64,000 nucleotides of DNA from Pseudodesulfovibrio sediminis (GTDB lineage: Bacteria > Desulfobacterota > Desulfovibrionia > Desulfovibrionales > Desulfovibrionaceae). Positions 1 to 64,000 of this stretch are shown here, in pieces. The DNA lies in NCBI RefSeq assembly GCF_020886695.1, contig NZ_AP024485.1, positions 1,311,001-1,375,000 of the forward strand, read 5' to 3'. Below the pieces are notes generated by a model that saw only the letters and a list, made by a program, of their open reading frames with translations, searched no databases and was not told the origin of the DNA. The stretch's first letter is position 1. Every line of letters starts with the position of its first letter. The position numbers were made by a program, and so were the translations under genes.

Positions 1-357
1 CATGGTCTGGGGAGCAGGAGCGATAAGCCACTGATCCGCCACCATGTATTCAGCCAATGCGCCGGGTATTCCCTTGATACCCCCCGCACACCCGAAAACA
101 GGATCGCCCACGCGAAATCGGGTCACGCCAGCGCCCACGGCTTCCACTGTGCCGGAGACATCCATACCGAGCACGGCAGGCAGGTCGGGAGCAAAAGCCA
201 GCTCACCACCCAATTGAGTGATCTTATTGTCAATGGGATTAAAGCTTGATCCGGCGACCTTGATGCGCACCTCTCCCGGCCCTGGGACGGGAAGGACAAT
301 ATCATGCTCCACAAACTGATATCCGGCTCCATATTCCTCAAGCACCATAGCTCTCAT
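1..357 (-). CDS. zinc-type alcohol dehydrogenase / quinone oxidoreductase (5' part)
   Basis: This is the N-terminal 119 codons of a medium-chain dehydrogenase/reductase; the rest lies beyond the window start. The product begins MRAMVLEEYG and carries the GroES-like fold signature, with PGPGEVRIKV near residue 25, SFNPIDNKI near 40 and VLGMDVSGTVEAVG near 65. The conserved zinc-binding GHE of true alcohol dehydrogenases is replaced by GMD, as in zeta-crystallin-type quinone oxidoreductases, so an NADPH:quinone or enone reductase is the better guess. A GGAGG ribosome site lies 8 bases before the start. The substrate is unknown. Confidence 0.85.
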   Translation of the reverse strand, partial: MRAMVLEEYGAGYQFVEHDIVLPVPGPGEVRIKVAGSSFNPIDNKITQLGGELAFAPDLPAVLGMDVSGTVEAVGAGVTRFRVGDPVFGCAGGIKGIPGALAEYMVADQWLIAPAPQTM

Positions 358-474
358 CGTACATACCTCCGTGATACTTTATAGTACCCGCTGGTCAATA
401 CAGTGTATAGTCCTGAATATGCCGATGGTGTGAAAATGGGTGGACCAAATCAAGCGGGTGGTCCATCATGCCCC

Positions 475-2298
475 ATGGCCAAACAGCAGACACAACACAC
501 ATTGAAGCAACCGCCGGTTCTCCCCATGACCCGGCAGGAAATGAACACACTGGGCTGGGATGAACTGGATGTCCTCCTCGTTACCGGCGACGGGTATGTG
601 GATCACCCCTCGTTCGGTGCTGCGCTCCTTGGCCGCTGGCTGATACATCATGGCTTCCGCACAGGCGTGGCCGCCCAGCCCGCTTGGGACAAACCCGACG
701 ACGTCACACGCATGGGACGTCCCCGGCTGTTTGCCGGAGTCACGGCCGGCTCCCTCGATTCCATGCTTGCCCACTATACCGCATTTCGAAAAAAACGGTC
801 GGACGACGCCTACACTCCCGGCGGCAAGGCCGGTGCCAGACCCAACCGCGCTTCCATGGCATACACCAACGTTGTGCAGCGCGCCTTTCCCGGTCTGCCG
901 GTGATCCTCGGCGGCATCGAATCTTCCCTGAGACGCATCTCCCATTACGATTTCTGGTCTGACGCCGTGCGCCGTTCCATTCTGCTCGACTCCAAGGCCA
1001 CGGCCATTACCTATGGCATGGCCGAGAACTCCATCGTCACACTGACCCGAACACTGGAGCGCATCCTCAACGAAACCGGCGAAATCAATATCAAGGCACT
1101 CAGGCCGCAGTTGGTCCACATCCCGGGCCTGGTCGTTGCCGGAAGCCGAAAAGATCTGCCCGAGGACGCCTCCATTCTGAAACTGCCCTCCCATGAAGCT
1201 ATTGTCGCCGACCCCAAAAAGCTCATTGAAGCCACTGTTCTGCTGGAACGACAGGTCCATCAAAACAAGGATATGGTCATACAGGAAACCGCAGGCCGTC
1301 TGGTCATGATCACGCCGCCCGGTCCGCTACTCGATACCAAGGGACTGGACGAACTCGCAGGCTTGCCCTTTTCCCGATTGCCCCATCCCTCATACACTGA
1401 ACGCATTCCAGCGGCCAATATGATTCAGACCAGCGTGACGACGCACCGGGGATGTTCCGGCGGCTGTTCTTTCTGCACCCTTGCCCTGCATCAGGGGCGG
1501 ACCATACGCTCCCGCAGTAAAAAATCGATACTCGGTGAGATCAAGGCCATTACCCAAGTCAACGGATGGACAGGGTCCATCTCGGACGTGGGCGGCCCCA
1601 GTGCCAACATGTGGGGTGCCTACTGTGCGGACGACCAGTCCCGTTGCAAAAGGCCGAGCTGTCTGACGCCGCGCATCTGCAAGCACTACCGCGTAACCCA
1701 GCGGGATTTCGTAAACCTGCTCCGGGCGGTGCGCGAGGTGCCGTCGGTCAAACATGTGCGTGTGGCCTCGGGCTGGCGCATGGACCTCGGCCTGACAGAC
1801 ATGCAGGCGCTGGCCGGCCTGATTCGCGAGTTTGTGGGCGGTCAGGCCAAGGTCGCCCCCGAACATCAGGTGGACAAGGTGCTTGCCCTCATGCGTAAGC
1901 CGGGATTCGATACCTTTGAGAATTTTCTGCAATGCTTTGACCGTGAATCAAAGAAAGCGGGCAAAAAACAGTACGTTATCCCCTATCTCATGTCCGCTTT
2001 CCCGGGCTGTACCGAGGAAGACATGCACAGCCTGAGCTCGTGGCTGAAATCACAGGGCTGGAAACCGGAGCAGGTGCAATGCTTCATCCCTCTGCCCGGC
2101 ACAGCCGCCGCTGCCATGTTTCACGCAGAGACCGACATGCAGGGCAACCCCATTCATGTTGCCAAGACCGATGCCCAACGTCTGCGCCAACACGCCATTC
2201 TCATGCCCGACACAGGCCGGCCGCCCAAAGGAAAAAAACAAGGCAGGCCCAAGAAGCACTCCGCCCCTGACAACAGGCCACGCAGACGCCGTAAATAG
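475..2298 (+). CDS. YgiQ family radical SAM protein
   Basis: A protein of about 607 residues of the YgiQ (UPF0313) radical SAM family. It has the family N-terminus (MTRQEMNTLGWDELDVLLVT, followed by YVDHPSFG) and the cluster-binding triad CSGGCSFC (C-x3-C-x2-C), which ligates the 4Fe-4S cluster that cleaves S-adenosylmethionine. The basic, proline-rich C-terminal tail is typical. The reaction of the family is not established. The frame is open upstream to 403, but similarity to the family starts only after residue 36 of that longer version. I chose the ATG at 475; 436 and 403 are possible and no start has a convincing ribosome site. It stands alone. Confidence 0.85.
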   Translation: MAKQQTQHTLKQPPVLPMTRQEMNTLGWDELDVLLVTGDGYVDHPSFGAALLGRWLIHHGFRTGVAAQPAWDKPDDVTRMGRPRLFAGVTAGSLDSMLAHYTAFRKKRSDDAYTPGGKAGARPNRASMAYTNVVQRAFPGLPVILGGIESSLRRISHYDFWSDAVRRSILLDSKATAITYGMAENSIVTLTRTLERILNETGEINIKALRPQLVHIPGLVVAGSRKDLPEDASILKLPSHEAIVADPKKLIEATVLLERQVHQNKDMVIQETAGRLVMITPPGPLLDTKGLDELAGLPFSRLPHPSYTERIPAANMIQTSVTTHRGCSGGCSFCTLALHQGRTIRSRSKKSILGEIKAITQVNGWTGSISDVGGPSANMWGAYCADDQSRCKRPSCLTPRICKHYRVTQRDFVNLLRAVREVPSVKHVRVASGWRMDLGLTDMQALAGLIREFVGGQAKVAPEHQVDKVLALMRKPGFDTFENFLQCFDRESKKAGKKQYVIPYLMSAFPGCTEEDMHSLSSWLKSQGWKPEQVQCFIPLPGTAAAAMFHAETDMQGNPIHVAKTDAQRLRQHAILMPDTGRPPKGKKQGRPKKHSAPDNRPRRRRK

Positions 2299-2428
2299 CG
2301 ACACGCATCGACAACAATATTGCAGATATGTATATCCATTTTCGTAAAATAACATTTTTGTAATTTTTTGCGTTCCTTTTCGTATCAGACAATCCCGGCA
2401 AAGGCTGTATCTATCCCGTTTTTCACAA

Positions 2429-4039
2429 ATGGCATCCTGTTTGCTTATGTCGGGTATGTCTTCTAATGTACATGGACTCAAACTCTCGGCCCTACTAGCC
2501 ATATGCCAGGCCATCGACAAGGCTATCAACCTTGAATCAGCTTTGGACCGCGTACTCAAAATTCTGTCCGAGCAACTCTCGATGCAGCGGGCCACGGTCA
2601 CGCTCTACGATCCGGAAACCGGACAACTTTCCATCAACGCCTCCTACGGCCTGACCGCCGAGGAAAAGCAGCGCGGCGTGTATCGACTTGACGAAGGCGT
2701 CACTGGGCGCATTTTTCAAACCGGCGAACCGTACTATGTACCCGACATCAACAAGGAACCGTTGTTTCTTGACAAAACAGGCTCCCGTGGAGTCGCTCGT
2801 GGGCACATCTCCTTTGTGGGGGTCCCCATCGTCCTGCACGGCGACCCCATCGGCGTACTTAATGTGGACCGCCTCTTCGAAGACGAGATCGAATTTGAAG
2901 AGGACATCGATTTCCTGAAAGTCGTGGCCACGCTCATCGGGCAGTTCATCAGCCTCAATGAGAAAATCATGGCCCGCGAGGCCGCACTGAAGCGGGAAAA
3001 CACCTCGCTCAAATACCAGATTTCAAAAAAATCCAAGGGACCGTACATCGTGGGCCAGAGCTCGGCCATGGTGGAGGTCCAGCGCCAGATGGAGAAGGTG
3101 TCTCCCACGCGGGCAACAGTCCTCCTGCTGGGCGAATCAGGAGTGGGTAAAACGCTCATCGCCCGCATCATCCACGAATTGTCCGAGCGTCAGGGCTGCC
3201 CCTTCATCAAGGTCAACTGCGCATCCATCCCCGGCAACCTGCTGGAATCAGAGCTGTTCGGCCATGAGAAAGGCGCGTTTACCGGTGCCACCAACACCCG
3301 CCCGGGCCGCTTTGAAGAAGCGGACACCGGCACCATTCTTCTGGATGAAATCGGCGAGCTGCCCATGGCGCTCCAGGCCAAGCTGTTGCGCGTGTTGCAG
3401 GACAAGGAGCTGGAACGGCTCGGAAGCAACCGCACCCGCACCATCGATGTCCGCATTCTTGCCGCGACCAACCGGGACCTTGGCGATCTGGTGGAACACG
3501 GCAAGTTCCGCCTCGATCTCTACTATCGTCTCAACGTCTTTCCGGTTCGGGTTCCACCCCTCCGGGAACGCAAAGAGGACATCACCGGCCTGCTCAATCA
3601 CTTCCTGCAGAAGATGGCTGACGACTATGGCCGCCACATCCACCTGACATCCACGGCCCTGGACGCCCTGATCCGATACGACTGGCCGGGCAATGTCCGC
3701 GAGATGCAGAACCTCATCGAGCGTCTGGTGATCATGTCCGACATGGACCGCATCAGTCTCGAATTCCTGAAATCCTACCTCTCCCCCGGACAGTCGCCTG
3801 TTGTTCAGGAGGCCATTCACATGTCAGAGGATACCCCTCGCCACACGTCGCTCAAGGAATTCGAACGCAACGAGGTCATGTCCGCCCTGGAGCGTAGCGG
3901 CTGGGTGCAGTACAAGGCTGCGGAGGCCCTCGGCCTCTCTGCCCGCCAGATGGGCTACCGGGTCAAGAAATACGGCCTTGAGTCAATGATAGCGGAAGGC
4001 CGTGCCAGACTCAGACGGATGAAAGAGGCACAAATGTAA
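2429..4039 (+). CDS. nifA: NifA-like sigma-54-dependent transcriptional activator
   Basis: An enhancer-binding activator of about 536 residues. It has an N-terminal GAF domain (about 30-185), a sigma-54 AAA+ domain with Walker A GESGVGKT near residue 235 and the sigma-54 contact loop GAFTGA near 282, and a C-terminal Fis-type helix-turn-helix (about 485-525). This is the NifA architecture, and the nif operon ends 2 kb away. It has no Cys cluster between the AAA+ and HTH domains, so it resembles the enteric/Azotobacter oxygen-insensitive type. No nifL is seen in the window. It probably acts on the two sigma-54 promoters near 17.4-17.65 kb; that link is inference. Starts at 2447 or 2456 are also possible. 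Confidence 0.85.
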
Positions 4040-4063
4040 ATTTCGGCATACCTCCACCCCCTT

Positions 4064-4105
4064 ATGGAACACCCCGTCACAACTCCTTGTGGCGGGGTGT
4101 TCCAT
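4064..4105 (+). terminator. stem-loop after nifA
   Basis: A near-perfect inverted repeat (ATGGAACACCCCG paired with CGGGGTGTTCCAT, with CACAA/TTGTG continuing inside) starts 25 bases after the nifA stop. There is no long T run after it, so termination may be partial. Confidence 0.7.
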
Positions 4106-4173
4106 GTTCAGAACGGCCAAAACAATTGGCGTTGAAAGAGCCATCTGTCTGTAATGCCGAATATCCCAAAACA

Positions 4174-4207
4174 AAAGCCCCGATCTCCATTGGGTGACCG
4201 GGGCTTT
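4174..4207 (-). terminator. rho-independent terminator of the lipoprotein group
   Basis: AAAGCCCCG and CGGGGCTTT form a 9-bp stem. On the minus strand it is followed by TTTTGTTTT, directly after the stop of the lipoprotein gene ending at 4228. On the plus strand CTTTCT follows, so it may also serve nifA. Confidence 0.8.
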
Positions 4208-4227
4208 CTTTCTGATTGTCGATGCAG

Positions 4228-4647
4228 TTATTCTTCCATATGTGCCGCGAGGAACATCGACTTGGACAACGCATCAAAGAACTGCTGATAAATAACAGGA
4301 TCCTCAATGGGTTCAATATTATAGGTCGCACTCGCCCGAACAGTGGTCTGCTCGGTCCCTCTCGGCCTTGTGACCACGGTCATCCGAACCCTGTATCCAT
4401 TCAGCTTGGTGGCAGAGACCGACCCCAGTTCAAAAGAGGCCTTGTCCACGACAAAACCGAGATCCTGCAAAGTGGCAATAACGGTCTGCAGGGTTTGCTT
4501 TTTATCATCGGTATCGAAGTACCGGGTCTGCATGGCCCGTTTCTTCAACTGGGATTCTCCGCCGCTATCCAGAATGTTCTTTTGCGCGGTATTACATCCA
4601 CCCAACATTGTGAGTAAAACGAGGAATATCAGGCTATATTTCTTCAT
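4228..4647 (-). CDS. small lipoprotein, paralogue of its upstream neighbour
   Basis: A predicted lipoprotein of 139 residues with signal peptide MKKYSLIFLVLLTMLGGC; the lipid-modified Cys would be residue 18. The mature part shares a pattern with the gene just upstream: MQTR.F, then LQDLGF..D..S.ELG, and a C-terminal Y..FF..LSKS.FL. The two therefore look like a tandem duplication. Its ATG overlaps the neighbour's TGA (ATGA), so the pair is translationally coupled. I do not recognise a named function. An envelope location is inferred from the lipobox. Confidence 0.8.
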   Translation of the reverse strand: MKKYSLIFLVLLTMLGGCNTAQKNILDSGGESQLKKRAMQTRYFDTDDKKQTLQTVIATLQDLGFVVDKASFELGSVSATKLNGYRVRMTVVTRPRGTEQTTVRASATYNIEPIEDPVIYQQFFDALSKSMFLAAHMEE

Positions 4648-5375
4648 ATCTGGTTTGCCTCAAGAAAAAGAGATTTAGAGAGTTTTTCAAAAAACTCCTG
4701 ATACACTTCCAGATCATTGATCTGTTCCTGCTTGTTGATTTGCCCCAATTTGTTGAAAATCACCCGCTGGAAGGTCACGCGAACAGCAGTCGAACCGGGT
4801 GTGTCCTTCACGGAAAGCAGTGTATCAAGGCCGTTTGCGAGAATGTCAGCCGTATCTTCAGCCATGGAACGTGCGATGCGCTCACATGCGTCCTTGGGAA
4901 ATGTCTCCTGAAGCCCTTCGTAGAGCACCGTGAAGACCTTTGCCCGGACTTCCTCGATCCGTTCAGGGGAAAGATCCGTGTCTTCCGCTTCTCCGCCCTG
5001 ATGCAACCCGCGCACCACCAGAGAAGCTTTGACCAGTTGGGTCGCGTCCGCCATGTTCACGGCATTGGGGTTGTTCCCCAGACCGCCAAGCAGAGCGAGC
5101 AGGAAGACCTGACCGCCATCGGTCGCGTCACGATTTTTAGAAGCAACGACAACACCAAGTTCGGTGGAAGTCTCATCAAGGTTGAAGCCCAGATCCTGCA
5201 GCACCGCGTTGGAAGCGAGCAGCACGGCCTCTTCATTGCCGGTCTCAAACTGCCTGGTCTGCATCTGCCTGTTTGCCATTGATTCCGGTGGCAGAAGCAA
5301 TGCTTCCTTGGGAATCTTGGGAGCACAACCGAACATCAGTGCGGTCAGTGCCAGCACGAGAAATAAACGTTTCAC
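4644..5375 (-). CDS. lipoprotein of unknown function
   Basis: A 243-residue predicted lipoprotein with N-terminus MKRLFLVLALTALMFGCAPK and the lipidated Cys at about residue 17. It shares N- and C-terminal blocks with the 139-residue downstream gene but carries an extra central region of about 100 residues. The start lies 9 bases after the stop of the third lipoprotein gene at 5385-5828, suggesting one transcript of three envelope proteins ending at the terminator near 4190. No catalytic motif was seen. Confidence 0.8.
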   Translation of the reverse strand: MKRLFLVLALTALMFGCAPKIPKEALLLPPESMANRQMQTRQFETGNEEAVLLASNAVLQDLGFNLDETSTELGVVVASKNRDATDGGQVFLLALLGGLGNNPNAVNMADATQLVKASLVVRGLHQGGEAEDTDLSPERIEEVRAKVFTVLYEGLQETFPKDACERIARSMAEDTADILANGLDTLLSVKDTPGSTAVRVTFQRVIFNKLGQINKQEQINDLEVYQEFFEKLSKSLFLEANQI

Positions 5376-5384
5376 CTATCCCCC

Positions 5385-5828
5385 CTAGAAACTGGACTGT
5401 CTGTAGACGAAGTCGCGAACCAGATTATTTTCGTCAAACTTGATGATGATGGTCAGAGTCCGCTGGGTTGTGCTCGAAGCGCCGGCAGAGCTGCTTGTAC
5501 TACCGCCACCAGCAGCACCGCCAATGCCGCCAAAGACCAAACCGAGCACGCCCACGCCACCGGATGATTTGGAATACACCCGCTCGGTTGCGACTTTGTC
5601 ATAGACCCAGGCTTCACGACGCTTGGAATCAGTGGTCACCATATTCGGTGATCCAAGCACACCCACAACATCGGCACTGGACATGCCGACGTGAATCTCT
5701 TTCTGCACAGTTCCCACAGTCAGCTTGTCACCACTGTCGTCCCGAACAGCTTCCCTGTGTTTGCTCGCCGATGCACAACCACCTACCATCAGCATCAACA
5801 CCATCAGAAGCATTGCTCCATATCGCAT
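5385..5828 (-). CDS. SmpA/BamE-like lipoprotein
   Basis: A 147-residue predicted lipoprotein (signal peptide to the Cys at about residue 18 in LMLMVGGCAS). The segment IHVGMSSADVVGVLGSPNMV followed by EAWVYDK matches the SmpA/OmlA (BamE-like) pattern of a short alpha/beta domain found in outer-membrane lipoproteins. A Gly/Ser-rich low-complexity stretch near residues 95-118 is followed by a C-terminal strand. First gene of the three-gene minus-strand lipoprotein group; GAGAGG lies upstream of the ATG. The molecular role is unknown. Confidence 0.75.
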   Translation of the reverse strand: MRYGAMLLMVLMLMVGGCASASKHREAVRDDSGDKLTVGTVQKEIHVGMSSADVVGVLGSPNMVTTDSKRREAWVYDKVATERVYSKSSGGVGVLGLVFGGIGGAAGGGSTSSSAGASSTTQRTLTIIIKFDENNLVRDFVYRQSSF

Positions 5829-5968
5829 GTTAACAACCTCTCAAGAATTTTGAATTCCACACAAAAAACAAACATATGCTCATGCTTGCACCTGCATCCC
5901 ACTATGCCTTTCCGGGCATTTTGTCCATGAATTAATCTTCATCAACGACGTATAAAACATAGCAAAAA

Positions 5969-5998
5969 AGGCTCCACCTGCACATGCTGGTGGAGCCT
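5969..5998 (-). terminator. rho-independent terminator at the end of the nif operon
   Basis: AGGCTCCACC and GGTGGAGCCT pair; on the minus strand the stem is followed by TTTTTTGCT. It sits 24 bases after the last small nif-operon gene (stop at 6022) and probably ends the nif transcript. Confidence 0.85.
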
Positions 5999-6021
5999 CG
6001 TGTTTGACAGTAGACGGGGAT

Positions 6022-6267
6022 TTACTCGGTCGGGCCCAGAGTCCGCACCGAAGCGATCTTTTCCCAGTCATAGTAGGTGTTGACGTTCAAGCCGCCCACA
6101 AGGCTGGTGACGCGGACGAATTCCTCGCCCAGGAAGAGGGTCGCAGACTCGTAGACTTCACCTTCGTTGACCTGTATTTTGACATCCTTGCGCAGCTTGC
6201 GGGACATGGTCCCCTGCACGGGTTTGGAGGCGTACTCGAATACTTTTTCCAATGTCGCTTTGTTCAT
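6022..6267 (-). CDS. conserved small protein downstream of nifB
   Basis: An 81-residue soluble protein without Cys. The second half (VKIQVNEGEVYESATLFLGE and following) looks like a small beta-barrel; this is an impression, not a domain match. It has an AGGAG ribosome site and lies 92 bases after nifB, just before the operon terminator, so it is probably the last nif-operon gene. I do not recognise the family. A role in nitrogenase maturation is inferred only from position. Confidence 0.65.
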   Translation of the reverse strand: MNKATLEKVFEYASKPVQGTMSRKLRKDVKIQVNEGEVYESATLFLGEEFVRVTSLVGGLNVNTYYDWEKIASVRTLGPTE

Positions 6268-6359
6268 TCTGTTCTCCTGTTCAAAGTGTTCCAGACTGGG
6301 GAGTTATACCAACTCGGGCACATGAAACGGATTGCAGCAGCAATGCCTCTTTGAGCGGC

Positions 6360-7628
6360 TTAGCCACAGCCCATTCCGCCACCGGTACAGGCGCTGCCGA
6401 TACCGGTCCGGCGAACTTTCAGGGCATTGATATCGCCACCTTCAAAGACGAATCGCAGCGCATCCTCAATGAACCCGTCGACCACATGGGATTTGATACC
6501 GTGTTCTTCAAGCAGCATGCTCGGGGTCTCGCCTACAGCGGCGCAAAGCACGGCCCGGCAATCCTTCAGGACGGCGGCCAGTTCAGACCACCGCTTGGGG
6601 CCACAGCCCGCAGTCGGCGCCTTACGCTCTTCGATCAGACGGTACCCGCCGGTCTCGGACTCACCCCAGATCTGGAATGATTTGGCTTCGCCGAGGTGCT
6701 GATTGACAAGCAGGCCCTCGCGGGTGGCAACAGCCACATACGGCTGGGCCATTTCCGCTTCCAGAGGCTTCAACTTGGAGCACGCTCTGAGGGTGCCGCA
6801 CAGGGCGACGGACTGATCATCTCCCAACAGACCGACAGCGTCGGCGCGACAGCGCTTGCAGTGGGTCATCTGTTCGATAAAGCCCTCGGCTTCCTTGCGC
6901 AGCGGCAGCACGGTCTCGCGCCCGGGCTCGGGAATTCCGGCAAACGGCGTGTCCGCAGTCGGCTTGAGCGGAATCATGTTCTGGATGTCCGCACCCAACG
7001 CGGAGCAGACCTTGGCCACCTCGACGATATGTTCATCATTGATGCCAGGGATAACGATGGAGTTTATTTTTACCGTGATGCCGCGCTCCTTGAGCCCCTT
7101 GATGGCCTTGAGCTGACGATCCAGCAGGATTTCTGCGCCCTTTTCACCGCGATACACCACGTTGCCGTCCTTGACCCAGGAGTAGATCTTGGCACCGATG
7201 GCCGGATCCACGGCGGAAATGGTGATGGTCACGTGCGACACGCCCAGCTCTGCGATATCGTCCAGATAGGGCAGGATGCCCATGCCGTTACTCGACAGAC
7301 AGAACAACAGGTGCGGATGACGCTCGTTCAAGAGACGCATGGTCTCAAGCGTTTCAGCCGGATTGGCGAACGGGTCACCGGGACCGGCAATACCGGCCAC
7401 GGTGATACGCGGCTCCTTTTCCAGGACCTTGTCCATATACTCGGCAGCCTGGAAAGGTTTGAGGACACCACTGGTCACGCCGGGGCGGGACTCGTTCACA
7501 CAGTCGTATTTACGATTACAGTAGTTGCACTGAATGTTGCACTTGGGTGCCACGGGCAGATGCACGCGGCCGCAAGAGCCTGCAGTTTCCTTATTGAAAC
7601 AGGGGTGCTTGGTGGTATCCTTAATCAT
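6360..7628 (-). CDS. nifB: FeMo-cofactor biosynthesis radical SAM protein NifB
   Basis: NifB (422 residues) builds the 8Fe-9S-C NifB-co core by radical SAM chemistry. The triad C30-x3-C34-x2-C37 sits in APKCNIQCNYCNRKYDC; the SAM-binding AGPGDPFA follows near residue 82. A downstream CKRC pair (about 285-289) probably helps hold the K-cluster precursors. The last 120 residues are a NifX-like domain that carries the cofactor. The gene is near the 3' end of the nif operon, 155 bases after nifN, with AAGGAG upstream. All catalytic Cys are present, unlike the paralogue at 11238-12398. Confidence 0.95.
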   Translation of the reverse strand: MIKDTTKHPCFNKETAGSCGRVHLPVAPKCNIQCNYCNRKYDCVNESRPGVTSGVLKPFQAAEYMDKVLEKEPRITVAGIAGPGDPFANPAETLETMRLLNERHPHLLFCLSSNGMGILPYLDDIAELGVSHVTITISAVDPAIGAKIYSWVKDGNVVYRGEKGAEILLDRQLKAIKGLKERGITVKINSIVIPGINDEHIVEVAKVCSALGADIQNMIPLKPTADTPFAGIPEPGRETVLPLRKEAEGFIEQMTHCKRCRADAVGLLGDDQSVALCGTLRACSKLKPLEAEMAQPYVAVATREGLLVNQHLGEAKSFQIWGESETGGYRLIEERKAPTAGCGPKRWSELAAVLKDCRAVLCAAVGETPSMLLEEHGIKSHVVDGFIEDALRFVFEGGDINALKVRRTGIGSACTGGGMGCG

Positions 7629-7783
7629 GATAAACTCCTTGTTTGCCTCTGGCGGATGAAGAAAGGGGTTTTCCGCTTCTTCCAGCCCCGCTCCCTTTTC
7701 GAACCTTCTATCGTTACACGAAAAGCGAGGTGGCTCTTCTTATGATTTCAACATCTGACTGGTTACAGTTTTGTTGTGTGTTT

Positions 7784-9160
7784 CTAAATATATCCGTAGC
7801 CGATAGAACTATCAGCCTGCTTCTTTTCAATAACGGCGTTGACGATCGTGTCGAACAGATTGAGGGCACCCTTGTAACCGAGATGCAGCACCCGCTGACC
7901 ACCGAAGCGATCATGGATGGGGAATCCCACACGGATGAGCGGAATGTTCCAGGCCTTGGCGTACCGATATCCCTTGGAGTGACCAATGAGCAGATCGGGA
8001 CGCAGGGATTCGGCTTCCTCGGAAATGTCGTAAAAATCGACGCCTTCACGCACTTCCGGGGCCATGCGTGCCACGCCGTCGGTGACGGCAGCGATGGCAT
8101 CTTCCATGCCCCGCTTGCGAGCACCGGAACCGGCCAGGACGACGTCCACACCGATCTCGGACAGGAAAGCACACAATCCGGTGACAAGGTCTTCCTCGCC
8201 GTAAACAACCGCACGCTTACCGAACACGTACTTGTGACCGTCCACATAGGCGTCGATCAGTCTGCCGCGTTCAAGCTCATACCGTTTCGGCATGGGGTTG
8301 CCGGAGATATCTTCCATGGTTTCAAAGAACCGATCGGATTCACGCAGGCCGATGGGCAGACCGATGCGGTGATTCTTCACGCCAAACGTCTTTTCAAGGG
8401 AAGTTCCCCCTGTCTGCGGAGGCAGGCAGCGACCGAACTCAATGGTGCCGCGAGCGCCGGACATTTCCTTGATCTCGGAAACGGGCGTCCCTCCGGAGGG
8501 AATCTTCACATAATCTTCCAGGGCCGGACCATCCAGTGTCTCGGAGATATCCGGCAGAATGGTGCCCTCGATGTCGAAATCACGGCAGATGTCATGGAGA
8601 TGCCGGACATCTTCGCACGAGACCATGTTGGGCAGGATGTTCACCCGACCGGTATCTTCGGCCTTGGACACGCACAGCTGCTCCATGACGGAACGAACCG
8701 CGCCATGCCAGCCGTCGATGTGCGTCCCGCTGTAGCTGGGCGTGGAAACCTCCACCAGATCAGGCAGGTCGAGGTCGCCGAATTCGCTCTTGAACTCCTT
8801 GAGGTTCATGGGCACGTCGTCACCGATGGTCTCCGTGAGACAGGTGGTGGCGACACCGATGACGGCAGGCTCGTACTTCTTCATGACATTGAGCATGCCC
8901 TTCTTGAGGTTCGGGCCACCGCCGTAAATGGCGTTCTTTTCGCCGAGCGCAGAGGACGCGATGTCCACAGGCTCGCGGAAATGGGAAATGATATAGCGGC
9001 GCATATAGGTCGCGCAGCCCTGGGAACCGTGCAGGAACGGGATGGCCCCTTCGATACCCCGGAAGGCCAGGGATGCGCCAAGCGGCGTACACAGCTTGCA
9101 GGCATTGGTGGTAGAGACGAAATTGGGCTTCACCGTCTTCTTGGTCTTGACCTTACTCAT
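7784..9160 (-). CDS. nifN: FeMo-cofactor scaffold subunit NifN
   Basis: NifN (about 458 residues) is the NifK-like half of the NifEN scaffold on which NifB-co is turned into FeMo-co. The N-terminus NACKLCTPLGASLAFRGIEG, then FLHGSQGCATY and TTCLTETIGDD, are the NifK/NifN cluster-ligand blocks. The frame is open upstream to 9256, but the ATG at 9160 fits the family and overlaps the last codons of nifE (ATGAGTAA), implying translational coupling. Partners: NifE, NifB, NifH. Confidence 0.93.
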   Translation of the reverse strand: MSKVKTKKTVKPNFVSTTNACKLCTPLGASLAFRGIEGAIPFLHGSQGCATYMRRYIISHFREPVDIASSALGEKNAIYGGGPNLKKGMLNVMKKYEPAVIGVATTCLTETIGDDVPMNLKEFKSEFGDLDLPDLVEVSTPSYSGTHIDGWHGAVRSVMEQLCVSKAEDTGRVNILPNMVSCEDVRHLHDICRDFDIEGTILPDISETLDGPALEDYVKIPSGGTPVSEIKEMSGARGTIEFGRCLPPQTGGTSLEKTFGVKNHRIGLPIGLRESDRFFETMEDISGNPMPKRYELERGRLIDAYVDGHKYVFGKRAVVYGEEDLVTGLCAFLSEIGVDVVLAGSGARKRGMEDAIAAVTDGVARMAPEVREGVDFYDISEEAESLRPDLLIGHSKGYRYAKAWNIPLIRVGFPIHDRFGGQRVLHLGYKGALNLFDTIVNAVIEKKQADSSIGYGYI

Positions 9161-10541
9161 TGACGGCCTCCTTCTTTTCAGCAGCGATACGATTGGCGCG
9201 ACGCGGCACGAACTGCCACACCGGAGACATGGCCGAGGAGTGGATCTCGCGGGCAAAGTTCAGCATGCCCACGAACCCTTCCAGCGCTTCCTTGCGCTCA
9301 TGGTTGTGGTCACAGAACCCAACACCGAGCTTGAAGGCAATGGGCCGTTCCTTGACCCCGCCCACAAAGACATCCACATCTTTTTCCTTGATGAAATGGG
9401 ACAGCTCCAGCGGGTTGGCATCGTCAATAATGACTGTGCCGGGATCAGTGATCTGTTCCAGTTCCGCGTAATCTTCTGCGGTGCCGGTCTGCGAACCGAC
9501 CATGACGCACTCCATGCCAAGGTGACGGAACGCCTTGACCAGGGAGAATGCCTTGAAGGAGCCGCCGACATACATGGCGACCTTCTTGCCTTCGAGGTCC
9601 TTGCGGTAGCGGGCCAGCTCGGGCATGAGCACTTCCAGCTCTTCCTTGACCAGCTTCTGGGTACGCTCGACAATGCCGGGGTCAATATCAGAGAAAAAGT
9701 CAGCCACCTTGTACAGGGAGTCGGCCATATCCTCGATGCCGAGGTAGGAAACACGCTCGTAGGGGATGCCGTATTCCTCTTCCATCATCTTGGCCAGATC
9801 GAGCGTGGCGCCACTGCACTGGACAAGGTTCAAGGCCGCGCCATGGCACTTGCCAATGTCTGCGACCCGACCATCGCCGGTCACGTTGGCAACAACCTGC
9901 ACACCCATCTTTTCGAAGTACTCGCGGATGATCCAGATTTCGCCAGCGATGTTGAAATCACCGAAAATATTAATGGAAAGCGGTGAAATACCCTCTGTGG
10001 GCAACGTTCCGATAAGCCTGAACATGGCCTTGCATGCGGCCAGATATCCGGCACGCTTGCTGCCCTTGAAGCCCTCGGACATGACCGGCAGGACCGGGAT
10101 GCCCTTCTTCTCGGTCATCTTGCGACACACGGCTTCCAGGTCGTCACCAATGATGCCGACGATACAGGTGGAATACACGAATGCGGCCTTGGGGCTGTGG
10201 CGATCAATGAGTTCGTCCAGCGCGGCTTCGAGCTTCTTTTCTCCACCAAAAATAACGTCGGTTTCCTGAAGGTCGGTGGAAAAGGAAAGTCTATGGAGTT
10301 CCGGGCCACTTGAGAGTGCCCCGCGTATATCCAGGGTATAGACCGCACAACCGATGGGGCCGTGCACCAGGTGCAGGGCGTCGGAAATAGGATACAGGAC
10401 CACGCGGGAGCCGCAGAACACGCATGCCCGCTGGCTGACCGCACCCGCCAGGGATTCACGGTTACAGGCGATGTCGATGGCGCCCTCTCCGCTCCTGTGG
10501 ATCTGATCCTTTCTTTCTTCAAGTATTGTTGTCTTACTCAT
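9153..10541 (-). CDS. nifE: FeMo-cofactor scaffold subunit NifE
   Basis: NifE (462 residues) is the NifD-like half of the NifEN scaffold. It has the P-cluster-type Cys blocks RACVFCGSR, LVHGPIGCAVY and STCIVGIIGDD, and the family segment DVIFGGEKKL. It lacks the catalytic FeMo-co His/Gln context of NifD, as expected for NifE. It precedes nifN with an 8-base overlap and follows a small ORF after a 92-base gap that contains a short GCCGGAG/CTCCGGC-type hairpin near 10602-10618. Confidence 0.93.
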   Translation of the reverse strand: MSKTTILEERKDQIHRSGEGAIDIACNRESLAGAVSQRACVFCGSRVVLYPISDALHLVHGPIGCAVYTLDIRGALSSGPELHRLSFSTDLQETDVIFGGEKKLEAALDELIDRHSPKAAFVYSTCIVGIIGDDLEAVCRKMTEKKGIPVLPVMSEGFKGSKRAGYLAACKAMFRLIGTLPTEGISPLSINIFGDFNIAGEIWIIREYFEKMGVQVVANVTGDGRVADIGKCHGAALNLVQCSGATLDLAKMMEEEYGIPYERVSYLGIEDMADSLYKVADFFSDIDPGIVERTQKLVKEELEVLMPELARYRKDLEGKKVAMYVGGSFKAFSLVKAFRHLGMECVMVGSQTGTAEDYAELEQITDPGTVIIDDANPLELSHFIKEKDVDVFVGGVKERPIAFKLGVGFCDHNHERKEALEGFVGMLNFAREIHSSAMSPVWQFVPRRANRIAAEKKEAVNE

Positions 10542-10633
10542 TGTTCTTCCCCTAATGAGTTAAATCTTTCAGTCGGTTACAGTCTTATCTCGGACAATCA
10601 TGCCGGAGTGTCTCCGGCGATACAGGACCTTGA

Positions 10634-10876
10634 TCAGCAGAGCCAGGCACCCTGGTCCCGCCGTCCTTCATGGAAGGCAGTAGATTCCACTTGGACGGCG
10701 AGACCGCCATCAGCCATAGAAGTTGTCATATGTCCCAACCACAAGCCGACCACAGTCACGTCGGCAGCTTGAGCGGTCAGGACGCATCCCCGACCAGTGT
10801 TCAGCATCAATTCCTGACCACGCTGCAGGTGTGGGTCAGCGATGATTGCGGGATGAATGACCATGGCTTCAGGCAT
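10634..10876 (-). CDS. small hypothetical protein between ferredoxin and nifE
   Basis: An 80-residue frame with a good ribosome site (AGAGAGGG, about 6 bases before the ATG), 15 bases after the ferredoxin stop. It has only two Cys, at GRGC and the C-terminal WLC. I do not recognise the family. The clean spacing and ribosome site support a real gene in the nif operon, but composition and protein pattern are unremarkable, so a spurious frame cannot be excluded. Confidence 0.5.
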   Translation of the reverse strand: MPEAMVIHPAIIADPHLQRGQELMLNTGRGCVLTAQAADVTVVGLWLGHMTTSMADGGLAVQVESTAFHEGRRDQGAWLC

Positions 10877-10891
10877 CGGTTACCCTCTCTC

Positions 10892-11194
10892 TTAGGCAGC
10901 CAAATATTCGGCGCAGGCTTCGCCCTCTTCGAGCGCGTCCAGAATTTCATCAATGGCCTCCTCGGAATCCACACCCTTGAACCACCAGTTCTCGGGCTGC
11001 ACGACCATGATAGGACCGGATTCACACTGCTTGAGGCAGGAGGAAGCCACGACCAGGGCGTCAATGCCGCGGTCCAAAAGTTCTTCTTCGATGTATTGCA
11101 GAAAGCCGTCAGTCTGCTTGTGACAAATGCCTTTGGGGTCACCAGCGGCGCGGAAACTCTGACAACAGATGATCATTCTCTCGGGGATAGCCAT
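10892..11194 (-). CDS. thioredoxin-like 2Fe-2S ferredoxin
   Basis: A 100-residue ferredoxin of the thioredoxin-like 2Fe-2S family. Cysteines in MIICCQSF, GICHK and SSCLKQCESGP give the C-x(10-12)-C ... C-x3-C ligand set; the last three residues before GP are typical. It lies inside the nif operon between the NifB paralogue and nifE. By analogy with FdxN- or FeSII-type proteins it may donate electrons to nitrogenase or cofactor assembly, or protect the enzyme. Which of these applies is not visible. Confidence 0.85.
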   Translation of the reverse strand: MAIPERMIICCQSFRAAGDPKGICHKQTDGFLQYIEEELLDRGIDALVVASSCLKQCESGPIMVVQPENWWFKGVDSEEAIDEILDALEEGEACAEYLAA

Positions 11195-11237
11195 TTTTCA
11201 TTCTCCTTCTCTTTCGATTGATTGCAGGTGATCAAAC

Positions 11238-12398
11238 CTATTTTTTACACTTCTTGCCTTTTTTCCCGCCGCCATAGATCGCATCCACAGTGGGTGCGAT
11301 TTCCCCGTCCGTAATCAGAACGGACATACCTTTGCGGCTCAAAACTTCTCTTGGCTTGTCGCCCGCGCTGGCTGTGAGGATCACGCAGCAGTCATTCAAC
11401 AGCTTGGCCAGCGTCTCCCAGCGCTTCCCACCGGAACCGGGTTCGGGCGCGTCGCGGGTTTCCAGCAAACAGGCCAAACCATCTTCGCGGGGACCATAAA
11501 TAAGGATCTTGTGCGCATGGCCCAGGTGGAGATCCACGTCCATGCCCGAGGAACTGACCACGGCCACATTGGGGCGTTCCTTGGTCGGCACCGGCGTGGT
11601 GCATATGCTCTCATCACACTTGTCAGGGCGATCAAGGCCGACCAGACCATCTCCGCACTCGGTCCATGCAGGCATCAGCTCGATATGCTGGGCAGCACGG
11701 TCACGTACAGTCGCCAGCAGCTCCATGTCAGGAGAACTGTCTTCCTCTTCGGGCCAGTAAGGAACAACGGCCATGATGTCGGCTCCAAGGGTGGCCATGG
11801 TCGCGGCGACCTTTTCCACATGTCCGGCATTGATACCGGGGTAGACCGTGGTGTTGACCTTGACCGTGATCCCGGCATTCTTGAATGCCGTCACCGACTT
11901 GGCCTGCTCGTTCATGAGCAGCTTGGCCGCCTCGGGCAACGGCATGTTCTTGGTCGCGGGACGAATCCACGCATAAATTTTTTCGGCAATTTCGGGATCC
12001 ACGGCGTCCACGAGAATCGTGACGTGGGAAAGCCCGAGAGCAGCCAGCTCTTCAGCATGCTCTGCACCGCTCAAACCGAGTGTGGTCAGGCACAGGGAAA
12101 TATCGGGATGGCTTTCACGGACCATCTTGAGGGTACGCAGGGTTGCCTCGGGCGCAGCCAGCGGATCGCCGGGGCCGGTGATGCCGACGATGGAAATGGG
12201 CTTCTCCTGGGCAACGACATGGTTCAGCCAGTTGAGCGCTTCCTCAGGCATGATGGCAGGCTGATTCTTGCCGAGGCCGGCGAACTTGGTGCGAGCATGA
12301 GCACGGGGTGCCACGGGCAGGTGCAACCGGCCGACGGTCTGGCGAGAGGTCATCCCGAAACAGGGGTGGGACTGGTAGTGTGTGGTGGTCGGTGCCAT
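11238..12398 (-). CDS. NifB paralogue lacking the radical SAM cysteines, with NifX-like C-terminus
   Basis: A 386-residue protein that aligns with NifB over its whole length: HPCF near residue 11, GRLHLPVAP at 23-31, the SAM-site-like GITGPGDPLA near 81, KVNTTVYPGIN, and a C-terminal NifX-like domain (HLGHAHKI, GGKRWETLAKLLNDC). The C-x3-C-x2-C triad is lost: positions matching NifB C30, C34 and C37 are A33, T37 and A40. The later CxxC pair keeps only one Cys. It should therefore not bind the radical SAM cluster. The intact frame and operon position argue for a working protein, perhaps a cofactor carrier or NifB partner. The frame is open to 12488; the ATG at 12398 after AGAAAGG matches NifB best. 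Confidence 0.9.
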   Translation of the reverse strand: MAPTTTHYQSHPCFGMTSRQTVGRLHLPVAPRAHARTKFAGLGKNQPAIMPEEALNWLNHVVAQEKPISIVGITGPGDPLAAPEATLRTLKMVRESHPDISLCLTTLGLSGAEHAEELAALGLSHVTILVDAVDPEIAEKIYAWIRPATKNMPLPEAAKLLMNEQAKSVTAFKNAGITVKVNTTVYPGINAGHVEKVAATMATLGADIMAVVPYWPEEEDSSPDMELLATVRDRAAQHIELMPAWTECGDGLVGLDRPDKCDESICTTPVPTKERPNVAVVSSSGMDVDLHLGHAHKILIYGPREDGLACLLETRDAPEPGSGGKRWETLAKLLNDCCVILTASAGDKPREVLSRKGMSVLITDGEIAPTVDAIYGGGKKGKKCKK

Positions 12399-12471
12399 GT
12401 GATTGCCTTTCTGGGGTTGGAGTAAGCCCGGAGTGGAGGGGGAAGCTCTCCACTCCGGACTGGGTATAATG

Positions 12472-13845
12472 CTACAGAACAAGCTCAAACGTCTGTTCGG
12501 GATCGTCCCTGTCCTTGCGGTCGAGGAACAACGTCAGGATCTTTTCGAGAAGCCTGAGTCCGCCCTTGTAGCCGACTGTCGGGAAGTACTGATGACCCTG
12601 CCGATCCAGGATGGGGAAGCCCCAGCGCAGGAACGGGATGTCTTCGTCGCGGGCAATGTACTTGCCGTAGGTATTACCAATAAGCAGATCAACGGATTCG
12701 TTCTTGATCCACTGATGCACGTCGAACATGTCGCCCTTGGCCTTGACCTTGACCTCGAAAGGCTGGCCTTCGCACAATTCCTTGATGCGAGCTTCGAACT
12801 TCTTGCCCGGGGTGCCGGTGACGACATAGACGGGCTGCATGTCCAGTGAAATCAGGAACTCGGTCATGGAGATGAGCTGATCCGGGTCGCCCCAGATGGC
12901 CACACGCTTACCGTAGAAGTACTGGTGCATGTCGGAGATCATATCCACGAGCTGGCCGCGTTCGACAGCAACGGAGTCGGGCACGGACACACCGGCAACG
13001 GTGCGCAGAACGTCGACAAAGCGGTCGGTGGCTGCCAGGCCGAACGGCATGTCCAGCACGGTGCAGGGAACCTTGCACTTGGAGTCGAGCCAACGGGCCG
13101 CGTCAGCAGAACACCACTCGCCCAGAGCCAGTGTACCGATGGCGTCACCGGAGGCTTTGAGTTCGGGGATGGTCACGCCGCCGTCGGGGAACATCTTGTA
13201 TTCGCCGGTCAGGGGAGCATCGAGTACGCCGGAGGTATCCGGGAACAAGGTGATATCCACGCCGATCAGACCGGCAATGCGCTTGATCTCGGCCATATCG
13301 CAGGGTTCGACCCAACCAGGGATGATGTTGACCTTGCCGTTCTTCTTGCCGGACGGTTCAGCCAACTGGGCCATGGCTTTGACCATGTTGGAGAAACCGG
13401 TGACATGGGAGCCGACATAGCTCGGAGTCGGGGCGCCGATGACAGTCTTGCCTTCGGGGATCTTGCCTTCCTTCTGTGCCTTGTCGCGGATCTGGTTCAG
13501 GTCGTCACCGATGGTCTCGGACAGGCAGGTGGTGTGCACTGCGATGACGTCCGGTTCGTAAACGGTGAAGATGTTGTTTATGGCCTGTACCAGGTTGGCC
13601 TGGCCACCGAACACGGATGCACCCTCGGTAAAGGAGCTGGTGGCAGCGGAGATAGGCTCTTTGTAGTGCCTGGTCAGGGTAGAACGATGGTAGGCGCAGC
13701 AACCCTGCGAACCGTGGCTGTGCGGGAGGCATCCCTTGATGCCAAGCGCAGCGTACATGGCCCCAATGGGCTGGCACGTCTTGGCCGGGTTGATCATCAG
13801 CGCCTTGCGCTCTTTGACTTCTTTCGGTGTATGTCTGAGTAACAT
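12472..13845 (-). CDS. nifK: nitrogenase MoFe protein beta chain NifK
   Basis: NifK (457 residues) forms the alpha2-beta2 MoFe protein with NifD and shares the P-cluster. Cys ligands lie in AKTCQPIGAM, HGSQGCCAYHR and TTCLSETIGDD. It is short at the N-terminus compared with Azotobacter NifK, as in cluster II/III enzymes such as that of Clostridium. I start it at the ATG at 13845, preceded by AAGGA; the frame is open to 13878. It is separated from nifD by an unusually structured 146-base gap. Confidence 0.95.
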   Translation of the reverse strand: MLLRHTPKEVKERKALMINPAKTCQPIGAMYAALGIKGCLPHSHGSQGCCAYHRSTLTRHYKEPISAATSSFTEGASVFGGQANLVQAINNIFTVYEPDVIAVHTTCLSETIGDDLNQIRDKAQKEGKIPEGKTVIGAPTPSYVGSHVTGFSNMVKAMAQLAEPSGKKNGKVNIIPGWVEPCDMAEIKRIAGLIGVDITLFPDTSGVLDAPLTGEYKMFPDGGVTIPELKASGDAIGTLALGEWCSADAARWLDSKCKVPCTVLDMPFGLAATDRFVDVLRTVAGVSVPDSVAVERGQLVDMISDMHQYFYGKRVAIWGDPDQLISMTEFLISLDMQPVYVVTGTPGKKFEARIKELCEGQPFEVKVKAKGDMFDVHQWIKNESVDLLIGNTYGKYIARDEDIPFLRWGFPILDRQGHQYFPTVGYKGGLRLLEKILTLFLDRKDRDDPEQTFELVL

Positions 13846-13885
13846 TTTCTTATTCCTTATCTCTTTCAATTTGTTCAAAAACCGA

Positions 13886-13970
13886 GCTGGCTAAGCGTAA
13901 ACCGAGGACAGTCTGAATCGTATCTGGCATACGTGAGGGGTTGTGTCCTCGGTACAGCGACGCAGCCAGC
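13886..13970 (-). promoter_or_regulatory. nested stem-loop between nifD and nifK
   Basis: Three nested inverted repeats fill the gap between nifD and nifK: an outer 7-bp stem (13886-13892 with 13964-13970, GCTGGCT/AGCCAGC), a middle perfect 10-bp stem (13901-13910 with 13944-13953, ACCGAGGACA/TGTCCTCGGT) and an inner 5-bp hairpin (13919-13923 with 13929-13933). No T run follows, so it is more likely an mRNA-processing or stability element than a terminator. Confidence 0.7.
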
Positions 13971-13991
13971 GTGGATTTTTCAACACATTGA

Positions 13992-15629
13992 TTATTCCCA
14001 AACGAACTTGCCTGTGAGTTCGGGACTCTCCTGCCAAGGAGCCTTCATGTAAGACCACACCTTGGAGTTAACGAGACGGTCGATTTCCTTGTAGAAATTG
14101 ACTGCGCCCTTGAATCCTGCATAGGGGCCGCCGGAGTCGTAGCTGTGCAGCTGCTTCATGGGCACACCCAGCTTCTGAATGGAGAACTTTTCCTTGATAC
14201 CGGCGCAGAAGATGTCCGGCTTGAGGAGTTCCACCAATTTCTCGGCTTCGTACTGGTTCAGGTCGTCGATGATGATGGACCCCTTATCCATGTCCGGATT
14301 CAGGCCGTCGTAGTGCTTGAACTCGTAACCGGCGTCTTCCAGAGCCTTGATTTCCTCAGGAGTCTTGCGCGGATTGTAAAGTTTCTCGTCGGCTACGACG
14401 GTGATCTCTTCAATGTTACGAGAATCGGCATCGACCTTGAGATCGGGAATGACCTGGCGTCCTTCGTAGTCATCACGGTGACCGAACTCGTAACCGGCGG
14501 AGATGGTTTTCATTCCCATTTCCTGGAACAGCTCGTTGTAGTGATGAGCGCGGGAGCCGCCGACAAACATCATGGCAGTCTTGCCATTGGTGCGGGTCTT
14601 GACGTCTTCGGACACGGCCAGAACTTCGGGCATTTCTTCGGCAATGACGGCTTCGACTCTGTCGATGAGCTTCTTGTCGCCAAAGTATTCAGCGATTTTG
14701 CGCAGGGACTTGGCCGTGGCTTCGGCACCAATGAAGTTCACCTTGATCCACGGGATGCCGTACTTGGTCTCAAGCATGTCAGCCACGTAGTTGATGGAAC
14801 GGTGACACATGACACAGCTCAGATCGGCATGCTGGGCAGAGGCGAACTGATCGTATGAAGAGTTACCGGAGAAGGTGGCGATGTTGGTGATGCCGCACTT
14901 CTTGAACACGCGGTCGATTTCGAAACCGTCGCCGCCGATGTTGTATTCGCCGAGCAGGTTGATCTTGTATTCGCCTTCAGGGGCGACTTCATTCTCACCG
15001 ACGAGGTGGGTGAAGACCTGGTTGTTGGCGATGTGGTGACCAGCGGACTGGGAAACGCCCTTGTATCCTTCACAGGAGAAGGCAAACACGTTGCAATCGC
15101 CGAACTGGGCTTTCATCTTCTTGGCAACGGCGTGGATGTCATCACCGATGAGGCCGACGGGACAGGTTGCGAACACCGCGATACCTTTGGGGTGGAAGAG
15201 GTCGTAGGCTTCCTGAATGGCAGCTTCGAGCTTCTTTTCGCCACCAAAAATGATGTCCTGATCCTGCATGTCGGTTGAGAAACAGTAAGGCATGTAGTTT
15301 TCGCCGTCAGTACCTGCGTCGGTCTGGTTACGACGGGTCAGCCATGCGTAGAAGCTACAGCCGATGGGGCCGTGAACCAGGTTCACGATGTCACGGGTCG
15401 GGCCCATGATAACGCCCTTACAACCGGCGTAGGTACAACCACGCATGGTGATGATGCCGGGGATGGTCCGAACGTTAGCCACAATCTCGGGAGCCGGTTC
15501 GGCCTCCGTGGCTTCGTTAATCATTATCTGCTTGGCACGCTTCCGGGCTACTTTGGGAGGATACTTCTTGAGAAGCTCTTCCTTGATGTCGGTAGCCGTG
15601 AACTGCACCACTTTTTTCGTCTTGGCCAT
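13992..15629 (-). CDS. nifD: nitrogenase MoFe protein alpha chain NifD
   Basis: NifD (545 residues) carries the FeMo-cofactor and half of the P-cluster. P-cluster Cys are in RGCTYAGCKGV, HGPIGCSFYAW and ATCPVGLIGDD. The FeMo-co Cys ligand is in LSCVMCHRSINYV and the His ligand in LHSYDSGGPYAG. The active-site Gln and His are kept in CEGYKGVSQSAGHHIAN. The length, with an extra segment near residues 380-430, matches cluster II/III molybdenum nitrogenases. AAGGAG lies before the ATG. The vnf/anf delta subunit is absent, supporting a Mo enzyme. Confidence 0.96.
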   Translation of the reverse strand: MAKTKKVVQFTATDIKEELLKKYPPKVARKRAKQIMINEATEAEPAPEIVANVRTIPGIITMRGCTYAGCKGVIMGPTRDIVNLVHGPIGCSFYAWLTRRNQTDAGTDGENYMPYCFSTDMQDQDIIFGGEKKLEAAIQEAYDLFHPKGIAVFATCPVGLIGDDIHAVAKKMKAQFGDCNVFAFSCEGYKGVSQSAGHHIANNQVFTHLVGENEVAPEGEYKINLLGEYNIGGDGFEIDRVFKKCGITNIATFSGNSSYDQFASAQHADLSCVMCHRSINYVADMLETKYGIPWIKVNFIGAEATAKSLRKIAEYFGDKKLIDRVEAVIAEEMPEVLAVSEDVKTRTNGKTAMMFVGGSRAHHYNELFQEMGMKTISAGYEFGHRDDYEGRQVIPDLKVDADSRNIEEITVVADEKLYNPRKTPEEIKALEDAGYEFKHYDGLNPDMDKGSIIIDDLNQYEAEKLVELLKPDIFCAGIKEKFSIQKLGVPMKQLHSYDSGGPYAGFKGAVNFYKEIDRLVNSKVWSYMKAPWQESPELTGKFVWE

Positions 15630-15653
15630 GTATCTGGTCTCCTTACGCGGCGG

Positions 15654-16028
15654 TTAAGCGATGGCGCTTGCGCCGGTTTCAGAGGTTCTGACGCGAACTG
15701 CGTCGCCGATGGGAAGGATAAAAATCTTACCGTCTCCAGGCTTGCCGGTCTGATTGGCTGCGGTGATGGCTTCCACCACTTCTTCAACCAAGTCATCGGG
15801 GACCACTGCCGTTACCATGCGCTTGGGATACAACTTGCCTTTCTCTCCCAGGACTGCTGCGGCTTCTTCGTAGCCACTTTCAGCACCTTCGACGAGAGCG
15901 GCATTGACGAACCCTTTACCTCGGCCCTGTGCTTCGTGAGCGAAGAAGGCGTCCACGCCGGCTTCAGTCAGAGCAGCCTTGGTCTTGTTCATCATGTTCA
16001 TGCGCACTACTGCGATGACTTCCTTCAT
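15654..16028 (-). CDS. nifI2: nitrogen regulatory PII-like protein NifI2
   Basis: A 124-residue GlnB/PII-family protein. It has the PII N-terminal strand MKEVIAVVRMNMMNKTKAAL, a T-loop region with RGKGFVNAAL, and the nucleotide-binding GDGKIFILPI. With NifI1 it forms the complex that, in methanogens, binds the MoFe protein and switches off activity when ammonium (low 2-oxoglutarate) rises. Its ATG overlaps the NifI1 stop by one base (TAATG). Placement between nifH and nifD is the classic arrangement of archaea and anaerobic bacteria. Confidence 0.92.
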   Translation of the reverse strand: MKEVIAVVRMNMMNKTKAALTEAGVDAFFAHEAQGRGKGFVNAALVEGAESGYEEAAAVLGEKGKLYPKRMVTAVVPDDLVEEVVEAITAANQTGKPGDGKIFILPIGDAVRVRTSETGASAIA

Positions 16029-16381
16029 TACGCGGCCTCCTCACTGGCTGCGGCGGTCTCTTGTACGCCGGAACTGATGGTGTAAACATCCTCGACATCA
16101 GTGACGAAGATCTTGCCATCGCCGAAAGCACCCTTGGTGCCGGAGCGGGCAGCGTCCATGATGGTTGCGATGACGTAATCTTTGTCTGCTGCGTTCACGA
16201 CGCTCATGAGCATGGTCTTGGGGATTTCGTCGTAGGTAACCTCACCAATCTTGATGCCGCGCTGCTTACCGCGACCAGCAACAGAATATTTGGTGACAGC
16301 AGGAAAACCGTTGTCCATCAGAGCGGCCAGGACTTCATCCGCTTTCTCGGGCCGCACAATCGCTCTTACCATGATCATCAT
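16028..16381 (-). CDS. nifI1: nitrogen regulatory PII-like protein NifI1
   Basis: A 117-residue GlnB/PII-family protein with N-terminus MMIMVRAIVRPEKADEVLAA, a short T-loop around GRGKQRGIKIGEVTYDEIPK, and nucleotide-site GDGKIFVTDV. It is the partner of NifI2, and the two are translationally coupled. AGGAGAG lies about 7 bases before the start. It follows nifH after a 155-base gap that holds a small ORF and a folded RNA segment. Confidence 0.92.
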   Translation of the reverse strand: MMIMVRAIVRPEKADEVLAALMDNGFPAVTKYSVAGRGKQRGIKIGEVTYDEIPKTMLMSVVNAADKDYVIATIMDAARSGTKGAFGDGKIFVTDVEDVYTISSGVQETAAASEEAA

Positions 16382-16430
16382 TTTAGCTCTCTCCTATCTT
16401 ACTTAATTTACTAACTTTTGGTTAACTTAG

Positions 16431-16511
16431 CTACAGTTCGAAGGGTGTGTGAACCGAGCCGCCAAAGGAATATGCTTCCTCGCGGAGGGCTGGTGCACCG
16501 AGGGACCCCAT
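16431..16511 (-). CDS. 26-codon ORF between nifH and nifI1
   Basis: A short frame (MGSLGAPALREE, ending HTPFEL) with one of the strongest Shine-Dalgarno sequences in the window (AAGGAGG, 5 bases before the ATG). It starts 25 bases after the nifH stop. Its start codon lies in a hairpin loop and its Shine-Dalgarno is partly inside two stems (see 16437-16527). It may encode a small protein or be a leader whose translation controls nifI1. No homologue is recognised. Confidence 0.5.
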   Translation of the reverse strand: MGSLGAPALREEAYSFGGSVHTPFEL

Positions 16512-16527
16512 GTGCACCTCCTTCGAA
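16437..16527 (-). promoter_or_regulatory. folded mRNA segment between nifH and nifI1
   Basis: An 8-bp outer stem pairs 16437-16444 with 16520-16527 (TTCGAAGG/CCTTCGAA). Inside it are a 7-bp hairpin, 16492-16498 with 16512-16518 (GGTGCAC/GTGCACC), and a 5-bp hairpin, 16466-16470 with 16476-16480. The outer stem and the 7-bp hairpin together cover most of the Shine-Dalgarno of the 26-codon ORF, and its ATG lies in the hairpin loop. Confidence 0.6.
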
Positions 16528-16536
16528 TGGTGAGAC

Positions 16537-17445
<909 letters not shown>

Positions 17446-17503
17446 TTATTTTATAAAACAAGACACTTACATAAAACTTAAAAATCATTATCACCTGACA
17501 ATT

Positions 17504-17519
17504 TGTGTAGGTAACAACA
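17504..17519. promoter_or_regulatory. NifA-type upstream activator site 1
   Basis: TGT-N10-ACA (TGTGTAGGTAACAACA), the consensus of NifA binding sites. It is about 105-120 bases upstream of the expected nifH start and about 135-150 upstream of the nifV start, which is normal for enhancer action. Confidence 0.7.
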
Positions 17520-17543
17520 GAATCTACAGACAAAAGTGTTGCA

Positions 17544-17570
17544 ACCTACAAAAATGTAGGTGAAACCACA
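17544..17570. promoter_or_regulatory. NifA-type upstream site 2 overlapping a palindrome
   Basis: TGT-N10-ACA at 17555-17570 (TGTAGGTGAAACCACA). The same TGTAGGT is the right arm of a perfect palindrome at 17544-17561 (ACCTACA-AAAA-TGTAGGT). A third TGTAGGT occurs inside site 1 at 17506-17512, so a second DNA-binding protein may use this motif. Confidence 0.65.
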
Positions 17571-17627
17571 GGAGCGGCCTAATTGTTTTAATACAATTAT
17601 TTAAGTATGTTATGTGAAAAACAAATT

Positions 17628-17644
17628 TTGGCACTGTTCATGCT
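17628..17644 (+). promoter_or_regulatory. sigma-54 promoter of nifV
   Basis: TTGGCACTGTTCATGCT has TGGCAC, a 5-base spacer and ATGC at -12, one base off TTGC. It lies 57 bases before the nifV ATG, on the strand opposite the nifH promoter, so the NifA sites are shared. Confidence 0.75.
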
Positions 17645-17700
17645 CAATAGAAAGACAGAACAAGAGACACAACGCACTTGTCATACGAAGGATATAGATC

Positions 17701-18795
17701 ATGCTCATCGACACAACACTCAGAGAAGGCGCACAGCTGTTCGGCGCATATTTCTCCATGGAGGCAAGAACACGGATCGTCACCTCCCTTATTCATATAG
17801 GAGTGGATGAAATCGAACTGGGCTGGATAGGCCAGGACGGCCTGGAAGAACTTTTGGCTCAGGTCCGCCCCTATCGTGGCCGGACACAACTTTCCGTGTG
17901 GTCACCCTGTCGCGAAGCGGATATCCGCAAGGCCTCCCTGCTCGGGGTCGACCGGGTGAACATCGGCGTCCCCATTTCCGACCTGCATATTGAAAAACGC
18001 CTTGGAACCGGCCGTGAGGGGCTTACCGAACGCCTGGCCCGCACCGTTCTCACAGCCGGTTTTCTCGGTATTGAGTACATCTCTGTCGGCCTGGAGGATG
18101 TCTCCAGAGCCGACAAGGATTTTGCCCTGAGCGCAGCCAAGCTGGCGCAGGACGTAGGAGCTTCCCGAGTCCGCCTGGCTGACTCATTGGGTATCCTCAA
18201 CCCGCTGAATACCGCTGAACTGGTCCATTCTTTTGCAAAGGAACTTGATGTGGATCTGGCTGTTCACTGCCACGACGACTTCGGCATGGCCACAGGGAAT
18301 GCGATCGCAGCCCTGTCCAGTGGTGCTGATTACGCTGATGCTTCCGTGCTGGGCATCGGGGAGCGTTCTGGCATTGCGGCCACAGAAGAAGTCGCGAGTT
18401 ATCTCACCTTGAAGGAGGAGTCACATGCTTATGAAATTGAAGGCCTTCGAAACCTTTGTGGTTTCGTCTCTCAAGCTGCCGGGGTACCGATTCCCCGTAC
18501 GAAGTCAATCGCGGGCGAGGATATTTTCGCTTGCGAATCAGGCCTCCACGCCCATGCCCTCAGCAAGTCGCCTGAACTTTTCGAACCGTACAACCCCGAC
18601 CGCATCGGCGCAGACCGGGTGGTCGCGGTTGGCGGCAAGAGTGGGCGAGCGGCAGTCGTCAACGCCCTCGAAAGCAGCGGTCTTGACCCGAAAGACCAGG
18701 ACATCCCGACCTTAGTTTCCGCTGTAAGAAAACTCGCCTGGGAGCTGGAACGTCCACTGACATCCCTGGAGTTATCTCGACTCATCAAAAATTAG
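17701..18795 (+). CDS. nifV: homocitrate synthase NifV
   Basis: NifV (364 residues) condenses acetyl-CoA with 2-oxoglutarate to give (R)-homocitrate, the organic ligand of FeMo-co. It has the DRE-TIM metallolyase signature at the N-terminus (LIDTTLREGAQLFG), the metal-site HCHDDFGMATGNA near residue 188, and GERSGIAATEEV. A LeuA-type regulatory domain is absent, as in NifV. The start is the ATG after AAGGA. It is divergent from nifH and heads a unit with a small exported protein, modB and a repeat protein. Confidence 0.93.
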   Translation: MLIDTTLREGAQLFGAYFSMEARTRIVTSLIHIGVDEIELGWIGQDGLEELLAQVRPYRGRTQLSVWSPCREADIRKASLLGVDRVNIGVPISDLHIEKRLGTGREGLTERLARTVLTAGFLGIEYISVGLEDVSRADKDFALSAAKLAQDVGASRVRLADSLGILNPLNTAELVHSFAKELDVDLAVHCHDDFGMATGNAIAALSSGADYADASVLGIGERSGIAATEEVASYLTLKEESHAYEIEGLRNLCGFVSQAAGVPIPRTKSIAGEDIFACESGLHAHALSKSPELFEPYNPDRIGADRVVAVGGKSGRAAVVNALESSGLDPKDQDIPTLVSAVRKLAWELERPLTSLELSRLIKN

Positions 18796-18805
18796 GAGAG
18801 ACGCC

Positions 18806-19009
18806 ATGTTTAAGAAATGTTTGTATATTTTCCTTTGGATTTGCGCCATGGCAGGCCCGGCCAACACCACCGGTGTTGACTATGGACAGGGCAACCAGAA
18901 GGCTCAAACCAGTGTGGCGGCTTTAAAAATACTGACAGGCAACAACAGCGCACTCCCGGGATTGATTTATGCAACCCCAGTTGCCAGCCGCCCCTTCGGA
19001 AACGAATAA
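18806..19009 (+). CDS. small exported protein before modB
   Basis: A 67-residue frame with AGGAGAG before the ATG and a hydrophobic N-terminus (MFKKCLYIFLWICAMAGPA) that looks like a signal peptide or membrane anchor. The rest is short and unrecognised. Its stop overlaps the modB start (TAATG), so the two are coupled. In other genomes modB is preceded by the molybdate-binding protein ModA (about 250 residues); this could be a remnant or a replacement, but no ModA motif is visible. Confidence 0.6.
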   Translation: MFKKCLYIFLWICAMAGPANTTGVDYGQGNQKAQTSVAALKILTGNNSALPGLIYATPVASRPFGNE

Positions 19010-19743
19010 TGGACACGACGGCTCTGCTGGTCACCGGCAAACTCGCTGGCGTGGTCACGCCGATCCTCCTGCTGCTGTGCATGCCGCTGGCCTACTGGCT
19101 GGCCAATACGCACACGGCAGGCAAGCGATACATCGAAGCAGCGTGTAACCTGCCGATGGTCCTGCCACCAACAGTGCTGGGCTTCGGCCTGCTCATGATC
19201 ATGAGTCCGACCTCACCCATGGGTGCGGCCTGGAAAGAGCTGACAGGCTCTGCCCTGCCTTTCTCGTTCACCGGCTTGATGCTCGGCTCGCTCATTTATT
19301 CGCTCCCTTTTGGCGTGCTCCCCATGCGCGCGGCCTTTGAAAAGATCGATCCGGGCATGGTGGAAGCGGCCCGCTCTTCCGGCATGACCCATTTCCAAAC
19401 CTTCAGGCACGTCATCCTGCCCAACGCCATGGGAGGCGTAACGGCCTCGGCAGCACTCATATTTGCCCATACGGTTGGCGAATTCGGCGTGGCCCTGATG
19501 ATCGGAGGTTCCATTCCCGGCAAGACCAAAGTCGCCTCCATAGCCATTTTCGAATACACTGAAGCCCTTGAATACGGTCAGGCAGGTCTGCTCTGTTTCG
19601 TGCTCATGATCATCAGTTATCTCGCCCTGCTTTTCATCGGGCGGCAGGGAATGCCCATGTGTCGACGCAGTGACTCTCACGTTGATCATCAGTCTCCTAT
19701 AGCCAACCATTGTCACCAGCCCCGCGCCCTGCGTGAGGTATAG
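19009..19743 (+). CDS. modB: molybdate ABC transporter permease ModB
   Basis: A 244-residue membrane protein with about five hydrophobic helices and the permease EAA loop: EAARSSGMTHFQTFRHVILP near residue 120. CNLPMVLPPTVLGFGLL and HTVGEFGVALMIGGSIPGKT are hallmarks of ModB/CysU-type molybdate or sulfate permeases. It would import molybdate for FeMo-co and Mo enzymes. No modA or modC lies next to it, so it needs subunits from elsewhere. The last 30 residues are a hydrophilic His-rich tail not typical of ModB. Confidence 0.88.
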   Translation: MDTTALLVTGKLAGVVTPILLLLCMPLAYWLANTHTAGKRYIEAACNLPMVLPPTVLGFGLLMIMSPTSPMGAAWKELTGSALPFSFTGLMLGSLIYSLPFGVLPMRAAFEKIDPGMVEAARSSGMTHFQTFRHVILPNAMGGVTASAALIFAHTVGEFGVALMIGGSIPGKTKVASIAIFEYTEALEYGQAGLLCFVLMIISYLALLFIGRQGMPMCRRSDSHVDHQSPIANHCHQPRALREV

Positions 19744-19753
19744 GAAAGATCCC

Positions 19754-20608
19754 ATGAAAAGCATCTCCACTCAATACGGCCCTCTGACTCCCCAGCACAC
19801 TTCCGACGACCTTCGCCAACGCGAAATCCTGCCGGTTGAGTACTATCCCTCCGGCGCAATCAAATCGATCCCATTGGAAAAGCAGACGATCATTGAAACG
19901 CCTGTTGGAACCATTCCGTCCGAGCTGGTTTCCTTCCATGAGAACGGCGTCATCAACCGCATCTTTCCTCTGAACGGCAAGCTTTCCGGTTACTGGAGCC
20001 AGGAGGACGAGTTCGAGTTGGCCGAATCCATAACAATCCCAACACCAATTGGGCGGATTACAGCCAAACTGCTCAGCATAAGCTTTCATGAAAATAGTGC
20101 CATACGGAGCTTCACCCTCTGGCCTGGCGAAACAGTCTCCACTCCGACCGCCAAAGGCCCCATCGCCACACGGATCGGGGTCAGCTTCACCCCTGAAGGC
20201 GTCATCAGCTCTCTTGAACCGGCCAACCCGATATCAGTTCAGACTGTTGCCGGTGAAATCACCGCTTTTGATCCCGACGCCATCGGAGTCAATGGTGACT
20301 ACAACTCCCTTGGATTCAACACGAACGAAGAGGTCATCCGAGTAACGACCACACTGACCAAGCTGACCGCTATCCACCCGGATGGGCGCACGTCCATATT
20401 TACGCCGGAATACCGCGAAAGCTGGTGTGGCGACACGGAAGAGGAAGTCGTGCCTATGATGGTAAGATTTTTAGATGATTCAGTGAAGGTTCAAACCAAC
20501 CCGGATTTGCCAGCCGTGACCATACCGCGAAAAGGGGCTGCCTTTTTTACCGAACCGTATCTGCCCCAATTGGCGCAGCCGTTCGGTCAGCTCAAATGTT
20601 CCGTATAG
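19754..20608 (+). CDS. repeat-containing protein of unknown function after modB
   Basis: A 284-residue soluble protein with no signal peptide. It contains four to five copies of a loose unit of 40-50 residues of the form TPxGxIxxxxxSFHENGxI, for example at VGTIPSELVSFHENGVINR, IGRITAKLLSISFHENSAIR and KGPIATRIGVSFTPEGVISS. This suggests a beta-solenoid or MORN-like fold. AGGAAAG precedes the ATG at 19754, 10 bases after modB. I do not recognise the family. Its place in the nifV-modB unit suggests a molybdenum or nitrogenase link, by context only. Confidence 0.75.
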   Translation: MKSISTQYGPLTPQHTSDDLRQREILPVEYYPSGAIKSIPLEKQTIIETPVGTIPSELVSFHENGVINRIFPLNGKLSGYWSQEDEFELAESITIPTPIGRITAKLLSISFHENSAIRSFTLWPGETVSTPTAKGPIATRIGVSFTPEGVISSLEPANPISVQTVAGEITAFDPDAIGVNGDYNSLGFNTNEEVIRVTTTLTKLTAIHPDGRTSIFTPEYRESWCGDTEEEVVPMMVRFLDDSVKVQTNPDLPAVTIPRKGAAFFTEPYLPQLAQPFGQLKCSV

Positions 20609-20626
20609 GAAAAGACCAGAGGCGAT

Positions 20627-21724
20627 CTACTCCAGCCCCTGTTCCATCATGTATTTGAACACGGTCTCCATGAACTTGCCGGAGACCACGTCCGGAAGGG
20701 CAAAGGTCGGCATGCCTACACTGGCCATGGACCCGGTGTAGGCAAGCCACATTTCCGAGGAAATCTTGTTCAAGGCAGGGGTGAGCATCTCGCCCCACAA
20801 GTCTCCATCCGCGCTTTGGTCCAGACCGAAAGCGCGGCATTGGAGCGGCCGATGCTCAAAAAGGAGGCAGCGCCCATCCTTGAGCAGAGGACAGACCGCA
20901 CCGGCTTCGGACAGGCAGTATTCGCCACTTTCGTCTGTATCCGTCACTTCACCGTCAACCGCCTTGGCCGCCTTGCGTTCGGCCTGGGCGGTTTCCACGG
21001 CCCGCTCAATAACGACAAGCCGTTCTTCACCAGTCAACTCAAGGTTGATACGGTGGGAGATATGCACCGCTTCGGCCAGAGTCAGGCTCACCGGGGTGTG
21101 ACAGCACTGGTCGTGGTCCTGACCGCAGGCCAAGCCGTCCGCGGCATGCACGTTTTCCTCCACACGGAGAACCAACTCCTGATAATCGTTGAAAAACGGC
21201 GATAAATCCACCAACCGCTTGAATTCAAGGGAAGGCTCTCGTACGGTCAACTGACCGGATTGTTTCCCGTATTTGCGAATAGTACGCCATTGAACAAAAT
21301 TGGCGGGTTTGCTTTTGAGCTTTTTGAGCGCTTTGCCCGCCAACTTGTGGCCGAGACCGCGCCTGAGCAGGTAGGCGTTGAGCACCGTACCGGTGCGGCC
21401 AATACCGTGGCGACAGTGAATGAGCACCTTCTTGCCCAGATAAATGGCTTCGTCCAGCCACTCCAGCGTCTTCTCCAGCTCGATAAGGCCAGGGGCCTCC
21501 TCATCCTCAAGTGGCAGGTAGTGGACTTCGAATCCGGCGTCCTTTTCTATATCATGCAGATCACAAAATTCACCACACAGATTCAGGATGGCATCGACAC
21601 CCTGCTCATGAATGGCCTTCAGCTGCGGATGACTCATGGGAGCATGCCCCACGCCAAGCTGATCCGTCACCCAGGTCACCGTATAGGCATACCCCACGTT
21701 TGTGTTCTCCTTCTTACCCATCAT
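20627..21724 (-). CDS. dual-specificity phosphatase fused to a YkgJ-type Cys domain
   Basis: A protein of about 365 residues with two parts. Residues 10-160 are a Cys-based dual-specificity/tyrosine phosphatase with P-loop HCRHGIGRTG (HCx5R) and a general-acid Asp upstream. Residues 190-365 resemble the YkgJ (zinc- or iron-chelating) family, with scattered Cys such as CGQDHDQCC, YCLSEAGAVCPLLKDGRC and LQCRAFG. The start ATG at 21724 follows GGAG and overlaps the upstream gene by 11 bases. It is the last gene of a five-gene minus-strand signalling operon. Its substrate may be a phosphoprotein of that operon; this is inference. Confidence 0.85.
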   Translation of the reverse strand: MMGKKENTNVGYAYTVTWVTDQLGVGHAPMSHPQLKAIHEQGVDAILNLCGEFCDLHDIEKDAGFEVHYLPLEDEEAPGLIELEKTLEWLDEAIYLGKKVLIHCRHGIGRTGTVLNAYLLRRGLGHKLAGKALKKLKSKPANFVQWRTIRKYGKQSGQLTVREPSLEFKRLVDLSPFFNDYQELVLRVEENVHAADGLACGQDHDQCCHTPVSLTLAEAVHISHRINLELTGEERLVVIERAVETAQAERKAAKAVDGEVTDTDESGEYCLSEAGAVCPLLKDGRCLLFEHRPLQCRAFGLDQSADGDLWGEMLTPALNKISSEMWLAYTGSMASVGMPTFALPDVVSGKFMETVFKYMMEQGLE

Positions 21725-24164
21725 TGCGCTGCTCCGCTTCAGCAAGGAACTTCTCGACTTCGGCCACCACCTGCTCCTCGCTGTCCATCCGCATGTCCAT
21801 CATGCGCGTCATGGCCATGAGATACCCAAGACGGACAAGCAGACGCCGGGTATCGTTCTCATTCAAGCGAGCACACTTGGCATCAATCATGTCCCCTCGG
21901 GTTTCCGTGGTGAATCCGTAGCCTTCAAGTACGAGTCGGATGAACTCCAACCGGAGCAATCGCTGATCAAAACCGGCCCCGCCACCCTTGAACCGGAAAT
22001 TGATATAGTTTGCCGCCGGGTCCGGTCCGCAAATAGTATCGATAACCGAAAAATGGTAGCCGAACCGGATCATGAGATGCAGGTAATCCTCTGAAATAAG
22101 CCCATAGCTGGCCAACAATTTGGAATCAAAGCTGAAGATACCGCCCGAGACCTTATCGAATTCCTCCCAGTCCATATGAGTCAATTTGTCAGACCACTGC
22201 ACCCGCTTGTCGGACAGACCGTACCAGAGCGCCCACATGGGCCGACATTTGATGTCCTGCGGCGACACGGTCTTGCCTGTTCCGGCGTTGGGAAAAAACC
22301 CTTCTCCAAGATCAAGGATGTACATGACCAGCGGGATGCTCGTCTCAAGACGCTTGGCCGCATGCATGCCCCGCCCCCGCTTGTCCATGACCGAGAACAT
22401 CTCGTTGACCGACTTTTCATGACAGAAGCGCACCACGTCATGCAGGGACTTGCAGCCCATGGGCGTAAAATCCTCGGATTGAGGATCTGTCAGGTTGAGT
22501 TTCACGGCCAACGGCGCGACCTTGGTATACTGCTCGACAACCCGTTGCGATATGCGCTGTCCCTGCCGCGCACGGGTCATGATCGACTCCACGCATCCAT
22601 CGTACACAGCGCCACCCGTTCCATCCACGGTCACAAGCTGCCCGGCTTCCAGAGGCATATTCAAGTCCCCCACCACCACCGGCACCCCGGACTCCCTGGC
22701 AACAGAGGCAAAATGACTGGCCCGGCTTCCGGTACCGGCGATAACGCCATTCATCTTGCTGATAAAGGTCAGCAACGAAGGCTGGAGGCGATTGGTGACG
22801 ACCACCGCCCCCTCGGGAATCTTGGCGATACGCTCGCCTGACGAGGCAAAATAGATCTCACCACATCCCGCACCGGTAGAGGCCCGCTCCAGACCGTCCA
22901 TGATCGGCTTGACCATGAGAGGAGGAGGCGCTGTTTCGGCCTCTTCGCGTTCACTTTGCAGTGGGCGACTTTGCAGAATGAACAACTCACCCGTGACGTC
23001 CTCGGCCCATTCAATATCCTGTGGCTCGCCAAATGATTTTTCCAGTTGCAGGGCCATCCGACCGAGCTTGACCAGCGTTTCTTCGGAAGGAAGGCCTCCG
23101 GTATCCGGGGAACACTCACTGTCGATCTGCGGCACGTCTTCACGAGTCAGGACAGCCTTGTCCGGCGAGATGGACCCATCCACCAGCTCGTGCCCCAGCC
23201 CACGCACACCGTAAACGCCGATGGCATTCTCTCCCCGACAGTCCGGGTCGCGGGAGTAGACGACACCTGCGGTCTCGGCATCGACCATGGGAATAACCAG
23301 CACGGCCATGGCTGTCTGACTGTCTGTCAGGCCGTTGGAAATACGATAGGCCACGGCACGGGGGCAGTACTTGCCTGACAAAACCCGTTTATACGATTCC
23401 AGAACGTCATTGGGCTGCACATTGAGTTCCGAGGCATACTGCCCCGCAAAAGAAATCTCACCATCTTCTGCCAACGCACTTGAACGCACGGCAATAAGGT
23501 CATCTCCGTCGATTATTTCACTGACGCCGAACCGAATGCCGCGCGCGATTTCATCGGGCACTTCTCCGGCCATGATCAATTCCTGCATCTCCGCCGTCAA
23601 ACGAGCCAGCAGGTCCCTGTCGCCCACCACCATCTGACGAAGACGCCTGTCGATCTCTTCTGACAATCCATTGAAATCAATGAAATAATTATAGGCGTTC
23701 GCTGTAATGACAAATCCGGGAGGCGTTGGAACCTGCCCCTCGGTCTTGGCCAGCCCGAGGTTGCACGCCTTGCCCCCGGCCAGATGCGGAAAGGAAGCGG
23801 CCTCCTCCAACGACAAAATATAGGGCGGCCCGACTTCAGGCTGCTCCAGTTCCATGGCCATACGCACATAGAAATCGATTTTCCGAAAATATTCAGGCAG
23901 ATCCATGAACTTGGTGGGATTCATCTCCACCAACTGGCCGGCCATGGTGTTCACGGCCTGAGAAAGTCGCTTGGTCATCCACACGGCTCGCTGCTTGTCA
24001 GCCAGCTTCTTTCCGTAAAACATCTCCTCAAGATCAGCGATCAATTCCAGAGCAATGGTGTCATGGGCCAACAGGGATTTGAATGCTTCATATTTACGCC
24101 GAAGCAAGGTTCCGGGAGCAAAAACCTGATAGGTCCAGTGCTTGAAGAGCTGTGTGAGATACAT
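21714..24164 (-). CDS. PEP-synthase-like phosphotransferase with an unusual C-terminal domain
   Basis: An 816-residue protein. After about 110 N-terminal residues comes a PPDK/PEP-synthase ATP-grasp domain (about 115-410; GGKACNLG, VRSSALAEDGEISFAGQYAS and a C-terminal QSRPLQ). Next is the swivelling phosphohistidine domain with catalytic His484 in GSRASHFASVARESGVPVVVG. The usual PEP/pyruvate TIM barrel is absent; the last 280 residues match nothing I recognise. It could phosphorylate another acceptor, as rifampin phosphotransferase and PEP-utilising kinases do. AAGGA precedes the ATG. It sits between a CheY-like regulator and a phosphatase. Confidence 0.8.
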   Translation of the reverse strand: MYLTQLFKHWTYQVFAPGTLLRRKYEAFKSLLAHDTIALELIADLEEMFYGKKLADKQRAVWMTKRLSQAVNTMAGQLVEMNPTKFMDLPEYFRKIDFYVRMAMELEQPEVGPPYILSLEEAASFPHLAGGKACNLGLAKTEGQVPTPPGFVITANAYNYFIDFNGLSEEIDRRLRQMVVGDRDLLARLTAEMQELIMAGEVPDEIARGIRFGVSEIIDGDDLIAVRSSALAEDGEISFAGQYASELNVQPNDVLESYKRVLSGKYCPRAVAYRISNGLTDSQTAMAVLVIPMVDAETAGVVYSRDPDCRGENAIGVYGVRGLGHELVDGSISPDKAVLTREDVPQIDSECSPDTGGLPSEETLVKLGRMALQLEKSFGEPQDIEWAEDVTGELFILQSRPLQSEREEAETAPPPLMVKPIMDGLERASTGAGCGEIYFASSGERIAKIPEGAVVVTNRLQPSLLTFISKMNGVIAGTGSRASHFASVARESGVPVVVGDLNMPLEAGQLVTVDGTGGAVYDGCVESIMTRARQGQRISQRVVEQYTKVAPLAVKLNLTDPQSEDFTPMGCKSLHDVVRFCHEKSVNEMFSVMDKRGRGMHAAKRLETSIPLVMYILDLGEGFFPNAGTGKTVSPQDIKCRPMWALWYGLSDKRVQWSDKLTHMDWEEFDKVSGGIFSFDSKLLASYGLISEDYLHLMIRFGYHFSVIDTICGPDPAANYINFRFKGGGAGFDQRLLRLEFIRLVLEGYGFTTETRGDMIDAKCARLNENDTRRLLVRLGYLMAMTRMMDMRMDSEEQVVAEVEKFLAEAEQRNDG

Positions 24165-24211
24165 GTATATTCCTTGGCTAAACCATGAGTTGCGTCGTGT
24201 CGGTTATCCCT

Positions 24212-24230
24212 TTGGCATACTGCGTGCCAA
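24212..24230 (-). promoter_or_regulatory. possible sigma-54 promoter or palindromic operator
   Basis: On the minus strand TTGGCACGCAGTATGCCAA has TGGCAC-N5-ATGC, a near sigma-54 match, directly after the stop of the response-regulator gene and 48 bases before the PEP-synthase-like gene. It is also palindromic (TTGGCA/TGCCAA), so it may be an operator or weak hairpin instead. Confidence 0.4.
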
Positions 24231-24590
24231 TCAGCTGCCCAGCACCTCGGCAACCTTGGTCTCCAGCTCTTCCTTGTTGATGGGCTTCACGCAATACTCC
24301 TCGGCACCCAGCCGCAGGGACTCCCTGGCCGTCTCCAGAGTGGGATATCCCGTGAGCATGATCGCTTTCATGTCCGGGTTGATCTTCTTGAGCTCCTCAA
24401 GGGCTTCAACCCCTGTCATCTTCTTGAGCTTGATATCCAGAATGGCCAGCTCGACAGCATGCTTCCCGGCATAGGTCAAGGCGTCTTCCTCTTCAGTGAA
24501 GTTGGCCACGGAATGCCCCTTGCGCTCAAGAATGCGCTTAACCAGCACGCCAGCATCGGATATATCGTCCAGTACAAGAATATTCGCCAT
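24231..24590 (-). CDS. CheY-like response regulator
   Basis: A stand-alone receiver domain of 119 residues with no output domain. The acidic pair is D8-D9, the phosphorylated Asp is D52 (ILDIKL), the switch Thr is T80 (MLTGYP), and the Lys is K102 (VKP). GAGGAG precedes the ATG, 2 bases after the kinase stop. It should take phosphate from the adjacent histidine kinase and act by protein contact. Confidence 0.92.
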   Translation of the reverse strand: MANILVLDDISDAGVLVKRILERKGHSVANFTEEEDALTYAGKHAVELAILDIKLKKMTGVEALEELKKINPDMKAIMLTGYPTLETARESLRLGAEEYCVKPINKEELETKVAEVLGS

Positions 24591-24592
24591 TG

Positions 24593-26662
24593 TTACTCCT
24601 CTATTACTTCGTCCAATTCCTCTGTAGTATCTGAGCCGTGATCCAGGGGGAGTGTGACCTCAAAGATCGTCCCCTGCACCCGCTCTCCTTCAATCTCCGG
24701 AAAACCGAAGTCTTCGGGAACAGGACTCTCAACCTGAATCTCACCACCATGGTCCTCAATAATGCCAAACGAAACGGAAAGCCCCAGACCGGTTCCCTGC
24801 CCGACGGCTTTGGTCGAATAAAAAGGATCGAAAATCTTTTCCAAAGCATCTTGGGAAATGCCCTCGCCCGAATCCGCAACCCACACCGAGACAATACCTG
24901 CGGGCGAGTCCAGACGGGTACGGATGAGAATGGTCCCACCGTTCCCGTTCATGGCGTCGCGGGCATTGGTCAGCAGATTGATCCAGACCTGCTTGAGCTT
25001 TTCCGGGTCGCCGTAGATAACCGGGTACCGATCATCCATCTCGGTGAGGATCTCCACCTGATCCATCTCGAATGTATGCCGGACCAGGCTGACCGCTTCG
25101 AGCACGGAGTTGTTGAAACACATCTCTCGTTTGGCGGACTCTGTCTGGCGGGAAAACCCGAGCAGATCGGCCACGATCTTCTTGCACACCTTGGTCTGCT
25201 TTTCGATGACGATCAGGTCTTCATGAATCTGGGACCCGATCTCCACGTCTTCCTGCAGCAGTTGCGCATAACCGAGGATAATGCCGAGAGGGGTGTTGAT
25301 TTCATGCGCCACGCCTCCGGCCATGAGCCCGAGAGATTCCATCTTCTGGGCCTGAATAAGCTGATTCTCGTACCCCTTGATATCCGTAATGTCACGGTCC
25401 GTGCGGAACAGCCCGACAATGGCCCCTTTCTCATTGAGGACAGGAATGCAGACGACATGGAACCAGCGCTTGACCCCATTGTCCATGATCTCCATCTGGG
25501 TATCGAGCCGCCGACCGAATTCCAGTATATCCCGCCCTGCCAAATGCCGTTCTTCGGCTTCGGCTTCGTTGAACAAATCAAAGTCCGTCTTGCCGCTGAC
25601 CTCGGGCACGCTCAATCCCACGGACTGTGCAAAGCTCTTGTTGCAACCCTGATAGCGCATGGTCACGTCCACCAGTGAGACCCGGTCCGGGGTCACATCC
25701 AGAATGGTTCGCATGAGGTGCTGCTGCTCGCGCAGGTTGCCCTCAGCCTCACGCAATTCATCAATATGCATTTTAAGCGACATGGCCATGACATCGAAAG
25801 TTTCGGCCAGATCCTGAATCTCGTCACCGGCATTCTCACGGTACACGGAGCACAACCGGCAGGAATCGAGCCGACATTGAAAACTTCCCTCGTTGTCACA
25901 ATCAGGACACATGGTCCCGGCGATATACCAGCATCGACGTCGTTTCTCGCCGTAAGCCGGGCATTCCGTGGTGGTACAATTCTGCATTTCCCAGCAGTGC
26001 ACACCGCTCTCAGGCCCGGACTGGGTGTTCAGATTCCCTGTCAGCATCTCCTCTGCATGGGAACGAAGCTTGCCCAACCGGGCCGTAACCCTACGCGCAA
26101 AGATGGTTCCAAGGGACGTCGCCAGAATCAATGCACCGGCAAACAACCCGGCCATGAGCGTGATCTGCTGTTGCACCGTGCGCATGATTCGAACCTTGGA
26201 AAGGCCGATGCGAATGGTCCCCAACCTGCCGTCGGAGACCATGACCGGTGCGGCAAAATCATATATGCGTCGGGTCTGGTCAGCCAGGAGCTGGATATGC
26301 AGGGGCTCTCCCTCTGCAACCGTATTGACAGTCAGGAGGTCAGTGGGAAATCCCTGATGAAAGGTGTGGGTCAACACATGCCCGTTGGTGTCCTGCACAA
26401 AGGCATAGACGACGTCGTCCACTTCAACCAGATCGTCCACCATGTTCTTCAACCGCAGGAAATCACGGGCCAGGATGGAGTCAACGGCGCGGGAGGCCAG
26501 GCTCTCGGCCAGGGCCGCACCACGCATTTTTGATTCCTCGACCAGAGACCGGGCATTCATGGTGCCGACCATGGGCAACAAAAGCAGCGCCATGACGATC
26601 AAAATGGCCGACATGCCGACATTGAGCTTGGTGCGGAACCGCAGTCTTGGGAAGAGTCGCAT
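24593..26662 (-). CDS. membrane sensor histidine kinase with a two-CW Cys module and PAS domain
   Basis: A hybrid-free histidine kinase of about 689 residues. One N-terminal helix, a periplasmic sensor of about 130 residues and a second helix are followed by a HAMP-like region. The HAMP is interrupted at about residues 222-272 by a Cys-rich module (CWEMQNC, TECPAYG, CWYIAGTMCPDC, CRLDSCRLC), resembling the two-CW domain. A PAS domain (about 315-430), the HisKA H-box VAHEINTPLG (His about 453) and the ATPase domain (NLLTNARDAM, DSGEGI, GTGLGL) follow. An upstream in-frame GTG at 26671 is possible. Partners: the PhnD-like lipoprotein upstream and the receiver downstream. Confidence 0.9.
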   Translation of the reverse strand: MRLFPRLRFRTKLNVGMSAILIVMALLLLPMVGTMNARSLVEESKMRGAALAESLASRAVDSILARDFLRLKNMVDDLVEVDDVVYAFVQDTNGHVLTHTFHQGFPTDLLTVNTVAEGEPLHIQLLADQTRRIYDFAAPVMVSDGRLGTIRIGLSKVRIMRTVQQQITLMAGLFAGALILATSLGTIFARRVTARLGKLRSHAEEMLTGNLNTQSGPESGVHCWEMQNCTTTECPAYGEKRRRCWYIAGTMCPDCDNEGSFQCRLDSCRLCSVYRENAGDEIQDLAETFDVMAMSLKMHIDELREAEGNLREQQHLMRTILDVTPDRVSLVDVTMRYQGCNKSFAQSVGLSVPEVSGKTDFDLFNEAEAEERHLAGRDILEFGRRLDTQMEIMDNGVKRWFHVVCIPVLNEKGAIVGLFRTDRDITDIKGYENQLIQAQKMESLGLMAGGVAHEINTPLGIILGYAQLLQEDVEIGSQIHEDLIVIEKQTKVCKKIVADLLGFSRQTESAKREMCFNNSVLEAVSLVRHTFEMDQVEILTEMDDRYPVIYGDPEKLKQVWINLLTNARDAMNGNGGTILIRTRLDSPAGIVSVWVADSGEGISQDALEKIFDPFYSTKAVGQGTGLGLSVSFGIIEDHGGEIQVESPVPEDFGFPEIEGERVQGTIFEVTLPLDHGSDTTEELDEVIEE

Positions 26663-26671
26663 ATGTCCCAC

Positions 26672-27625
26672 CTATTCCCTCAAGCCGAGCTTGTCAGCCA
26701 GTTCCCTGACCGGATCGTAATCCGCGTCTTTGGCAGGGATGATGCCCCGTATGCCCGCATTGCTCAAAATCGAATGGTGCGCCTTGTTGGTGTAATCAAG
26801 GGCGAACATGGCCTCGGCGATCAATGAAACCACCTTGGGATCAAGCCCCTTGCGCGAGGCATAGACCCAGCCGGGATAGGCGCGGGTTTCCGCCAACACA
26901 CGGATGGCCCCCTGCGTGATTTTTCCGGCGACAACGTCCAACGTCCCCTTGCGGATGGTGCCGATGTCATAGGCTCCGACCTGAACAGCGAGCACGACCT
27001 TTTCCTGTTTGCCGCCAGGGCCGGGGGCAAAATCCACAGCCTTGAAATCTCCACGGGAAATGCCGTGGTCATAGAACAGGCCGAGCGGGAAGAGATACCC
27101 GCCTGCCGACCCCGGGTCCACGGCTATCCACCGTTTTCCCTTGCAGTCTTCGATCTTGCGTATGGATGTATTGTCCCGACGACAGATGATCTGTCCCCGA
27201 AAGTCAGGCTTGCCGGATGGCTCCACGATACGGGCAAACGCTGCTGCCCCCGCATCGGCCAGTTGCAGGTACACGGACGGGTTGGAATAGGAAATATCGA
27301 TCTCTCCCCGTGCCACCATCTTGATGTGTTCATCAAAGGTGTCAGGAAAGATCTGCCTGAGCGGCAGACCGGTTGTCTGGCGCAGATATTCGATAAGCTG
27401 GCTGTGACGCTCGTATGAGGTCGTATGCGAGTACTGAGGCAGATAAGCGTAGGTGATCGCCTCCACCTGTCTGGGAGCGACCAGGGTATGCCGTTTGCTC
27501 AAATCGACCCGAATGGGGTCCTCGTCACCAGAGCACGCGGCCAGTGCCATGAGCAGCCCGACCAGCAGACAGCACACCAGAATTTTGGAACCAGCGACGA
27601 TCAGCCGCATCTTCACATCTTTCAT
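26672..27625 (-). CDS. PhnD-like periplasmic binding lipoprotein
   Basis: A solute-binding protein of about 317 residues of the PhnD/phosphate-phosphonate family, with a lipobox in LMALAACSG. Family patterns include ITYAYLPQYS, RGEIDISYSNPSVYLQLAD and DPGSAGGYLFPLGLF. No ABC permease or ATPase lies nearby. Its place just before a membrane histidine kinase (stop and kinase start abut) suggests it is a sensory ligand-binder and not a transporter part. The frame is open to 27724; I start at the ATG at 27625, before the signal peptide. 27610 is also possible. Confidence 0.85.
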   Translation of the reverse strand: MKDVKMRLIVAGSKILVCCLLVGLLMALAACSGDEDPIRVDLSKRHTLVAPRQVEAITYAYLPQYSHTTSYERHSQLIEYLRQTTGLPLRQIFPDTFDEHIKMVARGEIDISYSNPSVYLQLADAGAAAFARIVEPSGKPDFRGQIICRRDNTSIRKIEDCKGKRWIAVDPGSAGGYLFPLGLFYDHGISRGDFKAVDFAPGPGGKQEKVVLAVQVGAYDIGTIRKGTLDVVAGKITQGAIRVLAETRAYPGWVYASRKGLDPKVVSLIAEAMFALDYTNKAHHSILSNAGIRGIIPAKDADYDPVRELADKLGLRE

Positions 27626-27781
27626 TGTCCGTACACTTTCCTTATGCCGTCCCTCATTGGCACCCTTTAAAGACAGTACAGTAAAACCTGATTCATTCCA
27701 ATATGTCATATTCCTTGGCAACACACCCTATTGACAGTATGAATACTCATCGCGCACAACACGCCTCCAAGGAGATACTCA

Positions 27782-28294
27782 ATGTCGACTACATATAAAA
27801 TTCCCATGAGCAAGGCAGTCCTGACCTTTTTCCTGCTGATAGTGGCTGCTGTTGCGGCCGCAGTGGCCTGGAGCTTCAGGTCCGGGATCATGTGGACAGG
27901 CATCTGCCTGATCGCCGTCGCCGCACCGCTGGCCATTTTCTATTGGTACATGCTCTACATCACGCCCAAACGGGCATCCGTCACCGTTGCCGAAGAAGGT
28001 ATCCTGCTGGCTGCCCCTCCCTTTGCCTCGGCGGTCATTCCCTGGGCATCCGTTGAAAAGGTCTTCCAGGTCGAAATGCGTACCGATGAAGCCTTCAAGA
28101 TCAGCAAGACAAAGAAATTCATGACATTCGGCGGATATAAATCGGGCGTCGTGCTGGTCAAGGACGGCAAGGAAGCGGTCATTGTCGCCAATCGGTCAGA
28201 CGTTCTCTGCATCCAGACAGCCGATCGATTCTATCTGCTCGGTCCCTCGGATATGCCGGGCTTCATGGAAGAGGTCGAGAAGCTCCGCCCCTAG
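27782..28294 (+). CDS. membrane protein with a bacterial PH domain
   Basis: A 170-residue protein with two N-terminal transmembrane helices (about 12-31 and 38-58) followed by a beta-rich cytoplasmic part. The region SVTVAEEGILLAAPPFASAV ... IPWASVEKVF ... FYLLGPSDMPGFMEEVEKL resembles the bacterial pleckstrin-homology domain of YdbT/YvbH type. AAGGAG precedes the ATG. It is transcribed alone, divergent from the PhnD-like gene. Function unknown. Confidence 0.75.
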   Translation: MSTTYKIPMSKAVLTFFLLIVAAVAAAVAWSFRSGIMWTGICLIAVAAPLAIFYWYMLYITPKRASVTVAEEGILLAAPPFASAVIPWASVEKVFQVEMRTDEAFKISKTKKFMTFGGYKSGVVLVKDGKEAVIVANRSDVLCIQTADRFYLLGPSDMPGFMEEVEKLRP

Positions 28295-28324
28295 ACCGCC
28301 CTTTCACTTTCTCTATCAAAGAAC

Positions 28325-28350
28325 AAAGCCGCCCCTTGAGGGCGGCTTTT
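28325..28350. terminator. bidirectional terminator
   Basis: AAAGCCGCCCC-TTGA-GGGCGGCTTT with a T tract on both strands, between the convergent PH-domain gene and the membrane protein ending at 28366. Confidence 0.9.
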
Positions 28351-28365
28351 ATTGTGTTCGAAGAA

Positions 28366-28977
28366 TCAGGAATTTTCCGGTATCGGAGTTTCGGTTTGCC
28401 GCTCTTCCTTTTCCTTGGCCAAATCCATGTAGGTCATCATCTCGTCGCCCGCTTCATTATCCAGCACCCGTTGTCGGATGGTACTGAAGAGCGGCAGCCA
28501 CGGCTTGGCCACACTAAAGAGGTATCGTGTCAGGATATAGACCGGAATGAAGACGAATGAAGGCCCCACAGCCCCGATAAGCGGAACCATGAAATCCACT
28601 TCGCCAAAGCGGTAGTACAACCAGCCGATAGCGAACGGGACTACCCACAAAGAAGAAGCGAACAGCGCGATACGGGAAAAGAAATTTTTGCCAAAGGCGT
28701 CGTTGGCGATGGAGTTGCAGGCCTTCCACGCGATCTTGTTCTTGGCGCCGAGTGCCCTGACGGACAGATTGTGATGATCGACCATTTCACGGTTGATCGA
28801 AGCGAAATGTTTTTTGTTGGTGAAATAGACAGCGGCCATGCACAGCTCACCGATCACGGTGGTCACCACGCATATCCAGAGAAGACCGATGGCGAACCCT
28901 ACATATGGATTATCTCCGAAGCGAAACGCCCAGATCATCCAGGGATCGAGAAATTCGTAAATCATGTGGCCGGTCAT
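28366..28977 (-). CDS. membrane protein downstream of the TauE/SafE exporter
   Basis: A 203-residue protein with about four hydrophobic segments (near residues 25-50, 102-122, 130-150 and weakly 10-20) and a charged C-terminal tail. AGGATAG precedes the ATG. It follows the TSUP exporter after 73 bases that hold a strong hairpin. No named family is recognised. A role as partner of the exporter is inferred only from position. Confidence 0.75.
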   Translation of the reverse strand: MTGHMIYEFLDPWMIWAFRFGDNPYVGFAIGLLWICVVTTVIGELCMAAVYFTNKKHFASINREMVDHHNLSVRALGAKNKIAWKACNSIANDAFGKNFFSRIALFASSLWVVPFAIGWLYYRFGEVDFMVPLIGAVGPSFVFIPVYILTRYLFSVAKPWLPLFSTIRQRVLDNEAGDEMMTYMDLAKEKEERQTETPIPENS

Positions 28978-28998
28978 GGTCTATCCTGTTGTTTTTGT

Positions 28999-29025
28999 GG
29001 AGGCCGCCCACATCGGGCGGCCTCC
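28999..29025. terminator. intercistronic hairpin after the TSUP gene
   Basis: GGAGGCCGCCC and GGGCGGCCTCC form an 11-bp GC stem with a 5-base loop. There is no T run on the minus strand, so it probably attenuates or protects the mRNA between the exporter and its downstream partner. Confidence 0.6.
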
Positions 29026-29050
29026 GTTGTTGTTCTTGATGGCTCGCGAC

Positions 29051-30178
29051 TTAGAAGGGGGGAACCAGGGAGTAACCCAGGAAGCCCTTGGAGGTGTAAC
29101 GAACACCAACGTACACGGCCAGCGCGATGAAGATGTACTTCAGGACCTTGTCAGGGATGAACTTCGAAGTCTTGGGTCCGATGACGGAACCGATGACGAT
29201 ACCGATAAGTTCAGCGCCGATCAGGCCCCATGCGACCGGAGTCTGCTTGAGCAGCATGTAGGACATGATGGAGTTGCACATGCCGATGAAAACGGCCATG
29301 GCGGAGGTACCGGCGACCAGGTACATGGGCAGGCCTGCAACGGATGTCAGGAACGGCACCAGAAGGAAGCCGCCGCCAACACCGAGGAAGGAGGCCAGTG
29401 CTGCGATGATGAAACCACCGACAACAGGAATCAGCGGGTTGAAGTTGAATTCAACACCGAAGAAAGTGAATTCACAAGAAGTGGGGGTGAACTTCTGGAC
29501 CTTGACGCCCATTTCAGCCAAGTCCACGTCGCCGCCTTCCTGCTGCTTCTTGACAGAGCTCTGGAAAGCTGCGGCAGCTTCCTTTGCAGCCTTTTTACCA
29601 GCCTGACCTTTGGGGGTGGTCTCATAGGTAAGGTAGCAACCCAGGAACAGGACAAAGAGGCCGAAGTAGCCGAGGTAGGCTTTCAGGTTGATCTTGCCGG
29701 CGGTGAGCCAGGGGACCAGCCAGGAACCGGCCACGGAACCGATGGCCAGCGCGATACCCAGAGGCAGCACCAGACGACCTGCCTTATAGTAGTTGAAAGA
29801 GGACAGTGCGGCGGAACAACCGACCAACCACTGGTTAGACACACGGATGGAGTCGGTGACGACCTTGTTCATCTGGGAGCCTTTACCAAAGGAGCTGGCG
29901 TAATCGCCCAGGCCGTAGATGGTGATGTGACCAACACCGGCCATGATGCCACCAAAGGCACCGACGGTAGAGAAAATCCAACCAACCCAGATCGCCCAGA
30001 CAAGGCCGATCAGGATGTTGAGCTGCGGACCACCGGGGATTCCCAGATATCCAGGCTCACCAGTGGGTTTGGCTTCGGCAATGGCGTCTGCCAGACGATC
30101 GGCCATGGCAGGCTCAGCCATGACACACACGGCAGCCACCAGAGCCAGCATCAGAAGAGTTTTTTTGGAACGTAACAC
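29051..30178 (-). CDS. TauE/SafE (TSUP) family sulfur-anion exporter
   Basis: A 375-residue membrane protein with an N-terminal signal-like helix (to AMA), then about eight helices in two halves split by a hydrophilic loop (about 190-235). The blocks AFGGIMAGVGHI and SFLGVGGGFLLVPFLTSVAGLP are the duplicated TauE/SafE motif. The family exports sulfite, sulfoacetate or related anions. The start is GTG at 30178 with GGAGG 5 bases upstream. Together with the adjacent phs genes it fits sulfur metabolism in a sulfate reducer. Confidence 0.88.
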   Translation of the reverse strand: MLRSKKTLLMLALVAAVCVMAEPAMADRLADAIAEAKPTGEPGYLGIPGGPQLNILIGLVWAIWVGWIFSTVGAFGGIMAGVGHITIYGLGDYASSFGKGSQMNKVVTDSIRVSNQWLVGCSAALSSFNYYKAGRLVLPLGIALAIGSVAGSWLVPWLTAGKINLKAYLGYFGLFVLFLGCYLTYETTPKGQAGKKAAKEAAAAFQSSVKKQQEGGDVDLAEMGVKVQKFTPTSCEFTFFGVEFNFNPLIPVVGGFIIAALASFLGVGGGFLLVPFLTSVAGLPMYLVAGTSAMAVFIGMCNSIMSYMLLKQTPVAWGLIGAELIGIVIGSVIGPKTSKFIPDKVLKYIFIALAVYVGVRYTSKGFLGYSLVPPF

Positions 30179-30258
30179 TGTTACCTCCTCCTCAAATTAA
30201 GTTAAAAACTGAAAAAATACCTTCACAGCCCCCAAAGCCGAGAAGTCATCACCAATAT

Positions 30259-30711
30259 TTATTCCGGACGAACGAAACTCAGAGCATTCGCCGTACATCC
30301 GGTAACACACGCGGGATCAAGCCCGGCTTCCACACGATCAATGCAGAAATCACATTTCATGATCTTGCCGGTAGCTTCATTGAAAACGGGCACTGTCCAG
30401 GGACAGGCATCAATACAGGACTTGCAGCCGTCACATTTGTCCAGATCGACCAGCACCATGCCGTCAGCTTCGCGCTGATACATGGCGCCATTGGGACACG
30501 CAGGGACACACTCGGGTTTCTTGCAGTGTCTGCAGGTCTGGTATTTGAGCTTGGCCGAAGGCTTGCCGTCCTTGTCGGCGATGGGGCCTTCAGCAATCAG
30601 GCTGTTAAGAGACAACCCGATGGGCACTTTATTGCTCACTTTGCAGTGAACCAGGCAGGCATCGCAGGCAATACACCGTTTCTTGTCAAATTTAATTCTG
30701 TAAATGGCCAT
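30259..30711 (-). CDS. phsB: 4Fe-4S electron-transfer subunit, PhsB-like
   Basis: A 150-residue polyferredoxin of the DmsB/PhsB/HybA type with four clusters' worth of Cys: RCIACDACLVHCKV, CRHCKKPECVPACP, CDGCKSCIDACP and CDFCIDRVEAGLDPACVTGC. It would carry electrons to the molybdopterin subunit encoded divergently at 31011. I start at ATG 30711 after GAGGTGG; an in-frame GTG at 30720 would place the ribosome site inside the gene. There is no signal peptide, so it is cytoplasmic. Confidence 0.88.
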   Translation of the reverse strand: MAIYRIKFDKKRCIACDACLVHCKVSNKVPIGLSLNSLIAEGPIADKDGKPSAKLKYQTCRHCKKPECVPACPNGAMYQREADGMVLVDLDKCDGCKSCIDACPWTVPVFNEATGKIMKCDFCIDRVEAGLDPACVTGCTANALSFVRPE

Positions 30712-30805
30712 TTTTTCCACCTCTGCAAACTTGGTTTGGGCGCGCAGTTCCTTTGATATTTCACGGTTTGAAGAAAAATATGATTCCGGTCAATACTGCC
30801 CCCTT

Positions 30806-30823
30806 TTGTGACATATTTCCCAA
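30806..30823. promoter_or_regulatory. weaker HcpR/FNR-like site near phsB
   Basis: TTGTGA-N6-TCCCAA, one base off the palindrome TTGTGA-N6-TCACAA. It lies 95 bases before the phsB start in the divergent region. Confidence 0.45.
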
Positions 30824-30870
30824 TTCATGTCGACACTCACGCGTTTTTTTGGGTAAACTTTAAAAAAAGT

Positions 30871-30888
30871 TTGTGATCAGTTTCACAA
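30871..30888. promoter_or_regulatory. HcpR/CRP-FNR-type operator between phsB and phsA
   Basis: TTGTGATCAGTTTCACAA is a perfect TTGTGA-N6-TCACAA palindrome, the pattern assigned to HcpR in Desulfovibrio. It lies 123 bases before phsA and 160 before phsB. Confidence 0.7.
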
Positions 30889-31010
30889 GCAGGGTTTTAT
30901 TGCGATTGATTGTGCGCCCATTATAGGGTCCATTCTACGTAAAAAAGGTGCGCAGCCCATCCAGAATTTCTTTGTGAGTACCTGTTAAGGTGCCACACCA
31001 GGAGGAGATC

Positions 31011-33092
31011 ATGAGTAAGGAATATGTAAACAGTATGTGCGGTATGTGCTCGGTGCGCTGCCCCATCAAGGTCGAAGTGGTTGACGGCAAGGCCGAATAT
31101 ATCCAGGGCGGTGCGCCGCTGAAAGGATCGCTGTGCCCCCGTGGCGCGGCCGGTACGGCCCTGAGCTATGACGACGAGCGTCCACAGTACCCCATGGTCC
31201 GCACCGGCAAACGCGGTGAAGGCAAATGGAAACAGGTTTCCTGGGACGAGGCACTGGACTATGTGGCCGATGAACTGACCCGTATTCAGGACACGTACGG
31301 CAAGGACTCGGTACTTTTCTCCGATCGCGGCGGCCCGTTCCGCGACTTCTATCGTGCCTTCCTGCGCGGCATCGGCACAGCCAATTACAACAACCACGAT
31401 TCTGCATGCGCTCGCAACGTGCAGAACGCGGCGCTGTCCGTGTTCGGCTTCGGTCGCAAAGGCGTTTCCTACGACCTGAAAAACGCCAAGCATGTCATCC
31501 TGCAGCAGCGCAATCTCTTTGAAGCCATCAATGTGGCCGAGGTAAACAACCTTCTGGCAGGCATGGAAAACGGCTGCAAGCTTTCCGTCATCGACATCCG
31601 CGCCAACGTGCCTGCCACCAAGGCTGACAATTTCTATATGATCCGGCCCGGCACGGACTACGCCTTCAATCTCGCTGTTATCAATACCATTATTACAGAG
31701 GAGTTGTACGACAAGGACTTCGTGGCCAACTGGGTGGAAGACTTTGACACGCTCAAGGATTTCGTTCAGCAGTACACCCCTGAATGGGCGGCCGAAGAGA
31801 CCGGCATCAGCGCCGACGCCATCCGCGACTTCTGTCATCAGCTTGCCGAAGCAGCGCCCAGCGTGTTGTGGCACCCAGGCTGGATGACGGCCCGGTACTC
31901 CGACTCCTTCTACATGACCCGAACCATCTACATCATCAACGCGCTCATGGGTGCCATTGGTGCAAAAGGTGGCCTGCCCTTCATGAACAAGCCGGGCGAT
32001 GTCGGTGCCAAGGGCCTCAACTCCTTCATGAACCTCTATCCGAAACCGGAAGGCAAACGCGCCGACGGCATCGGCTGGATGGAAGGCCGCAAGCACTACG
32101 ACGCCGGCCCCGGTCTGGTAAACCTCGCCTACGAGGCTGCGGTGGAAGAAAATCCGTACCCGGTCAAGGCGTACATCTGTCACCGCCATGACCCGCTCAT
32201 GGCCTTCCCTGACAAGGACCACGTCCTGAAAATGTGGGAAAGCATCGAACTGCTGGTCGTGCCGACCTTCTCCTGGTCCGACACTGCCTGGAATGCGGAC
32301 GTGGTGCTGCCCATCTCGCCCTACCTTGAGCGCGAAGACACCATCATGACCAAGAACGGTCCCAAGCCCGCTTTCCAGATCCGCAACCGTGCCATTGATC
32401 CGATCTATGACACCAAGGCCATCTGGGAAATCTACGCAGGCCTGGCCAAACGCATGGGCCTCGACAAGCTCGACTACGACAACATCGAAGACATCTGGAA
32501 ATTCCAGCTCGAAGGCACTGGCGTGTCCCTCGAAGACTTCAAGAAGACCGGCATCGTGTCCCTGGCCTCCGATCCGCTGTACAAGCCGGTCAAGGAAGGT
32601 TCTTTCAAGACGCCGTCCGGCAAAGTGCAGATCATCGACGCCAAGCTCGAAGCAGACGGCCTGCCCTCACTCAAGCCCTACGAATCCCCGGAACGTCCGC
32701 CCAAGGACAAGTTCCGCATCACCTTCGGTCGTTGCGCCCTGCATACCCAGGGGCACACCGTGAACAACTCCCTGCTCTTTGAGCGCATGCCGGAGAACAT
32801 TCTCTGGATCAATACAGCCAAAGCAGCGGAGCTGGACATCGCAACCGACGACTATGTCACCGTGGGCAGCAACGGATACGAAGCCAAGATCAAGGCTTTC
32901 GTCACCGACTTCGTCCACCCTGAATGCGTGTTCATGATCCACGGCTTCGGCCATACCCTGCCGTGCGAATCCCGCGCCAAGGGAATGGGTGCGGCAGACA
33001 ACCTGCTCATGCCCAAAGGCATCAAGAAGTGGGACAAGGGCGGCGGCGCCGTTGCCATGCAGGAGCACTTCATCAGCGTCAGCAAAGCATAA
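31011..33092 (+). CDS. phsA: molybdopterin oxidoreductase, thiosulfate/polysulfide reductase PhsA-like
   Basis: A 693-residue DMSO-reductase-family enzyme. The N-terminal 4Fe-4S motif is MCGMCSVRCP followed by SLCPRG (C-x2-C-x3-C-x27-C). NNHDSACARN probably supplies a Cys ligand to Mo/W, as in Phs/Psr enzymes. The bis-MGD domain ends with a C-terminal molydopterin-dinucleotide fold (FGRCALHTQGHT). It has no Tat signal, so it should be cytoplasmic, unlike Salmonella PhsA. AGGAGGAG precedes the ATG at 31011. Thiosulfate is the likely substrate; polysulfide or another S-oxide is possible. No NrfD-type membrane subunit is present. Confidence 0.85.
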   Translation: MSKEYVNSMCGMCSVRCPIKVEVVDGKAEYIQGGAPLKGSLCPRGAAGTALSYDDERPQYPMVRTGKRGEGKWKQVSWDEALDYVADELTRIQDTYGKDSVLFSDRGGPFRDFYRAFLRGIGTANYNNHDSACARNVQNAALSVFGFGRKGVSYDLKNAKHVILQQRNLFEAINVAEVNNLLAGMENGCKLSVIDIRANVPATKADNFYMIRPGTDYAFNLAVINTIITEELYDKDFVANWVEDFDTLKDFVQQYTPEWAAEETGISADAIRDFCHQLAEAAPSVLWHPGWMTARYSDSFYMTRTIYIINALMGAIGAKGGLPFMNKPGDVGAKGLNSFMNLYPKPEGKRADGIGWMEGRKHYDAGPGLVNLAYEAAVEENPYPVKAYICHRHDPLMAFPDKDHVLKMWESIELLVVPTFSWSDTAWNADVVLPISPYLEREDTIMTKNGPKPAFQIRNRAIDPIYDTKAIWEIYAGLAKRMGLDKLDYDNIEDIWKFQLEGTGVSLEDFKKTGIVSLASDPLYKPVKEGSFKTPSGKVQIIDAKLEADGLPSLKPYESPERPPKDKFRITFGRCALHTQGHTVNNSLLFERMPENILWINTAKAAELDIATDDYVTVGSNGYEAKIKAFVTDFVHPECVFMIHGFGHTLPCESRAKGMGAADNLLMPKGIKKWDKGGGAVAMQEHFISVSKA

Positions 33093-33116
33093 CAACTCTC
33101 TCACCCCCAATATTGA

Positions 33117-33150
33117 GAAGGCCAGCATCGCCCCCGATGCTGGCCTTCTC
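33117..33150 (+). terminator. rho-independent terminator after phsA
   Basis: GAAGGCCAGCATCG and CGATGCTGGCCTTC form a 14-bp stem with a small loop, followed by TCTTGT, 25 bases after the phsA stop. Confidence 0.85.
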
Positions 33151-33479
33151 TTGTGCTATTTCAGAATGTCCTTAGCCCCCTCCCCCTCTCTCCTTCCCAA
33201 ACTTGTTGATTGTGCCTTCGGCAAGGGCAAAGGACGGAGTTATGAGATGTGGTGAATATTTGGCTGTGAAAACCGAAAGACTGAGAATACCCGGTGTCCA
33301 CTTGTAGTTTTGAACTTTCTACCTACGTATCGATTCTCTGCACACGCAAATAGACATCCCGGGCGGGCGTCTCAAAGCCCTTTCGCGATCCGCACACAAT
33401 GTATTAATCCACTCTACGAATAGCCCCTTTTGTGTTTGTCTTGATAGACACTGCATCATTTTTTGTAGTATGATTACGT
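33151..33479. other. intergenic region without a supported gene
   Basis: This 329-base stretch has no frame with a ribosome site. A TTGATA at about 33441 and TAGTAT near 33465 just before the next gene may be a promoter, with a long spacer of 19 bases. Nothing else is visible. Confidence 0.6.
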
Positions 33480-34376
33480 ATGATAAAAAGAATCATTCTC
33501 GCCTGTCTGTTTTTCTTGGTATTCGTTCAGCCACTGGCAGCTCAAAATCATGAATTACTCAAAGTAATTGTGCTCTTTGACCGTCCCCTTTCGCCAGATA
33601 CGTTTTTATACCGAGTATTGGATCTCGCCTTAAAAAACCAAAGCATTCACTATGACCTAAAAATTGAAGCAATCCAAACCTCACAGCCTCGCAGGGTGGA
33701 AATTGTCAGCGCTTCATCAAAAAACTACGTCATCGCTTTAGGGAGTGGGCACAAGCTTGAAGCACAGTTGCAGGCTGTATACGTCCCCATTCAACTCGGC
33801 CTTGGTCTTGGACAAAGGATAATTCTCACACGAATGGATCTGGTGGATGAACTTAAAAAAGTCAAAACTCTCGACGATCTATACGGATACGTATTTGGAC
33901 AAGGATTGGGATGGACAGATGTGAAAATCATGAGGGATGCGAATCTTCAAGTTCTGGCGCTGGCAAAACCTACTAATATCCCGAAAATGATAATGCATGG
34001 AAGAGTTGATCTCTACCCTCGCGGTTTGTTCGAAATAGATTTGGAATACGCCCGCTACGCTCCGGACAACCCCGGACTCGTCATTGACGAGCATCTCGTT
34101 CTCTCCTATCCGCTTGCATCTTTTTTTTATGTACGTAAAGGAAATGACAAACTGTACAACGCATTAAAAAGTGGACTGGAAAAAGCATATGAGACAGGCC
34201 AGTTACAGGATTTAGTCATGACCGATCCAGTCTTAAGCAAAACGCTACGCAACATCCATCTCGACAAGCGGGTCAAGATTGAAATTCCTGTCAACAATGC
34301 AAGCGAAAACACACTAAACGCGTTGAAACGATTCCAGTTCATTCCAGAAAAACCGATCGGGCAGCCCGTTCGATAA
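33480..34376 (+). CDS. periplasmic solute-binding-like protein (SBP_bac_3 type)
   Basis: A 298-residue exported protein; signal peptide MIKRIILACLFFLVFVQPLAA cut before QNHE. The mature part resembles type-2 periplasmic binding domains: VDELKKVKTLDDLYGYVFGQ, MHGRVDLYPRGLFEIDLEYA, and a C-terminal helix pair. No transporter genes are next to it, so it may be a stand-alone sensor. It is clearly more AT-rich than its neighbours, hinting at recent transfer. Confidence 0.75.
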   Translation: MIKRIILACLFFLVFVQPLAAQNHELLKVIVLFDRPLSPDTFLYRVLDLALKNQSIHYDLKIEAIQTSQPRRVEIVSASSKNYVIALGSGHKLEAQLQAVYVPIQLGLGLGQRIILTRMDLVDELKKVKTLDDLYGYVFGQGLGWTDVKIMRDANLQVLALAKPTNIPKMIMHGRVDLYPRGLFEIDLEYARYAPDNPGLVIDEHLVLSYPLASFFYVRKGNDKLYNALKSGLEKAYETGQLQDLVMTDPVLSKTLRNIHLDKRVKIEIPVNNASENTLNALKRFQFIPEKPIGQPVR

Positions 34377-34387
34377 AGCTCTAAAAT

Positions 34388-34424
34388 AAAAGAGCAGGAA
34401 GCACACCGCTTCCTGCTCTTTTTT
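34388..34424. terminator. bidirectional terminator
   Basis: AAAGAGCAGGAAGC and GCTTCCTGCTCTTTT with T/A tracts on both sides, between the convergent solute-binding gene and the phosphomutase gene. Confidence 0.92.
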
Positions 34425-34437
34425 ACTTGTATAACAC

Positions 34438-35799
34438 CTACTTTTGCGGAATCCATTCAGCCAGTTTTTCGTCGAACATGGCCTTGATCTCATCGCGCCG
34501 TTCAGGGGTTTCGGCCTCGAAACGGAGCACCAGCACGGGCTGGGTGTTGGAGGCGCGGAGCAGCCCCCACCCGTCCGGGAAGACAGCGCGCACACCGTCA
34601 ATGTCAATGGCATCGAACTTGGAACTGAAATAGTTCACCGCCTTTTGCACGACCTCGGCCTTCAGAGCCTCGGGACAATCCGCCCGAATCTCTGGAGTTG
34701 AATAGGTTGTGGGCCAGCTCTTGAGATGATCGCTCATGGTCTGATCGGATTTGGACACGATCTCCACGATTCTGAGAGCCGCATAGGTAGCGTCATCAAA
34801 TCCATAGTAACGATCGGCAAAAAACATGTGCCCGGACATTTCGCCCGCAAACTTGGCGTCGATTTCACGCATGCGGGCCTTGATCAGCGAATGACCGGTC
34901 TTCCACATGACCGGGTTACCGCCGTGGGCCTTGATGTCCTCATACATGAGATGGGAGCACTTGACCTCGCCGATGATGGAAGCACCGGGGAAATCCTGCA
35001 AGATATCACGGGCATAAATAGCCACAAGTTGATCACCAAAGAGCAGCTCTCCCTTTTCCGTGACCACGCCGATACGGTCGCCGTCACCGTCCAGGCCAAT
35101 ACCGAGGTCAGCGTTCTCCTTGAGAACGGCCTCCTGCAAGAGGACCATATTTTTCTCGACAACCGGATCTGGATGATGATTGGGGAAATCGCCATCAGGG
35201 TCACAGAAGATACGCACGACTTCGGCCCCGGCCGCTTCCAGCGCATCGGCGGTCAGGTTGCCGCCCACGCCGTTGCCGCCGTCCACCACGACCTTAACAG
35301 GCCGGGCAATGGTCACGCCCTCCACCAGTTCCTTGATATACGCATCAAGAACCTCTTCATGCCGGACCGAACCATTTCCTGTGGGAAACGCCCCTTTTTC
35401 CATGACATCAAACACGGCCTGCACTTCCTCGGAATGAATGGTGCTGACACCCTGCCACACCTTGAATCCATTATATTCAGAAGGGTTGTGACTGGCGGTG
35501 ATCATCACTCCAGCGGTCTCGCCAAATTTGGTGACCGCCCAATAAAAGGCCGGGGACGACACCTGCCCCACGGTGATGACATCCACTCCCGTTGAACAGA
35601 TTCCCTTGGCAAGGGCCTCGGCATACCCGGGAGAAGAGTGACGGGCATCAAATCCAATGACCGCTGTCTTTGATCCATGTTGTTGAAAATAGGCGCCGCA
35701 GGCCTGGCCCAGACGCTCTACCCATTCTTCATCAAAATCGACATCTACCAGTCCTCGAATATCATACGTTCTGAATACTTCACGCGAAATAGGCTTCAT
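34438..35799 (-). CDS. phosphomannomutase/phosphoglucomutase
   Basis: A 453-residue alpha-D-phosphohexomutase of the AlgC type, converting hexose 6- and 1-phosphates for surface polysaccharide precursors. It has FRTYDIRG at the N-terminus, the phosphoserine loop ASHNPSEYNGFK (active Ser in the TASHNP motif), the metal loop DGDGDR and the sugar-binding GEMSGHMFF. The C-terminal phosphate-binding RASNTQP is present. GGAGGAA precedes the ATG at 35799; the upstream extension to 35874 has no similarity to the family. Confidence 0.93.
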   Translation of the reverse strand: MKPISREVFRTYDIRGLVDVDFDEEWVERLGQACGAYFQQHGSKTAVIGFDARHSSPGYAEALAKGICSTGVDVITVGQVSSPAFYWAVTKFGETAGVMITASHNPSEYNGFKVWQGVSTIHSEEVQAVFDVMEKGAFPTGNGSVRHEEVLDAYIKELVEGVTIARPVKVVVDGGNGVGGNLTADALEAAGAEVVRIFCDPDGDFPNHHPDPVVEKNMVLLQEAVLKENADLGIGLDGDGDRIGVVTEKGELLFGDQLVAIYARDILQDFPGASIIGEVKCSHLMYEDIKAHGGNPVMWKTGHSLIKARMREIDAKFAGEMSGHMFFADRYYGFDDATYAALRIVEIVSKSDQTMSDHLKSWPTTYSTPEIRADCPEALKAEVVQKAVNYFSSKFDAIDIDGVRAVFPDGWGLLRASNTQPVLVLRFEAETPERRDEIKAMFDEKLAEWIPQK

Positions 35800-35942
35800 A
35801 TAGATTCCTCCCTGCCACATGAACCGGGCAGCTGTGTTTTCCTTTTCGGGCTTGCAGATAGCATCATGAGACAAAAAACAAAAGAATTATCAGATTTCTG
35901 CACATCACACAGATTCGACGCGCGATTGTCACACAAAACACA

Positions 35943-35972
35943 TTGACACATCTGCATATGCGTATACATAAT
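35943..35972 (+). promoter_or_regulatory. sigma-70 promoter of arsR, probably giving a leaderless mRNA
   Basis: TTGACA at 35943-35948, an 18-base spacer and CATAAT at 35967-35972. The start point would fall at or next to the ATG at 35979. The spacer holds the near-palindrome ATGCGTAT, a possible ArsR operator. Confidence 0.6.
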
Positions 35973-35978
35973 TTCTCC

Positions 35979-36338
35979 ATGAAAACACTTGCCGAATGCC
36001 TCAAGGCACTATCAGACCCCACACGACTGCGGGTCATACGATTACTGGACCACGGAGAACTGTGCGTCTGTGACCTCATGGCAGGCCTGGATCTGCCCCA
36101 ATCCAGAGTGTCACGCCATATGTCCTTCCTGAAAAACTCAAACTGGGTCAACAGCCAGCGCAAAGGGAAATGGGTATACTACTCTCTGGCGATCCCCCAG
36201 AAGGAAATTCAATCCCTCATACTCCACGTACTGCGACAAAACCTGCCCGCGCTTGACGAAGCCAAGCAGGATTATGCCCGGCTCACCAGTTATCTGGCAA
36301 CCAAAGAAACCGACTCGTGCACTACCGAGTCGAAGTAA
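35979..36338 (+). CDS. arsR: ArsR-family arsenic-responsive repressor
   Basis: A 119-residue winged-helix repressor beginning [20 protein letters not shown]. The arsenite-binding motif ELCVCDL (the Cys-Val-Cys pair of alpha-3) is intact, followed by the recognition helix [14 protein letters not shown]. It lacks a Shine-Dalgarno, and the promoter -10 ends 6 bases before the ATG, so translation is probably leaderless. An in-frame ATG at 35958 would fall inside the promoter. It heads the arsR-acr3-arsC operon. Confidence 0.92.
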
Positions 36339-36349
36339 AGGACCCCTTC

Positions 36350-37453
36350 ATGTCTGAATCAACCATCAAACGCCTTTCCTTTCTGGACCGCTACCTGACC
36401 CTGTGGATTTTCCTCGCCATGTTCATCGGCGTAGGGAGCGGCTATTTCTTTCCTGACATCAAGCTCGTCATAGACTCCTTCCAGGTCGGCACAACCAATA
36501 TTCCCATCGCCATCGGCCTCATCCTCATGATGTACCCGCCCCTGGCCAAGGTGAAATATGAGCAGCTCGGTCAGGTCTTCCGCAATTACCGAGTCCTCGC
36601 CCTTTCCCTGGTGCAGAATTGGGTCATCGGCCCGGTGCTCATGTTCGGACTGGCCGTCACCTTTCTTTCCGGCCAACACGACTACATGGTCGGCCTGATC
36701 CTCATCGGCCTGGCCCGCTGTATCGCCATGGTCATCGTCTGGAACGACCTGGCCAGGGGCGACAGCGAATACTGCGCCGGACTAGTCGCATTCAATTCCA
36801 TATTTCAGGTGCTGTTCTTTTCGGTATACGCCTATGTCTTCATCACCATACTGCCCGGCTGGTTCGGTCTGGAAGGTGTGGTTGTGGATATCTCCATGGG
36901 CCAGATAGCCGAATCCGTGTTCATCTATCTCGGCATCCCGTTCCTGGCAGGCATGGCCTCCCGTTTCATCGGACTCAAAACCAAGGGCAAGGAGTGGTAC
37001 GAGACTGTCTTCATCCCGAAGATCAGCCCCCTGACACTCGTTTTTCTGCTCTTTACCATCTTCGTCATGTTCTCGCTCAAGGGCGACAAGGTCGTGGCCC
37101 TGCCCTTCGACGTCATCCGCATCGCCATCCCGCTGACCATCTACTTCCTGCTCATGTTCCTGGTCTCCTTCTACCTTTCCTGGAAAGCGGATGCCACCTA
37201 TGAACAGGCGACCACCCTCAGTTTCACGGCGGCGTCAAACAACTTCGAGCTGGCCATCGCCGTTGCCATCGCGGTCTTCGGCATCGACTCCGGCGAAGCG
37301 TTCGCGGCTGTCATCGGCCCTCTGGTGGAAGTGCCGGTACTCATCGCCCTGGTCAACGTGGCCGTCTACTTCAAGAAAAAGTACTTCCCCTTTGCCAAGG
37401 AAACCGTCAACGGCGTCTGTCATGTCCGCTGCGAAATTTCTGAAGCAAAATAG
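36350..37453 (+). CDS. acr3: arsenite efflux permease Acr3
   Basis: A 367-residue membrane carrier with about ten helices of the ACR3/ArsB-II family that expels arsenite (and perhaps antimonite). The conserved Cys of helix 4 lies in [19 protein letters not shown]. The ATG at 36350 is 11 bases after the arsR stop; the only ribosome-site-like sequence is a weak AAAGGA. It lies between arsR and arsC in one operon. Confidence 0.94.
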
Positions 37454-37464
37454 GAGACTCCACC

Positions 37465-37893
37465 ATGAACATTCTTTTTTTGTGCACAGGCAACTCCTGC
37501 CGCAGCCAAATGGCTGAGGGATGGGCCAACCACCTCAAGGCAGCGCACCTGACGGCCTATTCGGCAGGAGTCGAAACCCATGGATTGAATCCATACGCCG
37601 TCAAGGTCATGGCCGAGGCCGGTATCGACATATCTGGAAATAGTTCCAAACTTGTCACCGATCTGACAAGCAATGTGGAATTCGACTTTGTTATCACCGT
37701 TTGTGGGCACGCCAATGAGAACTGCCCCTATTTTCCGTCCCGATCAAAGGTGGTCCATGTCGGTTTCGACGACCCGCCGTCCCTTGCACAAGGGCTGACT
37801 GACGAAGAAGAGATACTGACACTCTACCGACGCGTCAGGGACGAAATCAAAACGTATGTGGAGACGCTCCCGGGAGCCCTGCATGACGCTTGA
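37465..37893 (+). CDS. arsC: arsenate reductase ArsC (LMW phosphatase type)
   Basis: A 142-residue thioredoxin-coupled arsenate reductase. The P-loop CTGNSCRS (Cx5R) is at residues 7-14, the Cys relay in VCGHANENCPYFP (about 80-87), and the Asp-Pro acid loop in FDDPPS. It reduces arsenate to arsenite, which Acr3 exports. GGAG lies before the ATG. Confidence 0.94.
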   Translation: MNILFLCTGNSCRSQMAEGWANHLKAAHLTAYSAGVETHGLNPYAVKVMAEAGIDISGNSSKLVTDLTSNVEFDFVITVCGHANENCPYFPSRSKVVHVGFDDPPSLAQGLTDEEEILTLYRRVRDEIKTYVETLPGALHDA

Positions 37894-37919
37894 TCAACGC
37901 TCAATAAAGGAGCATGGAA

Positions 37920-38030
37920 ATGAAACTGCATATATTCAAATCCATACGACACTGGTCCCCCCTCAGTACATGGACCAGTTGCATCCAGGCCAACGAAGAC
38001 GGTAACATCCGTTTCTCGTTCTTCGCCTGA
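37920..38030 (+). CDS. 36-residue small protein at the end of the ars operon
   Basis: A short frame starting MKLHIFKSIRHW and ending FSFFA, 26 bases after arsC. AAAGGAG sits 7 bases before the ATG, and a strong hairpin follows 21 bases after the stop, so it is placed like a genuine last gene. It has one Cys and no membrane helix. No family is recognised. Confidence 0.5.
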   Translation: MKLHIFKSIRHWSPLSTWTSCIQANEDGNIRFSFFA

Positions 38031-38051
38031 TTCCAGGCACCACTGTAAAAC

Positions 38052-38087
38052 AACACGGCCCGCGGGAACAATCTCGCGGGCCGTGTT
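38052..38087 (+). terminator. terminator of the ars operon
   Basis: AACACGGCCCGCG and CGCGGGCCGTGTT form a 13-bp GC stem with a 10-base loop; only a weak T-rich tail follows. Confidence 0.8.
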
Positions 38088-38291
38088 CATTCTATTCCAT
38101 TTCCATAATAAAGGCCGCCTGCCAGAGCCGCTGTATCACCCCATTCCCATTCCCCATTGACCCATACCCCACAGCTATGACAATGTCTGAAAGAGTAGAC
38201 AAGTGCCGAGTGATCAATGGTCTGAAGACGGCTTTCCCTGTCTGATCCTCACTTGAAAAATCATGTAACACTGATTGAATCGAGACAGCAG

Positions 38292-39695
38292 ATGAATTAT
38301 CTAAAGAAATTTTCCCCGATTATTGTCACCGTGCTCATGGCCCTGATCCCGCCCCCGGACGGATTGACCCCAAACGCCTGGTATTTTCTCAGCATATTTG
38401 TCGGTGTGGTCGTCGGTCTTATCATTGAACCGGTGCCCGCAGCCCTTGTGGGCTTGTTTGGCGTTGCCCTGGTAGCGGTCCTCGGTCTGGTCGATCCCAA
38501 CCCGACGGCAAGCCGAAACTGGGCATTGTCAGGATTCTCCAACGGCGTAATCTGGCTCATCTTCGCGGCGTTCATGTTCGCCCTGGGCTATCAGAAAACC
38601 GGGCTGGGCAAACGCATCAGCCTGCTGCTGATCAGGTATCTCGGCAAAAGCACACTGGGGCTTGGCTATGCAGTGGCCTTCTCCGACCTCATCCTGGCCC
38701 CGTTCATGCCGTCCAACACGGCTCGCTCCGCAGGCACCATCTATCCTGTGGCGAGCAACATACCGCCCATGTTCGACTCCACCCCGGACAACGCACCGCG
38801 CAAGATAGGCGCCTACCTTGTCTGGGTCGGCATCGCCTCCACCTGCGTGACCAGCTCCATGTTCCTGACAGCACTGGCGCCGAACCTGCTGGCAGTGGAC
38901 CTTATCCAGAAATCGTCGAATATATCCATCAGCTGGGGCCACTGGGCCAGCATCATGATACCAGCCATGCTCCCACTTTTTGTGCTTACACCATGGCTCG
39001 CCTACGTCATCTATCCTCCAACCCAGAAGACCTCGCCAGAGGCACCGCACTGGGCCGCCGAAGAATTGCGGAAAATGGGCCGCATATCCAGAAAGGAACT
39101 GATGATGCTCGGCTATGCTGTCGCGGCTCTCGTCTTCTGGGTTTTCGGCAAGCAGCTTGGCGTGAACAGCACCGTGGCCGCCATTTTCATCCTCGCGCTC
39201 ATGATACTGACCGATGTCATCAACTGGGAAGACGTCATCACGAACAAGAGCGCGTGGAATGTATTTGTCTGGTTTGCCACGTTGGTCGCCATGGCCAGCG
39301 GGTTGAAAAAAACAGGTGTCCTGACCTGGCTCGGCGAGATGGTCGCTATCTACCTGCAGGGAATGCCTCCACTAACCGTGGCCGTCATGCTGGTGGTCAT
39401 GTTCTTCCTGCTCCACTACTTCTTTGCCAGCACCACGGCGCACACCACGGCATTGCTGCCCCTGTTCATGGCCACCGGCGCATCGCTGCTGCCCGCCGCA
39501 ATGCTGCCGCAGCTCGCACTGATGCTGGCCGCATCACTGGGACTCATGGGAATCATCACACCCTATGCCACCGGCCCATCCCCCATCTGGTATGGCGCGG
39601 GCTTCATCAGCCAGGCCCGTTGGTGGGCGCTCGGTGCCATTTTCGGAGGCCTCTATCTGGCGACAATGATCGGCTTGACCATCTTCGTCATCTAA
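38292..39695 (+). CDS. DASS-family anion:sodium symporter or exchanger
   Basis: A 467-residue membrane protein with about 12 helices, of the divalent-anion transporter (DASS/CitT/SLC13) family. Signature blocks are APFMPSNTARSAGTIYPVAS (first SNT substrate motif) and FASTTAHTTALLPLF plus ITPYATGPSPIWYG (second half). Substrates of close types are C4-dicarboxylates, citrate or sulfate. I start at ATG 38292; the open frame to 38253 lacks support. Neighbours do not reveal the substrate. Confidence 0.88.
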   Translation: MNYLKKFSPIIVTVLMALIPPPDGLTPNAWYFLSIFVGVVVGLIIEPVPAALVGLFGVALVAVLGLVDPNPTASRNWALSGFSNGVIWLIFAAFMFALGYQKTGLGKRISLLLIRYLGKSTLGLGYAVAFSDLILAPFMPSNTARSAGTIYPVASNIPPMFDSTPDNAPRKIGAYLVWVGIASTCVTSSMFLTALAPNLLAVDLIQKSSNISISWGHWASIMIPAMLPLFVLTPWLAYVIYPPTQKTSPEAPHWAAEELRKMGRISRKELMMLGYAVAALVFWVFGKQLGVNSTVAAIFILALMILTDVINWEDVITNKSAWNVFVWFATLVAMASGLKKTGVLTWLGEMVAIYLQGMPPLTVAVMLVVMFFLLHYFFASTTAHTTALLPLFMATGASLLPAAMLPQLALMLAASLGLMGIITPYATGPSPIWYGAGFISQARWWALGAIFGGLYLATMIGLTIFVI

Positions 39696-39764
39696 CGGTT
39701 ATCAGGCCATCGACGATGGCCTATGAACGGACGTCGCGTCATGGCCACCATGTCAACGGTACAC

Positions 39765-39822
39765 AAAAGGACCGTTCTTGTTCCCGGCCTTCTCACTTCG
39801 GCCACAGGATGGTCCTTTTCTT
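39765..39822 (+). terminator. hairpin between the transporter and the glycosyltransferase
   Basis: AAAAGGACC at 39765-39773 pairs with GGTCCTTTT at 39811-39819; an inner GGCC/GGCC pair lies between them. CTTA follows. A likely terminator. Confidence 0.65.
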
Positions 39823-39919
39823 ATGCCCAAGAGTCGGGTACATGAAAGCGCCAGTCCGGTTGACTCTCTCCCGGAACCGGAGGATCGAGACAGATGCAGA
39901 GAGCGCGTTCAACCCATAC

Positions 39920-40993
39920 ATGAATACAACTATGCATATCGCCTTCATCAATTCAACTCGCAGTTGGGGCGGGGTCAAGACATGGACCGTGGACTATGCC
40001 ACGGAACTCGTCGCACGCGACCACGGCGTCACCGTCTTTGCCAGGCAGTCTGAGTTCATTGCCACACTCAAAGACCGGGGCATCGACGCCCGTCAGGCCA
40101 ACTTCGGTTTTGATTTCAACCCCCTGACAATAGGCCGTTTCATTGCGGCGTTCCTCCGCACGCGACCGGATATAGTCATATGCAATATCAACAAGGACAT
40201 GAACACAGCCGGGGTGGCGGCCAGACTGTTGGGCATCCCGGTGGTGCAGCGGGTGGGTATGCCCAGGGACATGGAATCCAATTCCAGAGTGACATTTCTC
40301 ATCAAGCTGCTCAAACCCTGGTTTCTCTGCCCCAGCCATTCCGTGGCCAATGGTGTCCGCACACATCTCCCCTTTGTGCCTGAAGACAGAATCAAGGTCA
40401 TCCACAACGCCAAAAAGCCGGTTGACGCAATACGCCCGGTTCAATCCGGCCCACTTCAGCTTATCTCCACCAGTCAGGTCAATAAGGACAAACATCACCA
40501 GAACGTGCTTGACGCCCTTGAGACGCTCCCTCCCGACTCCTTTCAGTACCATATTGTCGGCACAGGCAAGCTCGTGGAATCGCTTCGCGAACAGCATCGA
40601 AAGCTGGAGAAACGAGGAAGCCTTGTCTGGCATGGCTTCACCACGGACGTGCAGGCGCACCTGCGCAACGCCGACGTTTTTCTTCTTCCCTCCAATAGTG
40701 AGGGCATGCCCAATGCCCTGCTTGAGGCCATGGCCATGGGGTTGATCCCGGTCTCCAGAGATATTGGGGGCGTCTCTGAAATCTGGCCTGATTCACTGGC
40801 TCATCTCATGGTGCCGCCATCCGCGGGGCACGAAGAATTCCGCAATACTATTGACTCGCTCCTCAAGCTGGATAATGATGCGTTGAATGCATTAAAGGGA
40901 CTCAGCTTGAATGCATGCCGGACCACTTTCAATCTGCCAACCAAAATCGACGAGTTCGAACGCTGGGTCGAGGACAACCTCCTCGGCAGATAA
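39920..40993 (+). CDS. GT4-type glycosyltransferase
   Basis: A 357-residue GT-B glycosyltransferase (family 4/1 like). The N-terminal donor-free domain starts MNTTMHIAFINSTRSWGG. The C-terminal nucleotide-sugar domain has ISTSQVNKDKHHQNVLDAL, WHGFTTDVQAHLRNADVFLLPSNSEG and the E-x7-E motif EGMPNALLEAMAMG. A role in lipopolysaccharide or another surface glycan is likely. Starts at 39920 or 39932 both fit; the much longer open frame upstream overlaps the transporter gene and has no glycosyltransferase similarity. Confidence 0.88.
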   Translation: MNTTMHIAFINSTRSWGGVKTWTVDYATELVARDHGVTVFARQSEFIATLKDRGIDARQANFGFDFNPLTIGRFIAAFLRTRPDIVICNINKDMNTAGVAARLLGIPVVQRVGMPRDMESNSRVTFLIKLLKPWFLCPSHSVANGVRTHLPFVPEDRIKVIHNAKKPVDAIRPVQSGPLQLISTSQVNKDKHHQNVLDALETLPPDSFQYHIVGTGKLVESLREQHRKLEKRGSLVWHGFTTDVQAHLRNADVFLLPSNSEGMPNALLEAMAMGLIPVSRDIGGVSEIWPDSLAHLMVPPSAGHEEFRNTIDSLLKLDNDALNALKGLSLNACRTTFNLPTKIDEFERWVEDNLLGR

Positions 40994-41017
40994 CCGGATT
41001 GCAGACAAGGAACACAG

Positions 41018-41743
41018 ATGAAACTCGACAAACAACTTCGCCGATTTCTCAACGGTAAAATTTTTTCTTCCGGATGCTACTTCAAACTCGCCGGTGACTT
41101 CTCGGAACGCAGTCGTCTGACGTACCTGGTTAATAAGGTCAAAGGGGCCAGAGTACTCCATATCGGCTGCGTGGATCACACGCCCGACAAGGTCAAACGC
41201 AAACTCGAACGAGGGGTCTGGCTGCACAAGCTGCTCATGGACAGCGCGAGTCTGTGTGCCGGGGTGGATATCAACGAGGAAGGCGTGAACTTCCTGACCG
41301 ACGAAATGAAGCTGCCCGACATTTATTGGGGGGACATCCTCACCGACCTCATCCCCGGCATCAACGACAAGGACTGGGACTTCGTCGTGCTCGGAGAAAT
41401 CCTGGAACACGTGGACGACCCTGTAAGCTTCATGAGAACCCTGCGCGGACGTCCCGGCCTGGAAAACGCCAAGTGTATCATCACCGTGCCCAACGCCTTC
41501 CACTACAAGAATTTCAAGAAGGCCCTGAAGCAGTATGAAGATATCAACTCCGATCACCGCTACTGGTTCACACCGTATACCTTATCCAAAGTCCTGGTCA
41601 TGGCTGGTTGGGAAGTGGAAGATGTGCAGCTTACCCAGGATCGCCCTTTCGGGTTCTTCCCGCCCATCCCGTATTTTTTGCTCAAACGGTACCCCTTACT
41701 CCGAAGCAAAGTGGTCGCAATGGCCAAATCCCCTGCCGCTTAA
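41018..41743 (+). CDS. SAM-dependent methyltransferase-like protein
   Basis: A 241-residue class I methyltransferase fold. Motif I is degenerate (RVLHIGCVDHTPDK) but keeps the beta1-turn. CAGVDINEEGVNFL gives the acidic motif II; DFVVLGEILEHVDDP is motif IV of the UbiE/Methyltransf_11 type. It follows the glycosyltransferase by 24 bases, so modification of a glycan or lipid is plausible. Confidence 0.8.
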   Translation: MKLDKQLRRFLNGKIFSSGCYFKLAGDFSERSRLTYLVNKVKGARVLHIGCVDHTPDKVKRKLERGVWLHKLLMDSASLCAGVDINEEGVNFLTDEMKLPDIYWGDILTDLIPGINDKDWDFVVLGEILEHVDDPVSFMRTLRGRPGLENAKCIITVPNAFHYKNFKKALKQYEDINSDHRYWFTPYTLSKVLVMAGWEVEDVQLTQDRPFGFFPPIPYFLLKRYPLLRSKVVAMAKSPAA

Positions 41744-41758
41744 ACGCTGGAGGACGCC

Positions 41759-42240
41759 ATGGATTCACCGATCAAGGAGTGTGAAGGGTAACTCAACTTC
41801 ACCAAACAACTCTGGTGGTTGCACGACTTCTACCGGCATACCACCAGGGTCAGGGAGTTGGGGGAACAAAAGGCCAACGAACGGTTTTTTCGCAAGTACA
41901 CGCTCATGCTGTTGCGCCCAAAAAAAACAAACGTCCAGGCACGATCGAAGAACTCATGGCCATCTTCAAACATGTCTGGAAGACGTGTTTCTTCGACGAC
42001 ATGTATATAAACCAACCGATCACGTATGAAGGGAATAAGGCGACCTGGATCGCCACAAACAGCCACGTCTTCGACTCCCTCTCCAGCGCAAACATGACCA
42101 AGGATTACTCCTGCGGGCAGGCCATCCGCAACGGTGTCATGAAGGCACCCAAGCTCCACAACACCCATTCCATTGAAGAGAGCCTCGTCAACGACGACAA
42201 TCGATGCGTCATTAAGGTACTCTTTGATCCAGAGAAATAG
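41759..42240 (+). pseudogene. broken gene: in-frame stop plus frameshift
   Basis: A coding region read in two frames. Frame 1 starts at the ATG 41759 (GGAGG upstream), hits a TAA at 41789-41791 (codon 11), then continues with protein-like sequence (LNFTKQLWWLHDFYRHTTRV). At an A8 run (41930-41937) the reading moves one frame, continuing KRPGTIEELMAIFKHVW to the TAG at 42240. A single CAA-to-TAA change and a one-base indel explain both. The intact ancestor would be about 160 residues. Family not recognised. A sequencing error could explain the indel but hardly both lesions. Confidence 0.75.
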
Positions 42241-42259
42241 CACCGTTCACCCCTGCAAC

Positions 42260-42295
42260 AAAACGGCCCGAGAGTAAACACTCTCGGGCCGTTTT
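42260..42295 (+). terminator. terminator after the broken gene
   Basis: AAAACGGCCCGAGAGT-AAAC-ACTCTCGGGCCGTTTT, a perfect 16-bp stem. Confidence 0.92.
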
Positions 42296-42432
42296 CAGTG
42301 ATCCCAGTCATTCTTTTCCCGATCGGATTGACACTATATACACAGGTGTCTTACTCGGAGTATTGATCATTTTCACAGGTGGTTCATATATCCCATTCGT
42401 TTAGCTCCCCTAACTCACACAAGGAGAATGCC

Positions 42433-42753
42433 ATGTTTGCCGTCATCGTAAAAGTGCAGATCAAACCGGAACACAGAGATGAATTCATCGAGGAAATGTT
42501 TGCCGACGGGCGAGGCTCAGTAGACAATGAACCTGATTGCCTGCTTTTCAATATAGTTGAAGATGGTGAAGACCCAAACAAACTTCACCTTTACGAAGTG
42601 TATAAAGACGCAGAGGCTTTCGAAAAGCATACGACAATGCCGCACTTCACCAAATGGGTTGAAGCCACAAAAGACTGGCTGGCCGCCCCGTTAGATATCT
42701 CCACAGGCTCTCATCTCTTCCCGGATGACGCCGTTTGGACAAAACAGGCATAA
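42433..42753 (+). CDS. ABM-domain monooxygenase-like protein
   Basis: A 106-residue protein with the antibiotic-biosynthesis-monooxygenase fold: FAVIVKVQIKPEHRDEFIEE, then HLYEVYKDAEAFEKHTTMPHF near residues 58-78. The same small dimeric fold is found in YgiN quinol monooxygenase and LsrG. AAGGAG precedes the ATG at 42433. It stands alone with its own terminator. The substrate is unknown. Confidence 0.87.
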   Translation: MFAVIVKVQIKPEHRDEFIEEMFADGRGSVDNEPDCLLFNIVEDGEDPNKLHLYEVYKDAEAFEKHTTMPHFTKWVEATKDWLAAPLDISTGSHLFPDDAVWTKQA

Positions 42754-42804
42754 ACAAGACCAAACAAAAACCTCTTCGGGTTCTACCGTATCATGCCACA
42801 ACCC

Positions 42805-42836
42805 AAGGCTCAAACCGATCACGGTTTGAGCCTTTT
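42805..42836 (+). terminator. rho-independent terminator after the ABM gene
   Basis: AAGGCTCAAACCG-ATCA-CGGTTTGAGCCTT followed by TTT. Confidence 0.92.
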
Positions 42837-43134
42837 TAGGGACCAAATTAGCTGTTTTCAGACCAATTAAACTTCGTGAATTGTTGAACAAGCGCGTTTT
42901 TAGAATACTACCAGTCAGGGGAAATACATCGCGAAATGAAAAAATAAATCAATTATATTATGCTATTACATGAATAAATTTTATTTCATATTTGTGCCAG
43001 CTTAAATAACACTTAGTGTTGACGCAGTTTATTACTGGTGCTAGTTTTATGCCCGTCTAAACACAATGACTAGTCCGCATTATACACGTACTCTATAGAG
43101 CGTATCAGTGGACTGTATCTGTCCGTTTACCGAC

Positions 43135-43184
43135 ATGCTCAAAATGGCATAATGCTCAACTCACACACTGAGCATACCGAGCAT
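43135..43184. repeat. four ATGCTC/GAGCAT motifs upstream of the MoeA-like gene
   Basis: ATGCTC occurs at 43135-43140 and 43152-43157; its complement GAGCAT at 43170-43175 and 43179-43184. The inner pair forms ATGCTCA-N10-TGAGCAT. This looks like an operator array for a dimeric regulator. Confidence 0.5.
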
Positions 43185-43206
43185 TGTTCGCATTGATCCA
43201 TCTTGG

Positions 43207-43228
43207 ATTATGCCTTTTTAAGCATAAT
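43207..43228. repeat. ATTATGC-N8-GCATAAT inverted repeat
   Basis: A perfect 7-bp inverted repeat 73 bases before the MoeA-like start. GCATAAT also occurs at 43147-43153 and ATTATGC near 42958, so the motif recurs across the region. Confidence 0.5.
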
Positions 43229-43300
43229 GATAGCAACACTTTAACTGAAATAGACGTATTTTTGTAATTTTAAAGAGACCGAGAATGGAGCAATAGCCAC

Positions 43301-44317
43301 ATGAAAACCGTGCGCGTAGAAGAGGCTGTCGGCATGGTCCTGTGTCATGATATGACCAGGATCGTACCTGGCGAAACCAAAAGTCCTGCTTTCAAAAAAG
43401 GACACGTTATCGCCGAGGAAGACATCCCCACCTTGTTGGAAATCGGAAAAGAGCATGTCTACGTGCTCCATATGGAAAAAGGGACTGTGCACGAAAACGA
43501 GGCTGCACATCGCATAGCCAACGCTGCCGCCGGTCCGGGCATCACGCTCTCGGAAGTCTGTGAAGGCCGTATCAATTTCAAAGCCTCACCCGGTCTCCTC
43601 GACATCAATGTGGAAGCCCTCAATCGCATCAACTCCATTGAAGAGGTTGTTCTGGCCACCATGCATACCGGCCAGCAGGTCACTTCTCCCCAGAATGTCG
43701 CAGGAACCCGCGTGGTCCCTCTGGTCATCGACGAAAAGAAAATCGAACAGGTCGAAGCCATCTGTGCCGAGTACCCCTATGTGGTCGGCATCCGTGAGTT
43801 CAAACACCACAAGGTCGGTGTGGTAACCACGGGCAATGAGGTCTACACAGGCCGCATCAAGGACAAATTCGGTCCGGTTATCAAAAACAAATTTGCCAAG
43901 CTGGGGTCCACAGTCATGGACCAGCGGCTGACCTCGGACGACCCGTCCATGACCCGTGATGCCATTCTCGCCTTCATTGCCGAAGGTGCCGAGATGATCG
44001 TGGTCACCGGCGGCATGTCCGTGGACCCTGACGATCAGACGCCCACGGCCATCAGGGCCACTGGCGCCGAGGTCATCACCTATGGCTCTCCGACCTTCCC
44101 CGGCGTCATGTTCATGATTGCCGTGCTGGACGGAGTCCCCATCTTCGGTCTGCCCGGCTGCGTCATGTACTACCGGGCGTCCATATTTGATCTTGTGGTA
44201 CCCCGCTTCCTTGCCGGGGAACACGTTACTCGTGAAGACATTGTGGCTATGGGTCACGGCGGTTTCTGCGCAACGTGCGACGTTTGCCGCTATCCCATTT
44301 GTCCCTTTGGAAAATAG
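43301..44317 (+). CDS. MoeA-like molybdopterin-binding protein with a C-terminal Cys cluster
   Basis: A 338-residue MoeA/MogA-fold protein (MoCF-binding domain about 170-310: VGVVTTGNEVYTGRI, VVTGGMSVDPDDQTP, LPGCVMYY). The N-terminal half is MoeA-like but reduced. The C-terminus ends FCATCDVCRYPICPFGK, a C-x2-C-x2-C-x4-C array that classical MoeA lacks. It probably helps load molybdenum into the pterin for the enzyme encoded next. It lies 70 bases before mop. Confidence 0.85.
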   Translation: MKTVRVEEAVGMVLCHDMTRIVPGETKSPAFKKGHVIAEEDIPTLLEIGKEHVYVLHMEKGTVHENEAAHRIANAAAGPGITLSEVCEGRINFKASPGLLDINVEALNRINSIEEVVLATMHTGQQVTSPQNVAGTRVVPLVIDEKKIEQVEAICAEYPYVVGIREFKHHKVGVVTTGNEVYTGRIKDKFGPVIKNKFAKLGSTVMDQRLTSDDPSMTRDAILAFIAEGAEMIVVTGGMSVDPDDQTPTAIRATGAEVITYGSPTFPGVMFMIAVLDGVPIFGLPGCVMYYRASIFDLVVPRFLAGEHVTREDIVAMGHGGFCATCDVCRYPICPFGK

Positions 44318-44387
44318 TGTCCTTAGTAAGTAAGCCGGTGCTCCCCTCGCATTGGCTAGACAGTGAAATCAAAGGAGGAATACTGTC

Positions 44388-47105
44388 ATGTTGAAACTCA
44401 CACTCATGGTGAATGGCATAGCCAAACAGGTTATCTGCGAAGCAGATGATTCGCTGGCCACAGTGCTGCGCGAAAACCTGGGCCTGACCAGTGTCAAGGT
44501 TGGTTGTGGAACTGGTCAGTGCGGTAGCTGCAGTGTCATTATGAATGGCAAGCTGATCCGTTCCTGTTCCATGAAAATGACCCGTGTCAAAGAAGGCGCA
44601 GTCATCACCACCCTGGAAGGCATCGGTACCCCGGACAACCTGCACCCCATTCAGATGTCCTGGATTGCCAATGGTGGCGCACAGTGCGGCTTTTGCACAC
44701 CCGGCTTCATCGTTTCCACCAAGGCTCTGATCGACTCCAACCCGAGCCCCTCCCGTGAAGACGTTCGCAACTGGTTCCAAAAATATCGCAACGCCTGCCG
44801 TTGCACCGGCTACAAGCAGTTGGTAGACTCCGTTCAGGATGCAGCCGCTGTCATGCGCGGAGAAAAGACCATGGACGAGCTGGCTTTCCAGATCCCCGAA
44901 GATGGTCGTATCTGGGGCACCAAGTACCCCCGCCCCACCGCAATTGCCAAGGTCACAGGTACTCTGGACTTTGGTGCTGACCTCGGTATCAAGATGCCTC
45001 AGGGCACCCTGAAACTCGCTCTTGTTCAGGCTGAAGTTTCCCACGCAAAGATTCTTTCCATCGACACAACCGAAGCCGAAGCAATGCCCGGCGTTGAAAA
45101 GGTCGTCACCTACAAGGACGTCAAGGGTAAGAACCGCATCACCGGTCTGATCACCTTCCCCACCAACAAGGGTGACGGTTGGGATCGTCCCATCCTGTGT
45201 GACGAGAAAGTCTTCCAGTATGGTGACGCTATTGCCATCGTCTGCGCAGACACCGACAAGAACGCCAAGGCCGCTGCCGCCAAGGTCAAAGTCGAACTGG
45301 AACGTCTGCCCGAATACATGAGCGCTCAGGCTGCCATGGCTGACGACGCTATCGAAATTCATCCGGGTACTCCCAACGTCTACTACGAGCAGAATGTCGC
45401 CAAGGGCGAAGACACCGCTCCGATCTTTGATTCCGCAGATGTCGTTGTCGAAGGTGACTACTTCACCACTCGTCAGCCGCACATGCCCATCGAACCGGAC
45501 GTAGGTTTCGCTTTCATGGACGAAAACGGCAAGCTGAATATCCACTCCAAGTCCATTGGTCTGCATCTGCACATGTACATGATCGCTCCCGGTCTCGGCA
45601 TGGAGCCTGAGAACATGATCATGGTGCAGAACCCCACCGGTGGTACCTTCGGTTACAAGTTCTCCCCGACCATGGAAGCCCTCGTCGGCGCAGCCTGCAT
45701 GGCTACCGGCAAGCCCGTATTCCTGGCTTACGACTACCACCAGCAGCAGACCTACACCGGTAAGCGTTCTCCCCAGAACACCACCGTTCGTCTGGCCGCT
45801 GACAAAGACGGCAAGCTGCTCGGTATGGAAACCGACTGGACTGTCGACCACGGTCCCTACTCCGAATTCGGTGACCTCGTGACCCTGCGTGGCGCACAGT
45901 TCATCGGTTCCGGTTACACCATCGACAACATCCGCGGCACAGGCCGTACCGTTGCCACCAACCACTGCTGGGGCGCTGCCTTCCGCGGTTACGGTGGTCC
46001 TGAAGCCGAATTCCCCTCTGAAGTACTCATGGACGAATTGGCTGAAAAGCTCGGTATGGATCCGCTGGAACTCCGTTACAAGAACGTCTACCGCAAGGGT
46101 TCCACAACCCCCACCGGTTGCGATCCTGAAGTATACTCCCTGCCTGAGATGCTCGACAAACTGCGTCCCAAGTACGAAGAAGCCAAAAAGAAAGCCGAAG
46201 CTGCTTCCACTGCTGAAGTGAAGCGCGGCGTTGGCCTCGCTCTGGGCGTTTACGGTTCCGGCCTTGACGGCCCGGACACCGCTGAAGCCGATGTGCGTCT
46301 GAACGAAGACGGTACTGTCACCGTTCTGACCTGCTGGCACGATCACGGCCAGGGCGCTGACATGGGAACCCTGGGTACTGCCCACGAGGCTCTGCGGCCC
46401 CTGAACCTGGCTCCCGAGCAGATCAATCTGATCCTCAATGACACCAGCGTCTGCCCCAACGGCGGCCCCGCTGGCGGCTCCCGTTCTCAGGTTGTCATCG
46501 GTAACGCCATCAACAACGGCTGCGAGCAGCTGATGAATGCCATGCGCAAAGACGATGGCTCCTACCGCTCCTACCAGGAAATGGTTGACGGTGGCCTTGA
46601 GTTGACATTCCACGGCAAGTGGACCGCTCCGGCCAATGACTGCGACGAAAACGGCCAGGGTTCTCCCTTTGCCTGTTACATGTACGGCGTGTGCATGGCT
46701 GAAGTTGCAGTTGAGCTCGCCACCGGTAAAACCACTGTTGAAAAGGTCACCTTTGTCGCAGACATCGGTAAGATCAACAACAAGCTGGTTGTCGATGGCC
46801 AGATGTACGGCGGCATCGCCCAGGGTATCGGCCTGGCATTGTCCGAGGACTACGAAGACATCAAGAAGCACTCCACCATGAAGGGTGCAGGCTTCCCGTA
46901 CATCAAGCAGATCCCGGACGACATGGAGCTGATCTACGTCGAGTCCGAGCGTCCCAACGGCCCTCACGGCGCATCCGGTGTTGGTGAAATCCCGCTGTGC
47001 ATCCCGCACCCGGCCATCATCAACGCTATCTACAATGCTTGCGGCGTTCGCATCAAAGTGCTGCCCGCACTGCCTGAAAAGGTCCTTGCTGGACTCAAAG
47101 GCTAA
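44388..47105 (+). CDS. mop: molybdenum aldehyde oxidoreductase Mop
   Basis: A 905-residue xanthine-oxidase-family enzyme that oxidises aldehydes to acids. The length and order match D. gigas Mop (907 residues). Residues 1-80 hold the plant-type 2Fe-2S site (VGCGTGQCGSCSV, CSMKM); about 90-160 hold the second 2Fe-2S site (GGAQCGFCTPGF, NACRCTGY); then the Mo-cytosine-dinucleotide domains (GGTFGYKF, QGADMGTLGTAHEAL). The catalytic Glu lies in GASGVGEIPL. It has no FAD domain, so electrons leave through the Fe-S clusters. AAAGGAGG precedes the ATG. The codon usage is strongly biased, pointing to high expression. Confidence 0.95.
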   Translation: MLKLTLMVNGIAKQVICEADDSLATVLRENLGLTSVKVGCGTGQCGSCSVIMNGKLIRSCSMKMTRVKEGAVITTLEGIGTPDNLHPIQMSWIANGGAQCGFCTPGFIVSTKALIDSNPSPSREDVRNWFQKYRNACRCTGYKQLVDSVQDAAAVMRGEKTMDELAFQIPEDGRIWGTKYPRPTAIAKVTGTLDFGADLGIKMPQGTLKLALVQAEVSHAKILSIDTTEAEAMPGVEKVVTYKDVKGKNRITGLITFPTNKGDGWDRPILCDEKVFQYGDAIAIVCADTDKNAKAAAAKVKVELERLPEYMSAQAAMADDAIEIHPGTPNVYYEQNVAKGEDTAPIFDSADVVVEGDYFTTRQPHMPIEPDVGFAFMDENGKLNIHSKSIGLHLHMYMIAPGLGMEPENMIMVQNPTGGTFGYKFSPTMEALVGAACMATGKPVFLAYDYHQQQTYTGKRSPQNTTVRLAADKDGKLLGMETDWTVDHGPYSEFGDLVTLRGAQFIGSGYTIDNIRGTGRTVATNHCWGAAFRGYGGPEAEFPSEVLMDELAEKLGMDPLELRYKNVYRKGSTTPTGCDPEVYSLPEMLDKLRPKYEEAKKKAEAASTAEVKRGVGLALGVYGSGLDGPDTAEADVRLNEDGTVTVLTCWHDHGQGADMGTLGTAHEALRPLNLAPEQINLILNDTSVCPNGGPAGGSRSQVVIGNAINNGCEQLMNAMRKDDGSYRSYQEMVDGGLELTFHGKWTAPANDCDENGQGSPFACYMYGVCMAEVAVELATGKTTVEKVTFVADIGKINNKLVVDGQMYGGIAQGIGLALSEDYEDIKKHSTMKGAGFPYIKQIPDDMELIYVESERPNGPHGASGVGEIPLCIPHPAIINAIYNACGVRIKVLPALPEKVLAGLKG

Positions 47106-47126
47106 TTAAGCCAAACAACTATACTT

Positions 47127-47157
47127 GGCGGCCCGGATTCGGTCCGGGCCGCCATTT
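47127..47157 (+). terminator. terminator or attenuator after mop
   Basis: GGCGGCCCGG-N-CCGGGCCGCC followed by ATTTTAC, 21 bases after mop. The next start is only 31 bases on, so it may reduce, not abolish, read-through into the accessory block. Confidence 0.75.
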
Positions 47158-47187
47158 TACTTTTCGACTACCTGCGGGAGAGTTCCG

Positions 47188-49452
47188 ATGGAACAGGCTG
47201 ATCTGCGACACTGGGAAAACAAATGTGTGCAGGAAGAAGCGCCTCAGTGCACTGCATCCTGCCCCCTTCATGTTGATGTACGAACGTTTTGTTCGCTCAT
47301 GGCCCAGCGCCGATGGGACAAAGCATGGACAATTCTTGCCAAGACGCTGCCACTACCAGGCGTACTGGCCCGACTCTGCAATGGACCATGCAAATCCCAC
47401 TGTGTCCGCAAGGACGCCGGGGGCGCCATCGCCATGGACTCTCTGGAACGTTTCTGTGCGGACAACGCAAAGCCTGTTGCGCCACCTCGTCCGCTCCCCA
47501 ACCGCAAAAAAACCGTGGCCGTCGTCGGCACCACGCTGACCGGTCTCTGCGCGGCCTGGGAAATGGCTCGCCGCGGTTTCGACGTCACCCTGATCAGCTC
47601 TGACATCGCCAATTCACTTGCCTACCTGCCCATAGACTCGCTCCCTGAAGGGACCGTTGAACGGGAACTGGCAAATCTCGAAAAACTCGGTGTTGTCGTC
47701 AATGACAAGGAGACCCTTTCTGCAAAGCTCATCACCTCGCTAATTGAAACCTACGACGCGGTCTTTCTGGACAGTGATGCAGCCCCAGCCCTGTCTACCG
47801 AATATGGTACACCGGACGATCTGACGTTCGGTACGCAGATAACCGGATTGTTTGTCAGCCCGAAAGGCGAGACCTCCGCCATTCTACAGGCTGCCTGCGG
47901 CAGACGCGCAGCCAATTCCATTGAACGCTTCACACAGGGTGTTTCCCTGGTATCCAATCGCGAACTGGAAGGCCCCTACCCCACACGGTTGTTCACCAGC
48001 CTGGAAGGCGTGGAAGTACAGGCGCCGCTCATTGACTCCGGCAACTGTACCGAGCTTGAGGCGCGCGATGAAGCCAAACGGTGTATCCAGTGTGAATGCA
48101 TGGAGTGCGTCAAGCAATGCGAATACCTGAAGCACTTCAAGTCGTATCCCAAAATTTACGCCCGACAGATTTACAACAACGAATCCATCGTCATGGGGAC
48201 ACGTCAGGCCAACAGCATGATCAACTCCTGCATGTTGTGCGGATTGTGTGAAACCATCTGCCCCGAAGACTTTTCCATGGCCGATGTCTGTCTCGCGGCA
48301 CGCCGAACCCTGGTGGAACAAGGCAACATGCCGCCCTCGGCCCACGACTTCGCCTTGCGCGACATGGCCTTTGCCAATGGCGAGAAATGCACCCTGGTCC
48401 GGCATGCCCCCGGTACAGACACCAGCGAATACCTGTTCTTCCCCGGTTGCCAACTGACGGCCTCCGATCCTGACGGCGTGGAACGCGCATATGCGGACCT
48501 CCGCGCCCGCATGGACAATGTCGGTCTCTTCCTGCACTGCTGCGGTGCACCGGCCAAATGGTCCGGCAGGGAAACGTTGACCAACTACGTCATGACCGAA
48601 CTCAGAACCGGGTGGGAATCACTGGGCAAGCCCAAGATCATCGCAGCATGCCCGTCATGCATAAAGGAGCTCCGCGAAGGGTTGCCCGATGCCGAAATCC
48701 TCTCCCACTGGTCCATTCTGAGCGCTCTCGGAGTGCCTGAAACCGCCCTCAAGGCAACGGCCACATTTGCCATCAACGACCCCTGTGCCGCCCGGCACGA
48801 CAAGGTTGTGCAGGACGATGTACGCGCTCTTCTGGACAAACTACAGGTCACGGTTGTGGAGCCTCCACTGACCGGCGAGACCACACAGTGCTGCGGCTAT
48901 GGTGGCCTGCTTTCCGAAGCCAATCCGCAACTAGCAGACATTGTGACCAGACAACGGGCTGGGACAATGGACGAAGACATTGTCACCTACTGTGTCATGT
49001 GCCGCGACATGATGGCCAAAACCGGCAAGGGAGCCATACATATTTACGACCTCCTCTACCCGGAAACGGGCAATCGGGCAGACCGTGCCGCCCCGGGCTA
49101 CTCCGCCCGTCGCGAAAACCGGGTCCACCTCAAGGAGGCACTCCTCTCCGGCGTCTGGCAGGATGCGGATGACATACCAGCCTTGCCCCATGAATCCGTT
49201 GTGGTTCAGTACACCGACAAAGCCGCCGCCATCATGGAGGAACGACGCATCCTGCACACCGACGTGCAAAAGGTCCTCTACGCAGCATCGCAGTCAGGCA
49301 AGCGATTCGTTCACTCCGAATCCGGCCATCTGCTGGCTTCGTTCAGACCGGTTGTCGTGACCTATTGGGTGGAATATGAACCCGTTGACGATGGATATCT
49401 GGTCCACAAGTCCTGGTCTCACCGCATGCATATCAAAGGAGCCAAAGCATGA
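47188..49452 (+). CDS. flavin/Fe-S oxidoreductase with HdrD-type CCG domains
   Basis: A 754-residue fusion. Residues 1-80 are the GltD-type Fe-S motif (CTASCPLHVDVRTFC, CNGPCKSHCVRKDAGG). A Rossmann NAD/FAD fold follows (TVAVVGTTLTGLCAAWEM; the GxGxxG is degenerate). Next are Cys clusters CIQCECMECVKQCEYL and CMLCGLCETICPEDF. The last third has two HdrD/GlpC CCG motifs (LHCCGAPAKWSG, TQCCGYGGLL). NCBI names this type pyridine nucleotide-disulfide oxidoreductase/dicluster-binding protein. It is the obvious redox partner of Mop. I start at ATG 47188 after GGGAGAG. Confidence 0.85.
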   Translation: MEQADLRHWENKCVQEEAPQCTASCPLHVDVRTFCSLMAQRRWDKAWTILAKTLPLPGVLARLCNGPCKSHCVRKDAGGAIAMDSLERFCADNAKPVAPPRPLPNRKKTVAVVGTTLTGLCAAWEMARRGFDVTLISSDIANSLAYLPIDSLPEGTVERELANLEKLGVVVNDKETLSAKLITSLIETYDAVFLDSDAAPALSTEYGTPDDLTFGTQITGLFVSPKGETSAILQAACGRRAANSIERFTQGVSLVSNRELEGPYPTRLFTSLEGVEVQAPLIDSGNCTELEARDEAKRCIQCECMECVKQCEYLKHFKSYPKIYARQIYNNESIVMGTRQANSMINSCMLCGLCETICPEDFSMADVCLAARRTLVEQGNMPPSAHDFALRDMAFANGEKCTLVRHAPGTDTSEYLFFPGCQLTASDPDGVERAYADLRARMDNVGLFLHCCGAPAKWSGRETLTNYVMTELRTGWESLGKPKIIAACPSCIKELREGLPDAEILSHWSILSALGVPETALKATATFAINDPCAARHDKVVQDDVRALLDKLQVTVVEPPLTGETTQCCGYGGLLSEANPQLADIVTRQRAGTMDEDIVTYCVMCRDMMAKTGKGAIHIYDLLYPETGNRADRAAPGYSARRENRVHLKEALLSGVWQDADDIPALPHESVVVQYTDKAAAIMEERRILHTDVQKVLYAASQSGKRFVHSESGHLLASFRPVVVTYWVEYEPVDDGYLVHKSWSHRMHIKGAKA

Positions 49453-49664
49453 GCGTCATAAGAGTCCCTGAAGCAGATGCCGCTGGCTGGGAATGTGCGT
49501 CCTGTGGCGAGAAACTGGTCACCAAAGTTGTCGAGCTGGTATACCTGGACGCCAAATTCGATGTTGAACTCCCCACGTGCAGCAAGTGCGGACAGGTCTT
49601 GATCACGGAGAACCTCGCACTCGGTAAAATGCAGCAAGTGGAGCGAATGCTGGAGGACAAGTAG
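49449..49664 (+). CDS. small two-Cys-pair redox protein (DVU_1557-like)
   Basis: A 71-residue protein with two CxxC pairs: WECASCGEKL and PTCSKCGQVL, a zinc-ribbon or rubredoxin-like arrangement. It overlaps the previous gene by 4 bases. I recall this type being named DVU_1557 family redox protein after the Desulfovibrio vulgaris locus; whether it binds Zn or Fe is unknown. Confidence 0.8.
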   Translation: MSVIRVPEADAAGWECASCGEKLVTKVVELVYLDAKFDVELPTCSKCGQVLITENLALGKMQQVERMLEDK

Positions 49665-49666
49665 CC

Positions 49667-50332
49667 GTGGTTGATACGCGTCCTTTATGGGAACAGCCCG
49701 TGCTGCAACAGGCCGCCGGAGACACGTTGCGCCCCGGCGGCTTCGACATCACCGACAGGGGGGCGGAACTGGCAGGAATTCTGCCGGGATGGCGCGTCCT
49801 TGATATCGGCTGCGGCCTTGGCGCGACTGTTGCCAGATTACGTTCCCGATACGGTGCCAACGCCTATGGCATCGACGCCTCAAGCGAACAACTGCAACGG
49901 GCTGAAGACAACACGTATCTCTTTGAAATGAGAGGTGATTCCCTACCCTTTTCCGCCGACTCGTTTAACGCTATCTTCGCTGAATGTGTCCTCTCCCTCA
50001 TGCCGCATAAGGATACCGCGCTCGAACACTGGTATAGGGTGCTCAACCCTGGTGGTTTCCTCATTCTTTCCGACATTTTTTCCGACGGACACATCAGCGC
50101 GAATTCCAGCCCCTGCGCACAGGGAAGCATTCCGCTGGCCGACACGCGGACGCTGGTAGAAAAGGCCGGTTTCATCGTCCGTCAGGTTGAAGATCATTCA
50201 CATCGACTCAAGGAACTGGCGGCCAAACTCATCTTCGCCGGTCATACGGGGGAGAGTTGTCGTTGTCAGAATGGAAAACCGGGATATTACTTACTGGTCG
50301 CACAAAAAGGAGGAGCATCACATGCTGGATGA
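49667..50332 (+). CDS. SAM-dependent methyltransferase of the mop block (TrsM-like)
   Basis: A 221-residue class I methyltransferase: motif I RVLDIGCGLGATVARL near residue 42, motif II AYGIDASSEQLQRA, motif IV AECVLSLM. Several Cys near the C-terminus (ESCRCQNG) are unusual. The start is GTG at 49667, with GGAGG in the tail of the previous gene. It matches what I recall as the DVU_1556 or TrsM type. The methyl acceptor is not known. Confidence 0.85.
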   Translation: MVDTRPLWEQPVLQQAAGDTLRPGGFDITDRGAELAGILPGWRVLDIGCGLGATVARLRSRYGANAYGIDASSEQLQRAEDNTYLFEMRGDSLPFSADSFNAIFAECVLSLMPHKDTALEHWYRVLNPGGFLILSDIFSDGHISANSSPCAQGSIPLADTRTLVEKAGFIVRQVEDHSHRLKELAAKLIFAGHTGESCRCQNGKPGYYLLVAQKGGASHAG

Positions 50333-50774
50333 TGCCGGATTGAAAGTAATGGAGCTGGGTGGTAAAGGCTATTGCTGTACTCAGATCATGATCCTGTTGG
50401 CACTGGACGAGATGGGCAGAGAGAACCCTGATCTGGTCCGCTCTGCGGCCGGCCTGTGCAACGGGCTTGGAGACTGCTCTGGCCCATGCGGCGTACTCAG
50501 CGGCGCGGCCATGATTCTGGGGTTGTACAGCGGCAAAGGCTTGGACATGGAAGAGGCCGAAGAGTGTCTGCCGGTCATGCTCGAAGAACTCAGAGACTGG
50601 TTTACGGAAACAACCGCTGAATTTGGCGGCACAACCTGCACGGCCATCCTCGGTGGCGAATGCGGACAGCCCGACCCGATCCGTTGCGGTGGGCTGCTGT
50701 CAGCAGCCGTTGAACAGGTGCGCGAGATTCTGGTTGCCAACGAACTCGATCCCACTGAAGGTCGTGACGAATAA
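50322..50774 (+). CDS. C-GCAxxG-C-C family protein (DVU_1555-like)
   Basis: A 150-residue Cys-rich protein of the C_GCAxxG_C_C family. Cys lie in YCCTQIM, GLCNGLGDCSGPCGVLSG, TTCTAILGGECGQP and RCGGLL. The family is thought to bind a metal or Fe-S cluster but has no assigned reaction. AAAGGAGGAG precedes the ATG. It overlaps the methyltransferase by 11 bases and the radical SAM gene by one. Confidence 0.85.
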   Translation: MLDDAGLKVMELGGKGYCCTQIMILLALDEMGRENPDLVRSAAGLCNGLGDCSGPCGVLSGAAMILGLYSGKGLDMEEAEECLPVMLEELRDWFTETTAEFGGTTCTAILGGECGQPDPIRCGGLLSAAVEQVREILVANELDPTEGRDE

Positions 50775-52126
50775 TGTCCTCCCCCGCCCGTAGCGTCTGT
50801 CCCATATGCCTGGCACCGATCCCGGCCTCCCATGAGACCGTGGGGCAGGACACCTATCTGGTGAAAACCTGCCCTGAACATGGAGCGTTTCGCACCATCG
50901 TCTGGAGGGGCGCTCCTGATCATGCGGCATGGGCCCGGCCCAAGATTCCCTCCCGTCCCAAGACACCCTTCACCAAGCGGGAAAAAGGGTGCCCACAGGA
51001 TTGCGGTCTGTGCGAAGGCCATGGGCAGCATACCTGCACCGCTGTTTTGGAAGTGACCTGGAGATGCGACCTTGGCTGCCCGGTCTGCTTTGCCTCGTCC
51101 GGCAAGAAAGCCCCTGCAGATCCCACGGTAGAAAAAATCGATTTCCTGCTGGAGCGCGTCATCCTCGCCTCCGGCCATTGCAACCTCCAGCTCTCAGGCG
51201 GCGAGCCCACGGCCCGACACGATCTGCCAGCCCTTGTTTCTCTGGCAAAAGAGAAAGGATTCCCCTTTGTCCAGCTCAACACCAATGGCATCAGGCTGGG
51301 CACTGACCGGAACTATGCGCAGACTTTGGCCCAGGCCGGACTGGATTCCGTATTTCTTCAGTTTGACGGCATAACCGATCAATCCTACATGGCCCTGCGG
51401 GGCCGCCCCCTGCTGGAAGAAAAGTTCGCAGCAGTACGTAACCTGGCTGAGGCCGGTATCGGCATCGTTCTGGTTCCAACCGTGGTGCCCGGCGTCAACG
51501 ATCTGGGACTGGGCGACATCCTGCACTATGCCGCGCAGAATTCACCTGCCGTGCGTGGCGTCCATTTTCAACCGGTCAGCTACTTCGGTCGGTACCCGGA
51601 AGCGCCCGGTGATGACCAGCGCATCACCCTGCCCGATGTCATGCGGCGGCTGGAGGAACAGACCGACGGCATGGTCAAGGTCACGGACTTTCTGCCTCCC
51701 GGCTGTGAGCATTCCCACTGCTCTTTCCATGGCAACTATCTGGTCTCCGAAGACGGTTCGCTGCAACGACTGTCTGCAGGTGGTTCCTGTGGATGCGCGC
51801 CCCGCCCCGCCTCAGAAGGCGCGGACAAGGCCAAATCCTTTGTCCGTCAGCAGTGGGCGCCCCCGGCCGATGGCTTTGCAATCGAACAAATGGCGAAAAA
51901 GGACGACCTTGATGCCTTTATCGCTCGGGCGACCTCCCATAAATTGGCTGTATCCGGCATGGCTTTTCAGGACGCCTGGACACTGGACCTTGAGCGGTTG
52001 CAGGGGTGCTGCATACATGAAGTCTCACCGGACGGCAGGCTCATTCCATTTTGCGCATACAACCTGACAGCCATGAACGGCGAACCGCTGTATCGAGGCA
52101 AATGTCATGACAACGTTGAAGCTTGA
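50774..52126 (+). CDS. radical SAM protein of the mop block (TrsS-like)
   Basis: A 450-residue radical SAM enzyme. The cluster triad is C98-x3-C102-x2-C105 (EVTWRCDLGCPVC), followed by LQLSGGEPTARHDLP. Extra Cys pairs occur at the N-terminus (VCPICLAPIPA, CPQDCGLCEGHG) and C-terminus (GCEHSHCSFHG, CGCAPRP), suggesting auxiliary clusters. I recall the type as radical SAM (seleno)protein TrsS; here every position is coded without an internal TGA. It overlaps both neighbours. The substrate is unknown. Confidence 0.85.
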   Translation: MSSPARSVCPICLAPIPASHETVGQDTYLVKTCPEHGAFRTIVWRGAPDHAAWARPKIPSRPKTPFTKREKGCPQDCGLCEGHGQHTCTAVLEVTWRCDLGCPVCFASSGKKAPADPTVEKIDFLLERVILASGHCNLQLSGGEPTARHDLPALVSLAKEKGFPFVQLNTNGIRLGTDRNYAQTLAQAGLDSVFLQFDGITDQSYMALRGRPLLEEKFAAVRNLAEAGIGIVLVPTVVPGVNDLGLGDILHYAAQNSPAVRGVHFQPVSYFGRYPEAPGDDQRITLPDVMRRLEEQTDGMVKVTDFLPPGCEHSHCSFHGNYLVSEDGSLQRLSAGGSCGCAPRPASEGADKAKSFVRQQWAPPADGFAIEQMAKKDDLDAFIARATSHKLAVSGMAFQDAWTLDLERLQGCCIHEVSPDGRLIPFCAYNLTAMNGEPLYRGKCHDNVEA

Positions 52127-53417
52127 TACCTGTCTCATGCGCCGCATGGGCCTCCCCGAAGGCTCTACTCCACCGTCCTTTGAGGCGGTCCGCGGTTGGC
52201 AGGCAAGAACCTTGCGAGACCTTGTCGCTCACGCACAACAGCGCAGTCCTTTCTACGCCCGTCACTTCGACGGTGTCGAAGCGGACCAGATAAAGAACCT
52301 CGACGATTTCTCCCGCCTCCCGATGCTCACTGCGGACGATGTACGGCGCAAGCCAGAGGACATGCTCTGCGTTTCGCAGGACGAAATAACCCGCATCGTC
52401 ACACTGCAAAGTTCCGGCACAACCGGCGAACCCAAGCGTATTTTCTATACCAGCGAGGATCTGGAAGCCACGGTGGATTATTTCCACTGGGGCATGAGCC
52501 ATCTCGTGGGGCCGGGCGAGACAGCCTTTGTACTCATGCCGGGAGAACGTCCGGGCGGCGTAGGTCAACTGCTGATGCAGGCGCTTGAACGGGCTGGTGC
52601 CCGCGCCGTTGCGCACGGTGTCATGGAGGACAGCGAGGCCGCACTGGATCATCTCTTACAAGAAAACGGGACCTGTATCGTGGGACCGGCATCCCATGTG
52701 AATATGCTTGCCTGCGCCTGGCAGCGCCGCGGACTGCCCAAGGGACGCATCAAATCCGTGCTGCTCTGCTGGGACGCGACCCCGGACGCCGTGGTCCGAC
52801 GCGTGACCGATGCCCTCGGCTGCCGAACATATCGCCACTGGGGCATGATTGAAACCGGTCTGGGTGGTGCCGTTGAATGCGCCCCCGGGGCAGGCATGCA
52901 CCTGCGTGAAACCGATGTCTATCTGGAAATAATCGATCCGAAAACAGGAACCCCGATGCCAGACGGCGAATTTGGCGAGATGGTGGTTTCCACTCCCCTG
53001 AAGCGGGGAATGCCTCTTATCCGTTACCGCACAGGCGATCTGGGACGGATACTCCGGGGGCACTGTCCGTGCGGCACGCCCCTGCGTCGATTGGATGCAA
53101 CTATTTGCAGAATTGGCGGCGGTACTCCCTTGCACACGGGCACGCTGGAACTCGGCGAATTGAACGAGGCGCTGTTCGCTCTTCCCGAAGTGGAAGATTT
53201 TGTTGCCTCTTACGGGGACGGCCTTCTTCGCCTGGAAATATGCAGCCCTGAAACAGACAGTGCAAAAAATGTCATGAAGACCCTTGCAACAATACCTGTT
53301 GTAAGGCTAAATACAAACGCAACTCAACTCAATATGGAAATCGTCATTCGCAACACCAGTGAACCCGCCATTCACGGTCTTGCCAAACGACAAATCATGC
53401 GAGTGAAAGGAAACTGA
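52107..53417 (+). CDS. PaaK-like AMP-dependent CoA ligase (DVU_1553-like)
   Basis: A 436-residue adenylate-forming enzyme of the phenylacetate-CoA ligase type. The ATP loop is QSSGTTGEPKRIFYT near residue 100; the A5-like segment is HWGMIETGLGG; the adenine/ribose Asp lies in LIRYRTGDLGRI. The C-terminal ligase cap is shortened. It overlaps the radical SAM gene by 20 bases. It should activate a carboxylic acid, perhaps the product of Mop or a cofactor precursor. Confidence 0.85.
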   Translation: MTTLKLDTCLMRRMGLPEGSTPPSFEAVRGWQARTLRDLVAHAQQRSPFYARHFDGVEADQIKNLDDFSRLPMLTADDVRRKPEDMLCVSQDEITRIVTLQSSGTTGEPKRIFYTSEDLEATVDYFHWGMSHLVGPGETAFVLMPGERPGGVGQLLMQALERAGARAVAHGVMEDSEAALDHLLQENGTCIVGPASHVNMLACAWQRRGLPKGRIKSVLLCWDATPDAVVRRVTDALGCRTYRHWGMIETGLGGAVECAPGAGMHLRETDVYLEIIDPKTGTPMPDGEFGEMVVSTPLKRGMPLIRYRTGDLGRILRGHCPCGTPLRRLDATICRIGGGTPLHTGTLELGELNEALFALPEVEDFVASYGDGLLRLEICSPETDSAKNVMKTLATIPVVRLNTNATQLNMEIVIRNTSEPAIHGLAKRQIMRVKGN

Positions 53418-53420
53418 TTC

Positions 53421-54425
53421 ATGAAAGCGTTCGTCCGCTCCGTCTGCGAGCTTATTGAGAATGGTGAAACATTCACCCTCGCTTCGGTTGTTCACAGCAC
53501 CGGTTCAACCCCCCGTTCGTCCGGTGCAAAAATGGCTGTACGTGCCGACGGGTCCATCTTCGGCACCATTGGTGGAGGGCTGGCCGAAGGCATGGCCTGC
53601 AAAGACGGCAAAGACATGATCGCACTCGGTGACGGCACCACCCGGTTCATGTTTGTGGACATGACGCAGGAGCTGGCCGCCAACTCCGACATGATCTGTG
53701 GCGGCGGGTTGTCCGTACTGCTGGAAGTCGTTGCTCCCGATGGTCCCTGCGCCCAGGCGTACAAGTCCATCGACACGCTGCTCCGCTCCGGCTCCAAATG
53801 CGTTCTGCTTTCAACCTACACCGGTGAAGACAAAGCCAGCGGTCATGTAATCGTCACTGCCGACGCAGTGGGCCCGGAAATGGTCATGACCGCCTTTAAA
53901 GAAGCCGCCCCCGTATTCAACAAGACCGATGCGGCCATGGCGCTTGCCGAGCCGTTCATTCCGCCCGCATCCGTCTATATTTACGGCGCGGGACACGTCT
54001 CCCTGTTCACGGCCAAGGTCACGGCCATGATCGGCATGCGTACCGTGGTGCTGGATGATCGGGAAGAATTTGCCAATACGGACCGGTTCCCTGATGTCGA
54101 CGAAGTGCGCGTGATTGATTCCTTTGACGGATGTTGCAATAATATGCCCATCGATGAAAGCTCGTGCATCATCATTGTCACCCGAGGGCACCTCCACGAC
54201 CGCAATGTTCTGGCCGAAGCACTCAGGACCAACGCGGGATACATCGGCATGATCGGCAGCAAAAAGAAACGCGATAAAATTTATGATTCCCTTCTGAATG
54301 ACGGGTTCACTCAAAAAGATATCGACCGATGCTATTGCCCCATCGGGCTAAGCATCGGCGCAAGCACACCCGAGGAGATCGCAGTCTCCATCGGTGCGGA
54401 ACTTATACAAGCACGATCAAGGTAA
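53421..54425 (+). CDS. XdhC-family maturation factor for the Mo enzyme
   Basis: A 334-residue XdhC/CoxI protein. It has the N-terminal STGSTPRSSGAKMAV and CGGGLSVLLE blocks and a C-terminal Rossmann domain (IYGAGHVSLFTA, TRGHLHD, IGMIGSKKKRDK, CPIGLSIGASTPEEIAVSI). XdhC proteins bind the Mo cofactor and help add the terminal sulfido ligand before insertion into xanthine-oxidase-family enzymes. It lies 3 bases after the ligase gene, so Mop is the likely client. Confidence 0.92.
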   Translation: MKAFVRSVCELIENGETFTLASVVHSTGSTPRSSGAKMAVRADGSIFGTIGGGLAEGMACKDGKDMIALGDGTTRFMFVDMTQELAANSDMICGGGLSVLLEVVAPDGPCAQAYKSIDTLLRSGSKCVLLSTYTGEDKASGHVIVTADAVGPEMVMTAFKEAAPVFNKTDAAMALAEPFIPPASVYIYGAGHVSLFTAKVTAMIGMRTVVLDDREEFANTDRFPDVDEVRVIDSFDGCCNNMPIDESSCIIIVTRGHLHDRNVLAEALRTNAGYIGMIGSKKKRDKIYDSLLNDGFTQKDIDRCYCPIGLSIGASTPEEIAVSIGAELIQARSR

Positions 54426-54430
54426 GGTTT

Positions 54431-55558
54431 ATGACGAAACTGGCAGCGATTATTCCGGCTGCGGGGCTTTCCTCCCGCATGGGTGCTTTCAAGCCCTTGC
54501 TCCCGCTGGGCAACGGCACAGTCTTGTCGGAATGTATCTCAGCCTTTCGTGTCAACCACCTGAAACAAATCGTGCTGGTCACAGGCAAACGTGCCGGAGA
54601 AGTGGGGGCGGAAGTCCTCCAGACCGGCATCCAAATCGTCCATAATCCCAATTATACCGACGGCATGTTCTCATCGGTACAGACCGGCGTGGGCATGCTT
54701 GATGATGACATTGACGGATTTTTCATGCTGCCCGCGGACATGCCTTTGGTACGCTGTGAAACTGTCGGACGGCTCATGGACGAGTTCACCATGTTTCCCT
54801 CTTCCGTGGTCTACCCCCGTTTTCTCGGCGAACGCGGACACCCGCCGGTCATCCACAGAAAAATGATCCCGGAAATACTGGCCCATAACGGCACCGGCGG
54901 TCTGCGAAGCATATTGGAACGGTACGAAGACACGGCCCGCGATCTGGATGTGGCTGATTACGGCACCCTCCACGACCTTGACCATCCCGCCGACTACGGG
55001 CTGGCACGCGCCCTTGCCAAGAATCAGTATCCTACCAAGGATGAGTGCCTCCAGATCTGGAATGTGTATGACACCCCACAGGTCGTCAGACGCCACTGCA
55101 TTGCTGTTTCCAAGGTCGGCGAAGCCATTTGCCGAAAGGTAAACGCCATGCGGAGCAACGGCTCGAAGCTCAATCGCGGTCTGGTGGTGGGCGCCGCTTT
55201 GGCCCACGACATCGGCAAAGGGTACAAACAGCACGAGCATGTCGGGGCGGAACGCTTGCATGATCACGGATTTCACGAAGCGGCCTATGTAATCGCAGCG
55301 CACACGGACCTCCATCTCTCCAGAAACCAGCCTTTGACCGAGCGGGAAATAGTCTTTCTTTCGGACAAGCTGGTTCGAGGCGTGGTTTTTTCTCCGCTGA
55401 AAGACCGCTACACAGCCAAAATGGCCAAGTACGGGCACGAACCGGAAGCCAAGAAAAACATACTCAACCGGCTGAGCAGAGCGCAGAATATTCTGGAACG
55501 CTTTGACAAGGAAACCGGGATATCAATGGAACAGCTCGCCCAAATGGTACTCTCATGA
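54431..55558 (+). CDS. MocA-like nucleotidyltransferase fused to an HD domain (DVU_1551-like)
   Basis: A 375-residue fusion. Residues 1-195 are a MobA/MocA-type transferase (IIPAAGLSSRMGAFKPLLPLG; LPADMPLV), which in MocA attaches CMP to molybdopterin to form the cytosine dinucleotide used by xanthine-oxidase-family enzymes. Residues 205-375 are an HD phosphohydrolase (ALAHDIGKGYKQHEHVGAE, AAHTDLHL). The pairing suggests synthesis and turnover of a nucleotide or cofactor. The ATG at 54431 is preceded by AAGGTAAGG. Confidence 0.9.
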   Translation: MTKLAAIIPAAGLSSRMGAFKPLLPLGNGTVLSECISAFRVNHLKQIVLVTGKRAGEVGAEVLQTGIQIVHNPNYTDGMFSSVQTGVGMLDDDIDGFFMLPADMPLVRCETVGRLMDEFTMFPSSVVYPRFLGERGHPPVIHRKMIPEILAHNGTGGLRSILERYEDTARDLDVADYGTLHDLDHPADYGLARALAKNQYPTKDECLQIWNVYDTPQVVRRHCIAVSKVGEAICRKVNAMRSNGSKLNRGLVVGAALAHDIGKGYKQHEHVGAERLHDHGFHEAAYVIAAHTDLHLSRNQPLTEREIVFLSDKLVRGVVFSPLKDRYTAKMAKYGHEPEAKKNILNRLSRAQNILERFDKETGISMEQLAQMVLS

Positions 55559-56160
55559 TCCTGTTGGCGCGGCACGCCCAAACCGTTGGCGGTAAAGGCC
55601 GATGTATCGGCAGGACCGCACTCCCCCTCTCGGACATAGGCAAGGAGCAGGCCAAACACATGGCCGAGGCACTGGTTCACATTCCCCTGAGAAGGCTGTG
55701 CACCAGCCCCTCCCAACGGGCTCTGGACACCATTGCGCCGCTGGCGAGACGGCTCGACACCATGCCGGAAGTCCATCATCAGCTGGATGAAATAGACATG
55801 GGAGAATGGGACGGTGTCCCCTTTGACGACATACAGAAAGACTACCCGGAAGCCTATGCCAAACGCGGCATGGACTTCAGTGGATTTCAGCCGCCCAACG
55901 GCGAGAGCTTCAATCAGGTCGCGGAACGTGCCATGGCCGTGCTCAATGCCCTGGCGCAAGGTCCCCGCCCGGTGCTGGCCGTCACCCACGCAGGGGTTAT
56001 CCGATCAGTCCTCTGCCGCCTGATGCAACACACGCTGGATGATCTGTTCAACTTCAAACCCGCTCACGCCTGCATGACCATCATCTGGCGTGGCCCGACC
56101 GGGTTGGAAATCATCGAAACCAATGTCGCCCCCGAAGATGTTGGGAGATATGTCAAATAA
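55555..56160 (+). CDS. histidine phosphatase family protein
   Basis: A 201-residue protein of the phosphoglycerate-mutase-like histidine phosphatase family. The catalytic motif is LARHAQT, with RHA replacing the common RHG. The second Arg and His blocks are TSPSQRALDT and AVTHAGVIRSVL, with the acidic DEIDMGEWDG. It resembles CobC alpha-ribazole phosphatases. It overlaps the MocA-HD gene by 4 bases. It probably removes phosphate from a small molecule of this pathway. Confidence 0.88.
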   Translation: MILLARHAQTVGGKGRCIGRTALPLSDIGKEQAKHMAEALVHIPLRRLCTSPSQRALDTIAPLARRLDTMPEVHHQLDEIDMGEWDGVPFDDIQKDYPEAYAKRGMDFSGFQPPNGESFNQVAERAMAVLNALAQGPRPVLAVTHAGVIRSVLCRLMQHTLDDLFNFKPAHACMTIIWRGPTGLEIIETNVAPEDVGRYVK

Positions 56161-57358
56161 AAAGCGAACAGAGAACACCACCCCGTCTCCATTGAATTTT
56201 CTCCTGTTATGCGGAACGGTTTTTCTGATCGTCTGCAACGTGGCGGTCTATTTCAGCCTGCATGTCTACCTCCAGCGGATCGGATTTTCCGGCAGTCAGT
56301 CCGGGCTTGTCATCAGCCTGTATTCTCTGGCGGGAATGATACTCTACGGAACAATGAGCAGTCGGATCACCCCATCCAATGCCTTCCTGTCCATGACCAT
56401 AGGTCTGATCGCGATGTTTCTGGGCGGGTGCGGCTACCTCTTTACCACGTCGCTGTGGGGATTGCTGGGGCTGCGCATCGTGCAGGGCATTGGCGGATTT
56501 TGCGTTTTTGCGCCATGCACGGTCCTGCTTGTCTCCATCATCCCCAAAGGCAAGGAAGGGTCGGCCTTCAGCCTGTACTCGGCAGCCCTGCTCCTCCCCT
56601 ACTCAATCCTCCCAATTGTATCGGACGGCCTGAGCACTCTGGTCTCCAGTCCAACATGGCTCTATGCCGGGGCCGCCAGTTTGATGCTTCCAGCAGCCGC
56701 TTTCACACTCTGGCTCAAGGGTAATATTCATCTCTCACTCGACGGCAAATCGAGCAAAAAACGATTGGGGACCAGGGACTCCTTTGCCAACCTGAAACAG
56801 CCCACCATTCTGGCTGTCCTGGTGACAAACCTCTTCTACTTCATAATATTTACAGGGATCTTCTTTCTCTTTCAGGGCTTCGCACTCTCGCGTGGCATCG
56901 AAAACGCGGGCATCTTTTTCACGATCCAGACGGGAGTCATGATAGCCATTCGACTGGGGGCAAACCGCATCTTCGACACTCTGTCCCCCAAACTGCTGAT
57001 CACTACAGCCATGGTACTCACCAGCGCAAGTCTGGGGTGCCTTGTTCTGCTCAACGGGAGCACCCTGCTCATACTGCTGGCGATCCTGTTCGGTCTCGGC
57101 ATGGGGCTGTGCACCCCGCCACTCAATGCATTACTCTATCAGAGCGGCGATCCGCAATTCCGTGGGTTCAATGCCAACATGATGATCCTGACCATCCACG
57201 CCGGTTCCTTTCTGGGACCGCTGCTGGGAAGTCGCATGGTGGAAATCACAGGCTACACGACCTTTCTCCTGGCATCGGCACTCACAACGTTGGGCGTGGG
57301 AATCCTCTTCATGCTGCTGGCCCCCATACCCCGAGGACACTCCACCCGGCCCCGGTAA
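56150..57358 (+). CDS. MFS transporter at the end of the mop block
   Basis: A 402-residue major-facilitator protein with 12 hydrophobic segments and a central loop (about 190-215). GLVISLYSLAGMILYG and LRIVQGIGGFCVFAP fit the MFS helices 2 and 4-5. The ATG at 56150 follows GGGAGA inside the previous gene, an 11-base overlap, so it shares the transcript. Its substrate may be a product or precursor of the block; nothing in the sequence fixes it. Confidence 0.85.
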   Translation: MSNKKRTENTTPSPLNFLLLCGTVFLIVCNVAVYFSLHVYLQRIGFSGSQSGLVISLYSLAGMILYGTMSSRITPSNAFLSMTIGLIAMFLGGCGYLFTTSLWGLLGLRIVQGIGGFCVFAPCTVLLVSIIPKGKEGSAFSLYSAALLLPYSILPIVSDGLSTLVSSPTWLYAGAASLMLPAAAFTLWLKGNIHLSLDGKSSKKRLGTRDSFANLKQPTILAVLVTNLFYFIIFTGIFFLFQGFALSRGIENAGIFFTIQTGVMIAIRLGANRIFDTLSPKLLITTAMVLTSASLGCLVLLNGSTLLILLAILFGLGMGLCTPPLNALLYQSGDPQFRGFNANMMILTIHAGSFLGPLLGSRMVEITGYTTFLLASALTTLGVGILFMLLAPIPRGHSTRPR

Positions 57359-57403
57359 ACACAGATCGAACAGACTTCTCCCCTATCCGAACAGTGCACG
57401 GTA

Positions 57404-58006
57404 TCAGGGGATGGCAAGGGACTGCTGGCCGACGAACTCCGGGGTGACAAGAAGCTGTACGCCGTGTTCTCCGGAATCAAAATTCTGCTGACTATTCAAC
57501 CCTTTTGGGATGTCCTGCAACAACGACTCTCCCCATGTGTGCTGAACGGCACTACCCCTGACATCTGAAAGATTGACCAGACTGGACATGGAAAAAAGCA
57601 ATTGTATGCCTGCCCCCTCTCCCAGATGAATGGTCTCCTCCACTTCCTCGGCAAAAAGCAGCGCCCCATCCAGGGCAAACACCATGACCATGCCATGATA
57701 CAGCCCACTTCCCTGCGAAAAATTGAGCTTCAGCAATGAACCGGTTCCTTCACGCGGCCCGATGCCGAACTGTTTCTCCGTCAGTTGGACATCCTCATAA
57801 AGCCAGACCATCCCCTCTCCCAAGCGCGAAATAGTGGTTGGTGGCCCCAATTCGGCGAGAACGTCCCAATAATAGGTCGAATGCGTGGTAAAATGCGCTG
57901 CATTTACGGGTTGGGGCGCTGTTGATTCCGACTGAATAATAGTGCAACCGCTCACAAACACGGTCAAAAGCAGCACACATGAAATCAGGATGCTACGGCT
58001 CTGCAT
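57404..58006 (-). CDS. lipoprotein with a BamE-like segment
   Basis: A 200-residue predicted lipoprotein; the lipobox is VFVSGCTI (Cys about 21). The block WDVLAELGPPTTISRLGEGMVWLYED resembles the SmpA/BamE turn seen in the neighbour and in the lipoprotein at 5385. It overlaps the upstream lipoprotein gene by 14 bases. Function unknown. Confidence 0.75.
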   Translation of the reverse strand: MQSRSILISCVLLLTVFVSGCTIIQSESTAPQPVNAAHFTTHSTYYWDVLAELGPPTTISRLGEGMVWLYEDVQLTEKQFGIGPREGTGSLLKLNFSQGSGLYHGMVMVFALDGALLFAEEVEETIHLGEGAGIQLLFSMSSLVNLSDVRGSAVQHTWGESLLQDIPKGLNSQQNFDSGEHGVQLLVTPEFVGQQSLAIP

Positions 58007-58376
58007 ACTCTATGGACTCCTGGCTCATGGAGTACGTGCGTAGCGCTCCTTTTTCATCAAAGAAAAATACGGCCCTGTCATAGGTTATCTTCTCATTGAG
58101 CGAATTGAAGAGGATCAAAATCACACCGCCGCCCTCTGTCTGCTCGGCAAGATAGTAGAAAACCGGACCGGCCTGAAGATTAATGATCTGCGAAGGAGGT
58201 CCGAGACTTTTGATGATGTCAGTCTGCGTTGTTTCGCCGGGAACAAGTTGCGACTGATCAATACTCCGCCACGTATTTTTCACTCCTCGCTGCCGGTGAT
58301 AACTCGTACACGAAACAAGCAATACGAGTGCAACAACCGATGCGACTAATACTGAGAACACAGATCGAACGCACAT
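57993..58376 (-). CDS. small BamE-like lipoprotein
   Basis: A 127-residue predicted lipoprotein with lipobox LVLLVSCTS (Cys about 23). The mature part has LVPGETTQTDIIKSLGPPSQI and then FYYLAEQ, the SmpA/OmlA pattern. It is the first gene of a two-gene minus-strand unit. The role in the envelope is not known. Confidence 0.75.
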   Translation of the reverse strand: MCVRSVFSVLVASVVALVLLVSCTSYHRQRGVKNTWRSIDQSQLVPGETTQTDIIKSLGPPSQIINLQAGPVFYYLAEQTEGGGVILILFNSLNEKITYDRAVFFFDEKGALRTYSMSQESIEYAEP

Positions 58377-58839
58377 GACAAGCGACTCCTTATTGATTCC
58401 ATCCTAGCAGTTGTGACACTTCGCGTCAGAAATTGTCAATTTTCATTTAAAACGGTACACAGTCATGACGACTCAAGGCTGGCATTTGCAAAGGACACCC
58501 CCACGCGACATCCAAGGAAAAGGCTCTGGAAAACGCTGCGGGAACTCCCTGATATGGCACATGAAACCGGCTCTCGAATGGACGGCGTCGATCCTCTGAG
58601 TGAAAGGCATTGGAAATTCGAATTTGAATAACGCCACACCCATAACGTAAAAGATTGGAATTATGGAACAAAAAAATATATGTGCAAACCTTGAATCCAA
58701 ATTGTAAAAAGCAGTGGCATCGCGTACTGTCGCGCCGCATAAACTGGCTAATAGATGAGATAAATTGTATCTCTTCTTCCCAGTCAACAGAGACGAACCC
58801 ATCACGGGAAACGAGACGAAATTCAAAGAGCACCCTATC
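58377..58839. other. intergenic region without a supported gene
   Basis: A 463-base AT-rich stretch between a divergent lipoprotein gene and opgG. Short frames occur on both strands but none has a ribosome site or protein-like pattern. A GAGATA/TATCTC hairpin is at 58757-58773. Confidence 0.6.
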
Positions 58840-60486
58840 ATGTACTCAAAAAACATATCATCCAAGCATATATCCCTGCACGCCCGCTACGTACTCTCCC
58901 TGGCAGCAGTCCTCTCCCTACTGACAATCCTTGGACCGCTGAGCATGACTGCCTCTGCACAGGACGAACCGCAGTCTCAACAGCAACCCCCACAGCAAAC
59001 CGAAGAAACAGAAACGCCATTCAACCGTGAGATCCTGGTGGCCAAGGCGCTTGAGCTCAGCCTGTCCCCATTCGAAATCCCACAGGGACAAGTACCGCAA
59101 CCTCTGCTGGATCTCAGCTATGACGCCTGGCGCGAAATACAGTATCGCCCAGAACGGGCACTCTGGAAAAAGGAAAGGCTGCCGTTTGAGATCCAACTCT
59201 TCCACCCAGGCATGATCTATGACCACCTGGTGGACATCAACATTGTCAAAGACGGACACTCCCACAGGGTGGCCTTTGACTCGACCATGTTCGACTACGG
59301 CAGCAACCACGCTGTGCCCGAGCAGATCCCCGACCACTTCGGTTTTGCAGGGTTCCGTATCCATGGTCCGATCAACACGCCAAAATATTTCGATGAAATC
59401 GCCGCATTTCTAGGGGCAAGCTACTTACGCGCCGTAGCAAAGGGCGGAGTCTACGGACTCTCTGCCCGAGGACTGGCCGTTGATACAGCCCAACCGGATG
59501 GTGAGGAGTTCCCCTATTTCCGGGAATACTGGATTGAAAAACCCACCAGACACAGCACAAACCTGACCGTCCACGCGCTGCTGGACAGCAGAAGCATGAC
59601 CGGCGCCTATACCTTTGTCATCACAGGGGGCAAGACCACGACCATGGATGTCACGGCCACGCTTTTTCTGCGAAAATCCGTGTCGAAAATCGGCATAGCT
59701 CCATTGACCAGCATGTTTTTGTTCGGCGAAAACACCGACACCCGCAAGGTCCGGGATTTCCGCCCGGAAGTGCATGACTCCGACGGTCTGCTCATCAAGT
59801 TTGAGTCTCAGGAGTGGTTCTGGCACCCCCTGAACAATCCGGAGACCCTGCAAATAGACGCGTTCAAGGCGGACAACGTCCAGGGATTCGGGCTTATTCA
59901 GCGCGATCACGACTTTGAGCATTATCAGGATTTTGAAGCCAACTACGAACGCCGCCCCAGCCTGTGGGTCGAACCACGCGGCAATTGGGGCCGAGGTCAC
60001 GTGGAGTTGATCAGCATTCCGACAAATCAGGATATCCACGACAATATCGTGGCCTTCTGGACTCCGGATGAACCGCTGCCAGAAGGGGTTCCGCAGACGT
60101 ACGAATACCAGCTGCGCTGGTACAGCGGCCGCTTCACCCATCCGCCTCTGGGATATGTCGAATCCACCTGGGTCGGCGATTCTGAAGACGGTGGGAAGCA
60201 GTTTGCCATTGATTTCAACAGCAAGGCACTGGGGATGCTGAAAGAGAGCTCCCCTGTGTTGGGCATTGTCACCTGCGGCAAAGGAGCGGTAATAACCGAC
60301 CAGAATGCACAAAAAAATATGCACACCGGCGGTTGGAGACTCACCTTTGTCATCCACCCCGACGAAAAACCGTCGGCTCTGGACAAGGTCCTCCTCAACC
60401 GCAAGCCTCCCGTCGATATTCGTGCTTTCCTGAAACTGAACGAGACAACACTGACGGAAACCTGGAACTATGCCTACCAGCCCTGA
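58840..60486 (+). CDS. opgG: periplasmic glucan biosynthesis protein OpgG
   Basis: A 548-residue exported protein of the MdoG/OpgG family. A signal peptide ends near SMTASAQ (about residue 41), followed by a Gln-rich linker. Family blocks are YDAWREIQYRPERALW, FGFAGFRIHGPIN, FLGASYLRAV and WVEPRGNWGRGHVEL. The family works on the beta-1,2-glucan backbone of osmoregulated periplasmic glucans after OpgH makes and exports it. I start at ATG 58840; the upstream open frame has no signal peptide. Confidence 0.92.
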   Translation: MYSKNISSKHISLHARYVLSLAAVLSLLTILGPLSMTASAQDEPQSQQQPPQQTEETETPFNREILVAKALELSLSPFEIPQGQVPQPLLDLSYDAWREIQYRPERALWKKERLPFEIQLFHPGMIYDHLVDINIVKDGHSHRVAFDSTMFDYGSNHAVPEQIPDHFGFAGFRIHGPINTPKYFDEIAAFLGASYLRAVAKGGVYGLSARGLAVDTAQPDGEEFPYFREYWIEKPTRHSTNLTVHALLDSRSMTGAYTFVITGGKTTTMDVTATLFLRKSVSKIGIAPLTSMFLFGENTDTRKVRDFRPEVHDSDGLLIKFESQEWFWHPLNNPETLQIDAFKADNVQGFGLIQRDHDFEHYQDFEANYERRPSLWVEPRGNWGRGHVELISIPTNQDIHDNIVAFWTPDEPLPEGVPQTYEYQLRWYSGRFTHPPLGYVESTWVGDSEDGGKQFAIDFNSKALGMLKESSPVLGIVTCGKGAVITDQNAQKNMHTGGWRLTFVIHPDEKPSALDKVLLNRKPPVDIRAFLKLNETTLTETWNYAYQP

Positions 60487-60844
60487 GACCCATACGGTCA
60501 CAGACAGCGCACAGCGTGACAACACCGCCCGCTGTCTGCTTGCATACCTGGAACAGTTGCCCATGGAGATGGAGACGCGCCTGGAGTTGACGCTGGATGT
60601 GTTGCGGGAACTCCCCAGGGAAGCCACGCCCGAACAGGCGCTGGAAGCCCTGCTTTCCCGACTGCCGACACATGACCCAGAGGATTATCCGCCGAGTTCT
60701 CCGCCCATCACGCGAGAGCACATGCCCGCCCAGTATCTCGGTCGGCGACGCTCCGGCATCCCCGGCTTCGCCTCCCAGTGGGGCTGGCTGCTCATTGTCG
60801 GGCTGTTGCTGGCCCTGACCCTGTTGTTGCATATTTCCCAGTGA
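60470..60844 (+). CDS. small membrane protein, probable split N-terminus of OpgH
   Basis: A 124-residue protein with a hydrophilic N-terminal part and one C-terminal helix (WGWLLIVGLLLALTLLLHI). The segment PPITREHMPAQYLGR recalls the cytoplasmic N-terminus of enteric OpgH before its first helix. The downstream opgH lacks that part. It overlaps opgG by 17 bases, and opgH starts 8 bases after its stop. It is either a separate subunit or the detached regulatory N-terminus; the OpgH resemblance is weak. Confidence 0.7.
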   Translation: MPTSPETHTVTDSAQRDNTARCLLAYLEQLPMEMETRLELTLDVLRELPREATPEQALEALLSRLPTHDPEDYPPSSPPITREHMPAQYLGRRRSGIPGFASQWGWLLIVGLLLALTLLLHISQ

Positions 60845-60852
60845 GCTTAGCG

Positions 60853-62940
60853 ATGGATAACATGTCTACACCTTCCTGGCGAAGTGCCACCATCAGACGC
60901 CGTCTGGTACTGACCCTGCTCATCCTGATCCCGTCAGCACTGGCGAGCTCCTATGTCGGCTCCGTCCTTCCCAACAAAGGCTCCACGCCTCTGGAACTGG
61001 CGATCATCATCGTATACTCTGTCCTGTTCGCCTGGATATCGGTCGGATTCTGGACCGCCATTCTCGGGTGCTTCACGCTGCTGCGCCGCTACGACCGTTT
61101 TTCGGTCAGCCACGCGCTGTCCGAACCGCTGGAGCAGGACACAGCCGCCCGCACAGCCGTACTCTTTCCCATCTGCAACGAAGACACCCCGCGCGTCATG
61201 GCCGGGATCAAGACCACATACCTCTCCCTGCAACAGACACCGGGCGCGTCCCAGTTCGATATCCACATCCTGAGCGACTCAAGCGGTGCGGACAAATGGA
61301 TGGAAGAAGAGGCAGCCTGGGCCGATCTGGTGGAAGAGCTCGGAGCACAAAACCGCATATTCTACCGCAACCGCAAGGTGAACCTTAAACGCAAGAGCGG
61401 CAACGTGGCCGACTTCTGTCGCCGACACGGCAAGGCATACACGTACATGGCCGTGTTCGACGCGGACAGCGTCATGAGCGGCGAAACGCTGAACGCCATG
61501 CTCCACATCATGGAGCGGCGCCCGAAGATAGGCATCCTGCAAACCGCACCAGCCTGTTTCGGCCACGACACACTGCTCGCCCGTCTGCAACAGTTCGCCA
61601 ACCGTGTGTACGGCCCCATGTTCGCCGCAGGCCTGCATTTCTGGCAGTTGGGCGACGCCCAATACTGGGGCCACAACGCCTTTATCCGCATTGAACCGTT
61701 CATGCGCCATTGCGGATTGCCCAGACTCTCCGGCAAACCGCCCCTTGGTGGCGACATCCTCAGCCATGACTTTGTGGAAGCCGCCCTCATGCGCCGTGCC
61801 GGATGGGGCGTATGGCTGGCCTTTGACCTGCCCGGCAGTTGGGAGGAGTGTCCGCCTAACCTGCTGTCCGAACTCAAGCGGGACCGCCGCTGGTGTCAGG
61901 GGAACCTGCAACACCTGCGCCTGCTGTTCACTGAAGGCCTGTTTCCGGCCCACCGGGTCCTGTTCCTCAACGGCGCCATGAGCTATGCCTCGGCCCTGCT
62001 GTGGTTCACGTTTCTGATGCTTTCTTCCGGCGAAGCCGTGCTTCAGGCCATTGTCGGACCGAGTTATTTCGCGGCCACCCGCTCCCTGTTCCCGGCATGG
62101 CCCGTATGGCAGCCGCTGTGGGCGCTGGTCCTGCTGGCCACGACAGGTGTCCTGCTCTTCTTCCCCAAGCTCTTGAGCTATATGCTGATTGTCATCAAGA
62201 CCCGGCGATCGCGCCTGTTCGGCGGGCCGTTCAGGCTCCTGCTGAGCATCTTCATCGAGGTTGTTTTCTCGGCCCTGCTGGCCCCCATCCGCATGCTTTT
62301 TCACAGCAAGTTCGTGTGCATCACCCTTCTGGGACGGCAGATAGGCTGGGGATCGCAACAGCGGGACGACCGCCCCACGACCTGGGGAGAGGCCATCCGG
62401 TTTCATGGTGGAGGCGCGTTGTTCGGGCTGCTTTGGGGCGGCGTTGTCTGGCTCTATTCACCCGATTTTTTCTGGTGGATAGCGCCCATTGTGGTGCCCA
62501 TCATTTTTTCCATGCCGCTCTCCGTCATCACCAGCCATCATGGGCTGGGCCTCTGGTTGCGCAAAAAGAAACTGTTGCTCATCCCGGAAGAAGCCGCTCC
62601 GGAAAAAGAGATCAGGGATGTCACCCGATTCACCCGGGAAATGGAAGACACGCCCGTCCCCCTTGCCCTGCCGCGTGAGGCAGGATTCCTGCGCACCCTG
62701 CTCGACCCCAGAGTGAATGGTCTTCGACGCGCGCTGCTTGCCCGACGCGGCCAACACACCGGGAAAGTATCCAATGCCACCCTTGAACAGATTGAAGAGA
62801 AAATTCTGCAGACCGGACCGGCATCACTGTCTGTCAACGAAAAGCTGACCCTGCTTCGCGATGCGGGCCGACTCCGCAGGCTCCACACCATGGCGTGGAC
62901 CAAGAATAACGGCTCGCTACGCGAACGGTGGATGAAGTGA
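60853..62940 (+). CDS. opgH: glucan glucosyltransferase OpgH, short form
   Basis: A 695-residue inner-membrane GT2 enzyme that polymerises glucose from UDP-glucose and passes the chain across the membrane. Two N-terminal helices precede the catalytic domain (VLFPICNEDTPRVMAGI, DADSV as the metal-binding acidic motif, RDRRWCQGN as the QxxRW-like acceptor motif). Several C-terminal helices follow. E. coli OpgH has about 130 more N-terminal residues, which here are missing and may be supplied by the preceding small gene. Confidence 0.92.
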   Translation: MDNMSTPSWRSATIRRRLVLTLLILIPSALASSYVGSVLPNKGSTPLELAIIIVYSVLFAWISVGFWTAILGCFTLLRRYDRFSVSHALSEPLEQDTAARTAVLFPICNEDTPRVMAGIKTTYLSLQQTPGASQFDIHILSDSSGADKWMEEEAAWADLVEELGAQNRIFYRNRKVNLKRKSGNVADFCRRHGKAYTYMAVFDADSVMSGETLNAMLHIMERRPKIGILQTAPACFGHDTLLARLQQFANRVYGPMFAAGLHFWQLGDAQYWGHNAFIRIEPFMRHCGLPRLSGKPPLGGDILSHDFVEAALMRRAGWGVWLAFDLPGSWEECPPNLLSELKRDRRWCQGNLQHLRLLFTEGLFPAHRVLFLNGAMSYASALLWFTFLMLSSGEAVLQAIVGPSYFAATRSLFPAWPVWQPLWALVLLATTGVLLFFPKLLSYMLIVIKTRRSRLFGGPFRLLLSIFIEVVFSALLAPIRMLFHSKFVCITLLGRQIGWGSQQRDDRPTTWGEAIRFHGGGALFGLLWGGVVWLYSPDFFWWIAPIVVPIIFSMPLSVITSHHGLGLWLRKKKLLLIPEEAAPEKEIRDVTRFTREMEDTPVPLALPREAGFLRTLLDPRVNGLRRALLARRGQHTGKVSNATLEQIEEKILQTGPASLSVNEKLTLLRDAGRLRRLHTMAWTKNNGSLRERWMK

Positions 62941-63298
62941 GTATTTCCCCCAAATCGCTCCGAAACTCCCGCCTCAAATCAGGTCGGAACTTCGGACGGA
63001 TTGACCGAAAACCACCACCCTGCACAGCCCAATCAACCAGACCGCCCCACCACTTTGGGAAGATCGCTCCCGACGCCCATGCAATTCTCTGCTTGAACCC
63101 GAGAGAATTGCCATGTAGGGACCGGCGTATGCACTGGTCACACCAAATGCCAAACGGCTTTATCTGGATTTTTCCCACTCGATTTCCGTGATCGTGACAG
63201 GACATCTGACACAAATGCCTTTTTCACACAGCGACATTGTCGTCTGTATACTTCATTTCTTTATTGATTGAGTCATAAACGTATTAAGGAGTTTTGAC
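62941..63298. other. intergenic region without a supported gene
   Basis: A 358-base stretch after opgH. TTCACA near 63217 and TATACT near 63246 may be a weak promoter for the downstream dehydrogenase. No gene or clear terminator was seen. Confidence 0.6.
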
Positions 63299-64000
63299 AT
63301 GGCTATCCAAAGCCTGAATCCGGCTACAGGAGAAGTGCTCGCCACATTTGACGAATATACCCCTGAACAAACCAATGACATCCTGACATCCACTGCCACT
63401 GCATGGAAGACATGGCGCACGACAACGTTTGCCGAGCGTGCAGCCTGTTTGCAACGAGCAGCCACGCTGCTGCGTGAACAGAAAACCCGCCTTGCTGAAA
63501 CAATCGCCCTTGAAATGGGAAAACCCATTCGTCAGGGCAGCGCAGAAGTGGAAAAGTGTGCCGCTGTCTGTGAATACTATGCGCAGGAAGGCGAAGCCAT
63601 GCTTGCCCCGCAGCCGGTCGACGGGCCGGGCCGCAAGGCGTACATCACCTTCGAGCCACTGGGCACGGTCCTCACGGTCATGCCCTGGAACTACCCGCTC
63701 TGGCAGGTCTTCCGCATTGCCGCCCCCTCCCTCATGGCAGGCAACGGCGTGGTGCTCAAGCACGCCTCCAACGTTCCCCAGTGTGCCCTGGCCATCGAGC
63801 AGATCTTCAAGGATGCGGGCTGTCTCGAAAACATCTTTCGCACCCTGCTCATCGGAGCGCGTCAGGTGGAGGCCGTACTGGACCATCCGTCCGTGTTTGC
63901 CGTCAGCCTGACTGGCAGCGAATATGCCGGTCAAAAAGTCGCAGCCGCTGCCGGCGCACGCCTGAAAAAAACCGTCATGGAGCTGGGCGGCAGCGATCCT
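63299..64000 (+). CDS. succinate-semialdehyde-type dehydrogenase (5' part)
   Basis: The first 234 codons of an NAD(P)-dependent aldehyde dehydrogenase, cut by the window end. It begins MAIQSLNPATGEVLATFDEY and contains EPLGTVLTVMPWNYPLWQVFR, the cofactor-site LKHASNVPQCA, and VSLTGSEYAGQKV ending at MELGGSDP. This matches the YneI/Sad and GabD group of succinate-semialdehyde dehydrogenases. The catalytic Cys lies beyond the end. AAGGAG precedes the ATG. Confidence 0.9.
   Translation, partial: MAIQSLNPATGEVLATFDEYTPEQTNDILTSTATAWKTWRTTTFAERAACLQRAATLLREQKTRLAETIALEMGKPIRQGSAEVEKCAAVCEYYAQEGEAMLAPQPVDGPGRKAYITFEPLGTVLTVMPWNYPLWQVFRIAAPSLMAGNGVVLKHASNVPQCALAIEQIFKDAGCLENIFRTLLIGARQVEAVLDHPSVFAVSLTGSEYAGQKVAAAAGARLKKTVMELGGSDP

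Follow-up and report, generated by a model that had tools for sequence, protein, structure and literature searches.

NifX and NafY, the described cofactor carriers of nitrogenase assembly, are known mostly from Azotobacter. In the structure of the NifEN-NifX complex, NifB-co sits on H35 of NifX, from which it is transferred to C25 of NifE. H121 of NafY belongs to the same motif, and the N-domain of NafY is described as binding apo-NifDK (PMC8496260); in Leptolyngbya, NifX and NafY are reported to overlap partly (PMC6428710). For NifB of M. acetivorans, whose numbering is used below for ligand positions, the account given is that C50, C54, and C57 hold the SAM cluster, C30, C63, C129, and H43 hold the K1 cluster, and C264, C274, and C277 hold the K2 cluster (PMC6053413; PMC7145814). 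In MtNifB, the counterpart of C63 is described as sitting on a flexible loop and capping the SAM cluster; the same loop supplies K1 with a Glu ligand, and C29, H42, and C128 are further K1 ligands and C276 a K2 ligand (PMC9692996). Here, a NifB paralogue lacking the SAM cysteines is described from a nif operon of Pseudodesulfovibrio sediminis and compared with its relatives across the Desulfobacterota.

RESULTS

The nif operon and the slot gene

The window, that is, the whole stretch of 64,000 nucleotides that was analyzed, contains a nif operon on the minus strand with the gene order nifH-nifI1-nifI2-nifD-nifK-slot-ferredoxin-nifE-nifN-nifB, where "slot" denotes the gene under study. The start of the operon (15654..17367) is occupied by three genes that we take to be nifH, nifI1, and nifI2, in an order kept across the genus. 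An exact match to the sigma-54-type pattern TGGCACN5TTGC lies 46 bp before nifH (17413..17427, minus strand); this pattern has two exact matches in the window, and with up to two mismatches it occurs 79 times against 80 by chance. Downstream follow nifD (13992..15629; TIGR01282, 664.9 bits) and nifK (12472..13878; TIGR01286, 446.6 bits), the slot gene (11238..12398), the ferredoxin gene adjoining it (10892..11194), nifE (9153..10541; TIGR01283, 604.6 bits), nifN (7784..9256), and the true nifB (6360..7628; TIGR01290, 389 bits), which has all NifB motifs. The scores of nifD, nifK, nifE, and nifB are above the respective cut-offs; nifN, matched by the NifEN, NifK, and NifN models below their cut-offs, was named from its position and best kin. 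The slot gene had originally been placed between nifK and a ferredoxin gene, as is the case, and the ferredoxin is of the 2Fe-2S type (NF041612, 46.9 bits, below the cut-off of 150). The same order of all ten genes was found in all 24 other slot-bearing loci of the genus for which the whole operon was compared, and also in L147, a further genus locus.

A scan of positions 10800-14100 for promoters and terminators gave results near chance, and no RNA family reached its gathering score in 5300-20000. Apart from the slot gene, NifB is the only PF02579 protein of this genome encoded inside the nif cluster; four more Nitro_FeMo-Co matches above the cut-off lie outside it (C1:519764, 2416419, 2418551, and 1047264). 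Between the ferredoxin gene and nifE, an ORF of 80 aa (10634-10876, minus strand) was observed that has no Pfam match, has 34-50% matches in 14 of the 27 other slot-bearing genus loci, and is possibly a small nif-associated protein.

The slot gene reads from an ATG at 12398 to a stop at 11238 on the minus strand and encodes 386 aa, so that the frame is intact, as first reported. By BLASTP the product aligns over its full length with the NifB of the same operon (34% identity, 135/392 residues, 234 bits, E 5e-78). Both Pfam domains of a two-domain NifB score above their cut-offs (Radical_SAM PF04055, 41.2 bits; Nitro_FeMo-Co PF02579, 37.7 bits), in keeping with the retention of GRLHLPVAP, GPGDP, and a NifX-like C-terminus noted at the outset. 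On the NifB model TIGR01290, it reaches 201.1 bits, below the cut-off of 343.65. The protein consists of a pseudo-radical-SAM barrel (residues 1-268; 11595..12398, minus strand) and a NifX-like domain with a lysine-rich tail (residues 276-386; 11241..11573, minus strand). Tails of this GGGKKGKK type were present in most of 60 slot proteins, including those of the Desulfocapsaceae, and could serve for docking on a partner.

Loss and retention of cluster ligands

In the family alignment, the SAM cysteines C30, C34, and C37 of the window's own NifB face A33, T37, and A40 of the slot protein, exactly as originally proposed. An alternative alignment hiding a Cys triad was ruled out, since no Cys occurs in residues 14-102, between C13 and C103, and no CX3CX2C can be formed. 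The barrel has also lost the loop carrying C63 and the Glu ligand, through a 10-residue deletion that is somewhat shorter in a few genus relatives, and the CX2CRXDAXG motif; the observation that one Cys of the later CxxC is gone was correct, the first (C274) being W245 and the second (C277) being kept as C248. Retained are C13 (C30), H26 (H43), C103 (C129), and C248 (C277), ligand C264 having been left out of the mapping, together with GPGDP and, in the NifX-like domain, H291 of the HLG motif (11526..11528, minus strand), which is the counterpart of NifX H35.

The same pattern was found throughout the genus. CX3CX2C was present in 0/29 slot copies, and the ExRP motif of the plug loop was replaced by a gap at the C63 and Glu positions in 28/28. 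The AGPG motif reads TGPG in the window, with GPG kept in 28/28 copies, and in place of TxTxN the window has TILVD, the last position being D or H in 28/28. In the K2 motif CX2CRXDAXG, W or F replaces the first Cys and G replaces the R in 27/27 readable copies. The retained residues were nearly constant: C30, the Cys of the HPC motif, and H43 in 29/29 copies each, C129 in 28/29, and C277 and the HLG His in all 28 readable copies each. With three of the K1 ligands and a single cysteine of K2 retained, the barrel in this genus may still hold a cluster.

In the wider family, 73 distinct slot proteins, all of full length, were compared, including 27 of the 29 genus rows. Each catalytic cysteine was lost in some or most of them; the HPC Cys was present in 75%, and the second T of TxTxN in 0%. 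Positions invariant in NifB and kept in at least 95% of the 73 amounted to 11/15 in the NifX-like domain and 8/58 in the barrel, while within the 27 genus rows the barrel kept 25/58. Slot copies of the Desulfocapsaceae and of several genera have lost most ligands. The HLG His was constant in 73/73 full-length slot proteins and in 4/4 short forms consisting of the NifX-like domain alone. The latter were found in genus g12, in which a protein of 112-128 aa occupies the slot place in 4/4 loci read; 77-100% matches to it were found in 8/13 g12 genomes, one of them inside a 403-aa frame.

The original prediction held that orthologues carrying the Cys triad would mark the slot gene as a decaying duplicate. 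None of the 29 genus copies does so, and among the 73 proteins three distant ones (L106, L107, and L109) do keep the triad. All three keep C63 and lack C30 and C129; L109 has H43, C274, and C277, all of which are lost in L106 and L107. With K1 ligands missing, these three also appear not to be working NifBs.

Other variants were observed in individual loci. Six (L134-L136, L138, L139, and L143) have lost HPC and have a Cys two residues later (YC/FC); they retain H43 and C129 and show a one-residue shift of the K2-side Cys, which looks like a metal site that has moved and is still selected. At L131, an extra NifX-like stretch (835-1134) adjoins nifB in the same locus as a full slot gene, and one genome (G041) contains two separate short ORFs of 129 and 131 aa (L052 and L053) resembling the C-terminal domain of NifB. 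Outside the nif cluster, two genus genomes encode single-domain NifB-like proteins (L060:8344-9129 and L061:8121-8909; 34-35% to NifB) with CX3CX2C and CX2CRADA and another sequence in the plug-loop region; by eye, the L061 protein adjoins ORFs resembling a solute-binding protein and a polyferredoxin.

Distribution of the slot gene

In line with the original suggestion, relatives were searched for homologues lacking the triad: of 36 genus genomes, the present one included, 29 had a slot gene, two had NifB alone, one had only a weak match, and four had neither. In 28/29 copies the gene is flanked by nifK and the ferredoxin gene; the copy of G008 is truncated by the end of its contig, on which nifK, but not the ferredoxin gene, is seen. 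No internal stop was present in 28/29 matches, and the single TAA is the end of a 387-aa open frame.

Among 10 loci from Desulfocapsaceae and Desulfobulbaceae bins, L079-L084 were scored as slot and L085, L086, and L088 as NifB, and L087 matched NifB residues 7-276. Among 395 phylum genomes searched, 57 had a match; the 17 examined comprised 13 slot loci (L131-L143, one a repeat), which fall in five other families, and four with NifB alone (L144, L145, L146, and L150). The slot place was empty at L046, L047, L055, L056, L058, L121, L122, and L150 and on two Nitratidesulfovibrio vulgaris plasmids; at L046 (G009), nifH, the ferredoxin gene, and nifE are each split over two matches, which probably stems from errors of assembly or from decay of a cluster that lacks the slot gene. 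Up to L128, lying between nifK and the ferredoxin gene was what defined a slot protein, so position counts as independent evidence only where similarity came first, namely for the initial genus matches, L079-L084, L131-L143, L147, and L148. Before counting, L086 was removed as a false slot, L079 because it comes from the genome of L045, L133 because its contig is as long as that of L084 and the two were taken as one locus, and L149 because a contig end cuts it; L128 is absent from the counts on 73 proteins and present in those of tails and nifE distances.

The distance to nifE was read in 74 loci. It lay at most 3.5 kb after the ferredoxin gene in 64 and 4.1 kb after it in one; in eight, none was found within the 4.9-7.0 kb covered, and one contig was too short.

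Descent and selection

The slot proteins share a common descent. In a tree calculated with the ligand columns excluded and with three NifB from other phyla as the root, a branch with bootstrap/SH-aLRT support of 100/99 set apart 55 slot proteins, nested in a clade that also contains Desulfobacterota NifB. L106, L107, and L109, which keep the triad, stood next to the remaining 52, with support that was mixed (97/43). On this tree, loss of the SAM triad is one change, and C30, H43, and C129 each require at least seven; for co-loss of H43 and C129, the tree offers few independent pairs. The stem of the slot clade is long and some of its rows evolve fast, and the NifB rows form one clade at only 61/46, which leaves the exact place of the slot clade among the Desulfobacterota NifB uncertain.

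In the NifX-like domain, slot proteins together with short forms were separated from NifB with 100/100 support. As to whether the short forms are ancestors or remnants, a careful tree placed them inside the slot family (96/95), but the alternative was not rejected by an AU test (p 0.36); in a quick tree with distant outgroups their position had stayed open. An origin of the domain from stand-alone NifX is disfavored, since the C-terminal domains score higher on the NifB model TIGR01290 than on the NifX model (short form, 46.8 versus 21.2 bits; window, 34.7 versus 13.4 bits).

Nei-Gojobori estimates of dN/dS, rough at high dS, were obtained for 19 hand-picked near-sister pairs, 14 of which gave all four values. 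The slot barrel ranged from 0.10 to 0.35 in 19/19 pairs, so the neutral ratio that had been named as a sign of decay was not found. Median values were 0.26 for the slot barrel, 0.14 (0.138) for the slot NifX-like domain, 0.10 for the NifB barrel, and 0.12 (0.123) for the NifB NifX-like domain. The slot barrel was therefore about 2.5-fold above the NifB barrel, being higher in 14/14 pairs, and exceeded its own NifX-like domain in 13/14, compared with 3/14 for NifB; between the two NifX-like domains the values were even, with slot higher in 7/14. Medians over genus pairs, which are non-independent and of which up to 215 of 300 were usable, pointed in the same direction (slot barrel 0.35, slot NifX-like domain 0.24, NifB barrel 0.13, NifB NifX-like domain 0.19), with 0.71 as the largest slot-barrel value among the 215. 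From this order of dN/dS values, the slot protein is kept by purifying selection, which is relaxed in the barrel and not in the NifX-like domain.

DISCUSSION

A proposed cofactor carrier derived from NifB

The idea that the slot protein lost catalysis, kept its fold, and took on a new role agrees with the missing triad (0/29) and the constrained barrel (dN/dS 0.10-0.35). As for that role, we tentatively prefer, at a little under an even chance, a NifB duplicate turned cofactor carrier of the NifX/NafY type, with NifB-co as its most likely cargo, because the NifX-like domain and its His are kept while the enzyme part, by its sequence, cannot make NifB-co. A single duplication of a two-domain NifB in the Desulfobacterota would have given rise to a copy that settled between nifK and the ferredoxin gene, lost NifB catalysis, and came to carry the half-built cofactor rather than make it. 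Cargo, partner, and direction of transfer are what we infer here. Modeled alone, since the structure matches of the full-length model were filled by radical-SAM barrels, the NifX-like part matched NifX first, with the NafY core (1p90) in a tie, and has the fold of both; H291 aligned with residue 35 of NifX chain 9ian_E, weakly (E 0.26). NifB-co is a less firm choice because the slot gene keeps nifK and the ferredoxin gene as neighbors even in loci without a nearby nifE, and because its lysine-rich tail departs from the C-terminus of NifX. A NifB-co carrier was among the roles first suggested, beside a NifB chaperone and a NifB-NifEN scaffold, and is the best fit of these; its basis would lie in the NifX-like domain with its invariant His (73/73) and not in the radical-SAM barrel, where constraint is relaxed. 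The accompanying statement that no function is described for such a protein was too strong, as NifX and NafY, with a C-terminal domain of this kind, have a tested carrier role.

Other readings account for parts of the same evidence. Somewhat unlikely is a function of the NafY/NifY type, in which the same carrier fold would serve apo-NifDK with finished FeMo-co (or no cargo) and the dead barrel would act as a docking domain, like that at the N-terminus of NafY. The gene nifY follows nifK in Azotobacter and Klebsiella, and the slot gene directly follows nifK also in the eight of 74 loci with no nifE nearby and the one with nifE at 4.1 kb, yet this order may be mere inheritance. The tie of the NafY core with NifX, the shared motif of H121, and the described binding of apo-NifDK by the NafY N-domain (PMC8496260) point the same way, but NifY is without the His (PMC13128457) that all 73 slot proteins have, and the slot protein descends from NifB, whose product is NifB-co. 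There is less to recommend a regulatory or structural partner of NifB without a bound cluster, be it a pseudo-enzyme heterodimer, a chaperone, or a scaffold between NifB and NifEN, and we regard it as quite unlikely: full-length likeness to NifB, a barrel constrained in 19/19 pairs, and the loss of barrel metal ligands in several lineages would suit it, but conservation is highest in the cofactor-binding domain with its His, NifX-only forms do without the barrel, and NifB is described as monomeric (PMC7145814).

The constancy of C13, H26, C103, and C248 in the genus, residues that match K1 ligands C29, H42, and C128 and K2 ligand C276 in the description of MtNifB (PMC9692996), would fit a holder or donor of the precursor [4Fe-4S] (K1) cluster for NifB. 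With at least seven changes at each of C30, H43, and C129 in the wider family, this is not a common family function, and the fourth K1 ligand, the Glu of the plug loop, is gone, which makes such a role very unlikely. A decaying duplicate heading for loss has next to no probability: the raised dN/dS of the barrel (about 2.5-fold, 14/14 pairs; up to 0.71 in the genus) and the absence of the gene from some genomes would be expected of one, but the ratio is at most 0.35 in 19/19 sister pairs, 28/29 genus matches are stop-free with the lone TAA ending an open frame, and the gene forms one clade over the phylum in a fixed place. By selection, spread, and intact frames, decay was ruled out.

The carrier reading, that of a NifX/NafY-type protein for NifB-co, could be extended to a two-site relay, in which the slot barrel would receive NifB-co in a product pocket of the NifB type and pass it to H291 for delivery. 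In the genus of the window, the pocket would rest on the kept C13, H26, C103, and C248, with the SAM cluster and plug loop gone. We consider this extension unlikely, and we know of no product-holding pseudo-enzyme of this kind in nitrogenase assembly. To our knowledge, these bacteria also have no known NifB-co carrier; found in the nif operons of many Desulfobacterota, the slot gene is a concrete candidate for one. Searches by similarity or by Pfam domains can easily mistake it for NifB, which would distort counts of nifB. Moreover, the family forms a natural series in which NifB residues for catalysis might be told apart from those for holding and hand-over: SAM cysteines without K1 ligands occur in a few members, many show the reverse, one genus has the NifX-like domain alone, and no change of the His was seen.

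Comparison with known systems

Among the matches listed, no description of the slot protein family was recognized in the open-access literature. Among the closest proteins are those of Arragain et al. (2017), who excluded 28% of 390 putative NifB sequences and regarded these, mostly devoid of CX3CX2C, as NifX (PMC5715403). Like the slot protein, these were NifB-annotated, had a NifX domain, and lacked the motif; in the part of that report considered here, they are taken as misannotated NifX, and dead NifB paralogues of full length that share one place in the operon do not figure. Some of them may belong to the slot family. Paenibacillus NifB3 and NifB4 are likewise extra copies beside a working nifB, with no NifB activity found, but the two-domain copies are described as keeping CX3CX2C, being untranscribed, and being proposed pseudogenes (PMC8287671).

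Compared with NifB that carries a C-terminal NifX-like domain, the slot protein lacks CX3CX2C, the ExRP loop, TxTxN, and CX2CRXDAXG and falls below the NifB model cut-off. In contrast to NafY and NifY, its N-terminal part is a NifB barrel, to which the N-domain of NafY is not known to be related, and it has the His that NifY lacks. From NifX it differs by a dead NifB barrel of about 270 aa in front and by its lysine-rich tail, where the C-terminus of NifX binds a positive patch of NifE. Its NifX-like domain is closer to NifB's own (TIGR01290, 34.7 bits) than to the NifX model TIGR02663, on which the C-terminal 120 aa reach 13.4 bits, below the cut-off of 112.
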